A stretch of DNA of 64,000 bases from Cytophagaceae bacterium (GTDB lineage Bacteria; Bacteroidota; Bacteroidia; Cytophagales; Flexibacteraceae), in assembly GCA_027490155.1 (NCBI GenBank), contig JAIXYP010000069.1, forward strand, positions 124,001 through 188,000. The letters are read 5' to 3'. The translations under genes and the position numbers were made by a program. This document shows positions 1 to 64,000 of the stretch, in pieces. The notes beneath the pieces were generated by a model. It ran no database searches. It saw only the letters and a program-made list of their open reading frames with translations, and was not told the DNA's origin. Numbering within the stretch: the first letter of the stretch is position 1; each line of letters opens with the position of its first letter.

Positions 1-1
1 T

Positions 2-3000
2 ACGCTCAGTACGGTGGCCGACCCACGTGCTGCCGATGCCAACCTGCTGAGCCGATCCCTTCAGAAGCTGGCGAGGCAAGACCTATTTGTCCAGCAAGAG
101 CAAGGTACCCATGACCTCCATTTGGGGTATCCTTTTGTGGTAGGTTCATTGGCAGCTGGTGTGCCGATCTTGGCGCCTTTGGTGCTGTTCCCCTGCCAGC
201 TTAGCCAGCAAGATGGCAAATGGCAGCTCAGTTTTCAGGATCAAGAGCCGCCCTACCTAAATCCTGCCTTTTTGTTGGCATGGTCGCACTATACGGGCCA
301 GCCCTTGCCGCAAGACTTGCTAGATGCCGAGATTTTGCCAGTGCCAACCACTGAGGCCAACCCTGACCATGTTGGCTTTATGACCATGCTCTACCGTTTG
401 CTGGTGGCAAATGGCATCGAGCTTCGGCTAACACCTGAGGTGATGGCTGATGGTTTAATGCCCTTTGTGCCAATACGCAAGCCAGAGCTGGAAGCAGTTT
501 ATGGCCCCGGAATGCTCGAGTTCAAACCAATGGCCGTTTTGGGGTTGTTCCAACAGCCGGACGGCTACTTGCAACAAGACTATGACCAGTTTGGTGCTGA
601 GGGCCGCACCATCGAGCAGTTTTTTGCGACCGATGCTGATCATGCTACCTACACTACCCGACACAGCATAAGGGAGGCAGATACCTACCTGCCCCTACCT
701 TATGATACCAGCCAATGGCAGGCAATCATAGCGGTGCGGGGTGGCAAACCCTTGGTTGTGCAAGGCCCGCCGGGCAGTGGTAAATCCCAGCTGATCACCA
801 ACCTGATTGCCGATTTTGTCAGCCGAGGTAAAACCGTTGCCTTAGTCTGCCAAAAGCGCGTGGCCTTAGATGTAGTCGCCAAACGATTGCAAGAGATTGG
901 TATCCAACCATGGGTGGCCTTGGTACATGACTATAAGGAAGAGCGACATGACCTTTACTCCCGCCTCAAATCCCAAGTCGATCGGTTGGATCAATACCAG
1001 CAAGAGCTCAATGCACTTGGTGTCCTGCGGCTTGAGCAGCAATACCAGTCAATCAGCAACCAGATCGAGCAGGTATTGAGGCCACTAGAGGCGATCAAAA
1101 GACAACTCTATGCCATCGGGCCTGCGGGCATATCAGCCAAACAACTTTATCAGTTGCTGGCAGACCGACCAAATGTTACGGAGAAGTTTCCATTGTCTTT
1201 GAGCTGGGATCAAATGCCAGAGGTACCAAATTGGCCCACTTGGCAAGATGCCAAATTGCGACTCCGACTATTGTTGCAGCACAGGCAGCGGCTGTTGGCT
1301 AATCCTGATGCTAGTTCACTAGGTTGGCTTTTGGCCCATTACCCAGCTGAAACGGATCGACCCAATTGGCATGGCCTACCTGGCAGCCAGTTCAATGATA
1401 GTTTGGCCCAGATCCAGCAAGACCGAGAGGCCATATCCGCTGCCTTGCCGCATCTGCAAAGTCGTTTGCCCAAAGGAGCTACCACCTTGTCGGATCTCCA
1501 GACCTTGGTCCAGCTTTATCCTGCTTGGCAAGAAGGCTATGCAAAGGCTCAGGCTCATGACCTTGATGCCATCCGACGGCTGGACAAGGACCCTACCTTG
1601 AGCCAGCAGCTCCACGATGCAGCAGCTCAACTTGCTTTGCTGGCCAACCAAATGCCACACCTTTTGCGAATGCCAACCAGCGAGATTACCCAATTGGGCG
1701 ATTTGGTTCGGTTAACCGAGCAACAAGCCGCAGGGTGGTGGGGTAGGCTCACATGGCCTTATTCTAATGTCCGCCAGCAGCTCAAAGCCATTTTGGGTCA
1801 GTGGTTCGATAAACTAGCTGCGGATCAGGTTGGGGACTGCCTACGGGCGGAGCTTGATGCCTACAGTAAGTATAAGGCTCTACGTGAATCTGTAATAAAA
1901 TCAGCCAACCTAGCAGGGTTTGGCCCAGGTGACCATCAAGACCTACAAACGCTAGACCGTGCCCAATGGGTCGTGTTGTTTCGGGATAGGGTCCTGCTGC
2001 TGAGCCAATTGCTGCGGGACTGGCCAGTGAATGCCTTGTTCGGCATCCAGACCTTTCTGGAGGAAGCCGAGCAATTGGTAGCCGATGTCACACTATTGCG
2101 CCACCATGCCCTATCCCTATTACCTTGGCTAGGTCCTACTATCTGCGATAGACTGTGGTGGATTGACGCTGACCCGAACCTGACGATTAATCAGCTATCT
2201 AAGGTTGGCCAATTGCAGCAACAGGTCGAAGAGCTAGATCAATACCAGTCTGCTTGCCCACCATGGATAGTTGCCCTTTCGATTCAGGTGATTCCGTTGG
2301 CTGGAGAAAAGGCGGATTTGCAAAACTGGAAGACTACCTCAGTTGATGACTTGATCAATACGGCGGAGCAATCCTTGCTAGAGAATTGGATCAAGGCCAC
2401 CGAAGATGTCAACCCTGAGCTTACCCAAATCGGCCATTGGCAACTGACCGAACAGGAAGCCCAGTTACAGACCCTCTTGACCCATAAACAACAACTCGCA
2501 GCTGAGCTGGTGGTCGTCAGGCTCAAGGAACGCACCTGTTTGGGCCTAGACTATAACCGATTGCAGAACCGCGTGACCTATCGCAACCTCTATGATCAGG
2601 TGTCTAAAAAACAACGCCTCTGGCCTGTGCGCAAACTCCTCAGCAACTATGCGGAGGATGCACTGCGCCTGATGCCTTGTTGGCTTACAAGCCCCGAGGC
2701 CATGGCCGCTATGTTCGGCACAACACCCGTCTTTGACCTCATGATCGTGGACGAAGCCAGCCAATGTTATGCCGAGCGCGGTCTGCCTGCCTTGGCCCGT
2801 GCCAAACAAGTTGTGGTGGTGGGGGACAAAATGCAGCTGCAACCATATAGTCTGTATCAAGTGCGCTACGAAGCCACCGACGAAGCACTGGACCTCAACC
2901 CCGACCTAGATAGCCTCTCCCTGTTGGATCTTGCTAGCCGATATGCCCATACCCAAACCCTTACGGGCCACTATCGCAGCCGCCACCAAAGCCTGATTGC

Positions 3001-3958
3001 GTTCAGCAACCATCATTTCTATGATGGTAAATTGCTATACCTGCCTTCACCTTCCGAGTTAGCGAGCAAGAGATCAAGTCAGTTCCTAAACAATGATGGA
3101 TTGGACGATAGGCCTATTGAACCATCATTGTTTACGACACCGATCAAGGTGCATTACATACCTGATGGCATTTGGGCAGATCAGCGCAACCAAGCCGAGG
3201 CAGAAGCCGTTGTGGACCATCTAATCCAAAGCCTTAGTCAATCGATCTTAGGTCAGGCATCGGTAGGGGTGATTACGTTTAACATCCACCAGCAGCTACT
3301 GATCCAGGATTTGTTGGAAGCTGCTGCGCAGGATAAACAACTAGCAATTCCACCCAATTGGTTTGTCAAAAGCCTAGAGCATGTGCAAGGTGATGAGGCT
3401 GATATCATCATCTTTTCGGTGGCATACGCTGCTGATAAGGCAGGGCGGATCCGGGCACAATACGGCAGCCTATCACGAGCAGGGGGCGAAAATCGACTCA
3501 ATGTCGGCATCACCCGCGCTCGCCAACAACTTGTTGTATTCAGCAGCCTGTTGCCGCATCAACTCCCAACGGATGATAGTACCAATGCGGGCCCCCGGCT
3601 CCTGAAGGCCTGGCTGCACTATGTTTGGCAGGTTGGCACCCAGCCACAAGATTCTGATTTAGGCCATAGCTCACCAATCCCGGCTGAGCTAACATGGCCT
3701 GCCGCACCAGTTGGTAGCCTCGCTGCGCGGATAATAGCATCTGAAGTGCCTAATACATCCTCCTTGCTACCTGTTGCAGATATAGCAGATGTACTATCAG
3801 CCACCCTCACCCTAACTGATGATGACCGCTTTGCTATGCAGCCAGATGGGCGGGCTGAGTTTGGCCTATTGCCATTGGCGCTTAGGCAGGCAGGTTGGCA
3901 GGTCCAACGTGTGTGGGAACGAAGCTATCATGGCCAGTCCACCCAGACAGGACATTAG
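2..3958 (+). CDS. Superfamily 1 (UPF1/DUF4011-like) helicase, 5'-truncated by the window edge
   Basis: Large P-loop helicase whose reading frame is open to the left edge; the GTG at 14 is only the first possible start codon, so the N-terminus is probably missing. Counting from that GTG (1314 residues), Walker A is GPPGSGKS at 251-258. The C-terminal half has a DEAD-like Walker B (MIVDEASQC), the motif III-like VVVGDKMQLQP, the GHYRSRH motif IV region, a VQGDEADIIIFS motif and the motif VI signature NVGITRARQQL. The long insert between Walker A and Walker B is rich in Leu, Gln and Glu and looks helical. This order is that of UPF1-like SF1 helicases, including the DUF4011 group of bacterial helicases, some of which sit in defence loci; that link is inference here. 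The last 30 residues (LRQAGWQVQRVW) resemble the end of MTES_1575-type nuclease domains, but no full nuclease domain is evident. About 240 bp separate it from the next gene. Confidence 0.85.
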   Translation, partial: TLSTVADPRAADANLLSRSLQKLARQDLFVQQEQGTHDLHLGYPFVVGSLAAGVPILAPLVLFPCQLSQQDGKWQLSFQDQEPPYLNPAFLLAWSHYTGQPLPQDLLDAEILPVPTTEANPDHVGFMTMLYRLLVANGIELRLTPEVMADGLMPFVPIRKPELEAVYGPGMLEFKPMAVLGLFQQPDGYLQQDYDQFGAEGRTIEQFFATDADHATYTTRHSIREADTYLPLPYDTSQWQAIIAVRGGKPLVVQGPPGSGKSQLITNLIADFVSRGKTVALVCQKRVALDVVAKRLQEIGIQPWVALVHDYKEERHDLYSRLKSQVDRLDQYQQELNALGVLRLEQQYQSISNQIEQVLRPLEAIKRQLYAIGPAGISAKQLYQLLADRPNVTEKFPLSLSWDQMPEVPNWPTWQDAKLRLRLLLQHRQRLLANPDASSLGWLLAHYPAETDRPNWHGLPGSQFNDSLAQIQQDREAISAALPHLQSRLPKGATTLSDLQTLVQLYPAWQEGYAKAQAHDLDAIRRLDKDPTLSQQLHDAAAQLALLANQMPHLLRMPTSEITQLGDLVRLTEQQAAGWWGRLTWPYSNVRQQLKAILGQWFDKLAADQVGDCLRAELDAYSKYKALRESVIKSANLAGFGPGDHQDLQTLDRAQWVVLFRDRVLLLSQLLRDWPVNALFGIQTFLEEAEQLVADVTLLRHHALSLLPWLGPTICDRLWWIDADPNLTINQLSKVGQLQQQVEELDQYQSACPPWIVALSIQVIPLAGEKADLQNWKTTSVDDLINTAEQSLLENWIKATEDVNPELTQIGHWQLTEQEAQLQTLLTHKQQLAAELVVVRLKERTCLGLDYNRLQNRVTYRNLYDQVSKKQRLWPVRKLLSNYAEDALRLMPCWLTSPEAMAAMFGTTPVFDLMIVDEASQCYAERGLPALARAKQVVVVGDKMQLQPYSLYQVRYEATDEALDLNPDLDSLSLLDLASRYAHTQTLTGHYRSRHQSLIAFSNHHFYDGKLLYLPSPSELASKRSSQFLNNDGLDDRPIEPSLFTTPIKVHYIPDGIWADQRNQAEAEAVVDHLIQSLSQSILGQASVGVITFNIHQQLLIQDLLEAAAQDKQLAIPPNWFVKSLEHVQGDEADIIIFSVAYAADKAGRIRAQYGSLSRAGGENRLNVGITRARQQLVVFSSLLPHQLPTDDSTNAGPRLLKAWLHYVWQVGTQPQDSDLGHSSPIPAELTWPAAPVGSLAARIIASEVPNTSSLLPVADIADVLSATLTLTDDDRFAMQPDGRAEFGLLPLALRQAGWQVQRVWERSYHGQSTQTGH

Positions 3959-4198
3959 GGCACGATGTGCAACTGATGGCGCATACATCCATCCATTGCT
4001 ACATCCATTTATCAAGCCCTTGGCATCACCATCCTGCCAAACCTGACAAAGCAAAAGGGAAAGGCATGGCTTGGCATCAAATTTGACAAATAGAGCAAAA
4101 ACACGCCCTATTGGTAGTAGTTGGCTATCTTGCCACAATCTGTCAGGCCCTGCCATGCTACCATTGGCAACTAATCACAAGTACAATTAAGCACAACC

Positions 4199-4873
4199 AT
4201 GCTAATCATATCCTTAATCATCATGGCGATCAGCTGGCTTGCCCAGAGTCGCCTCAAGAGCAAGTTCGAGCTTTATAGCCAGACCCCGTTGCAGGCCAAC
4301 CTAAGCGGCCAGGAGGTAGCTGAGCTGATGTTGGCCGATGCCGGCATCCGTGACGTTAAGGTTTATAGTGTCGAAGGCAAACTTACCGACCATTATAACC
4401 CGACCGACAAAACAGTCAACCTCAGCCCGGATGTGTTCTACGGACGCAATGCTGCTGCTGCCGCTGTCGCTGCACACGAGGTAGGCCACGCCGTTCAGCA
4501 CGCTACCGCCTACAGCATGCTGATGTTCCGTTCGTCCATGGTCCCGATGCTGAGTGCTGTCAGTACCTTTATGCCTTGGTTGATTATCGGTGGGGTGTTT
4601 GCCCTCCAGTTCACGATCATCCCCCTCGGCATTGGCGTAGCCTTGTTTGCACTCACAACCTTGTTCTCGTTCATTACCTTGCCTGTCGAGTTTGATGCCA
4701 GCCGCCGCGGTTTGGCCTTTGTACAACGTCGTGGTGTTGTCAACGCTGCTGAGTATGATATGGCCAAGGACGCACTTTGGTGGGCCGCCAGTACCTACGT
4801 CATCGCCGCAATTGGCTCGTTAGTGACTTTGCTCTACTATGTAATGATCTTGCTCGGCCGTCGGAACGACTAA
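4199..4873 (+). CDS. Membrane zinc metallopeptidase (Zn_peptidase_2 / YugP family)
   Basis: A 224-residue protein with an N-terminal membrane segment (residues 1-15), the zinc-binding motif HEVGH at 93-97 and a likely third ligand, Glu164, in LPVEFDASRR. Two further hydrophobic segments (about 119-160) and one near the C-terminus (about 198-220) place it in the inner membrane. This arrangement and length match the PF04298 family (B. subtilis YugP-like), predicted zinc proteases of unknown physiological substrate. The segment just before HEVGH is an Ala-rich run. It starts at ATG 4199 after a 240-bp gap and is followed by a terminator-like hairpin (4985-5023), so it is probably monocistronic. 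Family assignment is firm; the substrate is unknown. Confidence 0.9.
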   Translation: MLIISLIIMAISWLAQSRLKSKFELYSQTPLQANLSGQEVAELMLADAGIRDVKVYSVEGKLTDHYNPTDKTVNLSPDVFYGRNAAAAAVAAHEVGHAVQHATAYSMLMFRSSMVPMLSAVSTFMPWLIIGGVFALQFTIIPLGIGVALFALTTLFSFITLPVEFDASRRGLAFVQRRGVVNAAEYDMAKDALWWAASTYVIAAIGSLVTLLYYVMILLGRRND

Positions 4874-5191
4874 AGTCCTTTGGCCAGTCTGTCATACCTG
4901 ATCCTACTAATCAGACAGGTTGATTTGGTTCTTGGCATCAGGCCCAACAGTTTTTTACGGCTTTTGCATTTCATTTTGTCAAACTGACCCAGTATTCGCT
5001 CAAATTCTGGGTCATTTGTTTTTATTGCCGCTTTTACCAAATTAAATTTGCCTAAGTTTTGTGGCCCGTAGCCTTTCGTCCAGTCCAGTACCGCGTCCTT
5101 TTGGGCTCATTGCCGATGCCGGATAGATTGATTATGACCAGATAACATCCCTATTTTACACCACCATTACTTTCGAAGAATCCCTCCAGGC
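4874..5191. other. Intergenic region, 318 bp
   Basis: Contains the terminator at 4985-5023. Near the right end is a TACTTTCG element (5168-5175), close to the Bacteroidota -7 consensus, 16 bases before the acyl-CoA dehydrogenase ATG. No TTG -33 element at the usual spacing was found. No RNA gene or convincing ORF is visible. Confidence 0.5.
4985..5023 (+). terminator. Probable rho-independent terminator after the zinc peptidase gene
   Basis: An 8-bp inverted repeat (TGACCCAG / CTGGGTCA) with a 14-base loop is followed by TTTGTTTTT. It lies 110 bases downstream of the peptidase stop codon. Confidence 0.65.
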
Positions 5192-6331
5192 ATGGAATTT
5201 AACCTTACCGAAGAACAGATTGCAGTCCGTGATGCCGCCCGTGAGTTTGCTCAGGTTGAGCTTTTGCCGGGTGTTATCGAGCGTGACGAGCACCAGAAAT
5301 TCCCGACCGAGCAAGTCCGCAAAATGGGCGAGCTAGGGTTTATGGGCATGATGGTCGCCCCAGAGTGGGGTGGTAGTGGTCTGGATACCGTATCCTATGT
5401 CTTAGCGATCGAGGAGCTATCTAAGGTCGACGCCTCGGCTTCTGTGATTATGTCGGTCAATAACTCTTTGGTCTGTGCAGGCCTAGAGAAGTATGGCAAC
5501 GACGCCCAACGCGAAAAGTACCTCAAGCCCCTTGCCATGGGGGATGTAATTGGCGCTTTTTGTTTGTCTGAGCCTGAGGCAGGCAGCGATGCCACCTCGC
5601 AGCACACCACCGCGGTTGACATGGGAGACCACTATGTGCTGAACGGAACCAAAAACTGGATCACCAACGGGAGTACCGCTACCTATTACTTGGTAATGGC
5701 CCAAACCCATGTCGAGCTGAAACACAAGGGGATCAACGCCTTTATTGTGGAGAAGGGTATGCCCGGGTTCACTGTCGGGATCAAGGAAAATAAATTAGGT
5801 ATCCGCGGATCGGACACGCACTCGCTAATGTTTCAGGATGTGATTGTGCCAAAAGCCAACCGCATCGGCGAAGACGGTTTCGGATTCAATTTTGCCATGG
5901 GCGTACTTAACGGTGGCCGGATAGGTATCGCTTCCCAAGCCCTCGGTATTGCGTCTGGTGCTTACGAGCTAGCCCTAGAATATAGCAAGAGCCGCAAAGC
6001 CTTTGGCAAAAGCATCAGCGAGCACCAAGCTATTCAGTTCAAGCTGGCACATATGGCCACCGAGATCGACGCTGCGCGTTTGCTCTGCCTTCAGGCTGCT
6101 TGGCTAAAGGATCAAGGACGGGATTTTGCCAAAGCCAGTGCCATGGCCAAGTTGTTCGCCAGCCGGGTCGCGATGGAGACTTCTGTTGAGGCCATCCAAA
6201 TACATGGTGGCTACGGTTTTGTCAAGGAATATCATGTGGAGCGCATGATGCGGGATGCCAAAATCACCCAGATTTATGAAGGAACCTCTGAGATTCAGAA
6301 GATTGTTATCAGCCGCGAGCTGCTAAAATAG
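5192..6331 (+). CDS. Acyl-CoA dehydrogenase
   Basis: A 379-residue flavoprotein of the usual family length, predicted to oxidise acyl-CoA to trans-2-enoyl-CoA with FAD and pass electrons to electron-transfer flavoprotein. Family signatures are visible: GAFCLSEPEAGSDA in the middle domain (FAD/substrate binding), the KNWITNG strand, RIGIASQALG in the C-terminal helical domain, and IQIHGGYGFVKEY. The C-terminal IYEGTSEIQ contains the likely catalytic base Glu363, at the position used by short- and medium-chain enzymes and not the isovaleryl-type position. Chain-length specificity cannot be read from the sequence. It is apparently monocistronic, with no beta-oxidation partner gene nearby. Confidence 0.95.
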   Translation: MEFNLTEEQIAVRDAAREFAQVELLPGVIERDEHQKFPTEQVRKMGELGFMGMMVAPEWGGSGLDTVSYVLAIEELSKVDASASVIMSVNNSLVCAGLEKYGNDAQREKYLKPLAMGDVIGAFCLSEPEAGSDATSQHTTAVDMGDHYVLNGTKNWITNGSTATYYLVMAQTHVELKHKGINAFIVEKGMPGFTVGIKENKLGIRGSDTHSLMFQDVIVPKANRIGEDGFGFNFAMGVLNGGRIGIASQALGIASGAYELALEYSKSRKAFGKSISEHQAIQFKLAHMATEIDAARLLCLQAAWLKDQGRDFAKASAMAKLFASRVAMETSVEAIQIHGGYGFVKEYHVERMMRDAKITQIYEGTSEIQKIVISRELLK

Positions 6332-6414
6332 CACATTTTCTATAAAAACGGGTGCTGAAATATTGGATTTGTGCATTACATTTGTCCCGCGATAGCGGAG
6401 CATGTGGAGACTAG

Positions 6415-6448
6415 TTTGTGTAGGTCATACTAATCTTGATACTTTTTG
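6415..6448 (+). promoter_or_regulatory. Candidate Bacteroidota-type promoter for the AraC-like regulator
   Basis: TTTG at 6415-6418 is followed after 21 bases by TACTTTTTG (6440-6448), which is one base longer than the TAnnTTTG consensus. A second -7-like element, TACATTTG, lies at 6377-6384. Either would give a 5' leader longer than 100 bases. Confidence 0.35.
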
Positions 6449-6565
6449 CACGATTGCAGTTGACCTTAACACAACCGCATGATCCGTTTTTTCTGCGAAA
6501 CACCTAACACCGTTTTTCAACCGAATCCAAGGTTCTGGGCTTCCTACTAATCAGCCCCTATTGTT

Positions 6566-7495
6566 ATGACAATGGAAGACTATAACAAGGTTTTTGAAAA
6601 CCTTCGTATCGACTTCGCAAGGGTGCGTCACCTCAAGCTGACCAAGCATTTTACGATTTTTGGGTTCGAGGAGAACTGCAACAACATCATCTTGGTTAAC
6701 AAGGGCTCGCTTAGAGTAGGCGAGAAGGACGGTTTGGTCGCTGCTGGCCAAGTCGTATTTATACCCTCCAAGCGCAAAACCAGCATCCGCTACGGTGGCG
6801 AGGAAGGTGTTGTTTTGACAACGGACCAGTTCCTGAGCAATCGGGATAACAACTTTTCGCTCCTGACCGACAAGTTGCCGTCAGAAATTGACGAGGACAG
6901 CATCAGCATCATCTCTTTTGACTGCAAGATCTTCGACAACGTGGATTTCTTCCACACGCTCGAGTTGCCAAGCTTCATCATCCGTGACAACCCAGTTATT
7001 ATTGGGCTGATGGAAGAGGCTGTGTCCGAAAGCCTCGGTGCCCGCCCAGGAGGTATGCGCATCGTAAAGGCCAACGCCGATCAGCTCACGATCGAGATCC
7101 TGCGCCACGTAATGGACCGCAAGATCTTCCTCGAGCAGATCGCGACCAACATCGTTTACTTCAAAGACCCACGTCTGGTCAAGATATTCTACCACATCCG
7201 CCGTAACCTAAGCGGTGACCTCAGCAACAAGATTCTGGCTGAGCTTGCGGACGTCAGCGAGGACTATGTAGGCCAGTATTTCAAAGCACTGACTGGCATT
7301 AACCCGCAGGACTACATCGAGTACCAACGCATGGAAGAGGCCATCCACCTGCTTCGCACCACCAAATACAGCATCGCCGAGATTGGCGAGAAAGTCGGCT
7401 TTAACGGCACGGCCTATTTCTGCCGCCGCTTCAAGATGATGTTCGGCATCCCGGCTGCTAAAATGCGCCGTCGCGAGACCATCGTCGCTGTATAG
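6566..7495 (+). CDS. AraC-family transcriptional regulator
   Basis: A 309-residue regulator. Residues 1-200 form a putative sensing domain that includes a cupin-like N-terminal stretch (about 30-90, ending in strands such as AGQVVFIPS). Residues about 205-300 form the two helix-turn-helix motifs of the AraC family: the first at about 222-245 (ILAELADVSEDYVGQYFKAL) and the second at about 270-292 (IAEIGEKVGFNGTAYFCRRF), with the family's GF-x-x-x-x-YF-x-R-x-FK pattern. The ligand and regulon are unknown. It stands alone, with a 235-bp upstream region holding candidate promoters and a strong terminator directly downstream. Confidence 0.92.
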   Translation: MTMEDYNKVFENLRIDFARVRHLKLTKHFTIFGFEENCNNIILVNKGSLRVGEKDGLVAAGQVVFIPSKRKTSIRYGGEEGVVLTTDQFLSNRDNNFSLLTDKLPSEIDEDSISIISFDCKIFDNVDFFHTLELPSFIIRDNPVIIGLMEEAVSESLGARPGGMRIVKANADQLTIEILRHVMDRKIFLEQIATNIVYFKDPRLVKIFYHIRRNLSGDLSNKILAELADVSEDYVGQYFKALTGINPQDYIEYQRMEEAIHLLRTTKYSIAEIGEKVGFNGTAYFCRRFKMMFGIPAAKMRRRETIVAV

Positions 7496-7515
7496 TTTAT
7501 TCAATCATTTCAGTG

Positions 7516-7551
7516 AAAAAAAGCCCCATACGCCCAGTATGGGGCTTTTTT
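7516..7551 (+). terminator. Strong rho-independent terminator after the araC-like gene
   Basis: A perfect stem (AAAAGCCCCATAC with GTATGGGGCTTTT) with the 5-base loop GCCCA runs into a T tract. It starts 20 bases after the stop codon. Confidence 0.92.
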
Positions 7552-7727
7552 GTCGTGTATGGTAGGGTTCAATCAGCTAGCTTTCTTGGTGTCGCCCCAT
7601 GTTTCCTCGGCCTAGATTAAGCCAAATGATGCTGTCGAATAAAGCAAGGTGATTAGCCTTCGTGGCCGGACTAATGCTTGGTGAGAAACGATGCCTAGGG
7701 AAAGCCTCCGCTGTCAAAATGTCATAC

Positions 7728-7763
7728 TTTTGCTGGCCCTATCCAGAGATCTGACTAACTTTG
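7728..7763 (+). promoter_or_regulatory. Candidate promoter of miaB
   Basis: TTTTG (7728-7732), a 23-base spacer and TAACTTTG (7756-7763) match the Bacteroidota -33/-7 pattern at the long end of its spacing range. It would give a leader of about 170 bases before the miaB ATG. Confidence 0.5.
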
Positions 7764-7934
7764 CAAACTAACCAATGCACTTGGCTGCCACTGTGTTGCG
7801 GGCATCTCTAAAACCTGTTTTAGGAGGTCCAACCCAAGCGGCCTTGCATTTCAACCTTGCCTCAAATGAGGGTGCTACCATTCATGCTAGGCGCCCCCTT
7901 CCAAAATAACCCCGAACCACTTTTCTGATAGACC

Positions 7935-9377
7935 ATGTCAAACGCTGTTATCCATGACCTTGGCATCCTGGACCTTGATGCCAAAGCTGCCGAGCTGGAG
8001 CCAACGCCCAAAACCACCGTCGATACCAATACGGGCCGTAGCCGCAAACTCTACATCGAGAGTTATGGCTGCCAGATGAACTATTCGGACAGTGAGATCG
8101 TGACCAGCATCTTGTTCGATAATGGTTTTGATACCACCTCGTCTGCTGAGGAGGCAGATTTGATTTTACTTAACACTTGCGCCATTCGTGACAATGCTGA
8201 GCAAAAGATCCGGAACCGTCTGATGCACCTCAATGGCGTCAAGAAGCGTAACCCAGGTTTACAGATCGGTGTGTTGGGCTGTATGGCCGAGCGCCTCAAG
8301 ACCAAACTCCTAGAGGAAGAAAAAATGGTCGATATGGTCGTTGGTCCTGATGCCTACCGTGATCTACCGAATCTTATCCAGGAAGTGGACGAAGGCCAAA
8401 AGGCGGTTAACGTTTTCCTCAGTCGGGACGAGACCTATGCAGACATCACCCCCGTGCGGCTCAATACCAATGGCGTTTCGGCCTTCGTGAGCATCATGAG
8501 GGGCTGCGACAATATGTGTTCGTTCTGCGTGGTGCCTTATACCCGTGGGCGCGAGCGCAGCCGAGATGCCCACTCTATTGTGGCCGAATCGCAGGACCTT
8601 TTCAGTAAAGGTTACCGTGAGGTCACCCTTTTGGGCCAGAATGTGGACTCCTACAAATGGGCCTCTGAGGATGGTACCGAGCACGTCAACTTTGCACAGC
8701 TGTTGGAGCAGGTTGCCCTAGTTTCGCCACTGTTGCGCGTGCGATTCAGCACATCCCACCCCAAGGATATCACGGATCAGGTATTGCATACAATGAAGCA
8801 GTACGACAACATCTGCAAGTACATCCACCTTCCGGCCCAGAGTGGCAATAGCGATGTTTTGCGTGCCATGAACCGGACCTATGACCGTGATTGGTATCTG
8901 AACCGTGTTGCTGCCATTAGGGACATCTTGGGCGAAGATTGCGCCATCAGCACCGACATGATCACTGGTTTCTGTGGTGAGACCGAGGAGCAACACCAAG
9001 ACACTTTGTCCTTGATGGAGGCGGTGGTCTATGACTATGCCTATATGTTCGCCTATAGCGAGCGCCCCGGCACCCCCGCAGCTAAAAAACTCCAAGACGA
9101 CATCGCAGCCGATGTCAAACAACGCCGCCTGACCGAAGTCATCGAAGTCCAGAGCCGCAGTAGCCTAGCCCGTAATCAGCGCTGGGTAGGCCGGGTTCAT
9201 ACCGTCTTGGTCGAGGGCACCAGCAAGCGTAGCCAAGAGCACCTCAGTGGCCGTATCGACCAGAACGCCGTTGTCATCTTCCCGAAGATGCATTACCAGA
9301 AAGGTGACTATGTCCAGGTCTTTGTCCATGATTGTACTGCAGCTACCTTGTTTGGTAATGCTGTGCAGGATCAGTAG
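7935..9377 (+). CDS. miaB: tRNA-2-methylthio-N6-dimethylallyladenosine synthase
   Basis: A 480-residue radical SAM methylthiotransferase that adds a methylthio group to i6A37 of tRNAs reading UNN codons. The N-terminal domain has the three cysteines of the second iron-sulfur cluster: Cys46 (YGCQMN), Cys82 (LNTCAIR) and Cys116 (LGCMAER). The radical SAM motif CDNMCSFC gives Cys191, Cys195 and Cys198. The sequence [12 protein letters not shown] and the C-terminal TRAM domain (about 410-475) are typical of MiaB and not of RimO or MtaB. An N-terminal extension of about 35 residues precedes the conserved core. It lies upstream of a sigma-54-type activator and lptE, an order I recall from other Bacteroidota genomes. 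Confidence 0.97.
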
Positions 9378-9451
9378 ATCAAGGGAGTTTGCCTTAGCCT
9401 AGTTGATCGACCAATATGCAATTTGCTCGGTCTGAACTTTTTGAATTACCT

Positions 9452-9497
9452 ATCAAAAGGACTCTTTCCATAAGGTAGAATCCTTTGATCGGTTTTT
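9452..9497 (+). terminator. Possible terminator after miaB
   Basis: ATCAAAAGGA pairs with TCCTTTGAT with one bulged base across a 19-base loop, followed by CGGTTTTTG. The hairpin is imperfect and the T run is short. Confidence 0.35.
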
Positions 9498-9565
9498 GAA
9501 GAATCTGGGCTAAAGGTTCATTTAAGTCAAAATTCAATGCCCATTGCTATTGCCCCCCCACCACT

Positions 9566-10933
9566 ATGACACCACAAGAAATCCAGTCCATCAAGCAGCG
9601 GTTCGAGATCATCGGCAACTCGCCTGCACTCAACCATGCCATTCAGGTTGCAAGCCAAGTGGCCCCAACGGACATGACTGTCCTGATTAGTGGCGAAAGC
9701 GGTAGTGGTAAGGAGTCCTTCAGCAAAATCATCCATAACCTTAGCCCGCGTCGGCATGGGCAGTTCATTGCCATCAACTGCGGGGCCATCCCGGACGGTA
9801 CGATCGATAGTGAGCTTTTTGGTCACGAAAAAGGGTCATTTACCAGTGCTGTGGATACCCGCAAAGGCTACTTTGAGGTCACGAACGGTGGGTCGATCTT
9901 CCTAGACGAAATTGGCGAAATGCCCCTAGGTACGCAAGCAAGGCTATTGCGTGTCCTTGAGAATGGTGAGTTCATCAAGGTTGGTAGCAGCAAAGTCCAG
10001 AAGACGGACGTTAGGGTCATTGCCGCAACCAACGTCAACCTGTTAGATGCAGTCGAAAAGGGCACCTTTAGGCAAGATCTATACTATCGCCTCAACACGG
10101 TTCCGATCTCTGTACCTCCTTTGCGTGAGCGCGGCGACGATATCGACCTCTTGTTCAGGAAGTTTGCAGGTGACTTCGGCGAAAAGTACCGTGCCAAACC
10201 CATCAAGTTGCTGGACGATGCCCGCAAACTGATCACGACCTATGCCTTCCCAGGCAATATCCGTGAGCTCAAGAACCTCGCCCAGCAGATTTCGGTCCTG
10301 GAGATGGAGCGTGAGATCACAGCTGAGATCCTGCTGAAGTATCTCCCGAAGAATAACCGGAAACCATCCACCAACTTGCTTCGCTTAGCCGACCTGCGGC
10401 AAGAGGAAAATAACTTTACCGAGCGGGAGCTGATGTACAAGATCCTGTTCGATATGCGGCGAGACATGGATGATCTCAAGCGCCTAGTGGCCCAGCTCCT
10501 AAGCAATGGCGAGGCCACCAACCTAGACCTTTACCGAGCCAATAAGGAAGTCTTCGCAACCAAACCAGAGACTGACCATACCTACACCCCGTCTCAATAT
10601 AGCCCACCTGCCTATGGGGGTAATATGTACCCTAAGACAGAGTTTAGTGGCCATGATACCGGTACCAAAAGTAGCCCAATCGTCATTGACGAGCATGGCG
10701 CGCCAATCCATACCCATCATACCGCTGCCGAAACCTACCATCACCATCCGATAGAGGACATCATCCATGAGGAAACCGCTGAGGAGTCTCTTTCATTAGA
10801 TCAAAAGGAGAAGGAGATGATCCTGAAAGCCTTGCGCAAAAACAACAACAAACGACGCTATGCCGCCCAAGACCTCGGCATAAGCGAGCGTACCCTCTAC
10901 CGCAAAATCAAAGAATACAACCTTGACAACTAA
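9566..10933 (+). CDS. Sigma-54-interaction-type AAA+ transcriptional activator with Fis-type HTH
   Basis: A 455-residue bacterial enhancer-binding protein without a receiver or other N-terminal sensor domain. AAA+ domain, residues 13-240: Walker A GESGSGKE (43-50), Walker B IFLDEIGEMP (111-120) and FRQDLYYRL (168-176). The sigma-54 contact loop reads GSFTSA (90-95), whereas the family norm is GAFTGA. A long linker (about 265-405) carries nine histidines between residues 363 and 401, including HTHH and YHHH. The C-terminal Fis-type HTH (about 412-452, NKRRYAAQDLGISERTLYRK) is canonical. It overlaps the next gene, lptE, by 11 bases, suggesting translational coupling. Signal and target genes are unknown. 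The altered loop leaves open whether it truly activates sigma-54 holoenzyme. Confidence 0.93.
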   Translation: MTPQEIQSIKQRFEIIGNSPALNHAIQVASQVAPTDMTVLISGESGSGKESFSKIIHNLSPRRHGQFIAINCGAIPDGTIDSELFGHEKGSFTSAVDTRKGYFEVTNGGSIFLDEIGEMPLGTQARLLRVLENGEFIKVGSSKVQKTDVRVIAATNVNLLDAVEKGTFRQDLYYRLNTVPISVPPLRERGDDIDLLFRKFAGDFGEKYRAKPIKLLDDARKLITTYAFPGNIRELKNLAQQISVLEMEREITAEILLKYLPKNNRKPSTNLLRLADLRQEENNFTERELMYKILFDMRRDMDDLKRLVAQLLSNGEATNLDLYRANKEVFATKPETDHTYTPSQYSPPAYGGNMYPKTEFSGHDTGTKSSPIVIDEHGAPIHTHHTAAETYHHHPIEDIIHEETAEESLSLDQKEKEMILKALRKNNNKRRYAAQDLGISERTLYRKIKEYNLDN

Positions 10934-11480
10934 GCCATTTCTAGAATCGTCCTTTCTGCGCCCGACGACCACTGGTTGGCTGGTTTGGGTGCTGCTGCTT
11001 TGCTGCCTTTCGGGTTGCAAGTATTACTCATTTACTGGTGCCAATATCTCGCCAGACATCAAGACGATCTCGATAGGCAACTTTGTGGACCGTAGTGGTG
11101 GTGGTCCGCCAACATTGTCGCAGCTCTTCACCGAAAAAGCCCGCGATTATTTCCAGCGGAACACCAGCCTCTCGGGCGTTTCCAGCAATGGAGACTTGCA
11201 GATTGAGGGCAGCATCACTGGGTATTCCCTGACCCCTATTGCCGCCCAAGCATCAAACCCCAACCAGCCCGACGTAGCAGCCCAGACTAGGCTCACAATC
11301 ACGGTAATGGTTAAGTATGCCAATACCAAGGACACTGAGGCCAATTTTGAACAGCCCTTTTCCTTCTATGCCGACTTCCCGCAGGCAACCCCATTGGCCT
11401 CGATCCAGAATCAGCTGATCGAGACCATCTCGGATCAGATCATGCTAGATATATTCAACAAAACCGTTGCAAATTGGTAG
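10923..11480 (+). CDS. lptE: LptE-family lipoprotein (LPS assembly)
   Basis: A 185-residue protein predicted to be an outer-membrane lipoprotein that works with LptD in inserting lipopolysaccharide. A hydrophobic stretch ends in the lipobox LSGC (cysteine near residue 32), followed by KYYSFTGANISPDIKTISI, the typical start of the Bacteroidota LptE-like family. A conserved LSQLFTEKARDYF helix and GDLQIEGSITGY strand follow. The frame starts at TTG 10923 inside the stop region of the upstream activator (11-base overlap); GTG codons just before the lipobox are less likely because the signal peptide would be too short. The next gene is 285 bp away. Confidence 0.85.
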   Translation: MTTKPFLESSFLRPTTTGWLVWVLLLCCLSGCKYYSFTGANISPDIKTISIGNFVDRSGGGPPTLSQLFTEKARDYFQRNTSLSGVSSNGDLQIEGSITGYSLTPIAAQASNPNQPDVAAQTRLTITVMVKYANTKDTEANFEQPFSFYADFPQATPLASIQNQLIETISDQIMLDIFNKTVANW

Positions 11481-11764
11481 TGTTGTATTGTTGAAACTTA
11501 TTGGTAGTTTTAGGGTGTGGTCTGGATATTGGCCATCCGAACTGACCAGCATAAGCTGATTGGTAGTTTGCCCATGCCTGCCTTATATTGCCACAGTATC
11601 CGGAGCATCTTCCAAGTATTGTATTAGGTAGGTTGAAGGATATAGTGGTTTTATAGCGTGTAGCGCTTCCATAAGGGATATCATTTGTATTTTCCTTGTC
11701 AAGTGCCCAGCATGCCCGTAACCACTGAGTAAATAGTAACAGGTGTAAACGACGAATCTGCAAG

Positions 11765-13789
11765 ATGGAAGAGGCTTTAATTAGAGCGTTGCTTGCCCAG
11801 CCCTATATGGGCTTGACGCAAAAGGAGTTTTCGGTGCTGCGACTATTGGCTGCCAAGTACCCTTATTTTGCCACCTTGCATGCCATCTTGGCCAAACAGG
11901 CTGCAGTCCGTGGGCTGGACCAAGAAGCCAAACCATTGCTGGTCAAGGCAGCTGCCTATGCGCCAGATCGCCTAATCCTACGCCAGATCATCGAGAGTAA
12001 GGCCCCTGGAGCCAAATCCCATCAGTCCTATGCCAAGCCTCCGCAGCCAATCACGATCGTGACTGATGCCGCTGCAGCACCAGATGCGCCTGAGGTATGG
12101 GTCGTGGAGCCTGACAAACTCAATGGTATCGCACCAGTAACGGCTCAACCCGAAACAGCTGAGCCAAGCAAGCCAAGTTGGATGATCGAGCCGGACGAAA
12201 AACCAATTTGGCTACCTGATGACGAGGCTGACTTTTCGCACCAAGATGCTAACATCGGTGCTTGGCCTGGTTTGGACACCCAGCAACATCTCGATCACAC
12301 AACGGCTGGGGAGAACGAGCCTGCGCCATTCCGTGGCCATGCCTATCCTGAGATTGATCCCAAACAAATGGTGACCGAAGAGCAACTAGCCGAAAAGGGC
12401 GGGGCCTTTATGGTCGAGGCTAATAGCCTTACCCTACCAGACCCTGACGATGAGCTCATCTTGACGCAGGACGTGGATAGCCCAACTGAATTGGGCCAGC
12501 AACAGCTCGTTGACCACGGCCAAGCTGCCTTGGTAACCGACCTAGACCTTGACCAAGCCCAGAACCTAGCCGAAGAGATACAAACTGAGCTGGACCTAGA
12601 TACTAATCCAGATTTAGACCTAGAGCCAGGGCAAACCGAGTTGCCAACCCTAACCGAGGCGGATATCTTGGCAGGGCAAGTCCCGACCGAGACCCAGAAA
12701 TGGGAATACGAAACCACAGAGGCCACACAAGCTTCGACGGACTCCTTTTTCAATGATCTAGATCAAGCCGAAATGCCGGCCCAAGGCAATACCGATGCCT
12801 TGATCAAGGAGATTTTAGGCGAACTCGATAAGTATAGGCAGCTAAAGCACGATAGTAAGTTTGACTTTGGCCCCGAGCAACTATCGTCACTAAGTGCACA
12901 GGATCAATATGTGCAAGAGCTGGCGAACCTCCACCACAACGCCATCACTGATATGCCAGAGGTTGTAGCCCTCTTCGCTCCAGAAGGCGAGGAAAATGCT
13001 TACAATTTTATCATGGCTGCGCAGCCTGACCAGGAGGAACTGATCGACCTTGTACAGGAAGTACCTACATCAGGATGGCGGAATGCCACAGAGCTAGAAA
13101 CTGCCACTGACTTATCATCAAACCCTGAGGAGGTGGACTATGCAGACGAGCTAGAGCCCGAGCAACAATTTGACAATCAGGGTCCAAGCATGGCCTCTGA
13201 TACTGATACCGAACAGGTGGCAAATGAGTTCGAGCCTGATTATTTGGTCAATGCATCAGGACCAGATCAGCAATCCTTGTCCCTTTACGAGCAGCTGATG
13301 GCCGAAGCGCAAGCCGAAGACCAAGCCATCGAGGAGATGTTGCAAAACATCATCAATGATGACCTCGAAGGTGCCCTATTGTCAGATGAAGAGGCTGCAA
13401 CAATTGATACGGTCAGCCAAGCCGAAAGCCCAACAGAAACAGTAGCCGCTTCGCCCCCGTCTGGCCTCGCCACTACCTCTGTAGACCTAGCGTCCACATC
13501 CGAAGAGCTTAGTGCGGACGAGATAATCAACCAGTTTCTGGAGGCGAACCCAAAGATTAGCCCTATTCCATCCACCTCTACCGATCAAACCGTCTATGAC
13601 CTATCTGCCCAGGCTTCGACCCTTTCGGATGACGATCTAACCGAAAATCTGGCACAAATCATGGTCAAGCAAGGCAAAATGGACAAGGCAATCGAGATAT
13701 ACTGTAAGCTCATTTTGAAAAATCCAGAAAAAACCCCGTACTTCGCAAGCCGAATCAATGCCTTGGCTGGTGCCATGGGAGAAAAGTAG
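11765..13789 (+). CDS. Acidic TPR-type protein between lptE and secG
   Basis: A 674-residue protein with ordered ends and a long acidic centre. Residues 1-75 form a helical hairpin region (LRLLAAKYPYFATLHAILAK, then AVRGLDQEAKPLLVKAAAYA) that looks TPR-like. Residues about 100-610 are rich in Asp, Glu, Gln, Pro and Thr, low in complexity and probably disordered. The last 50 residues contain a TPR unit (LAQIMVKQGKMDKAIEIYCKL). There is no signal peptide, so it is probably cytoplasmic. TPR-type proteins often occupy this position before secG in the phylum. A scaffold role is inference; no enzymatic motif is present. Start ATG 11765. Confidence 0.8.
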   Translation: MEEALIRALLAQPYMGLTQKEFSVLRLLAAKYPYFATLHAILAKQAAVRGLDQEAKPLLVKAAAYAPDRLILRQIIESKAPGAKSHQSYAKPPQPITIVTDAAAAPDAPEVWVVEPDKLNGIAPVTAQPETAEPSKPSWMIEPDEKPIWLPDDEADFSHQDANIGAWPGLDTQQHLDHTTAGENEPAPFRGHAYPEIDPKQMVTEEQLAEKGGAFMVEANSLTLPDPDDELILTQDVDSPTELGQQQLVDHGQAALVTDLDLDQAQNLAEEIQTELDLDTNPDLDLEPGQTELPTLTEADILAGQVPTETQKWEYETTEATQASTDSFFNDLDQAEMPAQGNTDALIKEILGELDKYRQLKHDSKFDFGPEQLSSLSAQDQYVQELANLHHNAITDMPEVVALFAPEGEENAYNFIMAAQPDQEELIDLVQEVPTSGWRNATELETATDLSSNPEEVDYADELEPEQQFDNQGPSMASDTDTEQVANEFEPDYLVNASGPDQQSLSLYEQLMAEAQAEDQAIEEMLQNIINDDLEGALLSDEEAATIDTVSQAESPTETVAASPPSGLATTSVDLASTSEELSADEIINQFLEANPKISPIPSTSTDQTVYDLSAQASTLSDDDLTENLAQIMVKQGKMDKAIEIYCKLILKNPEKTPYFASRINALAGAMGEK

Positions 13790-13876
13790 TCGCAGGACAC
13801 TTTCTTCCAACATCCGAACCGGACCAATGCCTACCCCGGCTTGATTAGTCGTTAACCCGCCCTTATCCTAAGCAGC

Positions 13877-14254
13877 ATGCTTACTCTCATTATTGTATTG
13901 CTTATCATCATCTCCGTTTTGCTGGTGATCATCGTTTTGGTTCAGGACTCTAAAGGAGGCCTCACCGCCCAGTCCTCTGCCACCCAGCTGATGGGCGTGA
14001 AACGCACAGGTGACCTCATGGAACGCCTCACTTGGGGCTTTGCAGTCGGCATCATGGTTCTGTGTATCTCGTCTAGTTTCGCCATCAAAAGCGATGATGG
14101 CGAGGCTCCGGCCAGCGTTAACATCGAAAAGGCTGCCTCGACTCGTAGTGCTGCTCCAGCTCCGTCTGCACCACAGCCACAACAAGCCGCCCCTGCTAGC
14201 CCAGACTCTGTACAAGAAGCTGCTCCAGCAACCGCACCTGACGCAGGTAAGTAA
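13877..14254 (+). CDS. secG: Preprotein translocase subunit SecG
   Basis: A 125-residue inner-membrane subunit of the SecYEG channel. Two membrane segments (about 2-22 and 53-70) flank the conserved cytoplasmic loop with VLVQDSKGGLTAQSS. The C-terminal tail (about 75-125) is Ala/Pro/Ser-rich, a low-complexity extension common in Bacteroidota SecG. It starts at ATG 13877, 87 bp after the TPR gene, and a terminator follows. It feeds the Sec pathway, which T9SS cargo must pass before outer-membrane secretion. Confidence 0.93.
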   Translation: MLTLIIVLLIIISVLLVIIVLVQDSKGGLTAQSSATQLMGVKRTGDLMERLTWGFAVGIMVLCISSSFAIKSDDGEAPASVNIEKAASTRSAAPAPSAPQPQQAAPASPDSVQEAAPATAPDAGK

Positions 14255-14328
14255 TTATTATAATGCGATCAGGCTACTGAGCGGACTATTTGTTTGCTTA
14301 GGCCATGTCGATAAATAAAACCATTGGT

Positions 14329-14371
14329 CAAATGCTCACCAGATTAGGTTCTGCTGGGCATTTGTTGTTTT
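14329..14371 (+). terminator. Probable rho-independent terminator after secG
   Basis: CAAATGC (14329-14335) pairs with GCATTTG (14358-14364), with an inner CCAG/CTGG pair, followed by TTGTTTT. Confidence 0.7.
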
Positions 14372-14460
14372 AGTGCTTTGAGCAATGTCAATTTGGGGCG
14401 TTGTTACGTTTTCATGATGTAGCCCCCGCATTGCCCTATCCAATACTATTTTAGCTCCTC

Positions 14461-14913
14461 ATGTTACCAAACCTACACGACCACCAGACCTACGATCAAA
14501 CCGTGGCTCGCATCATGACGCTTAGATCAGACAGCATAGGCCGATGGGGCAAAATGAGTGTATCACAGATGTGTATGCATTGCCGTTTTGCCTTACTGCC
14601 AGCTGTGGATAACGAGCAACGCAAGCAAAACTTAGTTGGCTTCTTGCTTGCTAGGTTCCTGAAACCAGGCTACCTGAACGAGAAACCGCTTCCGCATAAT
14701 AGCCCAACCGCTCCCAGTCTCAAGATCAGCGAGCCGGCGGACTTTGAGGAGCAGAAGGCGAAGTTGCTATTCACCCTCAAACAGTTTCATGATCGCGGAC
14801 CAGCAGGAGCAGAGGGCAAGGTGAGCCCATTTTGGGGTAAATTATCTGCTGCGGATTGGGCCAGGATCCAGTACAAACACCTCAACCATCATTTGCTACA
14901 GTTTGGTGCCTAG
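14461..14913 (+). CDS. DUF1569 (DinB-like fold) protein
   Basis: A 150-residue protein resembling the DUF1569 family (PF07606), small helical proteins of the DinB/YfiT fold class with unknown function. Visible features are the WGKMSVSQMCMHC segment, in which the His of the (M/C)xH pattern would be a metal-ligand candidate, and the C-terminal W-A-R-I-Q-Y-K-H-L-N-H-H-L-L-Q-F helix carrying further His residues. It is the last plus-strand gene before a convergent phosphate transporter and is separated from it by a bidirectional terminator. Family call is moderately firm; function is unknown. Confidence 0.75.
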   Translation: MLPNLHDHQTYDQTVARIMTLRSDSIGRWGKMSVSQMCMHCRFALLPAVDNEQRKQNLVGFLLARFLKPGYLNEKPLPHNSPTAPSLKISEPADFEEQKAKLLFTLKQFHDRGPAGAEGKVSPFWGKLSAADWARIQYKHLNHHLLQFGA

Positions 14914-14950
14914 GCATTTTAGGATTGTTCTGCTTTGCCACAAGCAATCA

Positions 14951-14998
14951 AAACAGAAGGCCTCCCTAATCTACTTGAATGGGGAGGCCTTCTGTTTA
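14951..14998. terminator. Bidirectional terminator between convergent genes
   Basis: A long near-perfect stem (AAACAGAAGGCCTCCC with GGGAGGCCTTCTGTTT) with a loop of about 15 bases has A and T tracts on the two sides. It would serve both the DUF1569 gene (+) and the phosphate transporter gene (-). Confidence 0.92.
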
Positions 14999-15040
14999 TG
15001 TCAACGTTCTTAGTGAAGATGCTAGTTGGTATTCTTAGGC

Positions 15041-16444
15041 CTATATAATCGCCCAGAATAGCAAAAAGATCAAACAGCTGAGGGTGATGGTGACCGGTAG
15101 TGTCAAGACCCAAGCAGTGGCGATGTTGCGCACAGTTTTGGCTTGTAGATTTTTGGCCCCATTGGTCGCAACCATCGTACCAGCTATGCCCGACGACAAC
15201 ACATGGGTTGTGCTAACAGGTAGACCTAGACCAGACGATAGACCGATTGTACCCGCAGCAATCAGCTCTGCCACAGCACCTTGAGCGTATGTCAGGTGTT
15301 CCTTGCCAATCTTTTCGCCGATCGTGATCACGATCCTTTTCCAACCGACCATCGTGCCTAGGCCTAAGCAGACCGAGATCATGATAATAACCCAACTAGG
15401 GGCGTATTCGATGTACGGAACGATCTGATTTTGCGCAGCCTTGAGTGCTTCTAGCTCCTGAGCCGAGATATGATTGTTTTGGATGATACTCTTGAGTCCT
15501 TTGTTGATGTTAACTAACAGCCCACGAAGTTCAGCCGCCAAGACGTTATACCTTGCTTGGTCGTCAACTTGGTTCGTTTTGACAAGTAGATGAGCAATGC
15601 TATCAGCCTTAAGTGCTTGAGGTGCCAAGTTGGCAATCTTGATTTTGCCGTCTATTGCATGCTGATTGCTGATCCTTGCAACGGTTTCGACAGGGGCGAA
15701 AAGTTTAGATAGATCTTGATCTCGGTCTAGGGCGAAATGCCCAGGAACCAGTACGATCAGGATCAGCATCACGAGGCCAACGCCCTTTTGCCCATCGTTG
15801 CTGCCATGGAAAAAGCTAACCAACGAACAGGTGATGAGCAATATGCCACGGATATAGATAGGTGGTTGTTTGTCCTTTGGTGGCTCCTGAAACAAGACCG
15901 GATTAGATTTATTGAGTGCTAAAATCATCAACCACAATAAGGAAGATGCCACCACAAACCCAAATAATGGTGATAACAGCAAGCTCATCCCAATTTCGCC
16001 AGCTTTAGACCAGTTGACCCCATCAGCCACAGAGTGGCCGGTAATAAAAGCGTAGCCGATCCCGACTCCTATAATAGATCCAATTAGTGTGTGCGAGCTA
16101 GAGGCTGGTAGGCCCACCCACCAAGTGCCCAAGTTCCAGATGATGGCACTTAGCAACATAGCCATGATCATCGCCAGGCCATGTCCTATGTCATGATCAA
16201 CCAGCAGGTCAGTTGGCAATAGGTTCAGGATACCCATCGCAACGGATGTGCCACCTAGGACAACACCCCAAAAGTTGCAGAACCCCGACCATATGACAGC
16301 AACCTGAGGTTTGAGCGACCTAGTATAGATAACGGTAGCTACAGCATTGGCCGTATCATGAAATCCGTTGACGAACTCAAAAGCGCAAGCTGCAAATATG
16401 CTCAGGATTAGGGTAACGAGTAATCCGCCTTCGAGTCCGAACAT
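15041..16444 (-). CDS. PiT-family inorganic phosphate transporter
   Basis: A 467-residue inner-membrane transporter of the PiT (PHO-4) family, which moves metal-phosphate by cation symport. The two PiT signatures are present: FVNGFHDTANAVAT near the N-terminus (about 24-37) and the inverted copy near the C-terminus (GLGLPVSTTHVLSSGIAGTM). GGTSVAMGI and PASSSHTLIGSIIG also match the family, and FFHGSNDGQKGVGLVML marks the second half. A soluble insert of about 100 residues (about 235-345, helical, LAPQALKADSIAH...) separates the two membrane halves. No PhoU-like DUF47 gene is adjacent, although one often accompanies PiT genes. Start ATG at 16444. Confidence 0.95.
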   Translation of the reverse strand: MFGLEGGLLVTLILSIFAACAFEFVNGFHDTANAVATVIYTRSLKPQVAVIWSGFCNFWGVVLGGTSVAMGILNLLPTDLLVDHDIGHGLAMIMAMLLSAIIWNLGTWWVGLPASSSHTLIGSIIGVGIGYAFITGHSVADGVNWSKAGEIGMSLLLSPLFGFVVASSLLWLMILALNKSNPVLFQEPPKDKQPPIYIRGILLITCSLVSFFHGSNDGQKGVGLVMLILIVLVPGHFALDRDQDLSKLFAPVETVARISNQHAIDGKIKIANLAPQALKADSIAHLLVKTNQVDDQARYNVLAAELRGLLVNINKGLKSIIQNNHISAQELEALKAAQNQIVPYIEYAPSWVIIMISVCLGLGTMVGWKRIVITIGEKIGKEHLTYAQGAVAELIAAGTIGLSSGLGLPVSTTHVLSSGIAGTMVATNGAKNLQAKTVRNIATAWVLTLPVTITLSCLIFLLFWAII

Positions 16445-16697
16445 GCAGGTAATAATACGGTATGATGGAAGGCAAAGGTAGGCCGATACTTTAGGGCCTA
16501 TGTTACGCCACGGTTATCTTAATTTGACTGCCCTCGTTTTTTGACTAGACAAAGGCAACAGGACTTTAGTTGGCTAAAATGGTGGTTTTTTAGTCCCAGA
16601 ATTGCGTTATTGAGATATTGTTGGGTTTTTTGCCTCTTAGGGCCTCCGTCTTGTGGGGATACCGCCAGCTATACCTATCGAACAATAAGATTGAAAA

Positions 16698-18059
16698 ATG
16701 ACCAAGCAGTTTTTCTATAGTACACGTGGTACTGCACCAAAAGCAGACCTCGTACATGCCCTTTTCCGAAGTTTGGCTCCTGATGGTGGTCTGTACATGC
16801 CAGCCAACATCCCCAATTTAGGCACCCAGTTTTGGGACCAAGTTGATTCGCTTTCGTTTCAGGAGATTGCCTTTCAGATAACACATGCCTTAATTGGTCA
16901 GTTTTTACCCTCCGACGCCCTTCGCAAAATTTGCAATGAGGCATTCGACTTTGAGGCACCAGTCACCTGGCTAGAGGATGATGTCTATGTGCTAGAGCTT
17001 TTCCATGGGCCATCCTTAGCCTTCAAGGATTTTGGGGCTCGGTTCATGTCCCTGATTATGAGCTACTTGCTACAGTCAGGCACCGACCTGAGTGAGGTTT
17101 TGGGCCAGATTGAGCAAACCGAATCCGAAATAGGCCCAATGGTTGACGTCTTGGTAGCGACTAGTGGCGACACAGGTGGGGCTGTTGCAATGGGTTTTTT
17201 GGGCACACCTGGCATTAGGGTCACGATCCTGTACCCCAAAGGCAAGGTGAGCCATCTGCAAGAGTTGCAGCTCACTACCTTGGGCCAGAACGTAAGAGCC
17301 ATCGAGGTGGATGGTACTTTTGACGACTGCCAAGCCTTGGTCAAGCAGGCATTTAATGACCCTACTTTGAGGGGTAAATTGTGGCTCACGTCTGCCAACT
17401 CCATCAATCTGTTTCGGCTTATCCCGCAAAGCCTATATTACGCCTGGACCTATGCCCAGCTGAAAGGTAAGCTCAAACAGGAACGATTAACGATCTCGGT
17501 GCCAAGCGGCAACTTTGGTAACCTCTGTGCTGGCCTCCTGATCCAGCGCATGGGCTGCCCCATAACCCAGTTTGTGGCCAGCACCAATGTCAACAACGTG
17601 GTCCCACGCTACCTCAGTACGGGTTTTTATGACCCACAGCCTACTATCCCGACTATCAGCAATGCGATGGATGTTGGCAGCCCTAGTAACTGGGAACGTA
17701 TCGCTCATTTGTTTAAGAACGATTACGGCCAGATTCGGAAGCTGATCACCGGCTTTGACTTCAGCGATGAGGTGACGACCTTGGCGATGTCCCAGATTTT
17801 TGCGTTGCGGCACTATATCCTAGAGCCCCATGCCGCCGTGGCCTACCTCGGCCTCAAAACCTACCTCAAGCAGAACTTGCCGTCAACGGGCGTGTTGCTC
17901 GCCACCGCCCACCCTGCCAAATTTACGGATGTTATGCCCCTTCAGGTAGCTAAGGCTATCGATGTCCCCGAGCGACTGGCTGTTTTGCAAGGTCGCCCTA
18001 AGGTGGCCATCCCTATCAGCAATGACTATCAGGTCCTGAAGCAGATACTGCTTTCCTAA
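16698..18059 (+). CDS. thrC: Threonine synthase
   Basis: A 453-residue PLP enzyme converting O-phosphohomoserine to threonine. N-terminal MTKQFFYSTRGTAP and DGGLYMPANIP are typical of the bacterial/fungal (long) class. The PLP lysine is Lys110 in GPSLAFKDFGARF. ATSGDTGGAVAMGFLG binds the cofactor phosphate and substrate, and VPSGNFGNLCAGL is the second glycine-rich loop. Length fits the family. The usual partners thrA and thrB are not beside it. The divergent upstream gene is the phosphate transporter, and the downstream gene starts 170 bp away. Confidence 0.96.
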   Translation: MTKQFFYSTRGTAPKADLVHALFRSLAPDGGLYMPANIPNLGTQFWDQVDSLSFQEIAFQITHALIGQFLPSDALRKICNEAFDFEAPVTWLEDDVYVLELFHGPSLAFKDFGARFMSLIMSYLLQSGTDLSEVLGQIEQTESEIGPMVDVLVATSGDTGGAVAMGFLGTPGIRVTILYPKGKVSHLQELQLTTLGQNVRAIEVDGTFDDCQALVKQAFNDPTLRGKLWLTSANSINLFRLIPQSLYYAWTYAQLKGKLKQERLTISVPSGNFGNLCAGLLIQRMGCPITQFVASTNVNNVVPRYLSTGFYDPQPTIPTISNAMDVGSPSNWERIAHLFKNDYGQIRKLITGFDFSDEVTTLAMSQIFALRHYILEPHAAVAYLGLKTYLKQNLPSTGVLLATAHPAKFTDVMPLQVAKAIDVPERLAVLQGRPKVAIPISNDYQVLKQILLS

Positions 18060-18215
18060 GTCATTTGGTGGGTGGTTAGTTAGTGCAGGGTCGCTAAAAG
18101 AGGGCTGACTTTATTAATAACGCATTAAGATTGCTGAATTTTTCCAAATTTCGTCCTATCCCTTCCAACTTTTAGCCATCAAAAGGTGTCTAACGGGTGT
18201 AGACGAAATTCTATC

Positions 18216-18223
18216 TAGATTTG
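18216..18223 (+). promoter_or_regulatory. -7-like TAGATTTG element just before the first giant cargo gene
   Basis: TAGATTTG matches TAnnTTTG and ends 5 bases before ATG 18229. The paralogue at 23390 has TACCTTTG at exactly the same distance. A start site here would make the mRNA nearly leaderless unless a downstream ATG (18259, 18268 or 18277) is used. No -33 TTG is visible at normal spacing. Confidence 0.5.
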
Positions 18224-18228
18224 TAGCC

Positions 18229-21200
18229 ATGACACCATACTTTAGCACGCGGCAATTGATGCCATTTATGAAACCAATGTCCAGCCTACTTGGCCGTATT
18301 GGTTTCTTGATGCTCAGCCTTGCCTTTTTCTGGGCCACTGGTCAGGCGCAGGCACAGACAATAACAGGTTTCACACCGACCTCCGGCACAACTGGCACCA
18401 CGGTCACCATTACAGGTACAGGTTTCACTGGGGCTAGTACAGTTGCCTTCAACGGCATTGCAGGCGCCCTATTTGTCCAGGATGATTTTACAATCCTGAC
18501 CCAAGTGCCTTCTGGTGCCACCAAAGGCCTGATCTCGGTCACTGTAGGCGGCAACACGGTGTCTAGTGCTGATACTTTTTATGTAGGCCAATCCTTTCCA
18601 TCCATCACAGGCTTCACACCCGTCTCTGGTACAGTCGGTAGTAATGTCACGATCAATGGACAAAACCTCAACCTCATTGACTCCATCAGGTTTAACGGCA
18701 CAAGAGCGACTTATAACTTCCTGAATGCGACAAGCATCGTTGGCATTGTTCCAGTTGGTGCCACCACTGGCCTTATTGAGCTCTTTTACCAAGGTATCCG
18801 ATATACAAGCAGCTCTCCATATACTGTTGTCGCTGCTCCGCCTACTATCATCAGCTTTAGCCCAACTGCCGGACCTACTGGTACCACTGTATCTATCATC
18901 GGTACCAACTTTACAGGCATCACCCAGATCACGTTCAATAACGTGAATGCTCCGATCTTTACGGTCCATCGTCCAGACAGCCTCACAGTTGTCGTTCCGC
19001 CTTCTGCTACCACTGGACAGGTCAGGGTCACAACATCTGGCGGCACAAGCGGTTCACGTCAGCCCTTTCAGGTCCTTAATCCTACGGGGCCTACTATTAC
19101 CAACTTCAACCCGTTCAACGGACCAGTTGGTACAACGGTTACAATCACCGGGACCAACTTCAATGGTCTGACCACTGTGTTGTTTAACGGGACTGTCGCT
19201 TCGGTAACTAGCAGCACTAATACTCAAATCATCGTCAATGTACCGGTAGGCGCCACAACTGGCAATATTGCAGTCGTCACAACAAATGGCGTTGCAACCT
19301 CCAATTTCCCCTTCACTGTCACGACCACCGGTGCTGGTATCTGTTTTAACAACCCGAATACCAATAACATAAACCCAGTTGGCACCTGGACCTCAGTTAC
19401 GTTACAACCAGGAAATGCGTATGCGTTCACGTTCAATGCCCAGAACAATCGTACCTATAGCTTTAGCACCTGTGGTGCAACAGGCAACACGGTTATCCGG
19501 ATTTATGATCAGCGCAATACTCTCATTGTCAGCAACGATGACAATGGTCCTTACTGCCTTGGTAGTGCGGCCTCTATCGATTTCACACCAACGACACCTG
19601 GTCAGTACCGAGTGCTAGTTACTGAGTCTCCCTGTATAGCTTTAACGGGTACCGTTACGTTCCAGCACCGTGTTGGTGCTGTTACAACCACCCCTAGCCT
19701 TACGAATTTCTTGCCAACATCAGGCCCTGTTGGTACAGTAGTTTCACTTGTAGGTACCAACCTAACCCAGATCACCTCTGTTTTGCTAAATGGCCAGGCC
19801 TGCACTATCAGTAGCCAGACCAATACCCTGATTCTGATCACGGTGCCAGTTGGCGCCATCACAGGCACTATTCGCCTTAATTATAATGCTGGTTTCCTAA
19901 CCACAGCGCCTCAGGAGTTTACCGTAACGGCCCCAAGTGCTAGTTTTTGCTCTGCAACACCATTAAATCGTGGTACCATCACCCCAATCACAACCTATCA
20001 GACCGTCAGCGGGGCACAAGGTTCATCACCTTATTGGGACTTTGTTGCCACAGCAGGCACCACCTACACCTTCAGTACCTGCGGTTCGGTGTTCGACACC
20101 CAAATCAGGATCTATGATGCCACAAAAGCCCTCAAGGATAGTAATGACAATGACGGCCCAGTCTGCGTTGGCAATGCTGCTAGCCTAGAGTTTACGCCTA
20201 CAACCTCTGGCACCTATAGTCTTTTACTAACAGGGACCAACTGTACTGGTCTAGCCCTCGCGGCTAACTTGCGCTATCGCCTAGGTGGTGGCCTTAGCAT
20301 CAACTCTATAGCCCCAACCTCTGGTCCTGTCGGGATCAATGTTTTGGTCAAAGGAACTGGTTTCGTTGGTGTTACTGCGGTTCAGTTTGGCGGCGGGACA
20401 GTTAACGCAACATCCTACACCGTCACAACTGACTCAACTATTTCCGTTACAGTGCCCACGGGTGCAGTCACCGGAACCATCTGTGTCGTGGCAGGTACCA
20501 AATCTACATGCAGCCAACAACAATTCACGGTTATCGCGACCCCAACCTTCTGCGGACCGGCCAATATCACTTCTATCTACCCAGTCCTAACTGTCCGGAC
20601 CCTTCCGATCATTGCTGGTAGCCGCGAAGCCTATTTCTTTACCGGAGCCCTCAACACTACGTATGCCTTCAGTACGTGCGGCGTCGGAACCAATGATACT
20701 AAAATTAGGATCTATGATGCGAGTGGTGCAATCCTTGCCACCAATGATAACGACGGCCCGTATTGCACAGGCACAAAGGCAAGCATCAATTTTGCCCCAA
20801 CAATCGCTGGCGATTATTTCCTAATCGTTACAGATGCGGACTGTAATGTACTATCTGCCAACGGGGATCTGACCTACTATACCTTGCCAGTAGCAAGCGC
20901 CCCTATCATCACGGGCTTTAACCCTAACACAGGCCCAGTAGGTACTGTAGTCCGGATCCTCGGTCGTTATTTTACGAATGCGACAAATGTTAATTTCAAC
21001 GGTACTGCCGCTAGCGCCTACACTGTTATTTCGGATACTTTGATCTCGGCGACAGTTGGTACAGGCTCAACCACTGGCCGCATTAGTGTTGTTACGCCAT
21101 TTGGCTTAGGCCAGTCCACCTCCAACTTCACGGTCACGAACTGTACAAATGTCCGCATCGTCATCAATATGACCCCGCAAGGCGGCGACCAATTTAGGGT

Positions 21201-22998
21201 GTTTGGCGGCGGAGGACCTGGTGGAGGTACAACATATGTACTGGATGGTACAACTACTGTTGGCGCCACTGGCATCTTCACTGCAGCACCAGGCATCCAT
21301 ACCCTGAGGGCTACCAATGCGCAAGGTTGCTTTGCTGAGACTGCCTTCCGGAACTTTGGTGTCGTGACCTGTGGTCAACGCATTACTGGTGGTGGCACTG
21401 GGGCCGATACACTTACCTTCTACGAAGTCACCGCCCCTGCCTTGGGTGCAACATCATTGTTGTTGTTTGACCAGGGTGACGCGCCAGAACGTGGCCGTCT
21501 CTTTTACCAAGGTGCAACTGTTGCGACGGTCAATGCGTTTACCAATCCGAACAATTTGTTCTATAGCCCACGCAATGCTACCACGGGTACTGCAGTCATA
21601 GAGGTCAAAACCAGGGCTGGTTCTAGTTTTGGTGCTTGGCTCAACTGCCCAACCACTGCTGCCACGATCCAGACACTGACTGCTGGCAATCTAAATGCTT
21701 GCGGCAAACAATTGGTCCTAAGTACTTATCCTGCCCGCAGCACAAATACTGGTACTGTGATCTCGACTTTGCAAGCTGGCACAGGCCGACTGGTTCAGCT
21801 TAATATCCGGGCGCTGACCTTGGGCTTAAGTGACTCGATCATGATCTATGATGGTGCCACGGCCGCTGGTACTTTGCTTGCTAGGTTAGGTGGAGACTAC
21901 TCAACCGTAACCAACACCATCATTACCTCAACTGATACAGCCATGACGGTTGTCTATTCTGGCCTTGCTGCTGGGCGTGGTGGTTTTATATTCGACGTCA
22001 ACTGTATCCTCAATACAACTTCATCCATCGCGATGGGTACTCTCAGCAGTTCTTTGATTTGCCGCAACAGTACCATAACGATACCATTTGTACTTACAGG
22101 GCCTTTCGTTTCTCCAGATACTGTCAAGGTCGAGGTAAGCCCGACTGCCAACTTTAGCAACACCTTCGTTTTAGGCCAAGTCATCACCACCGTCCAAAAT
22201 GGTATCGTGACAGCTATCGTACCGGGCAATAGCCTACCAGGGATCTATTATGTGCGCCTTGCGAATGGCAATAGTCGTTCCAACCAGTCAAGCTTTACCG
22301 TTGTCACTTCTCCTGCCGTCCCTACAATCGCTGCTTCTGGGCCTACTGCGCTTTGCCAAGGCAACACCCTGACGCTCAGTGCCAATGCACCAGGGGTCTC
22401 TGGTTACATCTGGTCAACAGGTGCCACAACTAGTTCGATATCGGTAACAACTGCTGGTAATTATACCCTCCAGACGGTAGTAGGTAGCTGTACTAGTGCT
22501 GTCTCGGCCCCAACAATTGTCACTGTTAATCCGTCATCAGCCGTGAGCTTAGTGTTGCGCAACGATACGGTCTTTGCCATAGGCACTAGCCCAGGCGTTA
22601 CCTTCCAGTGGTCAGTTAACGGATTTGTGCAGGCTGCCATTACCACTCCATACATTGTTGCCCGTTTCGACGGTAACTATGCAGCAACTGTAACCCTCGG
22701 TACTTGTGTCACACCGTCTGCACCACTATTGGTAGTCGGCCTTGCCGATGGTATCAAAGCTGGTGACCTTAAACTAGTGCCGAACCCAGCCTCAGGCCAA
22801 GTTCGCCTCCAGTTGACCACTCCTATCACAAATGCTGAAGTCGTATTGGTCAATACCCTTGGCCAAACCGTCCGTACCTACAACATCAGTACCGACGAAA
22901 CGCAAGGAGCTGAGCTTGACCTATCTGGTATCAGCGCTGGTACCTATATGGTCCATGTAGTGGGCACCTCAGTGCGTAAGGCCTTGGTCGTGAGGTAG
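18229..22998 (+). CDS. Giant T9SS-secreted protein with TIG, PPC-like, CUB-like and Ig-like modules (paralogue 1)
   Basis: A 1589-residue exported protein. A signal peptide covers residues 1-43 (ends ATGQAQAQ). There are seven TIG/IPT-type modules, each opening with P-T-x-G-P-x-G-T-x-V and continuing G-x-N/G-F. Three PPC-like modules (FSTCG, then I-R-I-Y-D, then D-N-D-G-P) alternate with the later TIG modules. A CUB-like segment (ACGKQL then DSIMIYDG), one 75-residue Ig-like module (CQGNTL then YIWSTGATTSS) and a type A sorting domain (LKLVPNPASGQVRLQL to KALVVR, about the last 80 residues) follow. T9SS cargo of this type is exported by Sec, moved across the outer membrane by T9SS and anchored or released after CTD cleavage. 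Adhesion is a reasonable guess; there is no catalytic motif. It is followed by its own terminator and a longer paralogue. ATGs at 18259, 18268 and 18277 are alternative starts. Confidence 0.9.
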   Translation: MTPYFSTRQLMPFMKPMSSLLGRIGFLMLSLAFFWATGQAQAQTITGFTPTSGTTGTTVTITGTGFTGASTVAFNGIAGALFVQDDFTILTQVPSGATKGLISVTVGGNTVSSADTFYVGQSFPSITGFTPVSGTVGSNVTINGQNLNLIDSIRFNGTRATYNFLNATSIVGIVPVGATTGLIELFYQGIRYTSSSPYTVVAAPPTIISFSPTAGPTGTTVSIIGTNFTGITQITFNNVNAPIFTVHRPDSLTVVVPPSATTGQVRVTTSGGTSGSRQPFQVLNPTGPTITNFNPFNGPVGTTVTITGTNFNGLTTVLFNGTVASVTSSTNTQIIVNVPVGATTGNIAVVTTNGVATSNFPFTVTTTGAGICFNNPNTNNINPVGTWTSVTLQPGNAYAFTFNAQNNRTYSFSTCGATGNTVIRIYDQRNTLIVSNDDNGPYCLGSAASIDFTPTTPGQYRVLVTESPCIALTGTVTFQHRVGAVTTTPSLTNFLPTSGPVGTVVSLVGTNLTQITSVLLNGQACTISSQTNTLILITVPVGAITGTIRLNYNAGFLTTAPQEFTVTAPSASFCSATPLNRGTITPITTYQTVSGAQGSSPYWDFVATAGTTYTFSTCGSVFDTQIRIYDATKALKDSNDNDGPVCVGNAASLEFTPTTSGTYSLLLTGTNCTGLALAANLRYRLGGGLSINSIAPTSGPVGINVLVKGTGFVGVTAVQFGGGTVNATSYTVTTDSTISVTVPTGAVTGTICVVAGTKSTCSQQQFTVIATPTFCGPANITSIYPVLTVRTLPIIAGSREAYFFTGALNTTYAFSTCGVGTNDTKIRIYDASGAILATNDNDGPYCTGTKASINFAPTIAGDYFLIVTDADCNVLSANGDLTYYTLPVASAPIITGFNPNTGPVGTVVRILGRYFTNATNVNFNGTAASAYTVISDTLISATVGTGSTTGRISVVTPFGLGQSTSNFTVTNCTNVRIVINMTPQGGDQFRVFGGGGPGGGTTYVLDGTTTVGATGIFTAAPGIHTLRATNAQGCFAETAFRNFGVVTCGQRITGGGTGADTLTFYEVTAPALGATSLLLFDQGDAPERGRLFYQGATVATVNAFTNPNNLFYSPRNATTGTAVIEVKTRAGSSFGAWLNCPTTAATIQTLTAGNLNACGKQLVLSTYPARSTNTGTVISTLQAGTGRLVQLNIRALTLGLSDSIMIYDGATAAGTLLARLGGDYSTVTNTIITSTDTAMTVVYSGLAAGRGGFIFDVNCILNTTSSIAMGTLSSSLICRNSTITIPFVLTGPFVSPDTVKVEVSPTANFSNTFVLGQVITTVQNGIVTAIVPGNSLPGIYYVRLANGNSRSNQSSFTVVTSPAVPTIAASGPTALCQGNTLTLSANAPGVSGYIWSTGATTSSISVTTAGNYTLQTVVGSCTSAVSAPTIVTVNPSSAVSLVLRNDTVFAIGTSPGVTFQWSVNGFVQAAITTPYIVARFDGNYAATVTLGTCVTPSAPLLVVGLADGIKAGDLKLVPNPASGQVRLQLTTPITNAEVVLVNTLGQTVRTYNISTDETQGAELDLSGISAGTYMVHVVGTSVRKALVVR

Positions 22999-23035
22999 GG
23001 CTTCCCTTTTTAACAAATAGATTCACTTCAATACA

Positions 23036-23073
23036 CAAAGTCCTGACTTGCTAACTACAGGTCAGGACTTTTG
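23036..23073 (+). terminator. Terminator after giant cargo gene 1
   Basis: AAAGTCCTGAC pairs with GTCAGGACTTT across a 13-base loop and runs into TTTTG. It is homologous in sequence to the hairpin after paralogue 2 (29835-29870). Confidence 0.85.
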
Positions 23074-23376
23074 TCATTAGAGGTAGCTAAATCATTACCC
23101 TAATCAATCGGCGATTTATCATACTAACCCACTAAATCAGAAGCTTAATTATTGCTGCCAAAGGTGGTGCACCCCGATCAGCAATAGTTTCGAGGCCCTA
23201 AAGTGGATATTGGTTTCACAACCAATAAAATGTAATAGTTGGGCACAGTTGTTGCCTAGCATGACAAGCTATATGTTAAGGAGTCATTAAGTATGTTGAC
23301 TTTCGCAACCATTATCTTTTGCAATAGCACTAATGTCCGCATGTTATTAACTAAATCAGTCGGATGACATTTTATC

Positions 23377-23384
23377 TACCTTTG
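23377..23384 (+). promoter_or_regulatory. -7-like TACCTTTG element just before giant cargo gene 2
   Basis: TACCTTTG ends 5 bases before ATG 23390, the same spacing as in paralogue 1. ATG 23393 follows immediately, and the next in-frame Met is inside the signal peptide core. A start site 4-6 bases downstream of the element would give a leaderless or nearly leaderless mRNA. Confidence 0.5.
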
Positions 23385-23389
23385 TATCC

Positions 23390-26300
23390 ATGATGCCAAT
23401 TCTAAACCCGCAAATTTTTTTAAGACTCCAAAGGCCATTTTATGCCCATTTAAGGCACTTTGGTTTGATGGTTTTGTCACTGGTGCTTTTCTGTACTAGT
23501 AGCCTAGTACAGGCCCAAACAATCACAAGTTTCGCACCCACTTCTGGCTCTACTGGCACAACAGTTACTATCAGGGGCACAGGGTTCACAGGCGCAAGTA
23601 CTGTGGCTTTTAACGGGATAACGGGTGCCCTATTTGTGCAGGATAATACCACCATACTAACCCAGGTGCCTTCTGGTGCAACAACGGGTTTGATCTCGGT
23701 CACGGTTGGTGGCAATACGGTCTTTAGCGCCACTCCGTTCAATGTGGCCCAATCTTTCCCAGTGATCACGAGTTTCACGCCAGCGACAGGGACTCCTGGT
23801 AGCAATGTGACCATCACAGGCCAGAACCTCAACCTGATCGACTCCCTTAGGTTCAATGGCAAAAGGGCTACCTACAATTTCCTTAGTGTGACCAGCATAG
23901 TTGGTGTTGTACCTGTTGGTGCCACTACTGGGCCCATCGAGCTGTTTTATCAAGGGGTTCAGTATGCTAGTAGCGGTGTTTTTACGGTTCCCACACCTCC
24001 GCCAACCATTATCTTTATTAGTCCAACTAGCGGACCTCCTGGCACTGTTGTTAGTGTAAAAGGAAGCAACTTTTTTGGTGTCACCCAAGTTACGCTCAAC
24101 AATGCAGTTGTTCCTAACTATACAGTCCATCGCCCAGATAGTATCACATTTATTGTACCGCCAACTGCTACTAGTGGCCTTGTTCGTGTTACGACTTCCG
24201 GCGGATCAGTTTCCAGTAGTTCGATTTTTCAGGTCACAAATCCGTTGGCCCCAACGATTACGAGTTTTACGCCGACCAGCGGTTTTGTGGGTACAATCGT
24301 CACCGTAAGGGGCAGCAACTTTATTGGTACTACGCAGGTTAGGATTAACGCTACAATTATTGCCAACTATACGGTTCATACTCAGGATAGCATGACGTTG
24401 ACTATTCCACCTGCGGCCTCCACAGGATTTATAAGGATTACAACTCCAAATGGTACGGCAACAAGTGCAATTGCTTTTCAGGTTTTGGTGCCAGGTCGGC
24501 CCACAATTACAAGTTTTACGCCTAGTATTGGCCAAATCGGCACTTTGGTAACGGTTAGAGGCAGTAACTTTTTAGGTCTAACCCAAGTCATGCTCAACAC
24601 CACAATAGTAACAACCTACACAGCACATCGCCAGGATAGCCTTACGTTTATCGTACCACCAACCGCTACCACAGGCGTAATTCAGATTACAAACGCAGGC
24701 GGTACTGCCACAAGCACAGTGCCCTTTCAGGTCTTTAATACAACAGGAAGGCCCACGATCACGAATTTTGCGCCATTTAATGGCCCAGTCGGTACCACAG
24801 TCACGATTAATGGAAGCAATTTTTCGGGTTTGAGTTCCGTCTTGTTTAATGGTACACCTGCCATTGTAACCAGCAGCACCAATACCCAGATAATTGTCAA
24901 TGTCCCCGTAGGTGCCACAACAGGGACCATTGTGGTTGTTACATCTGCTGGTATTGCCACCTCAACTCGGCTATTTGTGGTATCGAGTGTTGCAGCTGGT
25001 TTTTGTAGTAATTTCCCTGGCGTTAGTAACATCACGCCTTCGCTTACCTGGAGTGCATTTACCTTGCTAAGAGGCTCAGGGTATAACTTTGCCTTGAATG
25101 CACTAGCTGATCGTACTTACAGCTTTTCAACGTGCGGTTCTGGGTCAAATACCATTATCAGGATCTATGACCCAAATACCAACCTAATTGCTAGCAATGA
25201 CGATGACGGGCCGTATTGTATTGGCAATACTGCTTCTATTGACTTTACCCCTCCAGTAAGTGGGAACTACTGGGTTTATATTACTGATAGTCCATGTTTC
25301 TTGCTATCCAGACCTGGTACACTGCAGTATAAGTACAGCCAAGCCTCAGCTGTGCCAACACTTTCAAGCTTTGCGCCTACCTCAGGTCCGGTAGGCACGT
25401 CAGTTGCTTTATTTGGCACCAACTTAACCCAAATCACCTCAGCTGAGCTCAATGGTCAGACATGTGCTATCTTGAGCCAGACCGATAACTTGATTTACAT
25501 TGTTGTACCTGCAGGTGCTACTACTGGTGCTATTCGTCTCAATTATAGTGGCGGCACACTTACCACGGCTCCGCAAGACTTTATTGTCACGGCCCCAAGT
25601 GTTAGTTTTTGCACGGTAGTACCATTATCTCGTGGTACCATTACCCCAGCCTTTTCTTACCAAACAGTAAATGGCTTACAAGGATCTTCGCCTCATTGGA
25701 GTTTTGTTGCGACTGCTGGCACGACCTATACCTTTAGCACCTGCGGATCTAGCTTTGATACCCAGATCAGTATTTATGATACGCTAAGGGCTCTTAAAGA
25801 TGGCAATGATAATAATGGCCCTATTTGTGTCGGTAACGCTGCCAGCCTTGAGTTTACACCTACAATTAGTGGTACCTATAACGTGCTCCTGACGGGGGCC
25901 AACTGTACAGGCCTTCCTGGTTCAGTCAATCTGCGCTACAGGATAGGGGCTAATTTTGGGGTCGTTTCTTTTGTCCCACCCTCAGGGCCTATTGGGATAA
26001 ATGTCTCTCTTCGAGGTCGTGGATTTACAGGGCTTACCGCCGTGCAATTTGGCGGAGGTAGCGTGAACGCGCCAAACTTCAGTGTTACATCAGATAGTAC
26101 ACTGAATGTCAGGGTACCAGCTGGCGCCGTCAGTGGCTCAATTTGTATTGTGGCTGGTACCAAAACCGCTTGTAGTTCCAGTCCGTTTACGTTAACTGCA
26201 ATCCCGACATTCTGCGGTGTGGCAAATACTGGGCTGCTAAACCCCATCCTTAGTCAGCGATCAGTACCTTTAGCAAGTGGTAGCCGTCATGCGTTTCATT

Positions 26301-29300
26301 TTACAGGCACTGCTAATGCCACTTATGCCTTCAGTACCTGTGGCGTCGGCACAAGTGATACCAAGATCAGAATTTATGATGCCGCTGGTGCTGTTGTTGC
26401 CACCAATGACAACGACGGACCTTTTTGCGTAGGTAACAAGGCCAGCATTAACTTCGTACCAACCCTTTCGGGTGATTATTTTGTGCTTGTCACTGATAAT
26501 GACTGCGATGTCTTGGCAGATAATGGTGAGCTCAAGTACTCATCCTTGCCTGTCCCTAGTACGCCGATTATCACCAGCTTTAGCCCTACCTTCGGTACTG
26601 CAGGCACCATAGTCCGGATCCTAGGCCGCTATTTTACCAATGCCAGTGATGTTAGCTTTAACACCACAAGTGCCCGTGCCTTTACGATCATTTCTGACAC
26701 CTTGATCTCTGCCATCGTTGCGACTGGCACAACCACTGGTCGAGTCAGTGTGACAACGCCACTTGGCAGGGTCCAATCCACCTTCAACTTTACGGTTAAC
26801 AACTGTGCAAGCACCCGTGTCCTTTTCACGATGGCACCGCTTGGTAACAACCAGTTCCGTGTTCGCTCAACTCCCGTAGGTATAAACTTGACCTATCTGC
26901 TAGATGGCGAAATAACTGTTGATGCGACTGGTGTTTTTACCGCAGCACCTGGCACCCACATCATTAGGGCCATCAACGCCCAAGGTTGTTTTGCAGAGAG
27001 TGCATTCCGGAACTACGGTGTTGTGGCTTGCGGTCAGAGGCTCACTGGTGGAGGCACTGGTGCCGATACCTTGTCCTTCTATGAGACAACTGTTCCTAAT
27101 CAAGGTGAGACGATGTTGGTTTTGTTTGACCAAGGTGTGGTGCCATTGCGCAGCCGAATCTATTACCAAGGGGCTAGTTTTGCATTCGCTTCTCCTTCGG
27201 TCTCCAATCCGCGGAACTTATTCTACAGCCCAAACAATGCTACTAGCGGTCCTGCGGTTATCGAAGTTAGATCTAGCCTAGGTACCAGTTTTGGTGCTTG
27301 GCTCAACTGCCCTACAACTTCTGCTACTGCCCAGGCCATGATCAATGGCACCGCCAATGCTTGTGGTAAGCAACTGGTGCACAGTACCTATCCAGCCCAA
27401 AATACAACTAACGGCACCGTAAGCTCCACCATCCGGGCGGGCGCTGGTCGGATAGTCCAGCTCAATATCCGTTCCTTCGCTATTGGGGGCAGTGATACAC
27501 TCTTGATCTATGATGGGCCTTCTACGACTAGTCCTATTATGACAAAGCTGTTTGGTAGTTTTTCAACCATTAACAAGACCCACCTATCCACTGACACTGC
27601 GTTGACCATTGTTGCCAAAGCCAATTCGTTTTCAATGGGCGGCTTCATTGTCGATGTCAATTGCGTCGAAAACGCTCCACCTTCTATTGCCATGGGATCG
27701 CTAAGCAGTTCGGCAGTTTGTACGGGTGGTTCGTTTACTGTTCCATTTTCACTGATCGGGCCTTTCGTCTATCCTGACACATTGCAGGTCGAGATTAGTC
27801 AATCGGCAACCTTCGATACCCTCCTTATGATTGGTCAGGCCATTACCCGTATCAATAATGGTGCGGTGACAGCTACCTTGCCACCAGCCGCCCAGCCAGG
27901 TGCCTACTTTGTACGCATTGTTGGTGGTGTAATGAGGTCTAATCAATCCACTTTAAGTGTTGGTCCTACGCCTTCCTTGCCGACCATCAATGCCAATGGG
28001 CAGACCGCAGTTTGCCAAGGGGATACCCTTATACTTATTGCGAATGCGCCAGGGGTATCTGGTTACATTTGGTCCACCGGGGCCACAACGAGCTCCATTA
28101 AGGTGAGCGAAGCAGGTAGTTATACCCTCCAGACAGTTATTGGCACCTGTACTAGTGCAGTTTCAGCACCAACTATCGTGACCATCAACCCGACTCCTGC
28201 GCTGCCGACCATCAACGCAAATGGGCCAACTGTTTTTTGCCAAGGTGATACCCTTATACTCAGTGCCAATGCGCTAGGTGCTTCGGGAATTATTTGGTCA
28301 ACTGGTGCTACTACAAGCGCAATCAAGGTAAGTGTGGCAGGTAGTTATTCCCTCAGGACTATTGTTGGTACTTGTACTAGTGCTGTTTCGGTGCCAACAG
28401 TCGTAACCATCAATCCGACTCCTGCAATGCCAACCATTGACACAAATGGGACGACTACATTTTGCCAAGGTGATACCCTTATACTCACCGCCAATGCGCC
28501 TGGTGTTTCCGGTTACATTTGGTCCACTGGTGCTAAGACTAGTTCCATCAAGGTTAGCGCGGCGGGTAGTTATACCCTCAGGACGGTTATCGGAACTTGC
28601 ACTAGTGCGGTTTCATCTCCAACAATTGTAAGCATCAACCCGACTCCTGCGGCGCCGGCCATTAACGCAAATGGACCAACCACCTTTTGTCAAGGCGATA
28701 CCCTTATACTGAGTGCCAATGCACCTGGTGCTTCGGGGTATATCTGGTCTACAGGGGCAACTACTAGTTCCATCAAGGTTAGCGCGTCGGGCAGTTACAC
28801 CCTCAGGACTGTTGTGGGCACTTGCACTAGTGCCGTTTCGGCACCAACAATTGTAATCATCAAACCGACACCTGCTTTGCCGACGATCAATGCTAATGGA
28901 TCAACCGCCCTTTGCCAAGGGGATACCCTTATACTGAGTGCCAATGCACCCGGTGCTTCGGGGTATATCTGGTCCACTGGTGGGACGAATAGCTCCATCA
29001 AGGTTAGCGCGGCGGGTAGTTACACCCTCAGAGTTATTAACGGTAGCTGTACTAGTGCTGTTTCGGCACCAACAGTCGTGACCATCAATCCGACACCTGC
29101 TTTGCCTACTATCAATGCCAATGGATCAACCGCCCTTTGCCAAGGGGATACCCTTATTCTGAGTGCCATTGCACCTGGTGCTTCGGGGTATATCTGGTCC
29201 ACTGGTAGGACGACTAGCTCAATCAAGGTTAGCGCGGCGGGCAGTTACACCCTCAGGGTTATTAACGGTAGCTGTACTAGTGCTGTTTCGGCACCAACAG

Positions 29301-29782
29301 TCGTAACTCTTAATCCATCCTCAGCAGTGACCCTAGTGTTGCGCAACGATACCGTCTTCGCAGTCGGCACCAGCCCAGGTGTGACCTATCAATGGAGCTT
29401 CAATGGCTCTCCTCAGGTTGGCATCACGACGCCTTACATTGTCGCTCGTGCTGGTGGTAACTATGCAGCCACTGTTACCCTTGGTACTTGTGTTACTCCA
29501 TCTGCACCACTGTTGGTGGTCGGACTTGCGGATGGTATCAAAGCTGGAGACCTGAAACTAGTGCCGAATCCTGCCATTGGCCAAGTTCGTCTCCAGCTGA
29601 CTACGCCAATGAACAATGCCGAAGTCAGATTGCTTAATACCCTTGGCCAAATGGTCAGGACCTACAACATCAGCACAGACGAAAACCAAGCCGCCGAGTT
29701 GGACCTGTCGGGCGTCAGCGTAGGCACCTATATGGTCCATGTCATGGGCACCTCGGTTCGCAAGGCCTTGGTCGTGAGATAG
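23390..29782 (+). CDS. Giant T9SS-secreted protein with expanded TIG and Ig-like arrays (paralogue 2)
   Basis: A 2130-residue paralogue of the preceding gene with the same order of parts. Signal peptide 1-43 (ends SLVQAQ, at the same residue as in paralogue 1), nine TIG/IPT modules, three PPC-like modules, the FSTCG/IYD/DNDGP blocks, CUB-like segment, an Ig-like array and a type A sorting domain (LKLVPNPAIGQVRLQL to KALVVR). Two features are expanded: three consecutive near-identical TIG modules replace the single third TIG of paralogue 1, and six 75-residue Ig-like modules replace one. Each Ig-like module has two cysteines (CQGD and the C of CTSAV) that could form a disulfide. It is predicted to be a cell-surface or released protein exported by T9SS; adhesion or matrix binding is inference. 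Later modules share runs of identical DNA. Confidence 0.9.
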   Translation: MMPILNPQIFLRLQRPFYAHLRHFGLMVLSLVLFCTSSLVQAQTITSFAPTSGSTGTTVTIRGTGFTGASTVAFNGITGALFVQDNTTILTQVPSGATTGLISVTVGGNTVFSATPFNVAQSFPVITSFTPATGTPGSNVTITGQNLNLIDSLRFNGKRATYNFLSVTSIVGVVPVGATTGPIELFYQGVQYASSGVFTVPTPPPTIIFISPTSGPPGTVVSVKGSNFFGVTQVTLNNAVVPNYTVHRPDSITFIVPPTATSGLVRVTTSGGSVSSSSIFQVTNPLAPTITSFTPTSGFVGTIVTVRGSNFIGTTQVRINATIIANYTVHTQDSMTLTIPPAASTGFIRITTPNGTATSAIAFQVLVPGRPTITSFTPSIGQIGTLVTVRGSNFLGLTQVMLNTTIVTTYTAHRQDSLTFIVPPTATTGVIQITNAGGTATSTVPFQVFNTTGRPTITNFAPFNGPVGTTVTINGSNFSGLSSVLFNGTPAIVTSSTNTQIIVNVPVGATTGTIVVVTSAGIATSTRLFVVSSVAAGFCSNFPGVSNITPSLTWSAFTLLRGSGYNFALNALADRTYSFSTCGSGSNTIIRIYDPNTNLIASNDDDGPYCIGNTASIDFTPPVSGNYWVYITDSPCFLLSRPGTLQYKYSQASAVPTLSSFAPTSGPVGTSVALFGTNLTQITSAELNGQTCAILSQTDNLIYIVVPAGATTGAIRLNYSGGTLTTAPQDFIVTAPSVSFCTVVPLSRGTITPAFSYQTVNGLQGSSPHWSFVATAGTTYTFSTCGSSFDTQISIYDTLRALKDGNDNNGPICVGNAASLEFTPTISGTYNVLLTGANCTGLPGSVNLRYRIGANFGVVSFVPPSGPIGINVSLRGRGFTGLTAVQFGGGSVNAPNFSVTSDSTLNVRVPAGAVSGSICIVAGTKTACSSSPFTLTAIPTFCGVANTGLLNPILSQRSVPLASGSRHAFHFTGTANATYAFSTCGVGTSDTKIRIYDAAGAVVATNDNDGPFCVGNKASINFVPTLSGDYFVLVTDNDCDVLADNGELKYSSLPVPSTPIITSFSPTFGTAGTIVRILGRYFTNASDVSFNTTSARAFTIISDTLISAIVATGTTTGRVSVTTPLGRVQSTFNFTVNNCASTRVLFTMAPLGNNQFRVRSTPVGINLTYLLDGEITVDATGVFTAAPGTHIIRAINAQGCFAESAFRNYGVVACGQRLTGGGTGADTLSFYETTVPNQGETMLVLFDQGVVPLRSRIYYQGASFAFASPSVSNPRNLFYSPNNATSGPAVIEVRSSLGTSFGAWLNCPTTSATAQAMINGTANACGKQLVHSTYPAQNTTNGTVSSTIRAGAGRIVQLNIRSFAIGGSDTLLIYDGPSTTSPIMTKLFGSFSTINKTHLSTDTALTIVAKANSFSMGGFIVDVNCVENAPPSIAMGSLSSSAVCTGGSFTVPFSLIGPFVYPDTLQVEISQSATFDTLLMIGQAITRINNGAVTATLPPAAQPGAYFVRIVGGVMRSNQSTLSVGPTPSLPTINANGQTAVCQGDTLILIANAPGVSGYIWSTGATTSSIKVSEAGSYTLQTVIGTCTSAVSAPTIVTINPTPALPTINANGPTVFCQGDTLILSANALGASGIIWSTGATTSAIKVSVAGSYSLRTIVGTCTSAVSVPTVVTINPTPAMPTIDTNGTTTFCQGDTLILTANAPGVSGYIWSTGAKTSSIKVSAAGSYTLRTVIGTCTSAVSSPTIVSINPTPAAPAINANGPTTFCQGDTLILSANAPGASGYIWSTGATTSSIKVSASGSYTLRTVVGTCTSAVSAPTIVIIKPTPALPTINANGSTALCQGDTLILSANAPGASGYIWSTGGTNSSIKVSAAGSYTLRVINGSCTSAVSAPTVVTINPTPALPTINANGSTALCQGDTLILSAIAPGASGYIWSTGRTTSSIKVSAAGSYTLRVINGSCTSAVSAPTVVTLNPSSAVTLVLRNDTVFAVGTSPGVTYQWSFNGSPQVGITTPYIVARAGGNYAATVTLGTCVTPSAPLLVVGLADGIKAGDLKLVPNPAIGQVRLQLTTPMNNAEVRLLNTLGQMVRTYNISTDENQAAELDLSGVSVGTYMVHVMGTSVRKALVVR
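24002..24751 (+). repeat. Three tandem TIG-module repeats, about 249 bp each
   Basis: Units start at 24002, 24251 and 24500 (periods 249 and 249; the last unit is 252 bp). Each encodes one 83- or 84-residue TIG module beginning PTI-(I/T)-(F/S) and containing GSNF, then Y-T-x-H-x-x-D-S, then a Thr/Gly strand. Paralogue 1 has one 83-residue module at this place. Confidence 0.85.
27968..29317 (+). repeat. Six tandem 225-bp Ig-like repeats with no length variation
   Basis: Units start at 27968, 28193, 28418, 28643, 28868 and 29093, each exactly 225 bp (75 residues), ending at 29317. Each encodes the pattern TPALPTINANG, CQGDTLIL, IWSTG, SIKVS, AGSYTL, CTSAVSAPT, INP. Units 5 and 6 are nearly identical at DNA level; units 1-3 have diverged more. 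Paralogue 1 has one such unit. Confidence 0.95.
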
Positions 29783-29834
29783 TGCCTCGTGGTAAACCAA
29801 AACGATTAATCCAATAAGATTCGCTTCGAAAATC

Positions 29835-29870
29835 AAAGTCCCGACTTGCACATTGCAGGTCGGGACTTTT
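29835..29870. terminator. Terminator after giant cargo gene 2 (bidirectional capacity)
   Basis: AAAGTCCCGAC pairs with GTCGGGACTTT with a 13-base loop and a T run. It is homologous to the hairpin at 23036-23073. It lies between convergent genes and could also stop pyruvate carboxylase transcription. Confidence 0.87.
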
Positions 29871-30005
29871 GGTGTTGATTAGATTCTGGGATACGGTTAG
29901 GTCTTCCAAAGTTAAGTAATTTCCAGTTAGCAAAGTGCTTCAGGGCTTCATTATGGAGGTTTGCCTTGTTTGGCTAAAGGATATACAAACTACTGCGTAT
30001 CAGGA

Positions 30006-33000
30006 TTAGCTCAGCAGTTCGATCACAAGGTCATCCTGCTCTACCAAAGCGCCGGCCAGTAGTGCCACGGATTTGATCTTGCCAGCAACAGGTGCCACAA
30101 TGGTGGTTTCCATCTTCATGGCCTCGATCACGAAAAGGGCTTGGTTCTGACTCACTGCTTGCCCATCCTGGACCAAAACCTGCGCAAGTTTGCCTTGCAT
30201 CGGGCTGCCGATATGGCTAGGCAGGCTGGTTTTGCGGTTACTGGCTTTGCTGACTTGTGCCCTACGGTCCCTGACACGGAGTTGTCGATTTTGCCCATTG
30301 AGCTCAAAACTCACCCCACGGATACCTTCGGCGTCGGCGTTAGAGTCGGTGGCCAGTTTCCTGATAATGATCGATTTGCCCTGACCGATGTTGACCAAGG
30401 CCTCTTCGCCATCCTGCATTCCGTAAAAGAAGGCAGCGGTCGGTAGGTGCCAAACATCACCGTACTGTTGCCAGAACGCATAGTATTCCTCAAACACCTT
30501 GGGGTACATCTTGTACGACAGGTAGTCAGTCGGGGTCGCCTTGTCAGGGAAGGTCTGGCCAAAAAGCCGCATTTCAGCGTCTAGGTCCAGCGGCTGTAAG
30601 TAGGTGTTAGGCCGATCGGTCATTGGCTTTTCGCCTTTCAGGACAATGGCTTGAAGCTCGGGAGGGAATCCACCAGTCGGCTGGCCTATTTCGCCTCTAA
30701 AAAATCCCTTGACGGACTCTGGGAAAGACAGGCTTGCTCCCTTGGACATGACCTCGGTGGCACTGAGTTGGTTAGTTGTCAAGAACAAGGCAAAGTCACC
30801 AACGATTTTGCTGCTTGGCGTCACCTTCACGATATCCCCAAACAGGGCATTGGCCACCGCATAGTTCTGTTTTATGGTCTCGAATTGGTTTTCTAGCCCC
30901 AATGACCGCGCCTGAGGCCTCAGGTTGCTGTATTGCCCACCCGGGATTTCGTTGGTATAGACCTCTGCTGTGCCGGCCTTCAAGTCACTCTCGAAGGGGT
31001 AATACCATTCGCGGACATCCTCCCAATAGTTGCTGAACCGGTTTAGGCTATTGAGGTCATGATCTCCCAGACTTGGTTGCCCCTGGAGGCCTGCCACTAA
31101 GCTATTGAAGTTCGGTTGGCTAGTCAGGCCACTGAGTCCAGCCAAGGCCACATCCACAATGTCAACCCCAGCCTCGATAGCCTTGAGGTAGGTTGCAGCC
31201 TGTATGCTGCTGGTATCGTGGGTGTGTAGGTGGATTGGGATGCTGATCTCTTGCTTGAGGGCATTCACTAGCTCGGCTGCGGCGTATGGCTTGAGCAAAC
31301 CTGCCATGTCCTTTATACAGAGGATATGTGCCCCGAGGTCTTCCAGCTCCTTGGCCAGCTCAATATAGTACTGGAGGTTGTATTTGATCCGCTTGGGTTC
31401 TTGCAGATCCCCCGTGTAACATATCGAGGCTTCAGCTAGGCTGTTGGTCCGTTCGGTAACTGCCTTTAAGCTCACCTTGATACCCTCAACCCAGTTGAGC
31501 GAGTCAAAAATGCGGAACACATCAATGCCACTTTCGGCAGCCTGCTCCACAAATCGCTCAATGAGGTTGTCGGGGTAGTTACTGTATCCCACTGCGTTTG
31601 ATCCGCGTAACAGCATCTGCAACAGGGTGTTAGGTGCTGCCTCCCTAATTTGCCTTAGGCGATCCCATGGGCACTCGTGCAAAAACCGCATTGCGACGTC
31701 AAACGTGGCCCCGCCCCACATCTCGAGGCTAAATAGCTGCGGATGGTGGTAGGAATAACTTTGGGCAAACCCCACCATATCCACGGTCCGCATCCGGGTG
31801 GCAAGCAGACTTTGGTGCGCATCCCGCAAGGTTGTGTCAGTGAACAGGACCTGCTTTTGGTCCTTGATCCAGCCTGCAAACCCTGCTGGGCCTAATGCGG
31901 TCAGCAGTTGTTTGGTTCCATCAGGATGTGGGGAAAGGGGAGGGACCGCTGGCAGTTTAGGAGTCCGAAAGTGTTGGTGGCGGTTTGGGTCGGGATGCGG
32001 GATGTCTGGGTGGCCATTGATGCTGACATCGGCCACATAGCGCAGTAGTTTGGTGCCCGTATCCCGTTTGCGGATGATGCGGAATAGGTCCGGATTGTCG
32101 TCAATGAACCTTACCGTGCACTCGCCATTTTGGAAGGTGCTGTTGACGATCACATTCTCCAAGAAGCCGATATTGGTCTTGACTCCCCTAATCCGGAACT
32201 CACGCAGAGCACGATGGATACGCTGGCAGGCACCTTTTAGGCTTCGCCCACGCGCACTGACCTTGACCAACATACTATCAAAAAAAGGCGAAATTCTTGC
32301 CCCAGCATAAGCATTGCCTTCGTCGAGCCGTATGCCAAAGCCAGCAGCGTTACGGTAGGCAATGATGGTCCCGAAGTCGGGCTTGAAGCCGTTTTCGGGG
32401 TCTTCGGTCGTGATGCGGCACTGAATCGCAAAGCCATTCATCGTTACGGCGGCTTGGTCAGCTAGGCCAATACGGCGATCATGTAATGGGTAGCCTTGAG
32501 AGATCAGGATTTGGTTCCGGACAATATCGATGCCCGTGATTTCCTCCGTGATCGTGTGTTCAACCTGGATGCGAGGGTTAACCTCGATGAAGTATATCTG
32601 ATCGGCCTGCACCAAAAACTCGACCGTGCCTACACAACTATAGTTGACCTTGCGTGCAATGGCTAGGGCATACCTATATAGTTGCTGCTTGAGGTCTTGG
32701 TGCATATTTGGGGCAGGGGCCACCTCCACCACTTTCTGGAACCTGCGCTGCACCGAACAATCCCGCTCGAACAAGTGGATCAAGTTGCCATACAGATCCC
32801 CCATGATCTGGACCTCGATATGTTTGGGATTCTCGAGGAAACGCTCCAAGAATACCGTGGCATCGCCAAAGGCCTTGCTGGCTTCATTCCCCGCCTCAGT
32901 GATAGCACTAAGCAATTGGTCCTGATTCCGTACAACACGCATCCCACGACCACCACCACCAGCTGCCGCTTTGATAATAATCGGGTAGCCAATTTTTTCG

Positions 33001-33467
33001 GCAGCGCTGAGGGCTAGGGCAGGCTCCAACACGCTGACTTGGGCATCCTCAATGACTGGCACACCCGCAGCACGCGCCACATTTTTAGCTGCAATCTTGT
33101 CTCCTAAGGCCTCCATAGCGCTAGGGTCAGGGCCGATGAAGATGATGCCTTCCTCTTGACACCGCCGTGCCAGCAGGACGTTCTCACTCAGGAAACCATA
33201 GCCTGGATGGATGGCATCGACTTGGTTGGCTTTTGCAACCGTGATGACTGCCTCAATATCCAGATAGGGTTTGAGCGGGTCCTCATTACTGCCTATCTGG
33301 TATGCTTCGTCAGCCTTGTACCTATGGAGGCAATATCGATCTTCGTATGTGTAGATCGCTACGGTTTTGATGCGTAACTCGGCTGCCGCCCTAAAAATGC
33401 GGATAGCAATTTCGCCGCGGTTGGCGACTAAGAGTTTGTTTAGCTTTTTTAGTTCGGGTGCCTGCAT
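30006..33467 (-). CDS. pyc: Pyruvate carboxylase
   Basis: A 1153-residue single-chain biotin enzyme making oxaloacetate from pyruvate, bicarbonate and ATP. In order: biotin carboxylase domain (about 1-460; NRGEIAIRIFRAA at the N-terminus, GGGGRGMR ATP loop, EVNPRIQVEHT, FLQ-type linkers), carboxyltransferase domain (about 535-810; FTDTTLRDAHQSLLATR, HTHDTSS with metal-binding His residues, and GLSGLTSQPN), the PYC/OADA linker domain, and a C-terminal biotinyl domain with AMKM, where Lys1118 is the likely biotinylated residue. Length matches the family. The ATG at 33467 is preceded by a perfect 13-base palindrome (33470-33482) that overlaps the ribosome binding region. It replenishes the TCA cycle; no neighbour is functionally linked. 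Confidence 0.97.
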   Translation of the reverse strand: MQAPELKKLNKLLVANRGEIAIRIFRAAAELRIKTVAIYTYEDRYCLHRYKADEAYQIGSNEDPLKPYLDIEAVITVAKANQVDAIHPGYGFLSENVLLARRCQEEGIIFIGPDPSAMEALGDKIAAKNVARAAGVPVIEDAQVSVLEPALALSAAEKIGYPIIIKAAAGGGGRGMRVVRNQDQLLSAITEAGNEASKAFGDATVFLERFLENPKHIEVQIMGDLYGNLIHLFERDCSVQRRFQKVVEVAPAPNMHQDLKQQLYRYALAIARKVNYSCVGTVEFLVQADQIYFIEVNPRIQVEHTITEEITGIDIVRNQILISQGYPLHDRRIGLADQAAVTMNGFAIQCRITTEDPENGFKPDFGTIIAYRNAAGFGIRLDEGNAYAGARISPFFDSMLVKVSARGRSLKGACQRIHRALREFRIRGVKTNIGFLENVIVNSTFQNGECTVRFIDDNPDLFRIIRKRDTGTKLLRYVADVSINGHPDIPHPDPNRHQHFRTPKLPAVPPLSPHPDGTKQLLTALGPAGFAGWIKDQKQVLFTDTTLRDAHQSLLATRMRTVDMVGFAQSYSYHHPQLFSLEMWGGATFDVAMRFLHECPWDRLRQIREAAPNTLLQMLLRGSNAVGYSNYPDNLIERFVEQAAESGIDVFRIFDSLNWVEGIKVSLKAVTERTNSLAEASICYTGDLQEPKRIKYNLQYYIELAKELEDLGAHILCIKDMAGLLKPYAAAELVNALKQEISIPIHLHTHDTSSIQAATYLKAIEAGVDIVDVALAGLSGLTSQPNFNSLVAGLQGQPSLGDHDLNSLNRFSNYWEDVREWYYPFESDLKAGTAEVYTNEIPGGQYSNLRPQARSLGLENQFETIKQNYAVANALFGDIVKVTPSSKIVGDFALFLTTNQLSATEVMSKGASLSFPESVKGFFRGEIGQPTGGFPPELQAIVLKGEKPMTDRPNTYLQPLDLDAEMRLFGQTFPDKATPTDYLSYKMYPKVFEEYYAFWQQYGDVWHLPTAAFFYGMQDGEEALVNIGQGKSIIIRKLATDSNADAEGIRGVSFELNGQNRQLRVRDRRAQVSKASNRKTSLPSHIGSPMQGKLAQVLVQDGQAVSQNQALFVIEAMKMETTIVAPVAGKIKSVALLAGALVEQDDLVIELLS

Positions 33468-33469
33468 GA

Positions 33470-33482
33470 CCTTAATTTAAGG
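33470..33482 (-). promoter_or_regulatory. Palindrome overlapping the pyc ribosome binding region
   Basis: CCTTAA-T-TTAAGG (plus-strand reading) is perfectly symmetrical and ends 3 bases before the pyc start codon. On the coding strand it supplies the AAGG that could act as the Shine-Dalgarno element. A short RNA hairpin or a repressor site here could affect initiation; this is speculative. Confidence 0.3.
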
Positions 33483-33724
33483 AGTCAATACTGTTTCTGC
33501 CAGTCTTTGGGTGCTGGCTGGGCACAATTGTCCTAAAATTGTGCTGGCTAGCATTTTGCCTAAGACATTATCGTGACTTCTAAAGCAAAACAATGTTGGC
33601 ACTTTAGTGGCGAGGACTTTATTTTAGCCTTCCTCCAATAAGATATACCCCAACTGCAAAGCACTATTTGGCAGGGTTCCAAACCACAATTCTGGTCCAG
33701 AGCAAGCCGCCAAACCATATCAAG

Positions 33725-34258
33725 ATGCGTAAACTCACCATGGCGGACCTCCGTCGCCCTTCCGCTGCAGAGGCTGCCCAGTCCCCCAAGTTGCCTTACG
33801 TTGTGGTGCTTGATAACATCAGGAGTATGCACAATGTCGGATCACTTTTCCGGACGGCAGATGCTTTTGGTTGCCTTAAATTACTCCTCTGTGGGATCAC
33901 TGGCACGCCTCCGCATCGTGAGATTCAGAAAACGGCGCTTGGAAGCGAGGAAACCGTTAGTTGGGTGCATTACGCAGACACAGTGTCTGCTGTCCATGAT
34001 CTGAAGCAGGCTGGATATTACTGCCTAGCGCTTGAGCAGGCCGAAGGCGCCATCATGCTTCAAGACCTATCGCTACCATTGGGCCAACCTGTCGCTCTCG
34101 TCCTAGGCAATGAGGTTGAGGGTGTACAACAGCAAGTGGTGGATGCCTGTGATGCCTGCCTCGAGATCCCGCAGCTGGGCCACAAACACTCGCTTAACGT
34201 CAGCGTGGCTGCCGGTGTCGCCATGTGGGAGATCACCAAAGTACTGATGAAGGGGTGA
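33725..34258 (+). CDS. SpoU/TrmH-family RNA 2'-O-methyltransferase
   Basis: A SPOUT-class methyltransferase, 177 residues from ATG 33725. The frame is open to an ATG at 33668, which would add 19 residues poorly matching the family. All three SpoU motifs are present: VLDNIRSMHNVGSLFRTADA (motif 1, with the catalytic Arg), ALVLGNEVEGV (motif 2) and IPQLGHKHSLNVSVAAGVA (motif 3), which form the knotted SAM site. A C-terminal helix closes the protein. There is no L7Ae-like N-terminal RNA-binding domain, so it is the short TrmH/TrmL-like type. Whether the substrate is tRNA or rRNA is not evident. It is followed by two stem-loops. Confidence 0.92.
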   Translation: MRKLTMADLRRPSAAEAAQSPKLPYVVVLDNIRSMHNVGSLFRTADAFGCLKLLLCGITGTPPHREIQKTALGSEETVSWVHYADTVSAVHDLKQAGYYCLALEQAEGAIMLQDLSLPLGQPVALVLGNEVEGVQQQVVDACDACLEIPQLGHKHSLNVSVAAGVAMWEITKVLMKG

Positions 34259-34832
34259 TAAGGGTTTGCGTTATCCTACTTTACGCCTTCAAAGTAAGAT
34301 AAGGGTCTTGCTTTTAGACCTTAATAGACAACCGTATGCTCACGTTAAGGCTTTGCACAGCTACTGGGATTGGGCCAGTAGGCGTGCATTATTGGGTTAT
34401 TGATGTCCCTTTTTTTGTCGGGCCCCATCCCATTTTTATTTTGAAGTCAAAGGCTATCTGGGCCAAGTGCCAATTCTAAGTACGCTTTCGATTGAAAAAC
34501 AGCACATCGACCTCTGAACCTTACATGGTAGAGATGCGTGATTGGATTGGGCCAAAAGGGCATCCAATCGAGCTACTTTGGCTGACGAACTAGTAGTTTT
34601 TTTGATCTATGGCCATCCAGGGGCCACTTTTTCGGTCGTTTATATGGTCCATCAGAAGCCATTATACGATCCGGATATTTCGTATGCTTTGGCATCAAAT
34701 CGAGCATTTGGAATGCGCTGCCTTCAATTTTTGACAAATACTTAGCTGCAAAAGTTAAGCAAAGCAATTGCGGCAGCCAAGGAGAAACTAGGCTCCACAT
34801 TTGTAATGCATTAAGTACCTGAATAACTGACT
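34259..34832. other. Intergenic region, 574 bp, before giant gene 3
   Basis: Contains the stem-loops at 34271-34322. Near the right end CACATTTG (34796-34803), a weak match to TAnnTTTG, lies about 30 bases before ATG 34833. Two overlapping ORFs of 67 and 75 codons on opposite strands (34542-34745 and 34573-34800) have no recognisable features and are not called as genes. Confidence 0.45.
34271..34322 (+). terminator. Two adjacent stem-loops after the RNA methyltransferase gene
   Basis: First: TTATCCTACTTT pairs with AAAGTAAGATAA (11 of 12 pairs, 8-base loop, 34271-34302). Second, touching it: AGGGTCT pairs with AGACCTT (one G-U pair, about 34302-34322) around TGCTTTT. There is no proper T tract, so a terminator or an RNA-processing/stability element is possible. 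Confidence 0.4.
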
Positions 34833-37800
34833 ATGAAAAAGTACTCTAATCCATTAGCTTGGCGCAGCAATAGTATCCTGTGTGCAGCATCATCAAAGTC
34901 GCTCATCCTGAGCTTGATCCTTGTCCTAACCGTAGGTTTCTTGTCAAGCCTCAGTGCACAAACAACCTATACATGGGTCGGTGGCGGTACAGGGCTCTGG
35001 ACCCAAGCCAACAACTGGTCTCCAGTTGGTGTGCCAGATGCAACCAACGAAATTGCGCGGTTTGATGGCAGCACCACAACGGTAAACATCAAGGCTAACA
35101 TCAACGTTTGGGGCCTATATCTGGTCAACAATGCCAATGTCACCCTTCAGTCAGACTCGACAGCTAGCCGCATCTTTACTGTTAATGACCAGGCCTCAGC
35201 CACTGATCTCCAGATCCCAGCAGGTAGTAGCCTAACCATCAGAGGCCGCAACTTCGGCAACAACGATACTGACTTACAGTTTCGGTTGGTCTCTAATACA
35301 ACCACGGCTTCTATCTCAGGCACCTTATTGGTCGGGACTGATGACGCAGGTTCGATGACCCCGACAGGATCCACAAACTTGACGATTGGAATCTGGGCTT
35401 TTAATAGCGGGTCGGTCTATGACCATAACCGCGATGGTGGATCCCTCACCTACGGAACGCTTTGCACATTTGCAGCTGGTAGTACCTTCCGGATTACTGG
35501 CATTGTCAACACGGCACCGACTGGCCTTTTCAACTTAGGTACCATTACCCTTGGCACCCTATTTATTGACTGCCCTAACAACAAAACAACTTTTGCTGTT
35601 CAGAATTCATCACCAACGGTAGTTAATATCCTGAATGACCTCGAGATCAGGAACACCGGCAGCCGCACATCTAACTATTTTGGCCTCAACAGCACTAATA
35701 GTACAGTGACTTGGAATGTGTCGGGCAATATTAACGTTGGCACCAGCAGCATCAGGTCAATCCTGAGTTTGCGTTTTGGTACTTCTGGTGGCGTGACTAA
35801 CCTCAATGTTGGTGGCAACATCAATGTCGATGCCAACGGTACGATCATCCAGCACGTAGGCACCACAACGCTCAACATGGGTATGGCTGGTGGCCTCGCC
35901 AATGCCGCCATTCAGGGCACTGGCACCGTGAACCTTTCAAATGGTTCCAACATCTGCCACGTCAACATCAACAACACACCTGTCGGATATAACCTGACCC
36001 TTGCCCGTAGCATTACAGTTTCTGGGAACCTAGTGGTCAACACAACAGGTTCAGTTCTTTTCAATACCGCGGCTGCACAGACCCTCCGTGTCAATGGTGT
36101 GCTTTCTGGTACAGGAACCATCGATATGTCTGGAGGAGCTCGGGCACACATCCTCCAGCTCTATGGTGCTACCAATGCGATTGGTACCCTGGTTCCTGGT
36201 AGTGGCTCAGTGCGGTACGAAAATGCCAACCAAGAGGTGATAGGCAACAAAACCTATTTTAACCTCGAGATCAGTGGCAATAACACTGCAACCAAAACTA
36301 CAGCCCCTGCCAATTCAGACATTACGGTCACGGGCCGGATAAGGCTGCTGAACGGAACGTTGACATGCGGTACTGGCAAAGTGGTAATGGGCAACGGTAG
36401 CACAGTAGAGCGGGCGGAACGTGGTGCTTTTACTGGCCCAGAATTTACAGTAGATAACCCTGGTGTAAGCCGATATAGCCTTTCATATACCACCTTGTCA
36501 ACGGTCCGTAGTATCACTGTTGGCCCTGAGTGGACATCTGCCCTCAGCACAATTAACGGGGTCTCTGTAGGTGTTGGTACCAATAACTACCTGAACCTAA
36601 ATACAGCCAAAACTTATTATGGAACGCTAACCCTATCATCTGGTTTCATCGCCCTCAATGCTTTTAACCTTACTTCGGCTGATGGTGCCAATTTCAGCGG
36701 TGGATCAGCAACGGCACACATCGTAACCAATGGTATTGGTAGTTTCCTAAAAGAAGGTAATGCCAACGCTGACTTTGTAACCACTTACCCAATTGGTAGC
36801 GGCGCATCTTACGCACCTATCCAGATCACGACCATGAATAGGGTCGGCACTGGTTTCATTAGCTTGCGGACAACTGCCCACCGTCATCTAACGCTTCAGA
36901 AGACTGATGCCCTGGCACGGTACTGGACTTTAGGCTCTGGTGGCGGTCTGGCGGTCACTAACTGGGCTGGGCGCATGAATAACGTGGCTGGCGAAGCAAC
37001 TGTCAGTACCAATGCCGTGGGTTATGTCGCAACCCACACTGGCACAAGTTGGGTTGTCAACCCAAACAGCGCTACCTACAGTGCCAACCAGCTCAATATC
37101 CCTACCAACACAACCCAATTTATGGGTACATGGTCTGCCGGAAAGTCTGGTGCCGCGGGTAGCTTTGACCTAACTGGGTTTGAGATTGCCACTGTCGATG
37201 GTCCTTGGAGCACCCCAGGTACCTGGCAGGACGGGTCTGTCCCTACTGCAAGTTCAAAAGTGATTATTGCCTCTAACGTGACCTTGGACCCCGCCACCAT
37301 ATCAATGGATCAAATCTCAATTGTGGCTGGTGGATCCTTGACGGCGAGTACCAACAATATAACAACAGCTAATGATTTCCTGATTGAAGGATCGTTTACT
37401 GACAACAACGCAACAGGCACGATCACGATTGGTGGGGATCTTATTTTTGCAGGCACAGTCTCAACAGGTACGCAAGAGCTCAACATCCTCAAAAATCTTT
37501 ATCTTGATCAGGATGGGTTGTCAATTGCAGGTACTGTCAACTTCAGAGGCACGACAAGCAATATTTTTGGCACAGGTAGTGCAACCCTTACCAATATCAA
37601 CTTACTGAACGGCAGCATCGTGAACGTAATGACCAGCGGTGTTGGCTCTGGTCTAACCATGAACGGAACCATCGGTAACATCACAGGTAATACCACCGGT
37701 CAGTTCCGGATGGGTACCAATGGCATCCTGAGTATCAACTCCACTACCGTAAACGGAATGACAGGTGGTGACCTTAATGACCTGACCAATTTTGATTTTT

Positions 37801-40800
37801 CGGCAGCTGGGAGCACTGTGCGTTACTTCAGGTCTGGTGACCAAAACATGGTCTCGACGGTTTACGATAGGCTTGAGGTCACCAATGGCGGTAATAAAAA
37901 TTTTACCAATGCGCCCAACGCCGCTGCAACCCAAGTGCTTACTAGCCTCATTACCCTCAATACCATCACTGTCCGGGCAACAGCCACTGGTTGCGATAGT
38001 TTGATCTTAGGAAGCAGAACTTTGGCCAACACCGCTAACATCAACAACGCCGCTGGTACAGTGTCGTTAGTCAACACAAAAAGGATGCATTTGGTTGTCC
38101 GCTCTAGCGGCAACTTCATGACTGGTAACGGTAGCTTCACCACTGGTCATATCTGGATCAGAACAACTGGTGCGGTACCACTTGCCTCAACCCTTAGCAT
38201 CAGCTACACACTTCAGGGTGATTTCCGCCATATCAGTAACAACAACTTTACGCAGAGCACCAACAATACAACAACGGCGAACCCTGGCGGTGGATTCTTG
38301 ATCTCGGGTACTAGCACTGGTGTGACTACCTTCGGTAACCTCCGGATCAGGTCATCTAATACTGTTTATACACTCGAGCGTGACATCACTGTCACTGGCA
38401 ACAGTGGCGGTAGTAACAATAACGCTGGGGATTGTGCTTTTGGGGTCGAAAACACCCCCAGCACCGGCTTTATCTTCAATGGCCGGACAGTGAACTTTGC
38501 TGGCCGTGATGCGAGTTCTGTCGTGATCAGCAACAATGCCAACTCGTTCAACCAATCAGCCGTTGGCAGTTTGTTCCGCATTGTGCAGCCCACCAACAAC
38601 TGGACCTGCGACATCCGTGGCACGTTGACCTCTATGCCTTTGGCCAAAGTGCAGGTCCTGACAGGCAATACCCGATTTATCCTGCCAACGACATTGGATG
38701 GTCCTTTCCTAGCTACAGATACTGTTGAGTTTAATGGTGCCCATACCATAACACATGCACCAAGCCCAGCAAATACATTTAACTATCAAGGTTCGGGCGG
38801 ACTCATCACCTGGTCTGGTACTGTCGTCGTTAACAGCGGTGCAAGGCTCAATTCGGATCTTAATGTTACGTTCAACGGTACAACCCTCACAAACAACAGC
38901 ACAGGTTTGGCTGGCATCTCGATCGATTTGCAGGGTCGCAACTTTATGATGGACCGCACAGGAAACGAAGGTGTAGGTAACCAAACCATCGTGAGTGCTG
39001 CTAGCAACGGTGATATGGTTTTCAACAACTTCACCATTGACGGGATCGGCACCCGGACGTTACCAGCCTCCGAGATTATTGTCCTGAACCGTGCCTTGTT
39101 TGGCCCAGGCCCAGCACCAGTTGTACCTACAGGCACAACAGGGGTCCTCCGTGTTGGTAGTGAACTAGTAGCCAATACAGCATACCTCGAGACATCAGGT
39201 GGCCAGCTAAACTTCAGCAGTGGTGCCAACTTCCTGACAGTTGTTTTACATGGCAGCGACAATCCGGTCCGGAACTATGAGTATGATCCTGCCAATATTG
39301 TTTTTGGGAAATTGGAAGTCAACACCACTGGTGCTACGCCTCCAACATTGGCCTTGTCCAGCAACTTTTCCGTAGCGCGTGAGTTTGCCCAGACCAGTGC
39401 CAATGATTTTTTGCCTGCCGCCAACCAAGTAATCAGAATGGGTGTCTTGGGGCAATCAGCTACCATTACAGGTGTTAGTGCTGGTCAAACAACCTTCGGT
39501 GTCTTGCAGGCAGGTGATGCCGTCGCCAATAGCAATATCAGCCTTGGTCGCCCAGTTACAGTTCGGGACTCGATCTTACTCAATTTCTCAGCCTCAGGTG
39601 GCTATCTAGCGATTAACACCAAAAAACTGACTTTGGCGGGCGTTTATCGTGCTATCGCCAACCCCATCCTTCGTGGTGATGCAAATGGTGCCCCTTCTAC
39701 GTCTGCCCTTGAGCTCATTGGTAGTGCCAACGTGATTGGTGCTTTAACTTTTGACCCAGCCAACAACAACCTCGACGAGCTAGTCTATAACAAAACCGGC
39801 CAAAATTATGCACTAGGTGCCCCAATCGGCATTGTCGGTAGTGTCAATAGTTCCTTAAGGTTGATGGCCGGTACCCTTAACAACGGTACACATAATATTA
39901 GTTTTGATGCGGCCAACAGCAAAGTCTTGATGGAAGGTGGTACAACTTCGAATTCGCCTGACTACGCAGCTGTCAATAGCATTGACTTTGAGATCAAAAC
40001 GCCGATCAACCTATCTACCACACCTCTACCATCGGTGGCAAGTGGTGCCCTGCGTAAACTCTCGATAGCAGCAGGAGTTGGTAATATTGTTAGCCTAGGT
40101 GGTGTCAGCCGTGCTGTTAAAGGGGATTTGGTGCTAACCAGCGGTACACTTCGTGTTGATAATGCAGCCCTGACTTTGGGTGGTGTAATTGACAGGACAG
40201 GTGGTGGTAAACTAGAAACCAGTACAACCTCAACCTTAGTTCTGAACGGCACTACTAGCCAAAATCTACCAACTGACCTCTTCGTCGACGCCACCCCGAC
40301 TGTCGGCACCCTCCGGATCAGTAATACACACCCAGATGGTGTAACGATGTCTAACCAAGGGATGGTCGTCAGTACAAGCCTGAACTTTACCTCAAGTCCG
40401 GCTGCCACAACTATCCAGACGCCCCTAGACGAAACCAAGCTATTGACCCTAGCGCCAACTGCTACCCTAAGTGGTGAGGCCCCTGGTCGCTATGTTGTCG
40501 GTGCGCTAGCCGCACAGGATGTGATCCAGGCAAACCAGTCCAACAACTTTTCGGGTGTGGGTGTCACCATTGAGGGTGTTGACGCTGCTGAGGCAGCTGT
40601 AATGAACTCTATCGGTGGCTCGCTGCAAGTAATCCGTCGTTCGGGTCGTGCAGGCCATATCAGCAACGGAAATACAGGTTTTGAGGATAACAATAGCATC
40701 ATGCGTAGGTGGTCCTTTAGCGCAGTTGGAGCCCTGCCAGGGTTTGTCAACATCAAGTTCAGCTGGGTGTCGAACGACGATAATAGTTGTGGAGCTAGCT

Positions 40801-41582
40801 GCAACCTCAATAAGATGGTTGTTTATCGCAAAGCGGCTGCCGAAACCCAATGGACCCGTGTCCGCTCTGCTGGCCCTAATGCCCGTTGGCAAAATGCTGA
40901 CCTTGGTAACGGGATGCGCCAGACAGGTTGTTTTTCAGATCATTTTACGGATTATACCGTTGGCTATGGCGACTCGCCACTACCAGTGACTTGGGCATCA
41001 GTTGGTGCCAACCGCAAACCAGGCTATAGCCAAGCTGCAGGTCGCCAACAAGATGGCAAAGTCAATGTTGTTTGGGCCACTGCTACAGAGAAAAACAATA
41101 GCCACTTCGTAGTAGAGCGTAGCGAGGACAATTTGACCTTCGTCACGATCGGTAGTGTGCAGGCCGCTGGCAACACCACTCAGCTTTCTCGCTATGAGTT
41201 TCTGGATGGCAGCGCCCCAACCTCTGCGATCTATTACAGGATCAAACAAGTGGATCTGGACGGTACCGCTAGCTACTCGCCATTAGCAGTTGTTACGGCC
41301 GTTGGCAGCACAAAAGCACCCCTGACCATCTATCCGAACCCAAGCACGACTGCTGACCTAGTTAATGTCAACGGATTGGAGCTTGACGAGGCCATAAATG
41401 CACAACTTTTTGACGCTAATGGTCGCCAAATAGGTAGCTTTAGTGGGGTTTTGGCCAATGGAGCTGGTCTGCCTGCTGAGTTACGCCCAACCACTGCAGG
41501 TATTTATCAGCTTGTTATCACACCAGCTGTGCCAACTGCCGAAACTACTGCGCCGCAATCAATCCGGTGGGTGGTACGATAA
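34833..41582 (+). CDS. Giant secreted repeat-rich protein, probable T9SS cargo
   Basis: A 2249-residue exported protein. The signal peptide spans residues 1-43 (ends FLSSLSAQ). The body is rich in Thr, Asn, Gly and Ser with short alternating strands (for example LNVGGNINVDANGTI), as in beta-helix or beta-solenoid surface proteins. A W-x-x-G-x-G-x-W-x-x-x-x-N-W-S motif near residue 55 and a related DGPWSTPGTWQDGSVP motif near 790 mark two starts of similar modules. Near the C-terminus is a Bacteroidota LPVTW segment followed by a fibronectin-like stretch (VVWATATEKNNSHFVVERS). The last 90 residues (LTIYPNPS, LFDANGRQIGSF, AGIYQLVI, RWVVR) form a type A sorting domain. No catalytic motif was recognised. 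It differs from the TIG/Ig pair in body and CTD. Function unknown; surface structure or adhesion is inference. Confidence 0.87.
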   Translation: MKKYSNPLAWRSNSILCAASSKSLILSLILVLTVGFLSSLSAQTTYTWVGGGTGLWTQANNWSPVGVPDATNEIARFDGSTTTVNIKANINVWGLYLVNNANVTLQSDSTASRIFTVNDQASATDLQIPAGSSLTIRGRNFGNNDTDLQFRLVSNTTTASISGTLLVGTDDAGSMTPTGSTNLTIGIWAFNSGSVYDHNRDGGSLTYGTLCTFAAGSTFRITGIVNTAPTGLFNLGTITLGTLFIDCPNNKTTFAVQNSSPTVVNILNDLEIRNTGSRTSNYFGLNSTNSTVTWNVSGNINVGTSSIRSILSLRFGTSGGVTNLNVGGNINVDANGTIIQHVGTTTLNMGMAGGLANAAIQGTGTVNLSNGSNICHVNINNTPVGYNLTLARSITVSGNLVVNTTGSVLFNTAAAQTLRVNGVLSGTGTIDMSGGARAHILQLYGATNAIGTLVPGSGSVRYENANQEVIGNKTYFNLEISGNNTATKTTAPANSDITVTGRIRLLNGTLTCGTGKVVMGNGSTVERAERGAFTGPEFTVDNPGVSRYSLSYTTLSTVRSITVGPEWTSALSTINGVSVGVGTNNYLNLNTAKTYYGTLTLSSGFIALNAFNLTSADGANFSGGSATAHIVTNGIGSFLKEGNANADFVTTYPIGSGASYAPIQITTMNRVGTGFISLRTTAHRHLTLQKTDALARYWTLGSGGGLAVTNWAGRMNNVAGEATVSTNAVGYVATHTGTSWVVNPNSATYSANQLNIPTNTTQFMGTWSAGKSGAAGSFDLTGFEIATVDGPWSTPGTWQDGSVPTASSKVIIASNVTLDPATISMDQISIVAGGSLTASTNNITTANDFLIEGSFTDNNATGTITIGGDLIFAGTVSTGTQELNILKNLYLDQDGLSIAGTVNFRGTTSNIFGTGSATLTNINLLNGSIVNVMTSGVGSGLTMNGTIGNITGNTTGQFRMGTNGILSINSTTVNGMTGGDLNDLTNFDFSAAGSTVRYFRSGDQNMVSTVYDRLEVTNGGNKNFTNAPNAAATQVLTSLITLNTITVRATATGCDSLILGSRTLANTANINNAAGTVSLVNTKRMHLVVRSSGNFMTGNGSFTTGHIWIRTTGAVPLASTLSISYTLQGDFRHISNNNFTQSTNNTTTANPGGGFLISGTSTGVTTFGNLRIRSSNTVYTLERDITVTGNSGGSNNNAGDCAFGVENTPSTGFIFNGRTVNFAGRDASSVVISNNANSFNQSAVGSLFRIVQPTNNWTCDIRGTLTSMPLAKVQVLTGNTRFILPTTLDGPFLATDTVEFNGAHTITHAPSPANTFNYQGSGGLITWSGTVVVNSGARLNSDLNVTFNGTTLTNNSTGLAGISIDLQGRNFMMDRTGNEGVGNQTIVSAASNGDMVFNNFTIDGIGTRTLPASEIIVLNRALFGPGPAPVVPTGTTGVLRVGSELVANTAYLETSGGQLNFSSGANFLTVVLHGSDNPVRNYEYDPANIVFGKLEVNTTGATPPTLALSSNFSVAREFAQTSANDFLPAANQVIRMGVLGQSATITGVSAGQTTFGVLQAGDAVANSNISLGRPVTVRDSILLNFSASGGYLAINTKKLTLAGVYRAIANPILRGDANGAPSTSALELIGSANVIGALTFDPANNNLDELVYNKTGQNYALGAPIGIVGSVNSSLRLMAGTLNNGTHNISFDAANSKVLMEGGTTSNSPDYAAVNSIDFEIKTPINLSTTPLPSVASGALRKLSIAAGVGNIVSLGGVSRAVKGDLVLTSGTLRVDNAALTLGGVIDRTGGGKLETSTTSTLVLNGTTSQNLPTDLFVDATPTVGTLRISNTHPDGVTMSNQGMVVSTSLNFTSSPAATTIQTPLDETKLLTLAPTATLSGEAPGRYVVGALAAQDVIQANQSNNFSGVGVTIEGVDAAEAAVMNSIGGSLQVIRRSGRAGHISNGNTGFEDNNSIMRRWSFSAVGALPGFVNIKFSWVSNDDNSCGASCNLNKMVVYRKAAAETQWTRVRSAGPNARWQNADLGNGMRQTGCFSDHFTDYTVGYGDSPLPVTWASVGANRKPGYSQAAGRQQDGKVNVVWATATEKNNSHFVVERSEDNLTFVTIGSVQAAGNTTQLSRYEFLDGSAPTSAIYYRIKQVDLDGTASYSPLAVVTAVGSTKAPLTIYPNPSTTADLVNVNGLELDEAINAQLFDANGRQIGSFSGVLANGAGLPAELRPTTAGIYQLVITPAVPTAETTAPQSIRWVVR

Positions 41583-41764
41583 ACTAAATACTTGTCCCTA
41601 ACACACGATGGGACTTACTTTGCAACCGAAAGCGGTAGCCCAGAAGCAAGATCCTGCTTTTGGACTAGCGCTTTTTTTGGGTCCAGTTTGACCAGTTCTG
41701 ACAGCGATCGACCCAGACAGCACGCCAGACTTAACCGCAATAACCATCCAGATTATCAAAGCAA

Positions 41765-42245
41765 ATTGGCAAACCAGATTGACCCTCGGCACCCGGCCAT
41801 TCTGCCTTTGATGCGGTATTGCGCCTATCAGGAGCGGTGCCTGTCAGAAGTGCGGACAAAAATGGAGTTGCTAGAGGTCCCTCAGACCGAATGGGCTGCA
41901 TTGATTAGCCTATTAGAGGAGGAGAACTTCCTGAACGAGGAGCGCTTTGCCTCGGCCTACGTGCGGGGCAAACATCGGCATAATGGATGGGGTAGGGCCA
42001 AGATCAGGTTTAATCTCCGCCAGAAGGGCGTTCCAATCCACTATATCACCCACGCCTTGTTCGAAGAGTTGCCAGATAGCCTCTATCTCGAGACCCTACA
42101 ATCCAAATTAGCATCACGCCTCAGGACCTTAAAGACCAAAGATGATGTATATACCCAAAAGCAAAAGTTGGCTCACTACCTCAGCCAGCTGGGCTATGAG
42201 TCCGAGCTGGTTTGGTCGGCCATCAACGGTCTTGGGCTGAAGTGA
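41765..42245 (+). CDS. recX: Regulatory protein RecX
   Basis: RecX-family protein that binds RecA filaments and limits recombination. The core is clear: MRYCAYQERCLSEVRTKM, LEEENFLNEERFASAYVRGK, GWGRAKIRFNLRQKGV and the C-terminal KQKLAHYLSQLGYESELVWSAI, i.e. the three three-helix modules. The frame is open to a TTG at 41592 (217 residues). The extra 58 residues are low in similarity to the family, so the TTG at 41765 (159 residues, the usual size) is preferred; no in-frame ATG exists upstream of the conserved core. recA is not in the window. The gene starts close behind the giant cargo gene and converges with mraY. Confidence 0.85.
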
Positions 42246-42276
42246 AAATAATAATAGTATGTGACCTTAGGGTTTT

Positions 42277-43524
42277 CTAGCGCAACTTGAGGGTGCCTAA
42301 CGTGATGGCAGCCAGTGCTATGCCAACAATCCAGAACCGGGTCACGATCTTAGACTCATGATAGCCGAGCTTTTGGTAGTGGTGATGGAGTGGTGACATC
42401 AAGAAGATGCGACGGCCCTCGCCATACTTGCGCTTCGTGTATTTGAAGTATGACACTTGAAGCATCACACTGATGTTCTCGATCAGGAAGATGCCGCAAA
42501 GTACGGGCACAAGCAGCTCCTTGCGGAGGCTCAGGGCCAAGACTGCAATCATCCCACCAATGCTCAGGCTACCAGTATCCCCCATAAAGACCTGGGCCGG
42601 AAAACTGTTGTACCACAAGAATCCAACACAAGATCCCAAAAAGGCGGCGCAGAAAATTACCAACTCTCCCGACTTCGGGATGTACATGATGCCTAGGTAT
42701 TCCGAAAAAATCACGTTACCCGACACATAGGCCAAAACGCCGAGCGTGAATACGATGATCCCACTAGACCCTGCGGCCAGCCCATCGATGCCGTCGGTTA
42801 TGTTGGCTCCGTTGCTCACTGCCGTGATGACGAAGATTACCAACAGCACAAATCCTACCCAAGCATAATCCCCTAAGAAGCTAAAGATCGACTGGTAGTC
42901 CAGCTCGTTGTTTTTGACAAAGGGTAGCGTGGTAGTCAGGGACTTCATGTCCTGGTACTGGAAGCTAGTTGCTGCATAATTGTCGAGCTTTCGCGCAAAG
43001 TCGTCCTGCGGCGTAGCTGAGATCGAGAGTTGCTGTTTGCTATATTCTCGAATGCGGACACTGTCATTGAAATGCAAGGTCAGACCGACGATAAGGCCAA
43101 GGCCTACCTGCCCCACAACCTTGAATCGGCCATGGAGGCCCTCTTTGTTTTTGCGGAAAACTTTGATGTAGTCGTCAATAAACCCAATGATCCCTAGCCA
43201 AATCAAGGAGATCATCATCAGGATAATATATACATTGTCCAGCTGGGCAAATAGCAGGGTAGGGATCAGGACACCAGCCAAAATAATGATCCCGCCCATG
43301 GTCGGAGTGCCTTGTTTCTGCATCTGACCTGCAAGGCCAAGGTCCCGGACAGACTCACCCACCTGTAGCACCCGCAACATATTGATCACCCGCCGGCCAT
43401 AAACCGAGGTGATCAGCAGGGACATGATCAGGGCAGCTATTGCCCGGAAAGAGATGTATTTGAAAACACCAGCCCCGATAAAGTCATAATGTTTGTCGAG
43501 GTAACCGAATAGGTAGTAGAGCAT
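42277..43524 (-). CDS. mraY: Phospho-N-acetylmuramoyl-pentapeptide-transferase
   Basis: A 415-residue integral membrane enzyme that transfers phospho-MurNAc-pentapeptide to undecaprenyl phosphate, making lipid I. ATG 43524 ([10 protein letters not shown]) is chosen over an upstream ATG at 43575 because the family starts there. MraY signatures include KQGTPTMGG near the N-terminus, [18 protein letters not shown] with the catalytic Asp pair, [12 protein letters not shown], and the C-terminal [15 protein letters not shown]. The periplasmic insert after the fourth or fifth membrane helix ([12 protein letters not shown]... to ELDYQSI, about 70 residues) is typical of Bacteroidota MraY. It lies away from any mur/fts cluster, between recX and a small membrane protein gene, whereas mraY usually sits inside the dcw cluster. 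Confidence 0.96.
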
Positions 43525-43951
43525 ATCAGAAACGAGGCAAGTAAGGCTAGGTTGAAGCTTGAGTGGCTTCGCCAATCAAACGGAGGTGAACCCTTGATCT
43601 AGCCATTGACGAGATGGCCCTGCCTTTGGCGGCACAAAGTAAACCAATCCGTACCAGATGGTCGTTATTGAGCCTTGGTGTCAGGGTGATAATTGAGCCA
43701 GATAAGCCTATTCCTAATGTACTACAGTGAGATGATTGCCTCAGAGGACCGGTGTTGAGGCAAGGTGTACCTAAACCTGTACAAGAGCAAAACAAAAAGC
43801 CTATCATACAGGCTATGACAGGCTTTGGTCTGGTAGTATCAATATAGCTGCTCGATCGGTGTTGGGCCAAACCCTAGATATTGGCCTTAGTGGTTAGATC
43901 AGGCGGCCTTAAAGATAGGTAGCTTGTCAGACTTATCAGCCTGAAAAATAA
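43525..43951. other. Intergenic region, 427 bp, upstream of mraY
   Basis: Contains the minus-strand terminator at 43788-43826. The stretch 43525-43790 must hold the mraY promoter, but I see no clear TAnnTTTG match on the minus strand. A 107-codon minus-strand ORF (43547-43870) crosses the terminator and is not credible. Confidence 0.45.
43788..43826 (-). terminator. Rho-independent terminator of the small membrane protein gene (minus)
   Basis: On the minus strand AAAGCCTGTCATA pairs with TATGATAGGCTTT (one mismatch, 5-base loop) followed by TTGTTTTG. It lies 126 bases after the stop of the 88-residue ORF, which supports that ORF or its operon as transcribed. Confidence 0.75.
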
Positions 43952-44218
43952 TTAGTTATAAAAGAAAGGGAACCACTTTTTGCGGCGGCTTTTGGCCCCT
44001 TTGGCTCTGATTTTGCCCGAGGTGATCATCTTGCTGATTACCAATATGTACATACAGAGGATCCAGCAAGTGATCGCTACTACCAACCAGGCTGGGTGGA
44101 GGTGCATCAGCTTGTAAAAGGCGACAAAGAGGGCTAGGACTACTACCCCAAAACGTGCTAACAAGGTTATCGGCACTTCAGTTTCGGTTAAGGTGAGACG
44201 TTGACGAACTATCCACAT
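43952..44218 (-). CDS. Small two-helix membrane protein, function unknown
   Basis: An 88-residue protein. Two hydrophobic segments, about 17-39 (PITLLARFGVVVLALFVAFY) and about 43-66 (AWLVVAITCWILCMYILVIS), are separated by a short LMHLHP turn. A strongly basic tail (KIRAKGAKSRRKKWFPFF) is expected in the cytoplasm. Composition and the downstream terminator make it a likely real gene. I do not recognise the family. It follows the lysine-rich histone-like gene on the same strand with a gap of about 105 bp, so the two may be cotranscribed. Confidence 0.6.
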   Translation of the reverse strand: MWIVRQRLTLTETEVPITLLARFGVVVLALFVAFYKLMHLHPAWLVVAITCWILCMYILVISKMITSGKIRAKGAKSRRKKWFPFFYN

Positions 44219-44324
44219 GGTAATGACTGGTTGAAAGGCTGGAAAAAATAAAGGTCCTTTTCGGGGAGGTTGTGGGTTGCCAGCGACTAAGTAGTAGTAG
44301 CATCAGTTTGCGCTACTGAGGACT

Positions 44325-44708
44325 TTAGCCTTTGGCTTTGGTGGTTGTGTTTTTGCCGGCGGTTTTTTTGACAGGCGCCTTTGTGGTCTCCATAGCGGCG
44401 GCCTCCTGGGCTTTTTTGAGCTCCTTGGCTTGCGACCTAGCTTCTTTGCTCAGTTTTTTCTTTTCGGCAGCGGCTTGTTTGGCAGCAGCCTTTTTGGCTT
44501 TCTTTTGGCTAAGTTTGAGGTCATGTTTCTGACCCTTCTCTAGCTTTTCGGCCACCTTATCTAGCTTTTTGATCAGCTTTTTGGCAGCGTTCTTGGCCGA
44601 CTTGGTTACGCTTTCGCTTGCGATGGGGCTAATGCTGCCTAGGGCTTTCGTAATCTGGTCAGCTAGCTGAGCAGTGATTTGCTTTTTGGTTGGCTTTGCA
44701 GTTTCCAT
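44325..44708 (-). CDS. Lysine/alanine-rich histone H1-like protein
   Basis: A 127-residue protein of which roughly a third is Lys and a fifth Ala. Residues 1-40 (TKKQITAQLADQITKALGS) look like a short helical domain. Residues about 41-105 are a Lys/Ala/Glu-rich helix with coiled-coil character. The tail from about 108 (TTKAPVKKTAGKNTTTKAKG) is an AKP/T-type basic tail like eukaryotic H1 and bacterial Hc1/AlgP-like proteins. A DNA- or RNA-condensing role is inferred from composition only. It starts at ATG 44708 on the minus strand, upstream of a small membrane protein gene. Confidence 0.75.
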   Translation of the reverse strand: METAKPTKKQITAQLADQITKALGSISPIASESVTKSAKNAAKKLIKKLDKVAEKLEKGQKHDLKLSQKKAKKAAAKQAAAEKKKLSKEARSQAKELKKAQEAAAMETTKAPVKKTAGKNTTTKAKG

Positions 44709-44919
44709 AAATGGGATTTTGATAACGTAGGGTGCTGTTATCTAGGCACAAAGGTACTGATTATCTCCAAATTACGCTTATGTTATGGCAATGTTACGCA
44801 AAAAACTTAACATTGAACAAGTGTTTTCTTGATTTTTTTGCGCTCGTTCCGAATTTGTATTCTGACGATGGGCTTATCTCCCATTATTTATTCTGTCGAC
44901 AACTACTATCCCACAACTT

Positions 44920-45972
44920 ATGCCTACTGATTGTCGCCTTTGCCTTTATGCAGATGCTGGCGGCACCAAGACCACCTGGACTTGGTCCTGCGAACCTATC
45001 CTATGCATTCCGACTAATCCTAGCGACCTTACAAATGGGGGTATCGGTCGACATGATAACGCCTACGTAACATTAGGTATTAATCCCAATACCATGGGTC
45101 AGCAGGCAATCAGCGCAGTATTGTTGGCAGCTGAGGGAATACTGAAGCAACAACTTGCAGTCCATGGCATGGGTATGTGGTCAGCCGAAGGCTTTAACTC
45201 CGAATCTGAACCAACATGTAGGGTTATCCTGACGGAGGTCTATTATTATGGGGCCGGCTGTGGGGCTCAGGCCAATCGGGAGTTGATGGCTGGGTTGATA
45301 GAACAGGTTTATGGAGGGAAGGGTTCCCAAGAACTAATCGTACATGTAGATACTGATTTGGCCTTTGCCGGTCTTAGTCAGTGGGGGGAGGAGGCTGGTT
45401 TGGTGGCCATACTGGGCACTGGCTGTAATGTAGGGCTTTGGCAGCCAATCCCCCTTAGTTTAGCGAATGGGCAACTGGCAAAAGGACCGATTGGTAAAAT
45501 CGTTTACGCCGCACCGAGCCTTGGTTTTTGGCTTGGTGATGAAGGGGGTGGGGCATGGGTTGGTAAGCAGATCATGAGGGAATACCTCTTGGGCGAGGTA
45601 CCAAAGTCTATTGTGCCTATCTTAAGCCAGATACTTGGTCCGACCGAGACCCTGTTGCAGCGGTTTTATCAGGCAGCAAGCCCTGCTGCCATGGCAGGCG
45701 CAATCTTGTCTAGTTTAGCAACAATAGGACGGGCGGATCATCCTGAGTTGCAACCTTGGCTTGATAATTATATTAGGGCTGGGTTTGAGGCCTTTGTCAG
45801 GACCTATGTGCTACCGCTTAGTGCCATGCAGGGGTACAAAGCTGTTCGCTGTGTGGGCGGCATGGCTTGGCACTACCAAGCGCTATTGGCCGAGGTCCTG
45901 ACTCAGGCTGGGTTGCGGCTCGATCGGGTGGTACAGACTCCGACATTGTCCATTGATCAGCCCAAATACTAG
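44920..45972 (+). CDS. BadF/BadG/BcrA-type ATPase, probable N-acetylglucosamine kinase
   Basis: A 350-residue member of the ASKHA superfamily. The phosphate-1 loop is ADAGGTKTTW near the N-terminus, although normal DGGGTKT reads DAGGTKT. Adenosine/phosphate-2-like motifs are LVAILGTGCNVGL (about 165-178) and LGDEGGGAWVGKQI (about 205-218). VGGMAWHYQALLAEVL near the C-terminus is the last conserved block. This set is the pattern of GlcNAc-kinase-like members of the BadF family rather than benzoyl-CoA reductase activators, because no iron-sulfur Cys pair is present. Position between mraY and a WecA-like gene makes an amino-sugar salvage or wall-recycling role plausible. Substrate not proven. 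Confidence 0.8.
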   Translation: MPTDCRLCLYADAGGTKTTWTWSCEPILCIPTNPSDLTNGGIGRHDNAYVTLGINPNTMGQQAISAVLLAAEGILKQQLAVHGMGMWSAEGFNSESEPTCRVILTEVYYYGAGCGAQANRELMAGLIEQVYGGKGSQELIVHVDTDLAFAGLSQWGEEAGLVAILGTGCNVGLWQPIPLSLANGQLAKGPIGKIVYAAPSLGFWLGDEGGGAWVGKQIMREYLLGEVPKSIVPILSQILGPTETLLQRFYQAASPAAMAGAILSSLATIGRADHPELQPWLDNYIRAGFEAFVRTYVLPLSAMQGYKAVRCVGGMAWHYQALLAEVLTQAGLRLDRVVQTPTLSIDQPKY

Positions 45973-46306
45973 TTGCGTATGGCTTTAAACAAATCAGCTG
46001 ATCGTTAGTCTTAGGCATAAGATGCTTAGAGACCGATAGATACCCATTCGGTGTTGAGTATTGCGATAGGGGCTTATAACCTAAGGTCAACCAAGACCTT
46101 TGCTGTTTGCATTGTGGGGCCTAGGTCCAGTAGTGTTTTTGCAGGCTCTGGCCATAAACTTGGACCAACTGATCGATTTGGGAGGCCCGATTGCGATAAA
46201 AGATGGCTAGAAGGCCCTATTTTGGTGCAACGATTTTGGCGATATTGACTACTTTTGCCTAACCCAATAACTATGCGCAGCATCATATGGCGCTAACTGA
46301 GAACAA
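45973..46306. other. Intergenic region, 334 bp
   Basis: Near the right end is TACTTTTG (46250-46257), an exact TAnnTTTG match about 50 bases before the next start codon. No gene or strong hairpin is visible; short opposing ORFs here have no features. Confidence 0.5.
46221..46257 (+). promoter_or_regulatory. Candidate promoter of the WecA/MraY-like gene
   Basis: TACTTTTG (46250-46257) is an exact -7 match. The best -33-like TTTG (46221-46224) is 25 bases upstream of it, slightly too far. The leader would be about 45 bases. Confidence 0.4.
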
Positions 46307-47377
46307 GTGGAATCATTGCTCAATCTGTTTTTAGCGTTCCTCTGGTCGTTTGTGATTGCTGTGTTTGCTATACCAAGCATCATCAGCGTTGCCCACCGGA
46401 AGAACTTGCTGGACGAACCCAACTTCAGGGGGATGCACCAGTCCTTGACCCCTCGTCTGGGCGGCTTGGCCATTTTTGCCGGTTTCATCTCATCGATGAC
46501 GCTATTTGGAATGTCAACGCCCTCGATCCAGAAAATATTGGCGGGCAGTGTGCTTTTGTTTTTCATCGGCCTCAAGGACGACATCGTAGCCATTTCGCCT
46601 TTCAAGAAGTTTTTTGTCCAGATTCTGGCCACGGGCATCGTGGTATTCTTGGGGGATATCCGGATAACCTCTTTCCATGGTTTTCTGAATATTGGCGAGA
46701 TTCCGGACGGGATCAGCTATGCGTTTAGTTTCCTGACCATCATCGGCATTACGAATGCGGTCAACCTGATTGATGGTCTCGACGGCCTCGCCGGGTCAAT
46801 CACGATGGTGATCTCGAGTGTCTTTGGTTTGGCGTTCTTTGTGATGGATGACCTACCCTTCACTTTTTTAGCTGTCTGTATAATTGGTGCCATTGTAGGT
46901 TTCTTACGCTACAACATCCACAAGGCCATCATCTTTATGGGCGACACTGGGTCCTTGACATGCGGTTTTCTGGTCTCGGTGATGGCCATCGAGTTCTTGC
47001 ATCAGGATAAACTTCAGGCTAGTCCATCCATATCGGTAGCCATATTGTGCATCCCACTGTATGACACCCTACGTGTTTTTGGCTGGCGTATCCTAAAAGG
47101 CCGTTCGCCCTTTTCGCCAGACAAAAATCACATCCACCACATTCTGAGCCGATCTGGCCTGTCGCAACTCCAGATAGTCGGTACCTTGATCGCCATCAAT
47201 ATGGTTCTTATCGGGATTACTTTCCTGCTACGTGGCCTTGGTGACAACATCCTGTTACCGATCTTGATAGGGCTGTTTGCAGCAGTCACGTTAGGCCTAG
47301 AGTTCTTAGCCAAAAAGCACCCCGAGCACCCCAAGATGGTGGTGCCAGATGCCTTACTAGAGCAGGAGCCTGTCTAG
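46307..47377 (+). CDS. WecA/MraY-family undecaprenyl-phosphate sugar-1-phosphate transferase
   Basis: A 356-residue multi-membrane-helix glycosyltransferase family 4 enzyme. Family blocks are RGMHQSLTPRLGGLAIFAG near the N-terminus, GLKDDIVAISPFKKFFVQ with the catalytic Asp pair, [24 protein letters not shown], and the C-terminal DKNHIHHILSRSGLS, whose His-rich motif resembles WecA rather than MraY. Its likely product is a lipid-linked GlcNAc- or HexNAc-1-phosphate that starts surface polysaccharide synthesis; the exact sugar is not evident. Start GTG 46307; it has a clear promoter candidate upstream. Confidence 0.92.
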   Translation: MESLLNLFLAFLWSFVIAVFAIPSIISVAHRKNLLDEPNFRGMHQSLTPRLGGLAIFAGFISSMTLFGMSTPSIQKILAGSVLLFFIGLKDDIVAISPFKKFFVQILATGIVVFLGDIRITSFHGFLNIGEIPDGISYAFSFLTIIGITNAVNLIDGLDGLAGSITMVISSVFGLAFFVMDDLPFTFLAVCIIGAIVGFLRYNIHKAIIFMGDTGSLTCGFLVSVMAIEFLHQDKLQASPSISVAILCIPLYDTLRVFGWRILKGRSPFSPDKNHIHHILSRSGLSQLQIVGTLIAINMVLIGITFLLRGLGDNILLPILIGLFAAVTLGLEFLAKKHPEHPKMVVPDALLEQEPV

Positions 47378-47672
47378 GACCTGCTGAGACGCCTCATAGG
47401 TATGATCCGCCGATTATAACGGGTGCAAGACGTCCAAACATTGCCGCAACGACAAGGGCAAGGAAGACTGGCAAATCAAACTTTTGGTGATAGATGTTAA
47501 CCAGACACACTAGTTTTGCGTCTTGTTGCTTGGCGTAGGCATCGCAAATGAGAGGCCTCCGCTCATTCCTGATATTGGTAGGTATCGTGATGGCAACAAA
47601 ACGCGGTGCCACATCTGCCACAAGGGCGAAGGTATCCTAGCCATCTTAGTACCATCCATCCCAGCTCCTTCC

Positions 47673-48863
47673 TTGAGATCCAGCATCTTGCGTTTTGGCA
47701 TCCTCCTGTTCTGCTTGTTCAGTCAGCAGATATTGTTCCCTTTTGGGGCACAGGCGGCGGTTGTGCGAGCCTTGCTAGACGATTGGTTAGTATATCATCC
47801 CGTGGGTAAAAACTACTTACCCTACGACTACCAGACCGATCGCAATACACTGACAGTAAGTACCTGGATCAATCCGCGTAGTGATAACTATTATCTTGAG
47901 CTCAGCCAGCCCGTCGGGACCTGTGTGTATTTCAATGGGCACCTTTGGTACAAGGTTGCCAAGCCTGGTACGGTCCATATCTTGCTACAGGATGTATTTG
48001 CCCAAGAGTCACCTAGCCATATCCCTGTTTTCCTAACCATTTTTTCGCCCGGAGGCAAAATATCAGTTGATAAGATGGGCATCGTCAACGAGCCCAAACC
48101 GACCCTGACCACCAAGGCTCTGGTTTATGCCCAAGGCAGTACCACCACTCCAGACCAGAAGCCTATTGTCCTGCCTAAACTCCCATTACGGAACGAGTCA
48201 GCCTTGTTGTTGCTGCTGATCATCTTCCTGTACGGTATCATCAAGCAGTTTGATCCGCGCGAGTTTACGCAGCTGCTATCGGTAGCCGATTTGGTCCGTA
48301 ATCCATTAGAAGGTTACGGCGGAGCAGCGCGCAAGATCTGGACCAGCACCAACATCTTCATGATGACCGCCAACTGCTTGGCCATCACCTACGTCTTTAG
48401 CCTCAGTGACCGATATGAGCCTGCCATCCGGTACGTGCAGGACTTTTTTGTGGATTATCAGCTACTGCCATTGGCATGGTTGGTACCGATCTTGTTTTTC
48501 TTGGCGGGTTGTGCCTACTACCTGCTCAAGTATGTTTTGGTTGAGTTTGCGAGTACCATCTTTCAGGCAAGTCGGGTTAGTACCATCCACTTTTATGAGT
48601 TTCTGCGCCTATCCAGCTTCTTGAGCATCAGCTTGTTGGTCTTGGTTGTGCTGGTCTATAACACCTTCTTCCTGAGCCTATCAGTCCTGTGGGTTGGCCT
48701 TGTTGTTTTGGTAGCGCTAATGCAGGGCTTGCGCGTGCTGAAGGTGACCCTGGTGGCTATGCGGATGGCCAGCTTTAGATTGTTGTACTTAATTGCCTAC
48801 CTTTGCATTACCGAAATTGTACCTATGGTCCTGATGTTGCGCATCCTGATGCCAACTGCCTGA
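47673..48863 (+). CDS. DUF4271 membrane protein
   Basis: A membrane protein with an N-terminal signal-like segment (ILRFGILLFCLFSQQILFPFGAQA), a soluble exported region of about 150 residues, and a C-terminal block of four to six membrane helices starting at LLLLIIFLYGIIKQFDPREF. The helix block with REFTQLLSVADL corresponds to DUF4271 (PF14093), a family of unknown function restricted mostly to Bacteroidota and commonly upstream of the uroporphyrinogen-III synthase gene, as here. No ATG precedes the signal segment. The TTG at 47673 (or 47688) gives a sensible signal peptide; the frame remains open to TTG 47523. The TTG choice is uncertain. The next gene starts 109 bp downstream. Confidence 0.8.
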   Translation: MRSSILRFGILLFCLFSQQILFPFGAQAAVVRALLDDWLVYHPVGKNYLPYDYQTDRNTLTVSTWINPRSDNYYLELSQPVGTCVYFNGHLWYKVAKPGTVHILLQDVFAQESPSHIPVFLTIFSPGGKISVDKMGIVNEPKPTLTTKALVYAQGSTTTPDQKPIVLPKLPLRNESALLLLLIIFLYGIIKQFDPREFTQLLSVADLVRNPLEGYGGAARKIWTSTNIFMMTANCLAITYVFSLSDRYEPAIRYVQDFFVDYQLLPLAWLVPILFFLAGCAYYLLKYVLVEFASTIFQASRVSTIHFYEFLRLSSFLSISLLVLVVLVYNTFFLSLSVLWVGLVVLVALMQGLRVLKVTLVAMRMASFRLLYLIAYLCITEIVPMVLMLRILMPTA

Positions 48864-48972
48864 TCACGAAGTAGGTCCTTTTACGTGCCGAGGATGCCAA
48901 CCCACTAGCTAGTGTTTTGGCTCCGTCCGCTCCATATCATCGATCATCATCCCCCCCGCACGGTTGTTGCCT

Positions 48973-49761
48973 ATGACCACCGAAGACTCAATAGAGGTTA
49001 ACGACAGAATCAAGAAAGTTACGACCCTACTCATCACCCAGGCGACCCCCGCAGAGGAAAACAATCCGTATTCGGCCCTCGCCAAGAAGTATGGTCTCAA
49101 GATCGATTTTCGGCCTTTCATCGAGATTGCTAGGGTTCCCCTGCGCGAGTTCCGGAAGCAGAAGATCAATATCCTGGAGCATACCGCCATTATCTTCACG
49201 AGCCGCCACGCAATCGACAACTTCTTTGGTCTGGCCGGCGAGCTCAAGCTCGAGATGCCCCCAGAGATGAAGTACTTCTGTGTTACCGAGCAAACCGCAA
49301 ATTACCTGCAGAAGTACATTGTGATCCGGAAACGCAAGATTTTTTCGGGCGGACGCACCGCTGCAGACCTCTGCGAAGTGCTCAAGAAACACAAGACGGA
49401 AAACTACCTTTTCCCTTGCAGCAACATCCGTACGCCCGAGATTCCGGAGTTTCTGGCCAAGAATAGCATAGCTTACAAGGAGGCCGTCATGTACGAAACC
49501 GTTAGTTCTGACCTTTCTGACCTTGCGGAAGTCAATTATGACATCATCGCATTCTTTAGCCCTTCTGGTCTAGAATCGCTGAGGGTCAACTTCCCGGACT
49601 TTAAGCAAAACGACACCCGCCTTGCTGCCTTTGGCACCACCACTGCAAAAGCCGTTACGGATGCTGGTTTGGTCCTCGATATTGTAGCTCCGCACCCCAA
49701 TGCCCCTAGCATGACAGGCGCCATCGAGCTATACATCAAAAAAGCAAACAACATTAAGTAG
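48973..49761 (+). CDS. hemD: Uroporphyrinogen-III synthase
   Basis: A 262-residue enzyme of tetrapyrrole synthesis, closing hydroxymethylbilane to uroporphyrinogen III. HemD proteins are poorly conserved, but the family pattern is visible: LITQATPAEENNPY, IIFTSRHAIDNFF (the TSxxAV-type motif), the central hinge with YLFPCSNIRTPEIPEFL, AVMYETV, IAFFSPSGLESL (the second half of the active cleft) and LAAFGTTTAKAVTDAGL. ATG 48973 is preferred over TTG 48964. The position behind a DUF4271 gene is the usual Bacteroidota context and supports the call. Confidence 0.88.
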   Translation: MTTEDSIEVNDRIKKVTTLLITQATPAEENNPYSALAKKYGLKIDFRPFIEIARVPLREFRKQKINILEHTAIIFTSRHAIDNFFGLAGELKLEMPPEMKYFCVTEQTANYLQKYIVIRKRKIFSGGRTAADLCEVLKKHKTENYLFPCSNIRTPEIPEFLAKNSIAYKEAVMYETVSSDLSDLAEVNYDIIAFFSPSGLESLRVNFPDFKQNDTRLAAFGTTTAKAVTDAGLVLDIVAPHPNAPSMTGAIELYIKKANNIK

Positions 49762-49951
49762 CTGTCCTACTCATTTTGACCAAGTTAGCTTCCTGTCTCG
49801 ATCTTTTGACGCATGGAAGCAGTATGGTAGGTTCCCAAAAAAACCAAATATATTAACTTGCGTATCTGATTTTACCATATTTTAGCGCACCGTTCCTAAT
49901 ACAGGTTACGCTACTTTCGCCTAAAAGGTCTCTCACTGGTCATCTTCTGAA

Positions 49952-50944
49952 ATGAAAAAGATACTTCTACTGGTCGTTACTGCACTGATGGTTACTTGGC
50001 ATAGTGCCAATGCGCAGCAAGATGCTCAGTTCACCCAATATATGTTTAACACCTTGTTCTACAACCCGGCCTATGCAGGTCTGGACGAAGGCACAAGGTT
50101 CCAAGTACTTTCGAGAGCACAATGGCTGGGTTACAACACAACCAGTAACGGTTATGGCGGGATCAACACCTATATGGTGTCAGCTAATGCTCCGATCCAG
50201 GCCATCAATAGCGGCATCGGTTTCCATGCCGTGCTGGACTATATTGGGCCACGCCGCCTAGAAGAATATCAATTATCACTTGCTCACCATATCGATCTAG
50301 GCAAAGGAAAACTCAGCTTTGCTTTGCGTCCGGGTGTTAACGGTGTCAGCATCGACCGCGACAGGCTAGTTGCCCGTGACCAGAACGACCAGGTTCTTTC
50401 TCAGCTTAACAATGCACGCTCTTACCGCTTTGACCTTGGCGCTGGCGTGATGTACAAAACCAAAGACTACTATCTAGGAGTGTCTGCAAGCCGTATTTTG
50501 GCCCCTGACTACAACTTTGGCATCAACGTACCGGGCCTAAGCTTCGAAAACAAATCTGTGCCTCATGTGTACCTCACTGGCGGATACAACTTTTTCCTGA
50601 ACGATACTTGGACCCTGACCCCATCAACCCTTGTACGTTACATCACCAACACACCGTCTGACGCATCATTGATGGTTGACGCCAACTTGATGGTTGACTA
50701 CGACAAGTTTATCTTTGGAGGACTTTCTTACCGCTACCGCAGTAGCGATGCTAGCCTTGTAGTAGGTGTTAACCTCTTAAAGGATAAAAACCTTAGGATT
50801 ATCTATGCTGCTGATTTGGTTACCCCAGGTCAAACAGTAGAGGCAACTGCCCGCACTAGCCACGAAATCAGCCTAAGCTATGCTTTGCCTTTCGTGCCAA
50901 GGTTGCCACGCCCTGCCATCAAAACTCCAAGGTTCCGTTACTAG
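49952..50944 (+). CDS. PorP/SprF-family T9SS outer-membrane protein
   Basis: A 330-residue protein. Signal peptide 1-21 (ends SANAQ), followed by QDAQFTQYMFNTLFYNPAYAG, the hallmark start of the PorP/SprF family. Alternating beta strands fill the rest (for example GKLSFALRPGVNG, DYYLGVSASRI, HVYLTGGYNFFLN), as expected of an outer-membrane beta-barrel. Family members help T9SS secrete or anchor specific partners, and dedicated copies often sit beside giant adhesins. This copy lies directly upstream of gldKLMN, so it may be the core-associated paralogue; its specific cargo is not evident. A terminator-like stem-loop follows, so it is probably transcribed separately from gldK. Confidence 0.93.
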   Translation: MKKILLLVVTALMVTWHSANAQQDAQFTQYMFNTLFYNPAYAGLDEGTRFQVLSRAQWLGYNTTSNGYGGINTYMVSANAPIQAINSGIGFHAVLDYIGPRRLEEYQLSLAHHIDLGKGKLSFALRPGVNGVSIDRDRLVARDQNDQVLSQLNNARSYRFDLGAGVMYKTKDYYLGVSASRILAPDYNFGINVPGLSFENKSVPHVYLTGGYNFFLNDTWTLTPSTLVRYITNTPSDASLMVDANLMVDYDKFIFGGLSYRYRSSDASLVVGVNLLKDKNLRIIYAADLVTPGQTVEATARTSHEISLSYALPFVPRLPRPAIKTPRFRY

Positions 50945-50992
50945 GATATCCTTAAACGGACTCACTAGTTGCTTAATACCAGACATATTCTC

Positions 50993-51047
50993 AAAGGTGC
51001 CAACACCGTTGTCTCGCAAGCTGACAAACCGTTGACACCTTTACTTT
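50993..51047 (+). terminator. Long stem-loop with T run after porP/sprF
   Basis: AAAGGTGCCAAC (50993-51004) pairs with GTTGACACCTTT (51031-51042) with one mismatch; a second inner stem (TTGTC/GACAA) lies inside. TACTTTTTG follows. Confidence 0.7.
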
Positions 51048-51076
51048 TTGACAGATAGCAGCTGCAAACTTGCAGT

Positions 51077-51412
51077 CTAATTTATCTGACACCATGATTG
51101 CCCGCTCCAGAGTAACATCAGTCCGCTAGATGATGATGTGTTTGCTGCCCAATGGCGTAGCATGAGTAGGGTAGTCTGATCATCCCCCCACCACATATTT
51201 CCTTCGCTGTGCTGCACGATTGCGGTCTGGATATTGGCGCTGAAAGCCAAGTACCACCACTGCCTTTGGGGTTTTGACGCCCAATCCTGCCAAGCTGATG
51301 TCAAGTTTGACCAAAAAAAATGGTCAGTTGACAAAATATCAGCCAGCGACGGATCAAGATCCCCAAAGTTCAAAATCAGCTGATATGTAGGCTCAGAGCG
51401 GAATTTGAGGTG
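51077..51412 (-). CDS. Unrecognised tryptophan-rich ORF, possible gene or gene remnant
   Basis: An open frame of about 111 codons on the minus strand between the porP terminator and the gldK promoter. It has no ATG near its beginning; the first start-like codon is TTG at 51373 (98 residues). Composition is protein-like but odd: eight to nine Trp, with WSNLTSAWQDWASKPQRQWW followed by YLAFSANIQTAIV and NMWWGDD. There is no signal peptide or recognised domain. It could be a small gene, the remnant of one, or chance; the missing ATG argues against it. Confidence 0.25.
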   Translation of the reverse strand, partial: HLKFRSEPTYQLILNFGDLDPSLADILSTDHFFWSNLTSAWQDWASKPQRQWWYLAFSANIQTAIVQHSEGNMWWGDDQTTLLMLRHWAANTSSSSGLMLLWSGQSWCQIN

Positions 51413-51484
51413 TCAAAAGGTAGGGTTGACAACAAAAAAACCAAAAAATGCGGGTGCTAGGCCTTTATTTTACTGGCCAACCAC

Positions 51485-51514
51485 TTGTAATAAAGAATCA
51501 CTTACATATTTTTG
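51485..51514 (+). promoter_or_regulatory. Promoter of the gldKLMN operon
   Basis: TTG at 51485-51487, a 19-base spacer, and TATTTTTG at 51507-51514 fit the Bacteroidota TTG-N17..23-TAnnTTTG consensus well. The predicted leader to the gldK ATG at 51578 is about 60 bases. Confidence 0.65.
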
Positions 51515-51577
51515 TGATACCAAGACCTAGGCTAAACACTTTGGGCGCTGGTGACAAGTACTTACTTACAAGGTGAT

Positions 51578-52651
51578 ATGAATCGTTCGAACATGAAGAG
51601 TTTCCGCTCAGGGGTGTTACTGGTTGCAGGGCTTATGGCTTTGACAGGCTGTGCGCTCTTCGGAGTTGGCAACCGAAAGATTGAGGGTGAGCTAGTAGGC
51701 TACGAAGGCAGACCAGCTTGGACCCAAGTAGTGCCCTATGGCATGGTCGTGATTCCCTCAGGCACGTTCCACATGGGACAGTCTGACGAGGATATCGCTT
51801 CGTCCAACATTAACTTTAACAAGCAGATCACAATCGGTGGATTCTATATGGATGACACCGAGATCACTAATAATGAGTACCGTCAGTACACCGAGTTCCT
51901 GAAAGAGCTTGGTGAGGAAGGTAATGACACGACGGACTATCGTTTCAATGCTGATCAGGCTAAAATGATTGCCGACAAGAAGTTCTTCCCTGACACAGCA
52001 GTCTGGATGCGTGACTTCTCCCACCACATGGGTGATCCGCTTGTTCAGTACTACTTTTTCCACCCTGCCTTCAATGACTATCCTGTCGTTGGTGTCAACT
52101 GGAAACAAGCTAACTTGTTCTGCAAGTGGCGTACTGAGTTTTACAACACATCACGTGTGATCAACGGTGAGGTGCAAATGCCTAACTTCCGCCTTCCTAG
52201 TGAGGCCGAGTGGGAGTTTGCCGCTCGCGGTGGTCGTGACCTTGCTCCATACCCATGGGGCGGCCCGTACATCCGGAACATGAAAGGCTGTTTGTTGGCT
52301 AACTTCAAGCCAGGACGCGGTAACTATTATGATGACGGCTATAGCTACACAGCGCCAGCAGGTTCGTTCTTCAGTAATGATTACGGCCTATATGACATGA
52401 GCGGAAACGTTAGCGAGTGGTGTGCTGATGCATTTGCCGAGGCTAGCTATCCTATCGTTTGGGACTTGAACCCAACCTACTATAAAGCCACCGAGCCACG
52501 CAAAGTTATCCGTGGCGGATCGTGGAAGGACATTAGTTTCTATCTGCAAACTGGTACCCGTAGCTACGAGTACGAGGACACATCCAAGTCATACGTTGGT
52601 TTCCGCTGCGCGGTTACGTACCTTGGTCGTTCGTCAGGCGAGGAATTCTAG
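51578..52651 (+). CDS. gldK: T9SS ring lipoprotein GldK
   Basis: A 357-residue lipoprotein. A short signal peptide ends in the lipobox LTGC. From about residue 50 the formylglycine-generating-enzyme-like (sulfatase-modifying) fold is clear: VVIPSGTFHMGQS, GGFYMDDTEITNNEYRQY, VVGVNWKQANLFCKW, FRLPSEAEWEFAARGG, YGLYDMSGNVSEWCADAF and VIRGGSWKD. In GldK this fold is structural: with GldN it forms the periplasmic ring of the type IX secretion motor/translocon under the outer membrane. ATG 51578 is chosen; the frame is open to GTG 51551 and another ATG lies at 51593. First gene of gldKLMN, with a good promoter upstream. The next gene begins about 100 bp downstream. Confidence 0.95.
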   Translation: MNRSNMKSFRSGVLLVAGLMALTGCALFGVGNRKIEGELVGYEGRPAWTQVVPYGMVVIPSGTFHMGQSDEDIASSNINFNKQITIGGFYMDDTEITNNEYRQYTEFLKELGEEGNDTTDYRFNADQAKMIADKKFFPDTAVWMRDFSHHMGDPLVQYYFFHPAFNDYPVVGVNWKQANLFCKWRTEFYNTSRVINGEVQMPNFRLPSEAEWEFAARGGRDLAPYPWGGPYIRNMKGCLLANFKPGRGNYYDDGYSYTAPAGSFFSNDYGLYDMSGNVSEWCADAFAEASYPIVWDLNPTYYKATEPRKVIRGGSWKDISFYLQTGTRSYEYEDTSKSYVGFRCAVTYLGRSSGEEF

Positions 52652-52754
52652 GACAATTTAATTGCCCTTTAATTTCTGGAAGCTGATCTCCGCTTTAATT
52701 ACCAACCACAACCAAAATCTTTCACAAGACTACTCCAATCATTCCGTTCAGGCC

Positions 52755-53585
52755 ATGTCCCATTACAGAACCAAAAGGAAGGCGACCTTCCAAGACAAGT
52801 TTTACAACAATATTGCTCCTATCGTCACAGGCGTTGGTGCATCTGTCGTAATCGTCGGTGCCCTTTTCAAAATCCAACACTGGCCAGGTTCTGGTCCTCT
52901 TTTGATTGCTGGTCTCGGTACTGAGGCCTTATTGTTCTTGCTTTTTGCTTTTGCACCACAACATGCTGATCCAGATTGGTCTATCGTGTACAAAGAGCTT
53001 GACCCAGAGTACGAAGGTGATTTCGGCGTCAACCCTGCTGAAGACGGTGCCAAAAACTCTGTCGTGAAACGTCTTGAGGATATGCTCGAGAAAGCCAAAG
53101 TTGATCAGTCATTGGTTGAGAAACTTGGACGTGGCATGAACACCCTAGCTGAAAGCGCAAGCAAAATGTCTGAACTAGGCAATGCTGCTGTCGCAACTGC
53201 CGAGTACAGCAAAAACACCAAAGCCACTGCTGATGCAATGGCCAACATGAACAAGTCATTGTCTGCCACAGCAACTGCTATGGGTGACATCGCTACTTCG
53301 TCTGCTGCTACTGCCAACGACAGCAAAGCATACCATGCTCAAGTCCAGGTAGTGACCAAGAATTTGACCGCACTTAACATGGTGTACGAAAATGAGCTGA
53401 AGGATACCAACAGCCACATCAAGGCCATGAACAAATTTATGGGCAACATGAGCACAGCAATGGACTCAATGGCCTCTGCAGCAGCGGATACTCAGGCTTT
53501 CAAGGCCGAGATGTCCAAACTCAACAAAAACCTGACCTCTCTGAACTCAGTATACGGCAATATGTTGTCAGCTATGCGTGGTTAA
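52755..53585 (+). CDS. gldL: T9SS motor protein GldL
   Basis: A 276-residue inner-membrane protein forming, with GldM, the proton-driven rotary motor of the T9SS and gliding machinery. The N-terminus FYNNIAPIVTGVGASVVIVGALFKIQHWPGSGPLL is the GldL hallmark, with two membrane helices (about 20-40 and 48-66) joined by the FKIQHWPGSG turn. The cytoplasmic part is an Ala/Met/Asn-rich helical region with repeated ALNMVYENEL/ALNSVYGNML-like units. ATG 52755 (MSHYRTKRK) is chosen; the frame is open to 52662, but the family starts here. The second helix contains Glu in GTEALLFLLF, the likely motor carboxylate. Lies between gldK and gldM. Confidence 0.96.
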   Translation: MSHYRTKRKATFQDKFYNNIAPIVTGVGASVVIVGALFKIQHWPGSGPLLIAGLGTEALLFLLFAFAPQHADPDWSIVYKELDPEYEGDFGVNPAEDGAKNSVVKRLEDMLEKAKVDQSLVEKLGRGMNTLAESASKMSELGNAAVATAEYSKNTKATADAMANMNKSLSATATAMGDIATSSAATANDSKAYHAQVQVVTKNLTALNMVYENELKDTNSHIKAMNKFMGNMSTAMDSMASAAADTQAFKAEMSKLNKNLTSLNSVYGNMLSAMRG

Positions 53586-53674
53586 TCACCATTGCGTCGA
53601 CTGAAAACCTTATTTGTTCATATACCCACACACTACTAAAGTATAGGCCCTTATACGGTCTATCATAAAAAGAA

Positions 53675-55306
53675 ATGGCAGGAGGAAAAGAGACCCCAAG
53701 GCAAAAGCTGATTGGGTTGATGTACCTGGTGCTTCTAGCGCTACTTGCGCTACAAGTATCTGATACCGTAATGGAGCGGTTCTTCTTCTTGGAGAGCTCC
53801 CTAATTCGGGCTAAAGACGAGTCTACAACACGTAACATTAACCGTGTTGGTGCAATGGTCAAGAAGGTAGGAGAGATGGGTAATAAGCCTGTTGACGTTG
53901 CCAAGTTGACTGCGGCTCAGGAGCTTCGTGCTAAGACCAAACAGTTGGTCGAAAAGATAGCAGAAATTCGTCAGAGCGTTATTTTTTATTGCTCAGGAAC
54001 CAAGAACGAAAAGGAAACTGTAGATCCTGAAAAAGGCGGATTGTACATCCAGGCCAAAGAAGAGCAAAAAGTTGCTGAGTATCTTGAGCTTAATGGCTCT
54101 AAAGAAGGCAAGGCGCTCAAAAATGGTCTTGATGAGTATGTTAATTACCTCAACGGATTGAAGGCTAAGTTCCCCGAGCTTGCCAACAAGAAGTTTGAGA
54201 TGCTTGCCTTTGACGGTAAGGACGACCCTATATTCAAGAACAATCCTGAGCAAAAAGGTAAGAACTTCCTTGAGCTCAACTTCCACCATACACCACTTGT
54301 AGCTGCTGTTGCAGTACTTGCTGACAAGCAAAACAAGGTGCTGAACTATGAGGCTGACGTATTGTCAAGCTTTAGCGTTGGTGAAGAAGTGATTACGTTT
54401 GACGAAGTTGTTCCGATGTACTCACTAGAGTCCCGCATCGTAGCTGCTGGTACCAAAGCAAAAGGTAAAATCTTCGTTGCTGGTAAAGACAGCAAGTTGA
54501 TTCCTACAATCAGCTTGACAGGTGCCCCTGTTAAGATTGTTGAAGGTGTTGGTGAGTTTGAGTTCACTGCTTCAGGTGGTGCTTATGACCCAGAAACACG
54601 TCGTGTTAAGCAATCCAAAGCCTTCCACATCTCTATGCCGTTCAAGGGCTCTACCAAAGAGTTTGATGGCAAGCTTGAGTACGAAGTTGCTGAGCCACAA
54701 ATCGAGGTTAGCTCTGGTGCAGTATCAGCTCTTTACCTTGAGTGTAACAACCCGCTGAAAATCAAAGTTCCGGCCCTTGGTGCAGAATACAACCCGAGCT
54801 TCAACTGCTCTGGTGGTTCGATCAAGAAAGGTGCCTCGATCGGTGATGCTATTGTTTACCCAACCAACCCAGCTGGTGTTGAAATTGGTGTCAACAGTGA
54901 TGGTACCAACCTTGGTAGTGTTAAGTTCAAAACCAAAGCTGTACCTAACCCATCATTCGAGGTTAAAACAGGTGGTCGCCCAGTTGATTTCCTGAAAGGT
55001 GAGCGTAACAACATCATTAACGTGACTATCAAGGCCGTTCCTGATGCTGGTTTTGCTGCTGCCTGTCCTGATGATGCTGTTTACCAAATTGCCTCTTGCG
55101 AGGCTGCACTCATCGTTGGTGGTGGTGTCCGTAAAACAACTAGGTTTACTAGTGGTGTGATTCGTGTGGGTGATCTTAACCCGAATCCAGGATCACGTAT
55201 CTTTATTAAGATTGAAAAACTTGTTCGTATCACTGCGACAGGTGACCAAAAAGAAGTGAAAATGCCAGATCAGAGCCGCATTTTCAACATCAGCTTCATT
55301 GAGTAG
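53675..55306 (+). CDS. gldM: T9SS motor shaft protein GldM
   Basis: A 543-residue protein with a short cytoplasmic start (MAGGKETPRQKLIGLMYLVL), one membrane helix (about 12-33, LMYLVLLALLALQVSD) and a large periplasmic part. The family's KETPRQKLIGLMYLVLLALLAL start is unmistakable. The periplasmic part is a helical D1 domain (about 40-215) and three Ig-like beta domains (about 220-540), which form the elongated shaft that transmits rotation to the GldK/GldN ring. GldM functions as a dimer in the 5:2 GldL:GldM motor known from structures. It starts 90 bp after gldL and ends 24 bp before gldN. Confidence 0.97.
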   Translation: MAGGKETPRQKLIGLMYLVLLALLALQVSDTVMERFFFLESSLIRAKDESTTRNINRVGAMVKKVGEMGNKPVDVAKLTAAQELRAKTKQLVEKIAEIRQSVIFYCSGTKNEKETVDPEKGGLYIQAKEEQKVAEYLELNGSKEGKALKNGLDEYVNYLNGLKAKFPELANKKFEMLAFDGKDDPIFKNNPEQKGKNFLELNFHHTPLVAAVAVLADKQNKVLNYEADVLSSFSVGEEVITFDEVVPMYSLESRIVAAGTKAKGKIFVAGKDSKLIPTISLTGAPVKIVEGVGEFEFTASGGAYDPETRRVKQSKAFHISMPFKGSTKEFDGKLEYEVAEPQIEVSSGAVSALYLECNNPLKIKVPALGAEYNPSFNCSGGSIKKGASIGDAIVYPTNPAGVEIGVNSDGTNLGSVKFKTKAVPNPSFEVKTGGRPVDFLKGERNNIINVTIKAVPDAGFAAACPDDAVYQIASCEAALIVGGGVRKTTRFTSGVIRVGDLNPNPGSRIFIKIEKLVRITATGDQKEVKMPDQSRIFNISFIE

Positions 55307-55329
55307 GTTCTGGTACAAACAGGTGTAAT

Positions 55330-56367
55330 ATGCTACGGAAATCAATCTACAGCTTCTTTCTTGCCCTTGCTATGGTGGTTACTGCCACTGTGGCTATGGC
55401 GCAGCAAGACCCAGCTGCCATCAATGCTGAGCTTAAGAGCATTAATGCTCAGATAGCCACAACCAACAAGCAGATCAAAACTGCCAAAGGTGCAAAGAAG
55501 AAAAACTTGCAGGAGCAACTCAAGACTCTTCAGGCACAAAAGGCGGATATGCAAAAGTTGTTGTCTACAGCCGGAGCTACTAAGACGACTACCACAACTT
55601 CTGAGAATGACTCTGAGATCATTAAGGTCTATCCTTATGATAGCACAGACTATCAGGTCAAGAGTGGTTATAATCCGCTTAGTGTAATGCCAGTTCACGT
55701 CAGCGATGTGATGCAGCGTACCAAGATGATTCGTCGTATTGATTTCCGCGAAAAGTGTAACAACAACTTTAGGTTCCGTGGAGCCGAGTTCTGGAAGTAT
55801 GTGTGTGAGGCTTACCGCCTAGGTCAGCTCGAAGCATTTACTGACGACTCGCTTAATAAGGTAAAGAACTCTAAGTATGTCCTAGAGAAACTCATGAACG
55901 TTGAGCGCGACGAAAACGGTAAGGTTACCGACTCTCGTCCGCGTGACAATCAGAACTTTTACTTGGCAGAAATCAAGGAAGACCTTTTGTTTGATCGTCA
56001 GCGTTCACAAACTTTTTACGACATCCAGTCAGTTGGTCTGATCCTTCCTGCTCAGTACAGTGAGAAATCTGCAACAGAGCCTATCTGCTATTTCCGTTAC
56101 AAAGACGTCGAGCGTGTGCTAGATGCCAACCCACGGGCTAAATGGCGTAACTCTTACAACACAATCGAAGATCGTCGTTTTTCCGATGCTTTCCGTTTGC
56201 GTTTGTTCTGTAGCCGTATCATCAAAATGTCTAAAGACAACCCAATCAACGAAGAGATTTCTGCACTTCCGAAGTACGAGAAGTTCGGTGTCAAAGGTTG
56301 GTTGCTTGCCTCACAACAATTCGAGTATGACTTGGTCAGCCAAGAAAATGAGCTTTACGACTATTAA
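55330..56367 (+). CDS. gldN: T9SS ring protein GldN
   Basis: A 345-residue periplasmic protein. Signal peptide about 1-24 (ends TVAMAQQ), then a helical coiled stretch (about 30-80, LKSINAQIATTNKQIKTAKG), and the GldN domain with VMPVHVSDVMQRTKMIRRIDFREKCN, YVCEAYRLGQLEAFTDDSLN, RDNQNFYLAEIKEDLLFDRQ, and the C-terminal ALPKYEKFGVKGWLLASQQFEYDLVSQENELYDY. It assembles with GldK into the ring that caps the motor under the outer membrane. Last gene of gldKLMN; a strong terminator lies 23 bp downstream. Confidence 0.96.
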   Translation: MLRKSIYSFFLALAMVVTATVAMAQQDPAAINAELKSINAQIATTNKQIKTAKGAKKKNLQEQLKTLQAQKADMQKLLSTAGATKTTTTTSENDSEIIKVYPYDSTDYQVKSGYNPLSVMPVHVSDVMQRTKMIRRIDFREKCNNNFRFRGAEFWKYVCEAYRLGQLEAFTDDSLNKVKNSKYVLEKLMNVERDENGKVTDSRPRDNQNFYLAEIKEDLLFDRQRSQTFYDIQSVGLILPAQYSEKSATEPICYFRYKDVERVLDANPRAKWRNSYNTIEDRRFSDAFRLRLFCSRIIKMSKDNPINEEISALPKYEKFGVKGWLLASQQFEYDLVSQENELYDY

Positions 56368-56383
56368 TAGCCGCAGCAGTATC

Positions 56384-57205
56384 ATGAAAGGGAGCTTAGG
56401 CTCCCTTTTTTTGTTTAGGCGAATAGCTGTAGCCCTTGGTTCTTGGATTTTGGTTTTAGTTGTGTCCGCTTACGGCTGCTTTGCACAATCAACAACTTGG
56501 AGCAGCCAGACCAGTCAAGATGTCTTTGTGGTGAATAGGGCCTACCTCAGCAACTTCTTTGCCAATAGGTCCGTTCTTGATGCTTCGGTAGGAGCCGTGG
56601 TAAGTACTAACGCTGCCTTTAACCAGTTGGGGTCTGGTTTTCTGGCCGCTAATGCTATTAGGGTTGATGTCGGGCAAGAGTGGCGTTCAGGTGCTGGTTG
56701 GTACTATGGTCCTAGGCTGAAGATGACGTTTACGGATAGGTCTAGGCCCGCCTTTGATCTGGATTTCTTGGCAGGTCATAGAGGGCAAGTTGGCCGTTTG
56801 GAGCTCTATTTGCAAGGGATGTTGACCCGTGAGTTGGCGACTTCTTCCCAGTTCAATGCCACTGCGTTCACGGGTATGGTTGGTTTGGTTTGGCCGATAC
56901 ATATAGGGGCTGTGTCATCCTTGCGAGCGGGTCTTTCTGTAGCACCGTTCCGCCGTTTTTATGACGACAAGGAGTTTGTGGTTGCCAATCGAACCCTTAG
57001 TGGCCTAGACTGGAACTTGAATCTTAGCTTTGTTGCTAGCCCTCGGTTTATGCTGACAGGTGCTTTAGGATTACGTGCTGACTATTATGTCGTGACCATC
57101 AATCCTCGTTCAGAGCTAGATAGGCATCAGTTTAATACCACCCTTACTGCGCGTTTTTTTGTCGATCGCCATGGAATTGCAGACAAAATCCTGAAATTTT
57201 ATTGA
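56384..57205 (+). CDS. Putative secreted or outer-membrane beta-barrel protein after gldN
   Basis: About 273 residues from ATG 56384. A hydrophobic signal segment (SWILVLVVSAYGCFAQ) with a cleavage site after CFAQ is followed by alternating beta-strand patterns with aromatic girdle residues (GWYYGPRLKMTFTD, SAFDLDFLAGHRGQ, NLNLSFVASPRFML, LGLRADYYVV), as in small outer-membrane barrels. I do not recognise a named family. The start is unsettled: codons 2-9 from ATG 56384 are the gldN terminator hairpin, so TTG at 56411 or a later codon may be the real start. It is separated from fabG by 70 bp and an imperfect hairpin. Linkage to T9SS is suggested only by position. Confidence 0.75.
   Translation: MKGSLGSLFLFRRIAVALGSWILVLVVSAYGCFAQSTTWSSQTSQDVFVVNRAYLSNFFANRSVLDASVGAVVSTNAAFNQLGSGFLAANAIRVDVGQEWRSGAGWYYGPRLKMTFTDRSRPAFDLDFLAGHRGQVGRLELYLQGMLTRELATSSQFNATAFTGMVGLVWPIHIGAVSSLRAGLSVAPFRRFYDDKEFVVANRTLSGLDWNLNLSFVASPRFMLTGALGLRADYYVVTINPRSELDRHQFNTTLTARFFVDRHGIADKILKFY
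56387..56412 (+). terminator. Strong terminator after gldN, inside the start of the next ORF
   Basis: AAAGGGAGC (56387-56395), loop TTAG, GCTCCCTTT (56400-56408) and T run to 56412: a perfect 9-bp stem with a tetraloop. It begins right after the ATG (56384-56386) of the next frame. Confidence 0.92.
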
Positions 57206-57210
57206 CCTTT

Positions 57211-57247
57211 GCGGCATTACTAGCCTTAATTATAGGGCCGTTTTTTG
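57211..57247 (+). terminator. Imperfect terminator-like hairpin before fabG
   Basis: CGGC/GCCG outer pairs and a partly paired interior (GCCTTAATTATAGGGC), followed by TTTTTT. Stem is poor, T run is good. Confidence 0.4.
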
Positions 57248-57275
57248 TGTCGTACAAACCCTCAGATATAAGACA

Positions 57276-58022
57276 TTGGGCTTACTAACCGGAAAAATAG
57301 CGTTGATAACTGGTGCAAGCAAAGGCATCGGTCGTAGCATTGCCACCACTTATGCAGCGCAAGGTGCTGCTGTTGCTTTTACTTATCTTAGCAGCGAAGC
57401 CAAAGCGCTGGAATTACAAGCAGAATTGGAGGCAGCAGGAGTAAAGGCCAAGGCTTACCGTAGTGATGCAGCTAATATGGCAGAAGCAGAAGCGCTTGTG
57501 ACGGCTGTTTTGGCTGACTTTGGTGGCCTTGATATCATTGTAAATAATGCTGGTATCACTAAAGATGGCCTGCTGATGCGGATGAGCGAGGAGCAATGGG
57601 ATTCTGTGGTGAACACCAACCTCAAGAGTTGCTTCAACATGACCAAGGCAAGCCTTAAGCACCTGATGAAACAGAAGTCAGGTAGCATTGTTAACATTAC
57701 CAGCATCGTAGGTATCAAGGGCAATGCCGGTCAGGCGAATTATGCCGCTAGCAAAGCAGGTATCATCGGCTTTACAAAGTCTGTAGCGCTTGAGCTTGGG
57801 TCACGTGGGATCCGCTGTAATGCCGTGGCGCCAGGCTTTATCGAGACCGAGATGACTGCAGTCTTGGACGAAAAGATCAAAGAAGATTGGACTAAGGGCA
57901 TACCGCTTAAACGCGGTGGTGACCCAGTAGAGGTAGCAAATGCTGTTGTTTTCCTCGGTTCTGACCTAAGTAGTTACGTTACAGGTCAGGTTCTGCAAGT
58001 AGATGGTGGCCTTCTGACCTAG
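57276..58022 (+). CDS. fabG: 3-oxoacyl-[acyl-carrier-protein] reductase
   Basis: A 248-residue short-chain dehydrogenase that reduces 3-oxoacyl-ACP with NADPH in fatty acid elongation. TGASKGIG at 12-19 binds the cofactor, NNAG is at 90-93, and the catalytic Ser143, Tyr156 and Lys160 are present in ITSIVGIKGNAGQANYAASK. The C-terminal end GQVLQVDGGLLT is typical of FabG. The start is TTG 57276 (reading MGLLTGKIALITG), matching the family's start; no ATG is closer. No other fab gene is adjacent. It ends in a bidirectional terminator shared with comB. Confidence 0.94.
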   Translation: MGLLTGKIALITGASKGIGRSIATTYAAQGAAVAFTYLSSEAKALELQAELEAAGVKAKAYRSDAANMAEAEALVTAVLADFGGLDIIVNNAGITKDGLLMRMSEEQWDSVVNTNLKSCFNMTKASLKHLMKQKSGSIVNITSIVGIKGNAGQANYAASKAGIIGFTKSVALELGSRGIRCNAVAPGFIETEMTAVLDEKIKEDWTKGIPLKRGGDPVEVANAVVFLGSDLSSYVTGQVLQVDGGLLT

Positions 58023-58070
58023 GTAGTTTAGTAGGGTGTTCCCTTTCCCATTTCTTTGCACTAGTAACTA

Positions 58071-58109
58071 AAAAAGCCCTTGTTCTGGAATTTCAGAACA
58101 AGGGCTTTT
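58071..58109. terminator. Bidirectional terminator between fabG and comB
   Basis: AAAAGCCCTTGTTCTG pairs perfectly with CAGAACAAGGGCTTTT around a 6-base loop, with A and T runs on the two sides. Confidence 0.95.
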
Positions 58110-58132
58110 GATTTTGACACAGCAAATATTGT

Positions 58133-58855
58133 CTAGAGTCGTACCAAATGGTTGTCCACTAGCCCTGCAACTAGGTTATGCGTGTTCGGTGTAAGGCAAA
58201 AGTCTATGTCATCGCCTATGCCCAGATGCGCTAGTCTAGTTACATGGCTGCATTCTTTAAGGTAGGCCTTGTAGTTGCCACTAGATTGTTGATGATAGGC
58301 GATTGCCATGTGTGCCGCATCTGAAGTGGCCTTAAAAAGGTTGTCATACCTTGCGTCATTGATCAATAGATCTGCTACTGCGCCAGCAAAAAGGGTATCC
58401 TCGGCGCTTGGTAGACCTTTCCAGCCTGCACAGACCATCAAGACATCATCTTCCTGATTCGCTAGATATTGGCACGTGGCATCCAGATTGATGAAGCCAG
58501 CGGCCAGGATGATTTTGGCGGCTCGGCTTTCGTGCAAGGCTATGGTGCCGTTAGTCGTAGTTATTGCGATATCCTTACCAATGTAGTCCGGATTGTATAG
58601 TGCCAAGGGTGAATTGCCAAGGTCAAATCCTGCCTCTTTGATGCCTTCTCGTTCTGCTGCTGTTAGGTATCCTTTGTCCCCAAGCGTGCGGCATTCGTCC
58701 AGTGTAGCGACTGGGTAAAACGATTGGATACCATATCCTAGACCCGCCACTATGGTGGATGTTGCTCTCAGGATGTCAATGATCACCACACATTTGCCGG
58801 CCAGTTGATAGTGTTGAAGAAGGGTAGGGCTATGGCAAACGTCGATTTTAGGCAT
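58133..58855 (-). CDS. comB: 2-phosphosulfolactate phosphatase (ComB family)
   Basis: A 240-residue Mg-dependent phosphatase-family protein. The characteristic blocks are VVIIDILRATSTIVAGL near the N-terminus, ERKG-like EREGIKEAGFDLGNSP, ITTTNGTIAL, VLMVCAGWKG and EDTLFAGAVADLL. In methanogens ComB acts in coenzyme M synthesis. Many bacteria without coenzyme M have homologues, possibly in sulfolactate or sulfonate metabolism or sulfonolipid synthesis; the true role here is unknown. Sulfonolipids occur in gliding Bacteroidota, making that an interesting but unproven possibility. It lies 55 bp after gcvT on the same strand, so the two are probably cotranscribed. Confidence 0.9.
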   Translation of the reverse strand: MPKIDVCHSPTLLQHYQLAGKCVVIIDILRATSTIVAGLGYGIQSFYPVATLDECRTLGDKGYLTAAEREGIKEAGFDLGNSPLALYNPDYIGKDIAITTTNGTIALHESRAAKIILAAGFINLDATCQYLANQEDDVLMVCAGWKGLPSAEDTLFAGAVADLLINDARYDNLFKATSDAAHMAIAYHQQSSGNYKAYLKECSHVTRLAHLGIGDDIDFCLTPNTHNLVAGLVDNHLVRL

Positions 58856-58910
58856 CAGGGTTGGGTTAAGAGTTTGTTATTGTTCAGGCAAATTGGCTTG
58901 AGGTTGGGAT

Positions 58911-60020
58911 TTAGTTCGCTTTGGTAACGAATGGCAGTTTAACCACCTCGGCAGGGACTTGTTTGCCTCTGATCTCGATGGCGATGCTAGACCCTGGTTT
59001 GCTGTGCTCGATCGTGACATAGCCCATGCCGATGCCGTAGCCTAAGGTGGGACTTTGTGTGCCAGAGGTAACCTCGCCGATCGTGTTGCCAGCACCATCC
59101 GTAATGGGATAGTGGCTGCGTGGGATGGCGCGCTCCAACAGTTTAAAACCAACCAATTTACGTGTCAGTCCAGCTATTTTTTGTGCCTCAAGGATAGGTT
59201 TTGCATTAAAGTCTTTGCTGAATTTGGTGACCCAACCCAGGCCAGCTTCGAGTGGGCTGGTTGTGTCGGTGATGTCGTTACCGTAAAGGCAGAATCCCAT
59301 CTCGAGGCGTAAGGTATCACGTGCACCAAGGCCAATCGGTTTGATGCCAAATGGGGTACCAGCAGCGAAAATGGCATTCCAGACTTCAAGGGCGTTAGCA
59401 TTCTTGACGTACAGCTCAAATCCGCCAGCACCAGTATATCCAGTTGCTGAGATCAGGACACCTGGTATCCCTGCCAATGTATCCACCACGCAGGTGTAAT
59501 AGCTAATGGCGCTCAGGTCGGCATTGGTGAGGGGCTGGAGGGCCTCAATGGCTTTGGGCCCTTGTACAGCGAATAAGGACCACTCGTCCGACAGGTTCCG
59601 GAGGGTGGCACCATTGGTGTTATTTTGGTTGATCCAGGCCCAGTCCTTGTCTATGTTACCAGCATTGACAACCAAAAGGTATTGTTCGGCACTGAATCGA
59701 TAGACCAATAGGTCATCCACGATGCCACCTTCTGCATTTGTCATGCAGCTGTACTGGATTTTATAGTCAGTCAGGAGGCTAGCATCGTTGGTCGTGACCC
59801 GTTGGATGAGGTCAAGCGCATGCGGGCCTTCCACGACGAACTCGCCCATGTGTGACACATCAAACACACCAACAGCATTGCGCACAGTGTGGTGCTCGTC
59901 TAGGTCAGACGAATAGCGCACCGGCATATTGAAGCCTGCAAAGGGCATCATCTTGGCGCCTAGGTTGATGTGTAGATCGTTGAGGGTGATGGTTTTGACT
60001 GTTGTCTCGGCTGCCGACAT
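58911..60020 (-). CDS. gcvT: Aminomethyltransferase (glycine cleavage T protein)
   Basis: A 369-residue enzyme that transfers the aminomethyl group from lipoylated H protein to tetrahydrofolate, releasing ammonia. Family blocks are [49 protein letters not shown] with the folate-interacting Asp pair (102-103), [31 protein letters not shown] and [19 protein letters not shown]. Length matches single-domain GcvT. gcvH and gcvP are not in the window. Upstream lies a glycosyltransferase gene on the same strand about 170 bp away; downstream is comB. Confidence 0.96.
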
Positions 60021-60192
60021 AGTGATGGGGATGCTGTTGTGATGGTGTATTGGTTGAGGCAGGGTTGGCTCTGGACCTTAGTCTGGGCCCTGACCCTTCT
60101 GCTGAAGATACCTGAAGTGTGAACGGCAACAAAGTTGCTCTGATACACCCAAAGGAGCCTGTCAAAGGTAAGGACAAAACATGATTAGGCTA

Positions 60193-61212
60193 TCAGGCCA
60201 AGGGAAGGGCTTCCAACAACTGTATCGCAGAAATGGTAGTGGCACAGCGAAAATGGCCTTCGGGGCATACTTTATGTCCGTGCAGGCCACAAGGGCGGCA
60301 GTGGAGGGTTTCGGTGGTTTGTATAGTGCCACCAAAAGGAGAGGCGGCCATCGGGCCAAAACCAAAGGCGGGTATAGTGCTACAGAAGACAGCCCTAACG
60401 GGTGCAGCCATCGCCCCAGCTATGTGGAGCGGAGCGCTATCGCAGGTGTAGTTCATGTCGGCTTTTGCCATTAGGGCTGCAGAGGCCAAGAACGATAATG
60501 AGCCTGCAAGGTTCTGGACCGATGGATGTTTGGTCGAGGCCGTGATCTGGTCACCTAGTGCCTTTTCGCCTGGGCCACCAAGGACATAAACCCTATAATG
60601 TGCCGGGCATTGATCCAGAAAATCAATCCATTGCTTTGCGGGCCACTGTTTGGTAAACCACACCGATGCTGGGGCTATGCAAATGTATTTTGTTGATTGG
60701 TACTGTTGGACCTTGGCGTAATCTTCTTGGCTAGGGTAGAGCTTAGGCAGGTTTTTGGTAGCTGTAGGCCATAAGGCCAAAATCAGCCCATGGTTACGGT
60801 CCGTCTCATGGATGGTGGGGCCGAAGTTGTGCTCGACTTTGTGGGTATAGAGAAATGATAGGGGATTTTTGCGGAAACCAATGGTTGTTTTGGCTCCTGC
60901 CAAGTAGGCAATCAACCCACTGCTGAAGAAGCGCTGGGCATTGATGACGACATCAAATTGCTGTACCCTGAGTGTCTGGCCTAGTGCCCAAATTGAGCGA
61001 AACTTGCCATCACGCTTATGCCAAATATGGACCTGGGTGATATGAGGGTGATCCTTAAGCAGGCCTTGGTTGCCATCCCGCAACACAAAATGGATAGTAG
61101 CCTCCGGAACTATTGCGCGTATCGTTTCCACAAGGCCTAAGGCTAAAACGACATCCCCCGGAAAGGCTGTCTGGATGATACAGACCTTGGGTGCTATCGG
61201 TAATGGGGCCAT
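60193..61212 (-). CDS. Glycosyltransferase family 9 (heptosyltransferase-like)
   Basis: A 339-residue GT-B glycosyltransferase of CAZy family GT9, similar to ADP-heptose:LPS heptosyltransferases. Visible features are the N-terminal VCIIQTAFPGDVVLALGL (the sugar acceptor loop; PGD in place of the usual IGD/GDV), ICIAPASVWFTKQWPAKQW in the middle and the C-terminal donor-binding region with DSAPLHIAGAMAAPVRAVF, where the T/D-x-x-x-H pattern is kept. It probably adds a sugar to LPS core or a surface polysaccharide. Part of a minus-strand group of envelope genes (GlmU-like and Wzz-like genes upstream). The donor cannot be deduced. Confidence 0.9.
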   Translation of the reverse strand: MAPLPIAPKVCIIQTAFPGDVVLALGLVETIRAIVPEATIHFVLRDGNQGLLKDHPHITQVHIWHKRDGKFRSIWALGQTLRVQQFDVVINAQRFFSSGLIAYLAGAKTTIGFRKNPLSFLYTHKVEHNFGPTIHETDRNHGLILALWPTATKNLPKLYPSQEDYAKVQQYQSTKYICIAPASVWFTKQWPAKQWIDFLDQCPAHYRVYVLGGPGEKALGDQITASTKHPSVQNLAGSLSFLASAALMAKADMNYTCDSAPLHIAGAMAAPVRAVFCSTIPAFGFGPMAASPFGGTIQTTETLHCRPCGLHGHKVCPEGHFRCATTISAIQLLEALPLA

Positions 61213-61285
61213 AGGATTTGCGTCTGGACTAGAGGCGGTGTTGCTGAAACGTATTCGGTACCATGATGAGGCTGTATCTGCCAGC

Positions 61286-62524
61286 TTATTGCCCTAGATC
61301 CCGGATCGGTTTGGCGTGATCATGGATGTAGGTATGCAAAAAGCGCATCATGGCCTCATATTCGGGTGTGAGGTCAAGGCTGCGGCGGGCCATGACCAAC
61401 CGTTCAGTTTCGATCAGTTTGTTGATTTTGTAGTGGCTATAGCCGTCCTGCAAACCACCCCAAGTGAAGGGCTCAAGGTGTTTGGCCGGGAACCCACCAC
61501 CAAAGATGTTGCATCCGACGCCGACTACAGTGCCAGTGTTGAACATGGTATTGATGCCTGCCTTGCTATGGTCGCCCATGATGAGGCCGCAGAACAACCG
61601 CCCAGTATCCCGTTGGCTATTGCTGGCATAGCTGAAGATGCTGACCTGCTGGTAGTTGTTCTTGAGGTTGCTGCTATTAGTATCAGCACCGAGGTTGCAC
61701 CAAGCTCCAATGACGCTATTGCCAAGGAAACCATCATGCCCCTTGTTGCTAAAGGCTTGGAAGACGGTATTACTGATCTCACCGCCTACTTTGCAATAAG
61801 GCCCGATGGTGGTGTCACCTTTGATTTTGGCACTCATGTTGACAACGGCATTGTCACATAGGGCAAATGGGCCTTTGACGACGCTGCCTTCCTGAATCTG
61901 GGCACCTTTGCCAATATAGACGGGACCATCCTCGGCATTGATGATAGCGGCCTTGATCGATGCACCTTCTTCTACAAATAGGTTCTCAGCACCATAGACG
62001 ATGGTATGTGGATCGGCGATCCCAGCAGAGATGCGCCCCTTAGTGACTAAGGCGTAATCATGGCGAATCTGCGCTCCGTTGAGGGCAAAAATATCAGTGG
62101 GGTTATCGATCAGGACAAGTTCTTTGTCATACTGTACGATGCCATCCTCTAATGCTGGACGAGGGAAGGTACTGACCAAGGCATCAGAGACCTCGAGGTT
62201 TGTTCGCCAAGCCAATGGGGTGTCATTGTGCCAAAGTTGCTGCTCGGGCTCAAGTGCTAGTATGGCTTGCCAAAGTGAAGGGTTGGGTAAGGCATACCCA
62301 GCGACCAGTAATTTTTCTTCCCGATTGACATTCGTCGGATAAAGGGATGATAAAAACGGGAATGCTAAATAACCCAAAGTTTGGAGTCCAGCTTCTTTGG
62401 CATACATAGCCCACTTGTCGGCAATGGTCAGGATGCCGATGCGCAATGCTGCGACAGGCCGCGTGAAGGTTAGGGGCAGAAGCTGCGTCCAGTTGTCCTG
62501 CTGGTCAAATAACAATAGGTGCAT
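61286..62524 (-). CDS. GlmU-family putative sugar nucleotidyltransferase
   Basis: A 412-residue protein resembling the GlmU-family group found in Bacteroidota (TIGR03991-like). The N-terminus (LLLFDQQDNWTQLLPLTFTRPVAALRIGI) matches this group but lacks the G-x-G-T-R-M signature of true GlmU pyrophosphorylases. The C-terminal half from about residue 165 is a left-handed beta-helix of hexapeptide repeats (for example INAEDGPVYIGKGAQIQEGSVV and VNMSAKIKGDTTIGPYCKVGGEI), typical of acyltransferases. The specific reaction is unknown. Located next to glycosyltransferase and Wzz-like genes, which suggests nucleotide-sugar supply or modification for surface polysaccharide. Confidence 0.85.
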   Translation of the reverse strand: MHLLLFDQQDNWTQLLPLTFTRPVAALRIGILTIADKWAMYAKEAGLQTLGYLAFPFLSSLYPTNVNREEKLLVAGYALPNPSLWQAILALEPEQQLWHNDTPLAWRTNLEVSDALVSTFPRPALEDGIVQYDKELVLIDNPTDIFALNGAQIRHDYALVTKGRISAGIADPHTIVYGAENLFVEEGASIKAAIINAEDGPVYIGKGAQIQEGSVVKGPFALCDNAVVNMSAKIKGDTTIGPYCKVGGEISNTVFQAFSNKGHDGFLGNSVIGAWCNLGADTNSSNLKNNYQQVSIFSYASNSQRDTGRLFCGLIMGDHSKAGINTMFNTGTVVGVGCNIFGGGFPAKHLEPFTWGGLQDGYSHYKINKLIETERLVMARRSLDLTPEYEAMMRFLHTYIHDHAKPIRDLGQ

Positions 62525-62638
62525 CAGTGGGACTCGGGCAAGGGTGGGTGTTAGATAAACTTATTGTTTGACAGGGCCATTATGCTGTGCTGCCTAACTT
62601 ATCAAGTGCTAGTTGATTGACTGATGGTCAATTGGTTG

Positions 62639-63499
62639 TTATTGTTTGCGGAACCTAGGGCCTAGTATCAAAATGCCTAGTATGGTGCAGATATTGGCGA
62701 TCAGAAATCCTATGCTGGCACTGATGGAGAGTTTTGGCCAACGTGACTTCTTGAAGATCGTGAAGGGCTTGATCACACGCACTTCTTGCAATCGCTCCAA
62801 CTCTTGGTTTAGTCCTGCTCGTTTCGACTCTAGCTCAAAAACCACGGTTTGGCTCGTGCTAAGGTCATTGCTGATAACAATTGAACCTCGACTGTTGCGC
62901 AAATGGTCCTCCATTACTTGGCGCAAGGAGTCATGCAGCTTTATGCGGTGTTCTATTTCGCCAAGCTGTACCATGAGTGCCTTTTTGTGGGTCTTTAGTT
63001 GCTCTTGGGCGTATGTATTGTTGGTCAGACAGGACACAATACCTCGGGCAATTGGTGCAAATAGGGCTGTGTCTTTTACCGAGGCGTTGAGCTTGAATGT
63101 TGAACTTTCCTTCAGCTCCATTTTGTCGTCATTGAGCTTCTTGGTTTTCTTCTCCATCTCATAGAAGGAGGTCACCTCAAAGTCATTGATCAACCGTGCT
63201 TGGTCAACTGTAAGGCCTAGTGCAGCTGCCAAGCGAGGATAGTCTTGGTCAGTGATTAGCTGATTGAGGTCATCAACGATCTCGATGATCCTGCCATCGG
63301 GCAAAGAGTGCGATGTGGCAACCATATTGCTGCGGTACTCCTTATCCTTAATCTTGAAGGCTACAAAGCCTACCAATACACCAAAGATGCTAGCGCCTAG
63401 GAACCAGACGGCATGCCGGCCAAAAAAACGCATTAGCCTACCCAAAAGCTCAAATAGGTCGATGTCAGTTGATTGGTTGCTGGGCTGATGAGGTTGCAT
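62639..63499 (-). CDS. Wzz-type chain-length determinant (polysaccharide co-polymerase) protein
   Basis: About 286 residues from ATG 63499; the frame is open to ATG 63523, eight residues earlier. One membrane helix near the N-terminus (about 30-52, HAVWFLGASIFGVLVGFVAF) and one near the C-terminus (about 255-280, SASIGFLIANICTILGILIL) bracket a periplasmic region rich in coiled-coil patterns (ELKESS, then LKTHKKALMVQLGEIEHRIKL and LNQELERLQEV). A Pro/Lys segment (IFKKSRWPKLS) precedes the second helix. This topology is that of Wzz/PCP proteins, which set O-antigen or capsule length; sequence similarity is modest, and no kinase domain is fused. It lies between glycosyltransferase genes. Confidence 0.75.
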   Translation of the reverse strand: MQPHQPSNQSTDIDLFELLGRLMRFFGRHAVWFLGASIFGVLVGFVAFKIKDKEYRSNMVATSHSLPDGRIIEIVDDLNQLITDQDYPRLAAALGLTVDQARLINDFEVTSFYEMEKKTKKLNDDKMELKESSTFKLNASVKDTALFAPIARGIVSCLTNNTYAQEQLKTHKKALMVQLGEIEHRIKLHDSLRQVMEDHLRNSRGSIVISNDLSTSQTVVFELESKRAGLNQELERLQEVRVIKPFTIFKKSRWPKLSISASIGFLIANICTILGILILGPRFRKQ

Positions 63500-63763
63500 G
63501 TTGTAAAGCAGTTGGGGCGCCATTAGAGGCAGCCCTCTGGATCAGGGAAACTAGAAGGAAGTGACGATCAACTTGATAAACAGTGGGGGACAATGTAATA
63601 CCTTAGATTTAACACCCAAGACATGACACATAAGCCACCCGAGGCGCAATATAGTGCTTAACGGCCAAGGACTAAGCTGAAGTATCAGGGCTGCAAAGAT
63701 CGACAATCCCGGAAGCGATAGCAACTAGGTAGCAGTTCTGTTAGGTCGGTATCAAGACTATGC

Positions 63764-64000
63764 TCAGTGGTCAAGCGGACGGAAGTCCACATTGATCTTT
63801 GGGCTAGCGCCCCTGATCCTGAGCCAAGTATAGTGCCAAAGGGTGGTAAGGCTGTTGCCGATGGCGGACCTAGACACCGATGGACTTGGAGCACGGTAGT
63901 GTATCGGGACTTCCATATAGCGGGTGTCACGTAGGAGGTACCGCAGCTCAGTTTGGTAAAAATGGGCCTTGCTTTGCAACGGATATTGCAAGAATGCCTC
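63764..64000 (-). CDS. Glycosyltransferase family 2, C-terminal part (continues beyond the right edge)
   Basis: The frame on the minus strand is open to the window edge and ends at 63764. The visible 79 residues read ELRYLLRDTRYMEVPIHYRAPSPSVSR..AIGNSLTTLWHYTWLR in part, which is the usual end of a dolichol-phosphate-mannose-synthase-like GT2 (the EVPI-x-Y-x-x-R/P-x-S-x-S-K/R motif). Most of the catalytic domain is outside the window. Its end lies about 265 bp from the Wzz-like gene. Confidence 0.8.
   Translation of the reverse strand, partial: EAFLQYPLQSKAHFYQTELRYLLRDTRYMEVPIHYRAPSPSVSRSAIGNSLTTLWHYTWLRIRGASPKINVDFRPLDH

Follow-up and report, generated by a model that had tools for sequence, protein, structure and literature searches.

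Tandem-repeat surface proteins are commonly described as length-variable. In the window analysed here (the whole stretch of 64,000 nt), two adjacent genes, P1 and P2, encode large repeat proteins that share their parts and differ in length, which raises the question of whether their arrays are still lengthened and shortened by recombination, as in an adhesin family of adjustable reach, or whether the difference is an old one on a frame that has since been kept. We approached it by aligning the two proteins with each other and with their counterparts in a sister species.

The gene pair and its control signals

The limits of both open reading frames (P1, 18229-22998; P2, 23390-29782) are exact, and both products contain Pfam matches to TIG repeats, PPC and the T9SS C-terminal sorting domain (CTD). 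The order of parts is common to the two proteins – TIG, PPC-like, TIG, CUB-like, Ig-like, T9SS CTD – much as the preliminary description had it. TIG stretches passing the E-value limit number seven in P1 and nine in P2, a difference of two, and TRF reports a 225-bp period with 5.9 copies at 27977-29307 in P2, whereas P1 has a single copy of this Ig-like unit. The features are as follows.

18216..18223, + strand: TAGATTTG, -7 promoter-like element 5 bases upstream of the P1 ATG; predicted transcription start about 1 nt before the ATG
18229..22998, + strand: P1, predicted modular T9SS type A surface protein, 1589 aa (ORF, Pfam and NCBIfam matches)
21691..22008, + strand: P1 CUB-like domain, limits approximate (fold matches to CUB/spermadhesin, low-confidence model)
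22321..22545, + strand: P1 Ig-like unit, one copy, 75 aa
22483..22995, + strand: last 171 residues of P1, 87% identical to P2 (elsewhere 57-67%)
22780..22989, + strand: P1 T9SS type A sorting domain (TIGR04183 29.8 bits, PF18962 46.8 bits)
23037..23072, + strand: terminator-like hairpin AAAGTCCTGAC...GTCAGGACTTT 3' of P1 (-21.9 kcal/mol; conserved in congener)
23377..23384, + strand: TACCTTTG, -7 promoter-like element 5 bases upstream of the P2 ATG
23390..29782, + strand: P2, predicted modular T9SS type A surface protein, 2130 aa (ORF, Pfam and NCBIfam matches)
24200..24697, + strand: two additional TIG modules of P2 (aa 271-436, 2 x 83; P1/P2 alignment)
27353..27667, + strand: P2 CUB-like domain, approximate (alignment to P1)
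27980..29329, + strand: P2 Ig-like array, six units of 225 bp / 75 aa, five without counterpart in P1 (alignment gap at 28142-29266)
29267..29779, + strand: last 171 residues of P2, apparently homogenised with P1 (P1/P2 alignment, dS)
29564..29773, + strand: P2 T9SS type A sorting domain (TIGR04183 36.3 bits, PF18962 51.3 bits)
29835..29872, + strand: terminator-like hairpin AAAGTCCCGAC...GTCGGGACTTT 3' of P2 (-26.6 kcal/mol; identical in congener)

Each gene is preceded by a TAnnTTTG element 5 bases before its ATG, as noted in the preliminary description. The window holds four matches to TANNTTTG-N5-ATG, against 0.76 expected, and the arrangement is conserved at P1 and P2 in either species, as well as at the third paralog of the congener. 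The element is probably the promoter itself. If the numbering of the Flavobacterium johnsoniae -7 element, which spans T-12 to G-5 (PMC6847099), is put onto it, transcription is predicted to begin 1 nt upstream of the ATG and the mRNAs would be nearly leaderless, unlike most mRNAs of F. johnsoniae. The homologous terminators described earlier also stand, as both hairpins fold well and are conserved in the congener. Simple sigma-70 and terminator scans did not detect these signals of P1 and P2, because the promoters are of another type and the stems of the terminators go beyond the loop/stem settings. Upstream of TAnnTTTG, blastn found no similarity between the two genes, which suggests that the duplicated unit starts near the promoter core and extends roughly from there to the terminator.

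Age of the duplication and module counts in a sister species

P1 and P2 align collinearly from end to end (1587 residues aligned, 66% identity), and only two large gaps interrupt the alignment, at P2 271-436 (166 residues, or two TIG modules of 83) and P2 1585-1959 (375 residues, or five Ig-like units of 75). Together these make up the whole length difference of 541 residues, exactly the arithmetic proposed in the preliminary description; its alternative figure of 542, with one compensating residue change, was a counting slip, since the four 1-residue indels that make up the remainder are net zero. The gaps are thus whole modules rather than scattered indels. The statement that the proteins differ only in module copy number holds for their length, but the copies themselves are old and diverged. 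Values of dS between P1 and P2 are at least 1.4, and often saturated, over nearly the full length, the exception being the C-terminal tail; between orthologues of the two sister species they are about 0.5 for P2 and 0.4-1.9 for P1. The pair arose by an old tandem duplication, and its two members differ in length by whole modules on a conserved frame.

The tail has a history of its own. Its last 171 residues are 87% identical between P1 and P2, with a dS of 0.85, and a four-sequence site count in which orthologue-type sites outnumber the others by about 20:1 in the body of the proteins drops to 4/17 in P1 1426-1500. The high identity, the lower dS and the drop in orthologue-type sites together suggest that the common tail was homogenised between the genes, mostly earlier than the species split.

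The comparison within the genus covers two genomes, the source and one congener, a Cytophagaceae MAG (CANHWS). The congener carries the tandem pair in the same order and synteny, with threonine synthase and a phosphate transporter upstream and pyruvate carboxylase downstream in both species. Its P2 (Q2) has 2130 aa and aligns to P2 without a gap at 85% identity, while its P1 orthologue lies across two contig ends whose 266-bp overlap (2 mismatches) implies a protein of 1589 aa. TIG and Ig-like counts of either gene are therefore unchanged since the split of these two species, with the P1 length in the one MAG congener being implied, and the module difference between P1 and P2 predates the split. 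The preliminary description had regarded copy numbers that never vary among relatives as evidence against recombination-adjusted reach; in this one comparison, made between species rather than strains, the counts are the same (2130 vs 2130, and 1589 vs the implied 1589), and for this pair the idea is not borne out.

Its more general proposal, divergence by module gain or loss on a conserved frame, agrees with the whole-module gaps and also with a third paralog. The source copy of this gene, at the C21 contig end (L042, 6923-13237), is collinear with the congener's (L041) at 81-86% identity, and L041 has one more 202-residue PPC+TIG bimodule than L042, both genes running off their contigs. Whole modules have thus been gained or lost between species in the family of P1 and P2.

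Two further cases were considered for a comparison of lengths. C40 and C174 looked like length variants but were rejected as such a pair, since their 32-74% identity and scattered indels indicate that they are probably paralogous. A 12-unit Ig array is present at C51/C277/C328, and the congener assembly breaks inside that array.

Turnover of the Ig-like units at constant count

Although the counts agree, the Ig-like units of P2 and Q2 do not correspond one to one. Along most of their length P2 and Q2 are about 90% identical, falling to 64-80% in the Ig-like array and part of the tail. Units at the same position share 0.709 nucleotide identity, indistinguishable from the mean of 0.710 for random pairing and below the 0.783 found within P2. 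A tree pairing units by position was rejected (delta lnL 101.6, AU p = 1.7e-5), as was partial pairing of units 1-2 and 1-4, and a species-grouped tree was accepted. Mean dS (NG86, noisy over 75 codons) is 0.9-1.0 within arrays and 1.5-1.7 between species, whether the position is the same or different; a split of about 0.5 added to a within-array age of about 1.0 gives 1.5, which fits an array in steady turnover. TIG modules served as an internal control, with identities between species of 0.87-0.95 at the same position and 0.30-0.59 off the diagonal, and the two additional TIG modules of P2 are orthologous one by one in the congener (87-95%). The single Ig-like unit of P1 is likewise an ordinary orthologue pair across species (91% aa), and in C56/C61, where the same Ig-like unit is interspersed with other domains, unit position is kept between species. 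The six P2 units have lost positional orthology while the TIG modules kept theirs, and this turnover left the count unchanged.

Diversifying selection on the array, acting without recombination, could be suggested by the raised dN between P2 and Q2 (about 0.18 in the array vs about 0.05 in the body). However, dS rises too (1.5-1.7 vs about 0.5), and a unit resembles its same-position counterpart no more than it does the others, a pattern that selection would not create by itself. We consider this reading very improbable, and the topology test and dS reject diversifying selection alone as the cause of the Ig divergence.

A second alternative is that one species acquired its P2 array and tail as a single import, the donor being a diverged relative or paralog. 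Low identity runs unbroken between about residues 1515 and 2040 of P2 and takes in non-unit tail sequence, so that above-average divergence extends just outside the array; unit 6 and the tail of Q2 are also the most divergent parts. Yet the 150 Ig units examined in the two genomes include no closer donor (best 0.44-0.60, vs 0.71 for P2/Q2), the turnover of P2 units 5 and 6 postdates the split, and the grouping of Q2 units 1-5 and P2 units 1-6 fits internal turnover. Import in a single piece thus appears unlikely as the explanation of the whole pattern, and replacement of longer segments from a diverged donor could contribute to it.

The reading under which copy number is often altered by recombination within populations, tuning the reach of the distal domains as in Periscope proteins, has several features in its favour: the repeats are direct, head-to-tail and in frame, such proteins are already a known kind (PMC8201768), and the third paralog differs between species by one whole bimodule. 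Units 5 and 6 of P2 are 90% identical in nucleotide sequence, with the longest exact match (47 bp) and a dS of 0.31, which dates the event between them to after the species split. Against these points, neither gene differs in module count from its sister-species orthologue, even though units have turned over. Repeats within the P2 array range from 72 to 90% nucleotide identity, with most units at 72-83% and exact matches of 14-30 bp, and extreme length variation goes with the highest repeat identity (PMC8201768). For P1 and P2 we find frequent length change improbable.

Turnover among the units of P2 itself is the reading we retain, and its mode may be narrowed by the constant count. In a simple walk of single-unit steps (+1 or -1), two lineages with 7.5 events each, an assumed number, would end at the same count with a probability of about 0.1. 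The equality could thus be chance, although for the P2 array an origin in gene conversion, or in selection for length, is favoured. A stricter form, in which the six units overwrite one another in concert and selection keeps P2 at six units and 2130 residues, is possible, although we hold it tentatively and on balance doubt it.

Predicted secretion, related proteins and proposed history

The CTDs of both proteins score above the cut-offs (23 bits for TIGR04183 of NCBIfam, 27 bits for PF18962), and the same genome encodes SprA (2362.6 bits, cut-off 200), the PorU sortase (1165.8 bits, cut-off 420) and at least 150 CTD stretches. By eye, the N-terminus of each protein has a basic and then a hydrophobic stretch, with AQA-Q / VQA-Q near residue 43. 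On these grounds P1 and P2 would be ordinary T9SS type A modular proteins, secreted and surface-located. They resemble other repeat-containing type A cargo (Por_Secre_tail, TIGR04183/PF18962), of which this genome has many more, in their signal-peptide-like start, tandem beta-sandwich modules and type A CTD. What sets them apart is a core region (P1 aa 971-1358) that, among the 11 family genomes searched, occurs within this genus only and is missing from the remaining 9.

The 75-residue Ig-like unit, modelled from 51 rows, has an Ig-like fold (pLDDT 93) and in the PDB comes closest to Ig-like modules from the Aureispira sp. CCB-QB1 grappling hook protein A, GhpA (Foldseek TMq 0.71-0.74, 30-31% identity). 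Homology extends to sequence, with a profile E-value of 2e-24 and, for phmmer of P2, 2.5e-117 over the repeats, values that many copies inflate in repeat proteins. GhpA-type hooks are secreted by the T9SS (PMC11205867). GhpA has 5898 aa and is heptameric, whereas P1 and P2 have 1589 and 2130 aa with one and six Ig units in addition to TIG, PPC-like and CUB-like parts, and thus lack the long (about 5.9 kaa), Ig-dominated architecture of such hooks. What is common to them is the module alone, and we do not claim a hook function.

Between the last TIG module and the Ig-like unit, a poor model gave matches to the CUB/spermadhesin fold (1sfp, TMt 0.75; 2wno, 0.67); AlphaFold of the 619-residue C-terminal half, from four sequences, reached a pLDDT of 46.5, and only the local CUB match was used. 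Among solved structures, the TIG stretches match chains 7k44_A (E 7.9e-5) and 5e7h_A (E 0.0013) from SGBP-B / BACOVA_02650, proteins that bind glycans at the surface of Bacteroidetes. Unlike P1 and P2, these are lipoproteins of glycan-uptake systems, and no SusC/D genes were recognised beside the pair. P1 and P2 are probably adhesive, with the CUB-like and TIG parts as candidate distal ligand-binding parts.

Periscope proteins (SasG, Rib, Sgo_0707, CdrA) share with P1 and P2 the tandem folded domains of a surface protein and whole-repeat length differences between homologs. The repeats of strain-variable Periscope proteins are 'highly identical' (PMC8201768), while among the six Ig-like units of P2 identity is high for units 5 and 6 only. 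P1 and P2 also differ from them in counts that are equal in the sister species, with a difference of one bimodule seen in the third paralog, and in T9SS rather than cell-wall-motif anchoring. A literature search on TIG plus T9SS repeats, or on concerted evolution in such proteins, found nothing close.

The history that we consider likely as a whole is one of an old tandem duplicate, gain or loss of whole modules before the species split, and fixed lengths with Ig-unit turnover thereafter. An ancestral monocistronic unit – promoter core, gene and terminator – for a large surface protein was duplicated in tandem; its products would leave the cell through the type IX secretion system and, by means of the type A CTD, either stay attached to the surface or be set free from it. 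Before the split, two TIG and five Ig-like modules were either added to one copy or dropped from the other, in whole multiples throughout, since exon-like repeat boundaries would recombine in frame. The lengths of both genes then remained constant in the two lineages, and the six Ig-like units of P2 were continually overwritten by each other, whether by gene conversion or by duplications offset by losses, and so came to group by species and not by position. The Ig-like array is most likely a stalk near the end that anchors the protein to the surface; TIG, PPC-like and CUB-like parts would form the outward, ligand-facing end. Of this history, the sequences show the duplication, the whole-module difference, the equal counts and the turnover of units, and from them we infer that the two proteins are secreted to the surface, that the array is a stalk and that the proteins adhere.

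The pair separates copy-number change, seen between the paralogs and in the bimodule of the third paralog, from unit turnover at constant count, seen in the Ig-like array between species. Length-locking, if true, would put P2 at the other extreme from Periscope proteins of variable length, and with the P1/P2 pair one could test whether T9SS surface proteins have their stalk length set by selection or by drift.

Module copy number in the third paralog and in other Ig-like proteins

In the third paralog of P1 and P2, the difference between the two species amounts to precisely one 202-aa PPC+TIG bimodule, which keeps the reading frame; both copies are terminated by contig ends:
L042 6923-13237, third paralog, source species
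L041, reverse strand, third paralog, congener (a MAG of the same genus)

A stronger candidate for genuine change in copy number is a 1895-aa protein (G000:C51, L044 3584-9268) with 12 Ig-like units sharing 83-97% identity; the congener assembly breaks within the matching array. A 5144-aa T9SS protein (G000:C26, L060 2431-17862) carries at least 35 Ig-like units, its module being related to that of the Aureispira grappling hook protein GhpA.

Other large proteins of the window

In a third giant ORF (34833-41582, 2249 aa), the G8 domain is marginal and the T9SS type A CTD is weak at 27.8 bits; at the same place in the congener, a homologous-looking ORF runs off its contig. A helicase-like protein (14-3958, 1314 aa) is kin to anti-phage candidates, matching PADLOC PDC-S37 (445 bits) and NCBIfam ProA (490 bits, under the cut-off of 1500); Hhe is also named among these relatives.

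Start-proximal element

TAnnTTTG-N5-ATG is kept across P1/P2 family paralogs and both species:
window 18216-18231, at the start of P1
window 23377-23392, at the start of P2
L039 2986-3001
L040 8466-8481
L041, congener third paralog

From this sequence conservation, near-leaderless mRNAs are predicted for the family.
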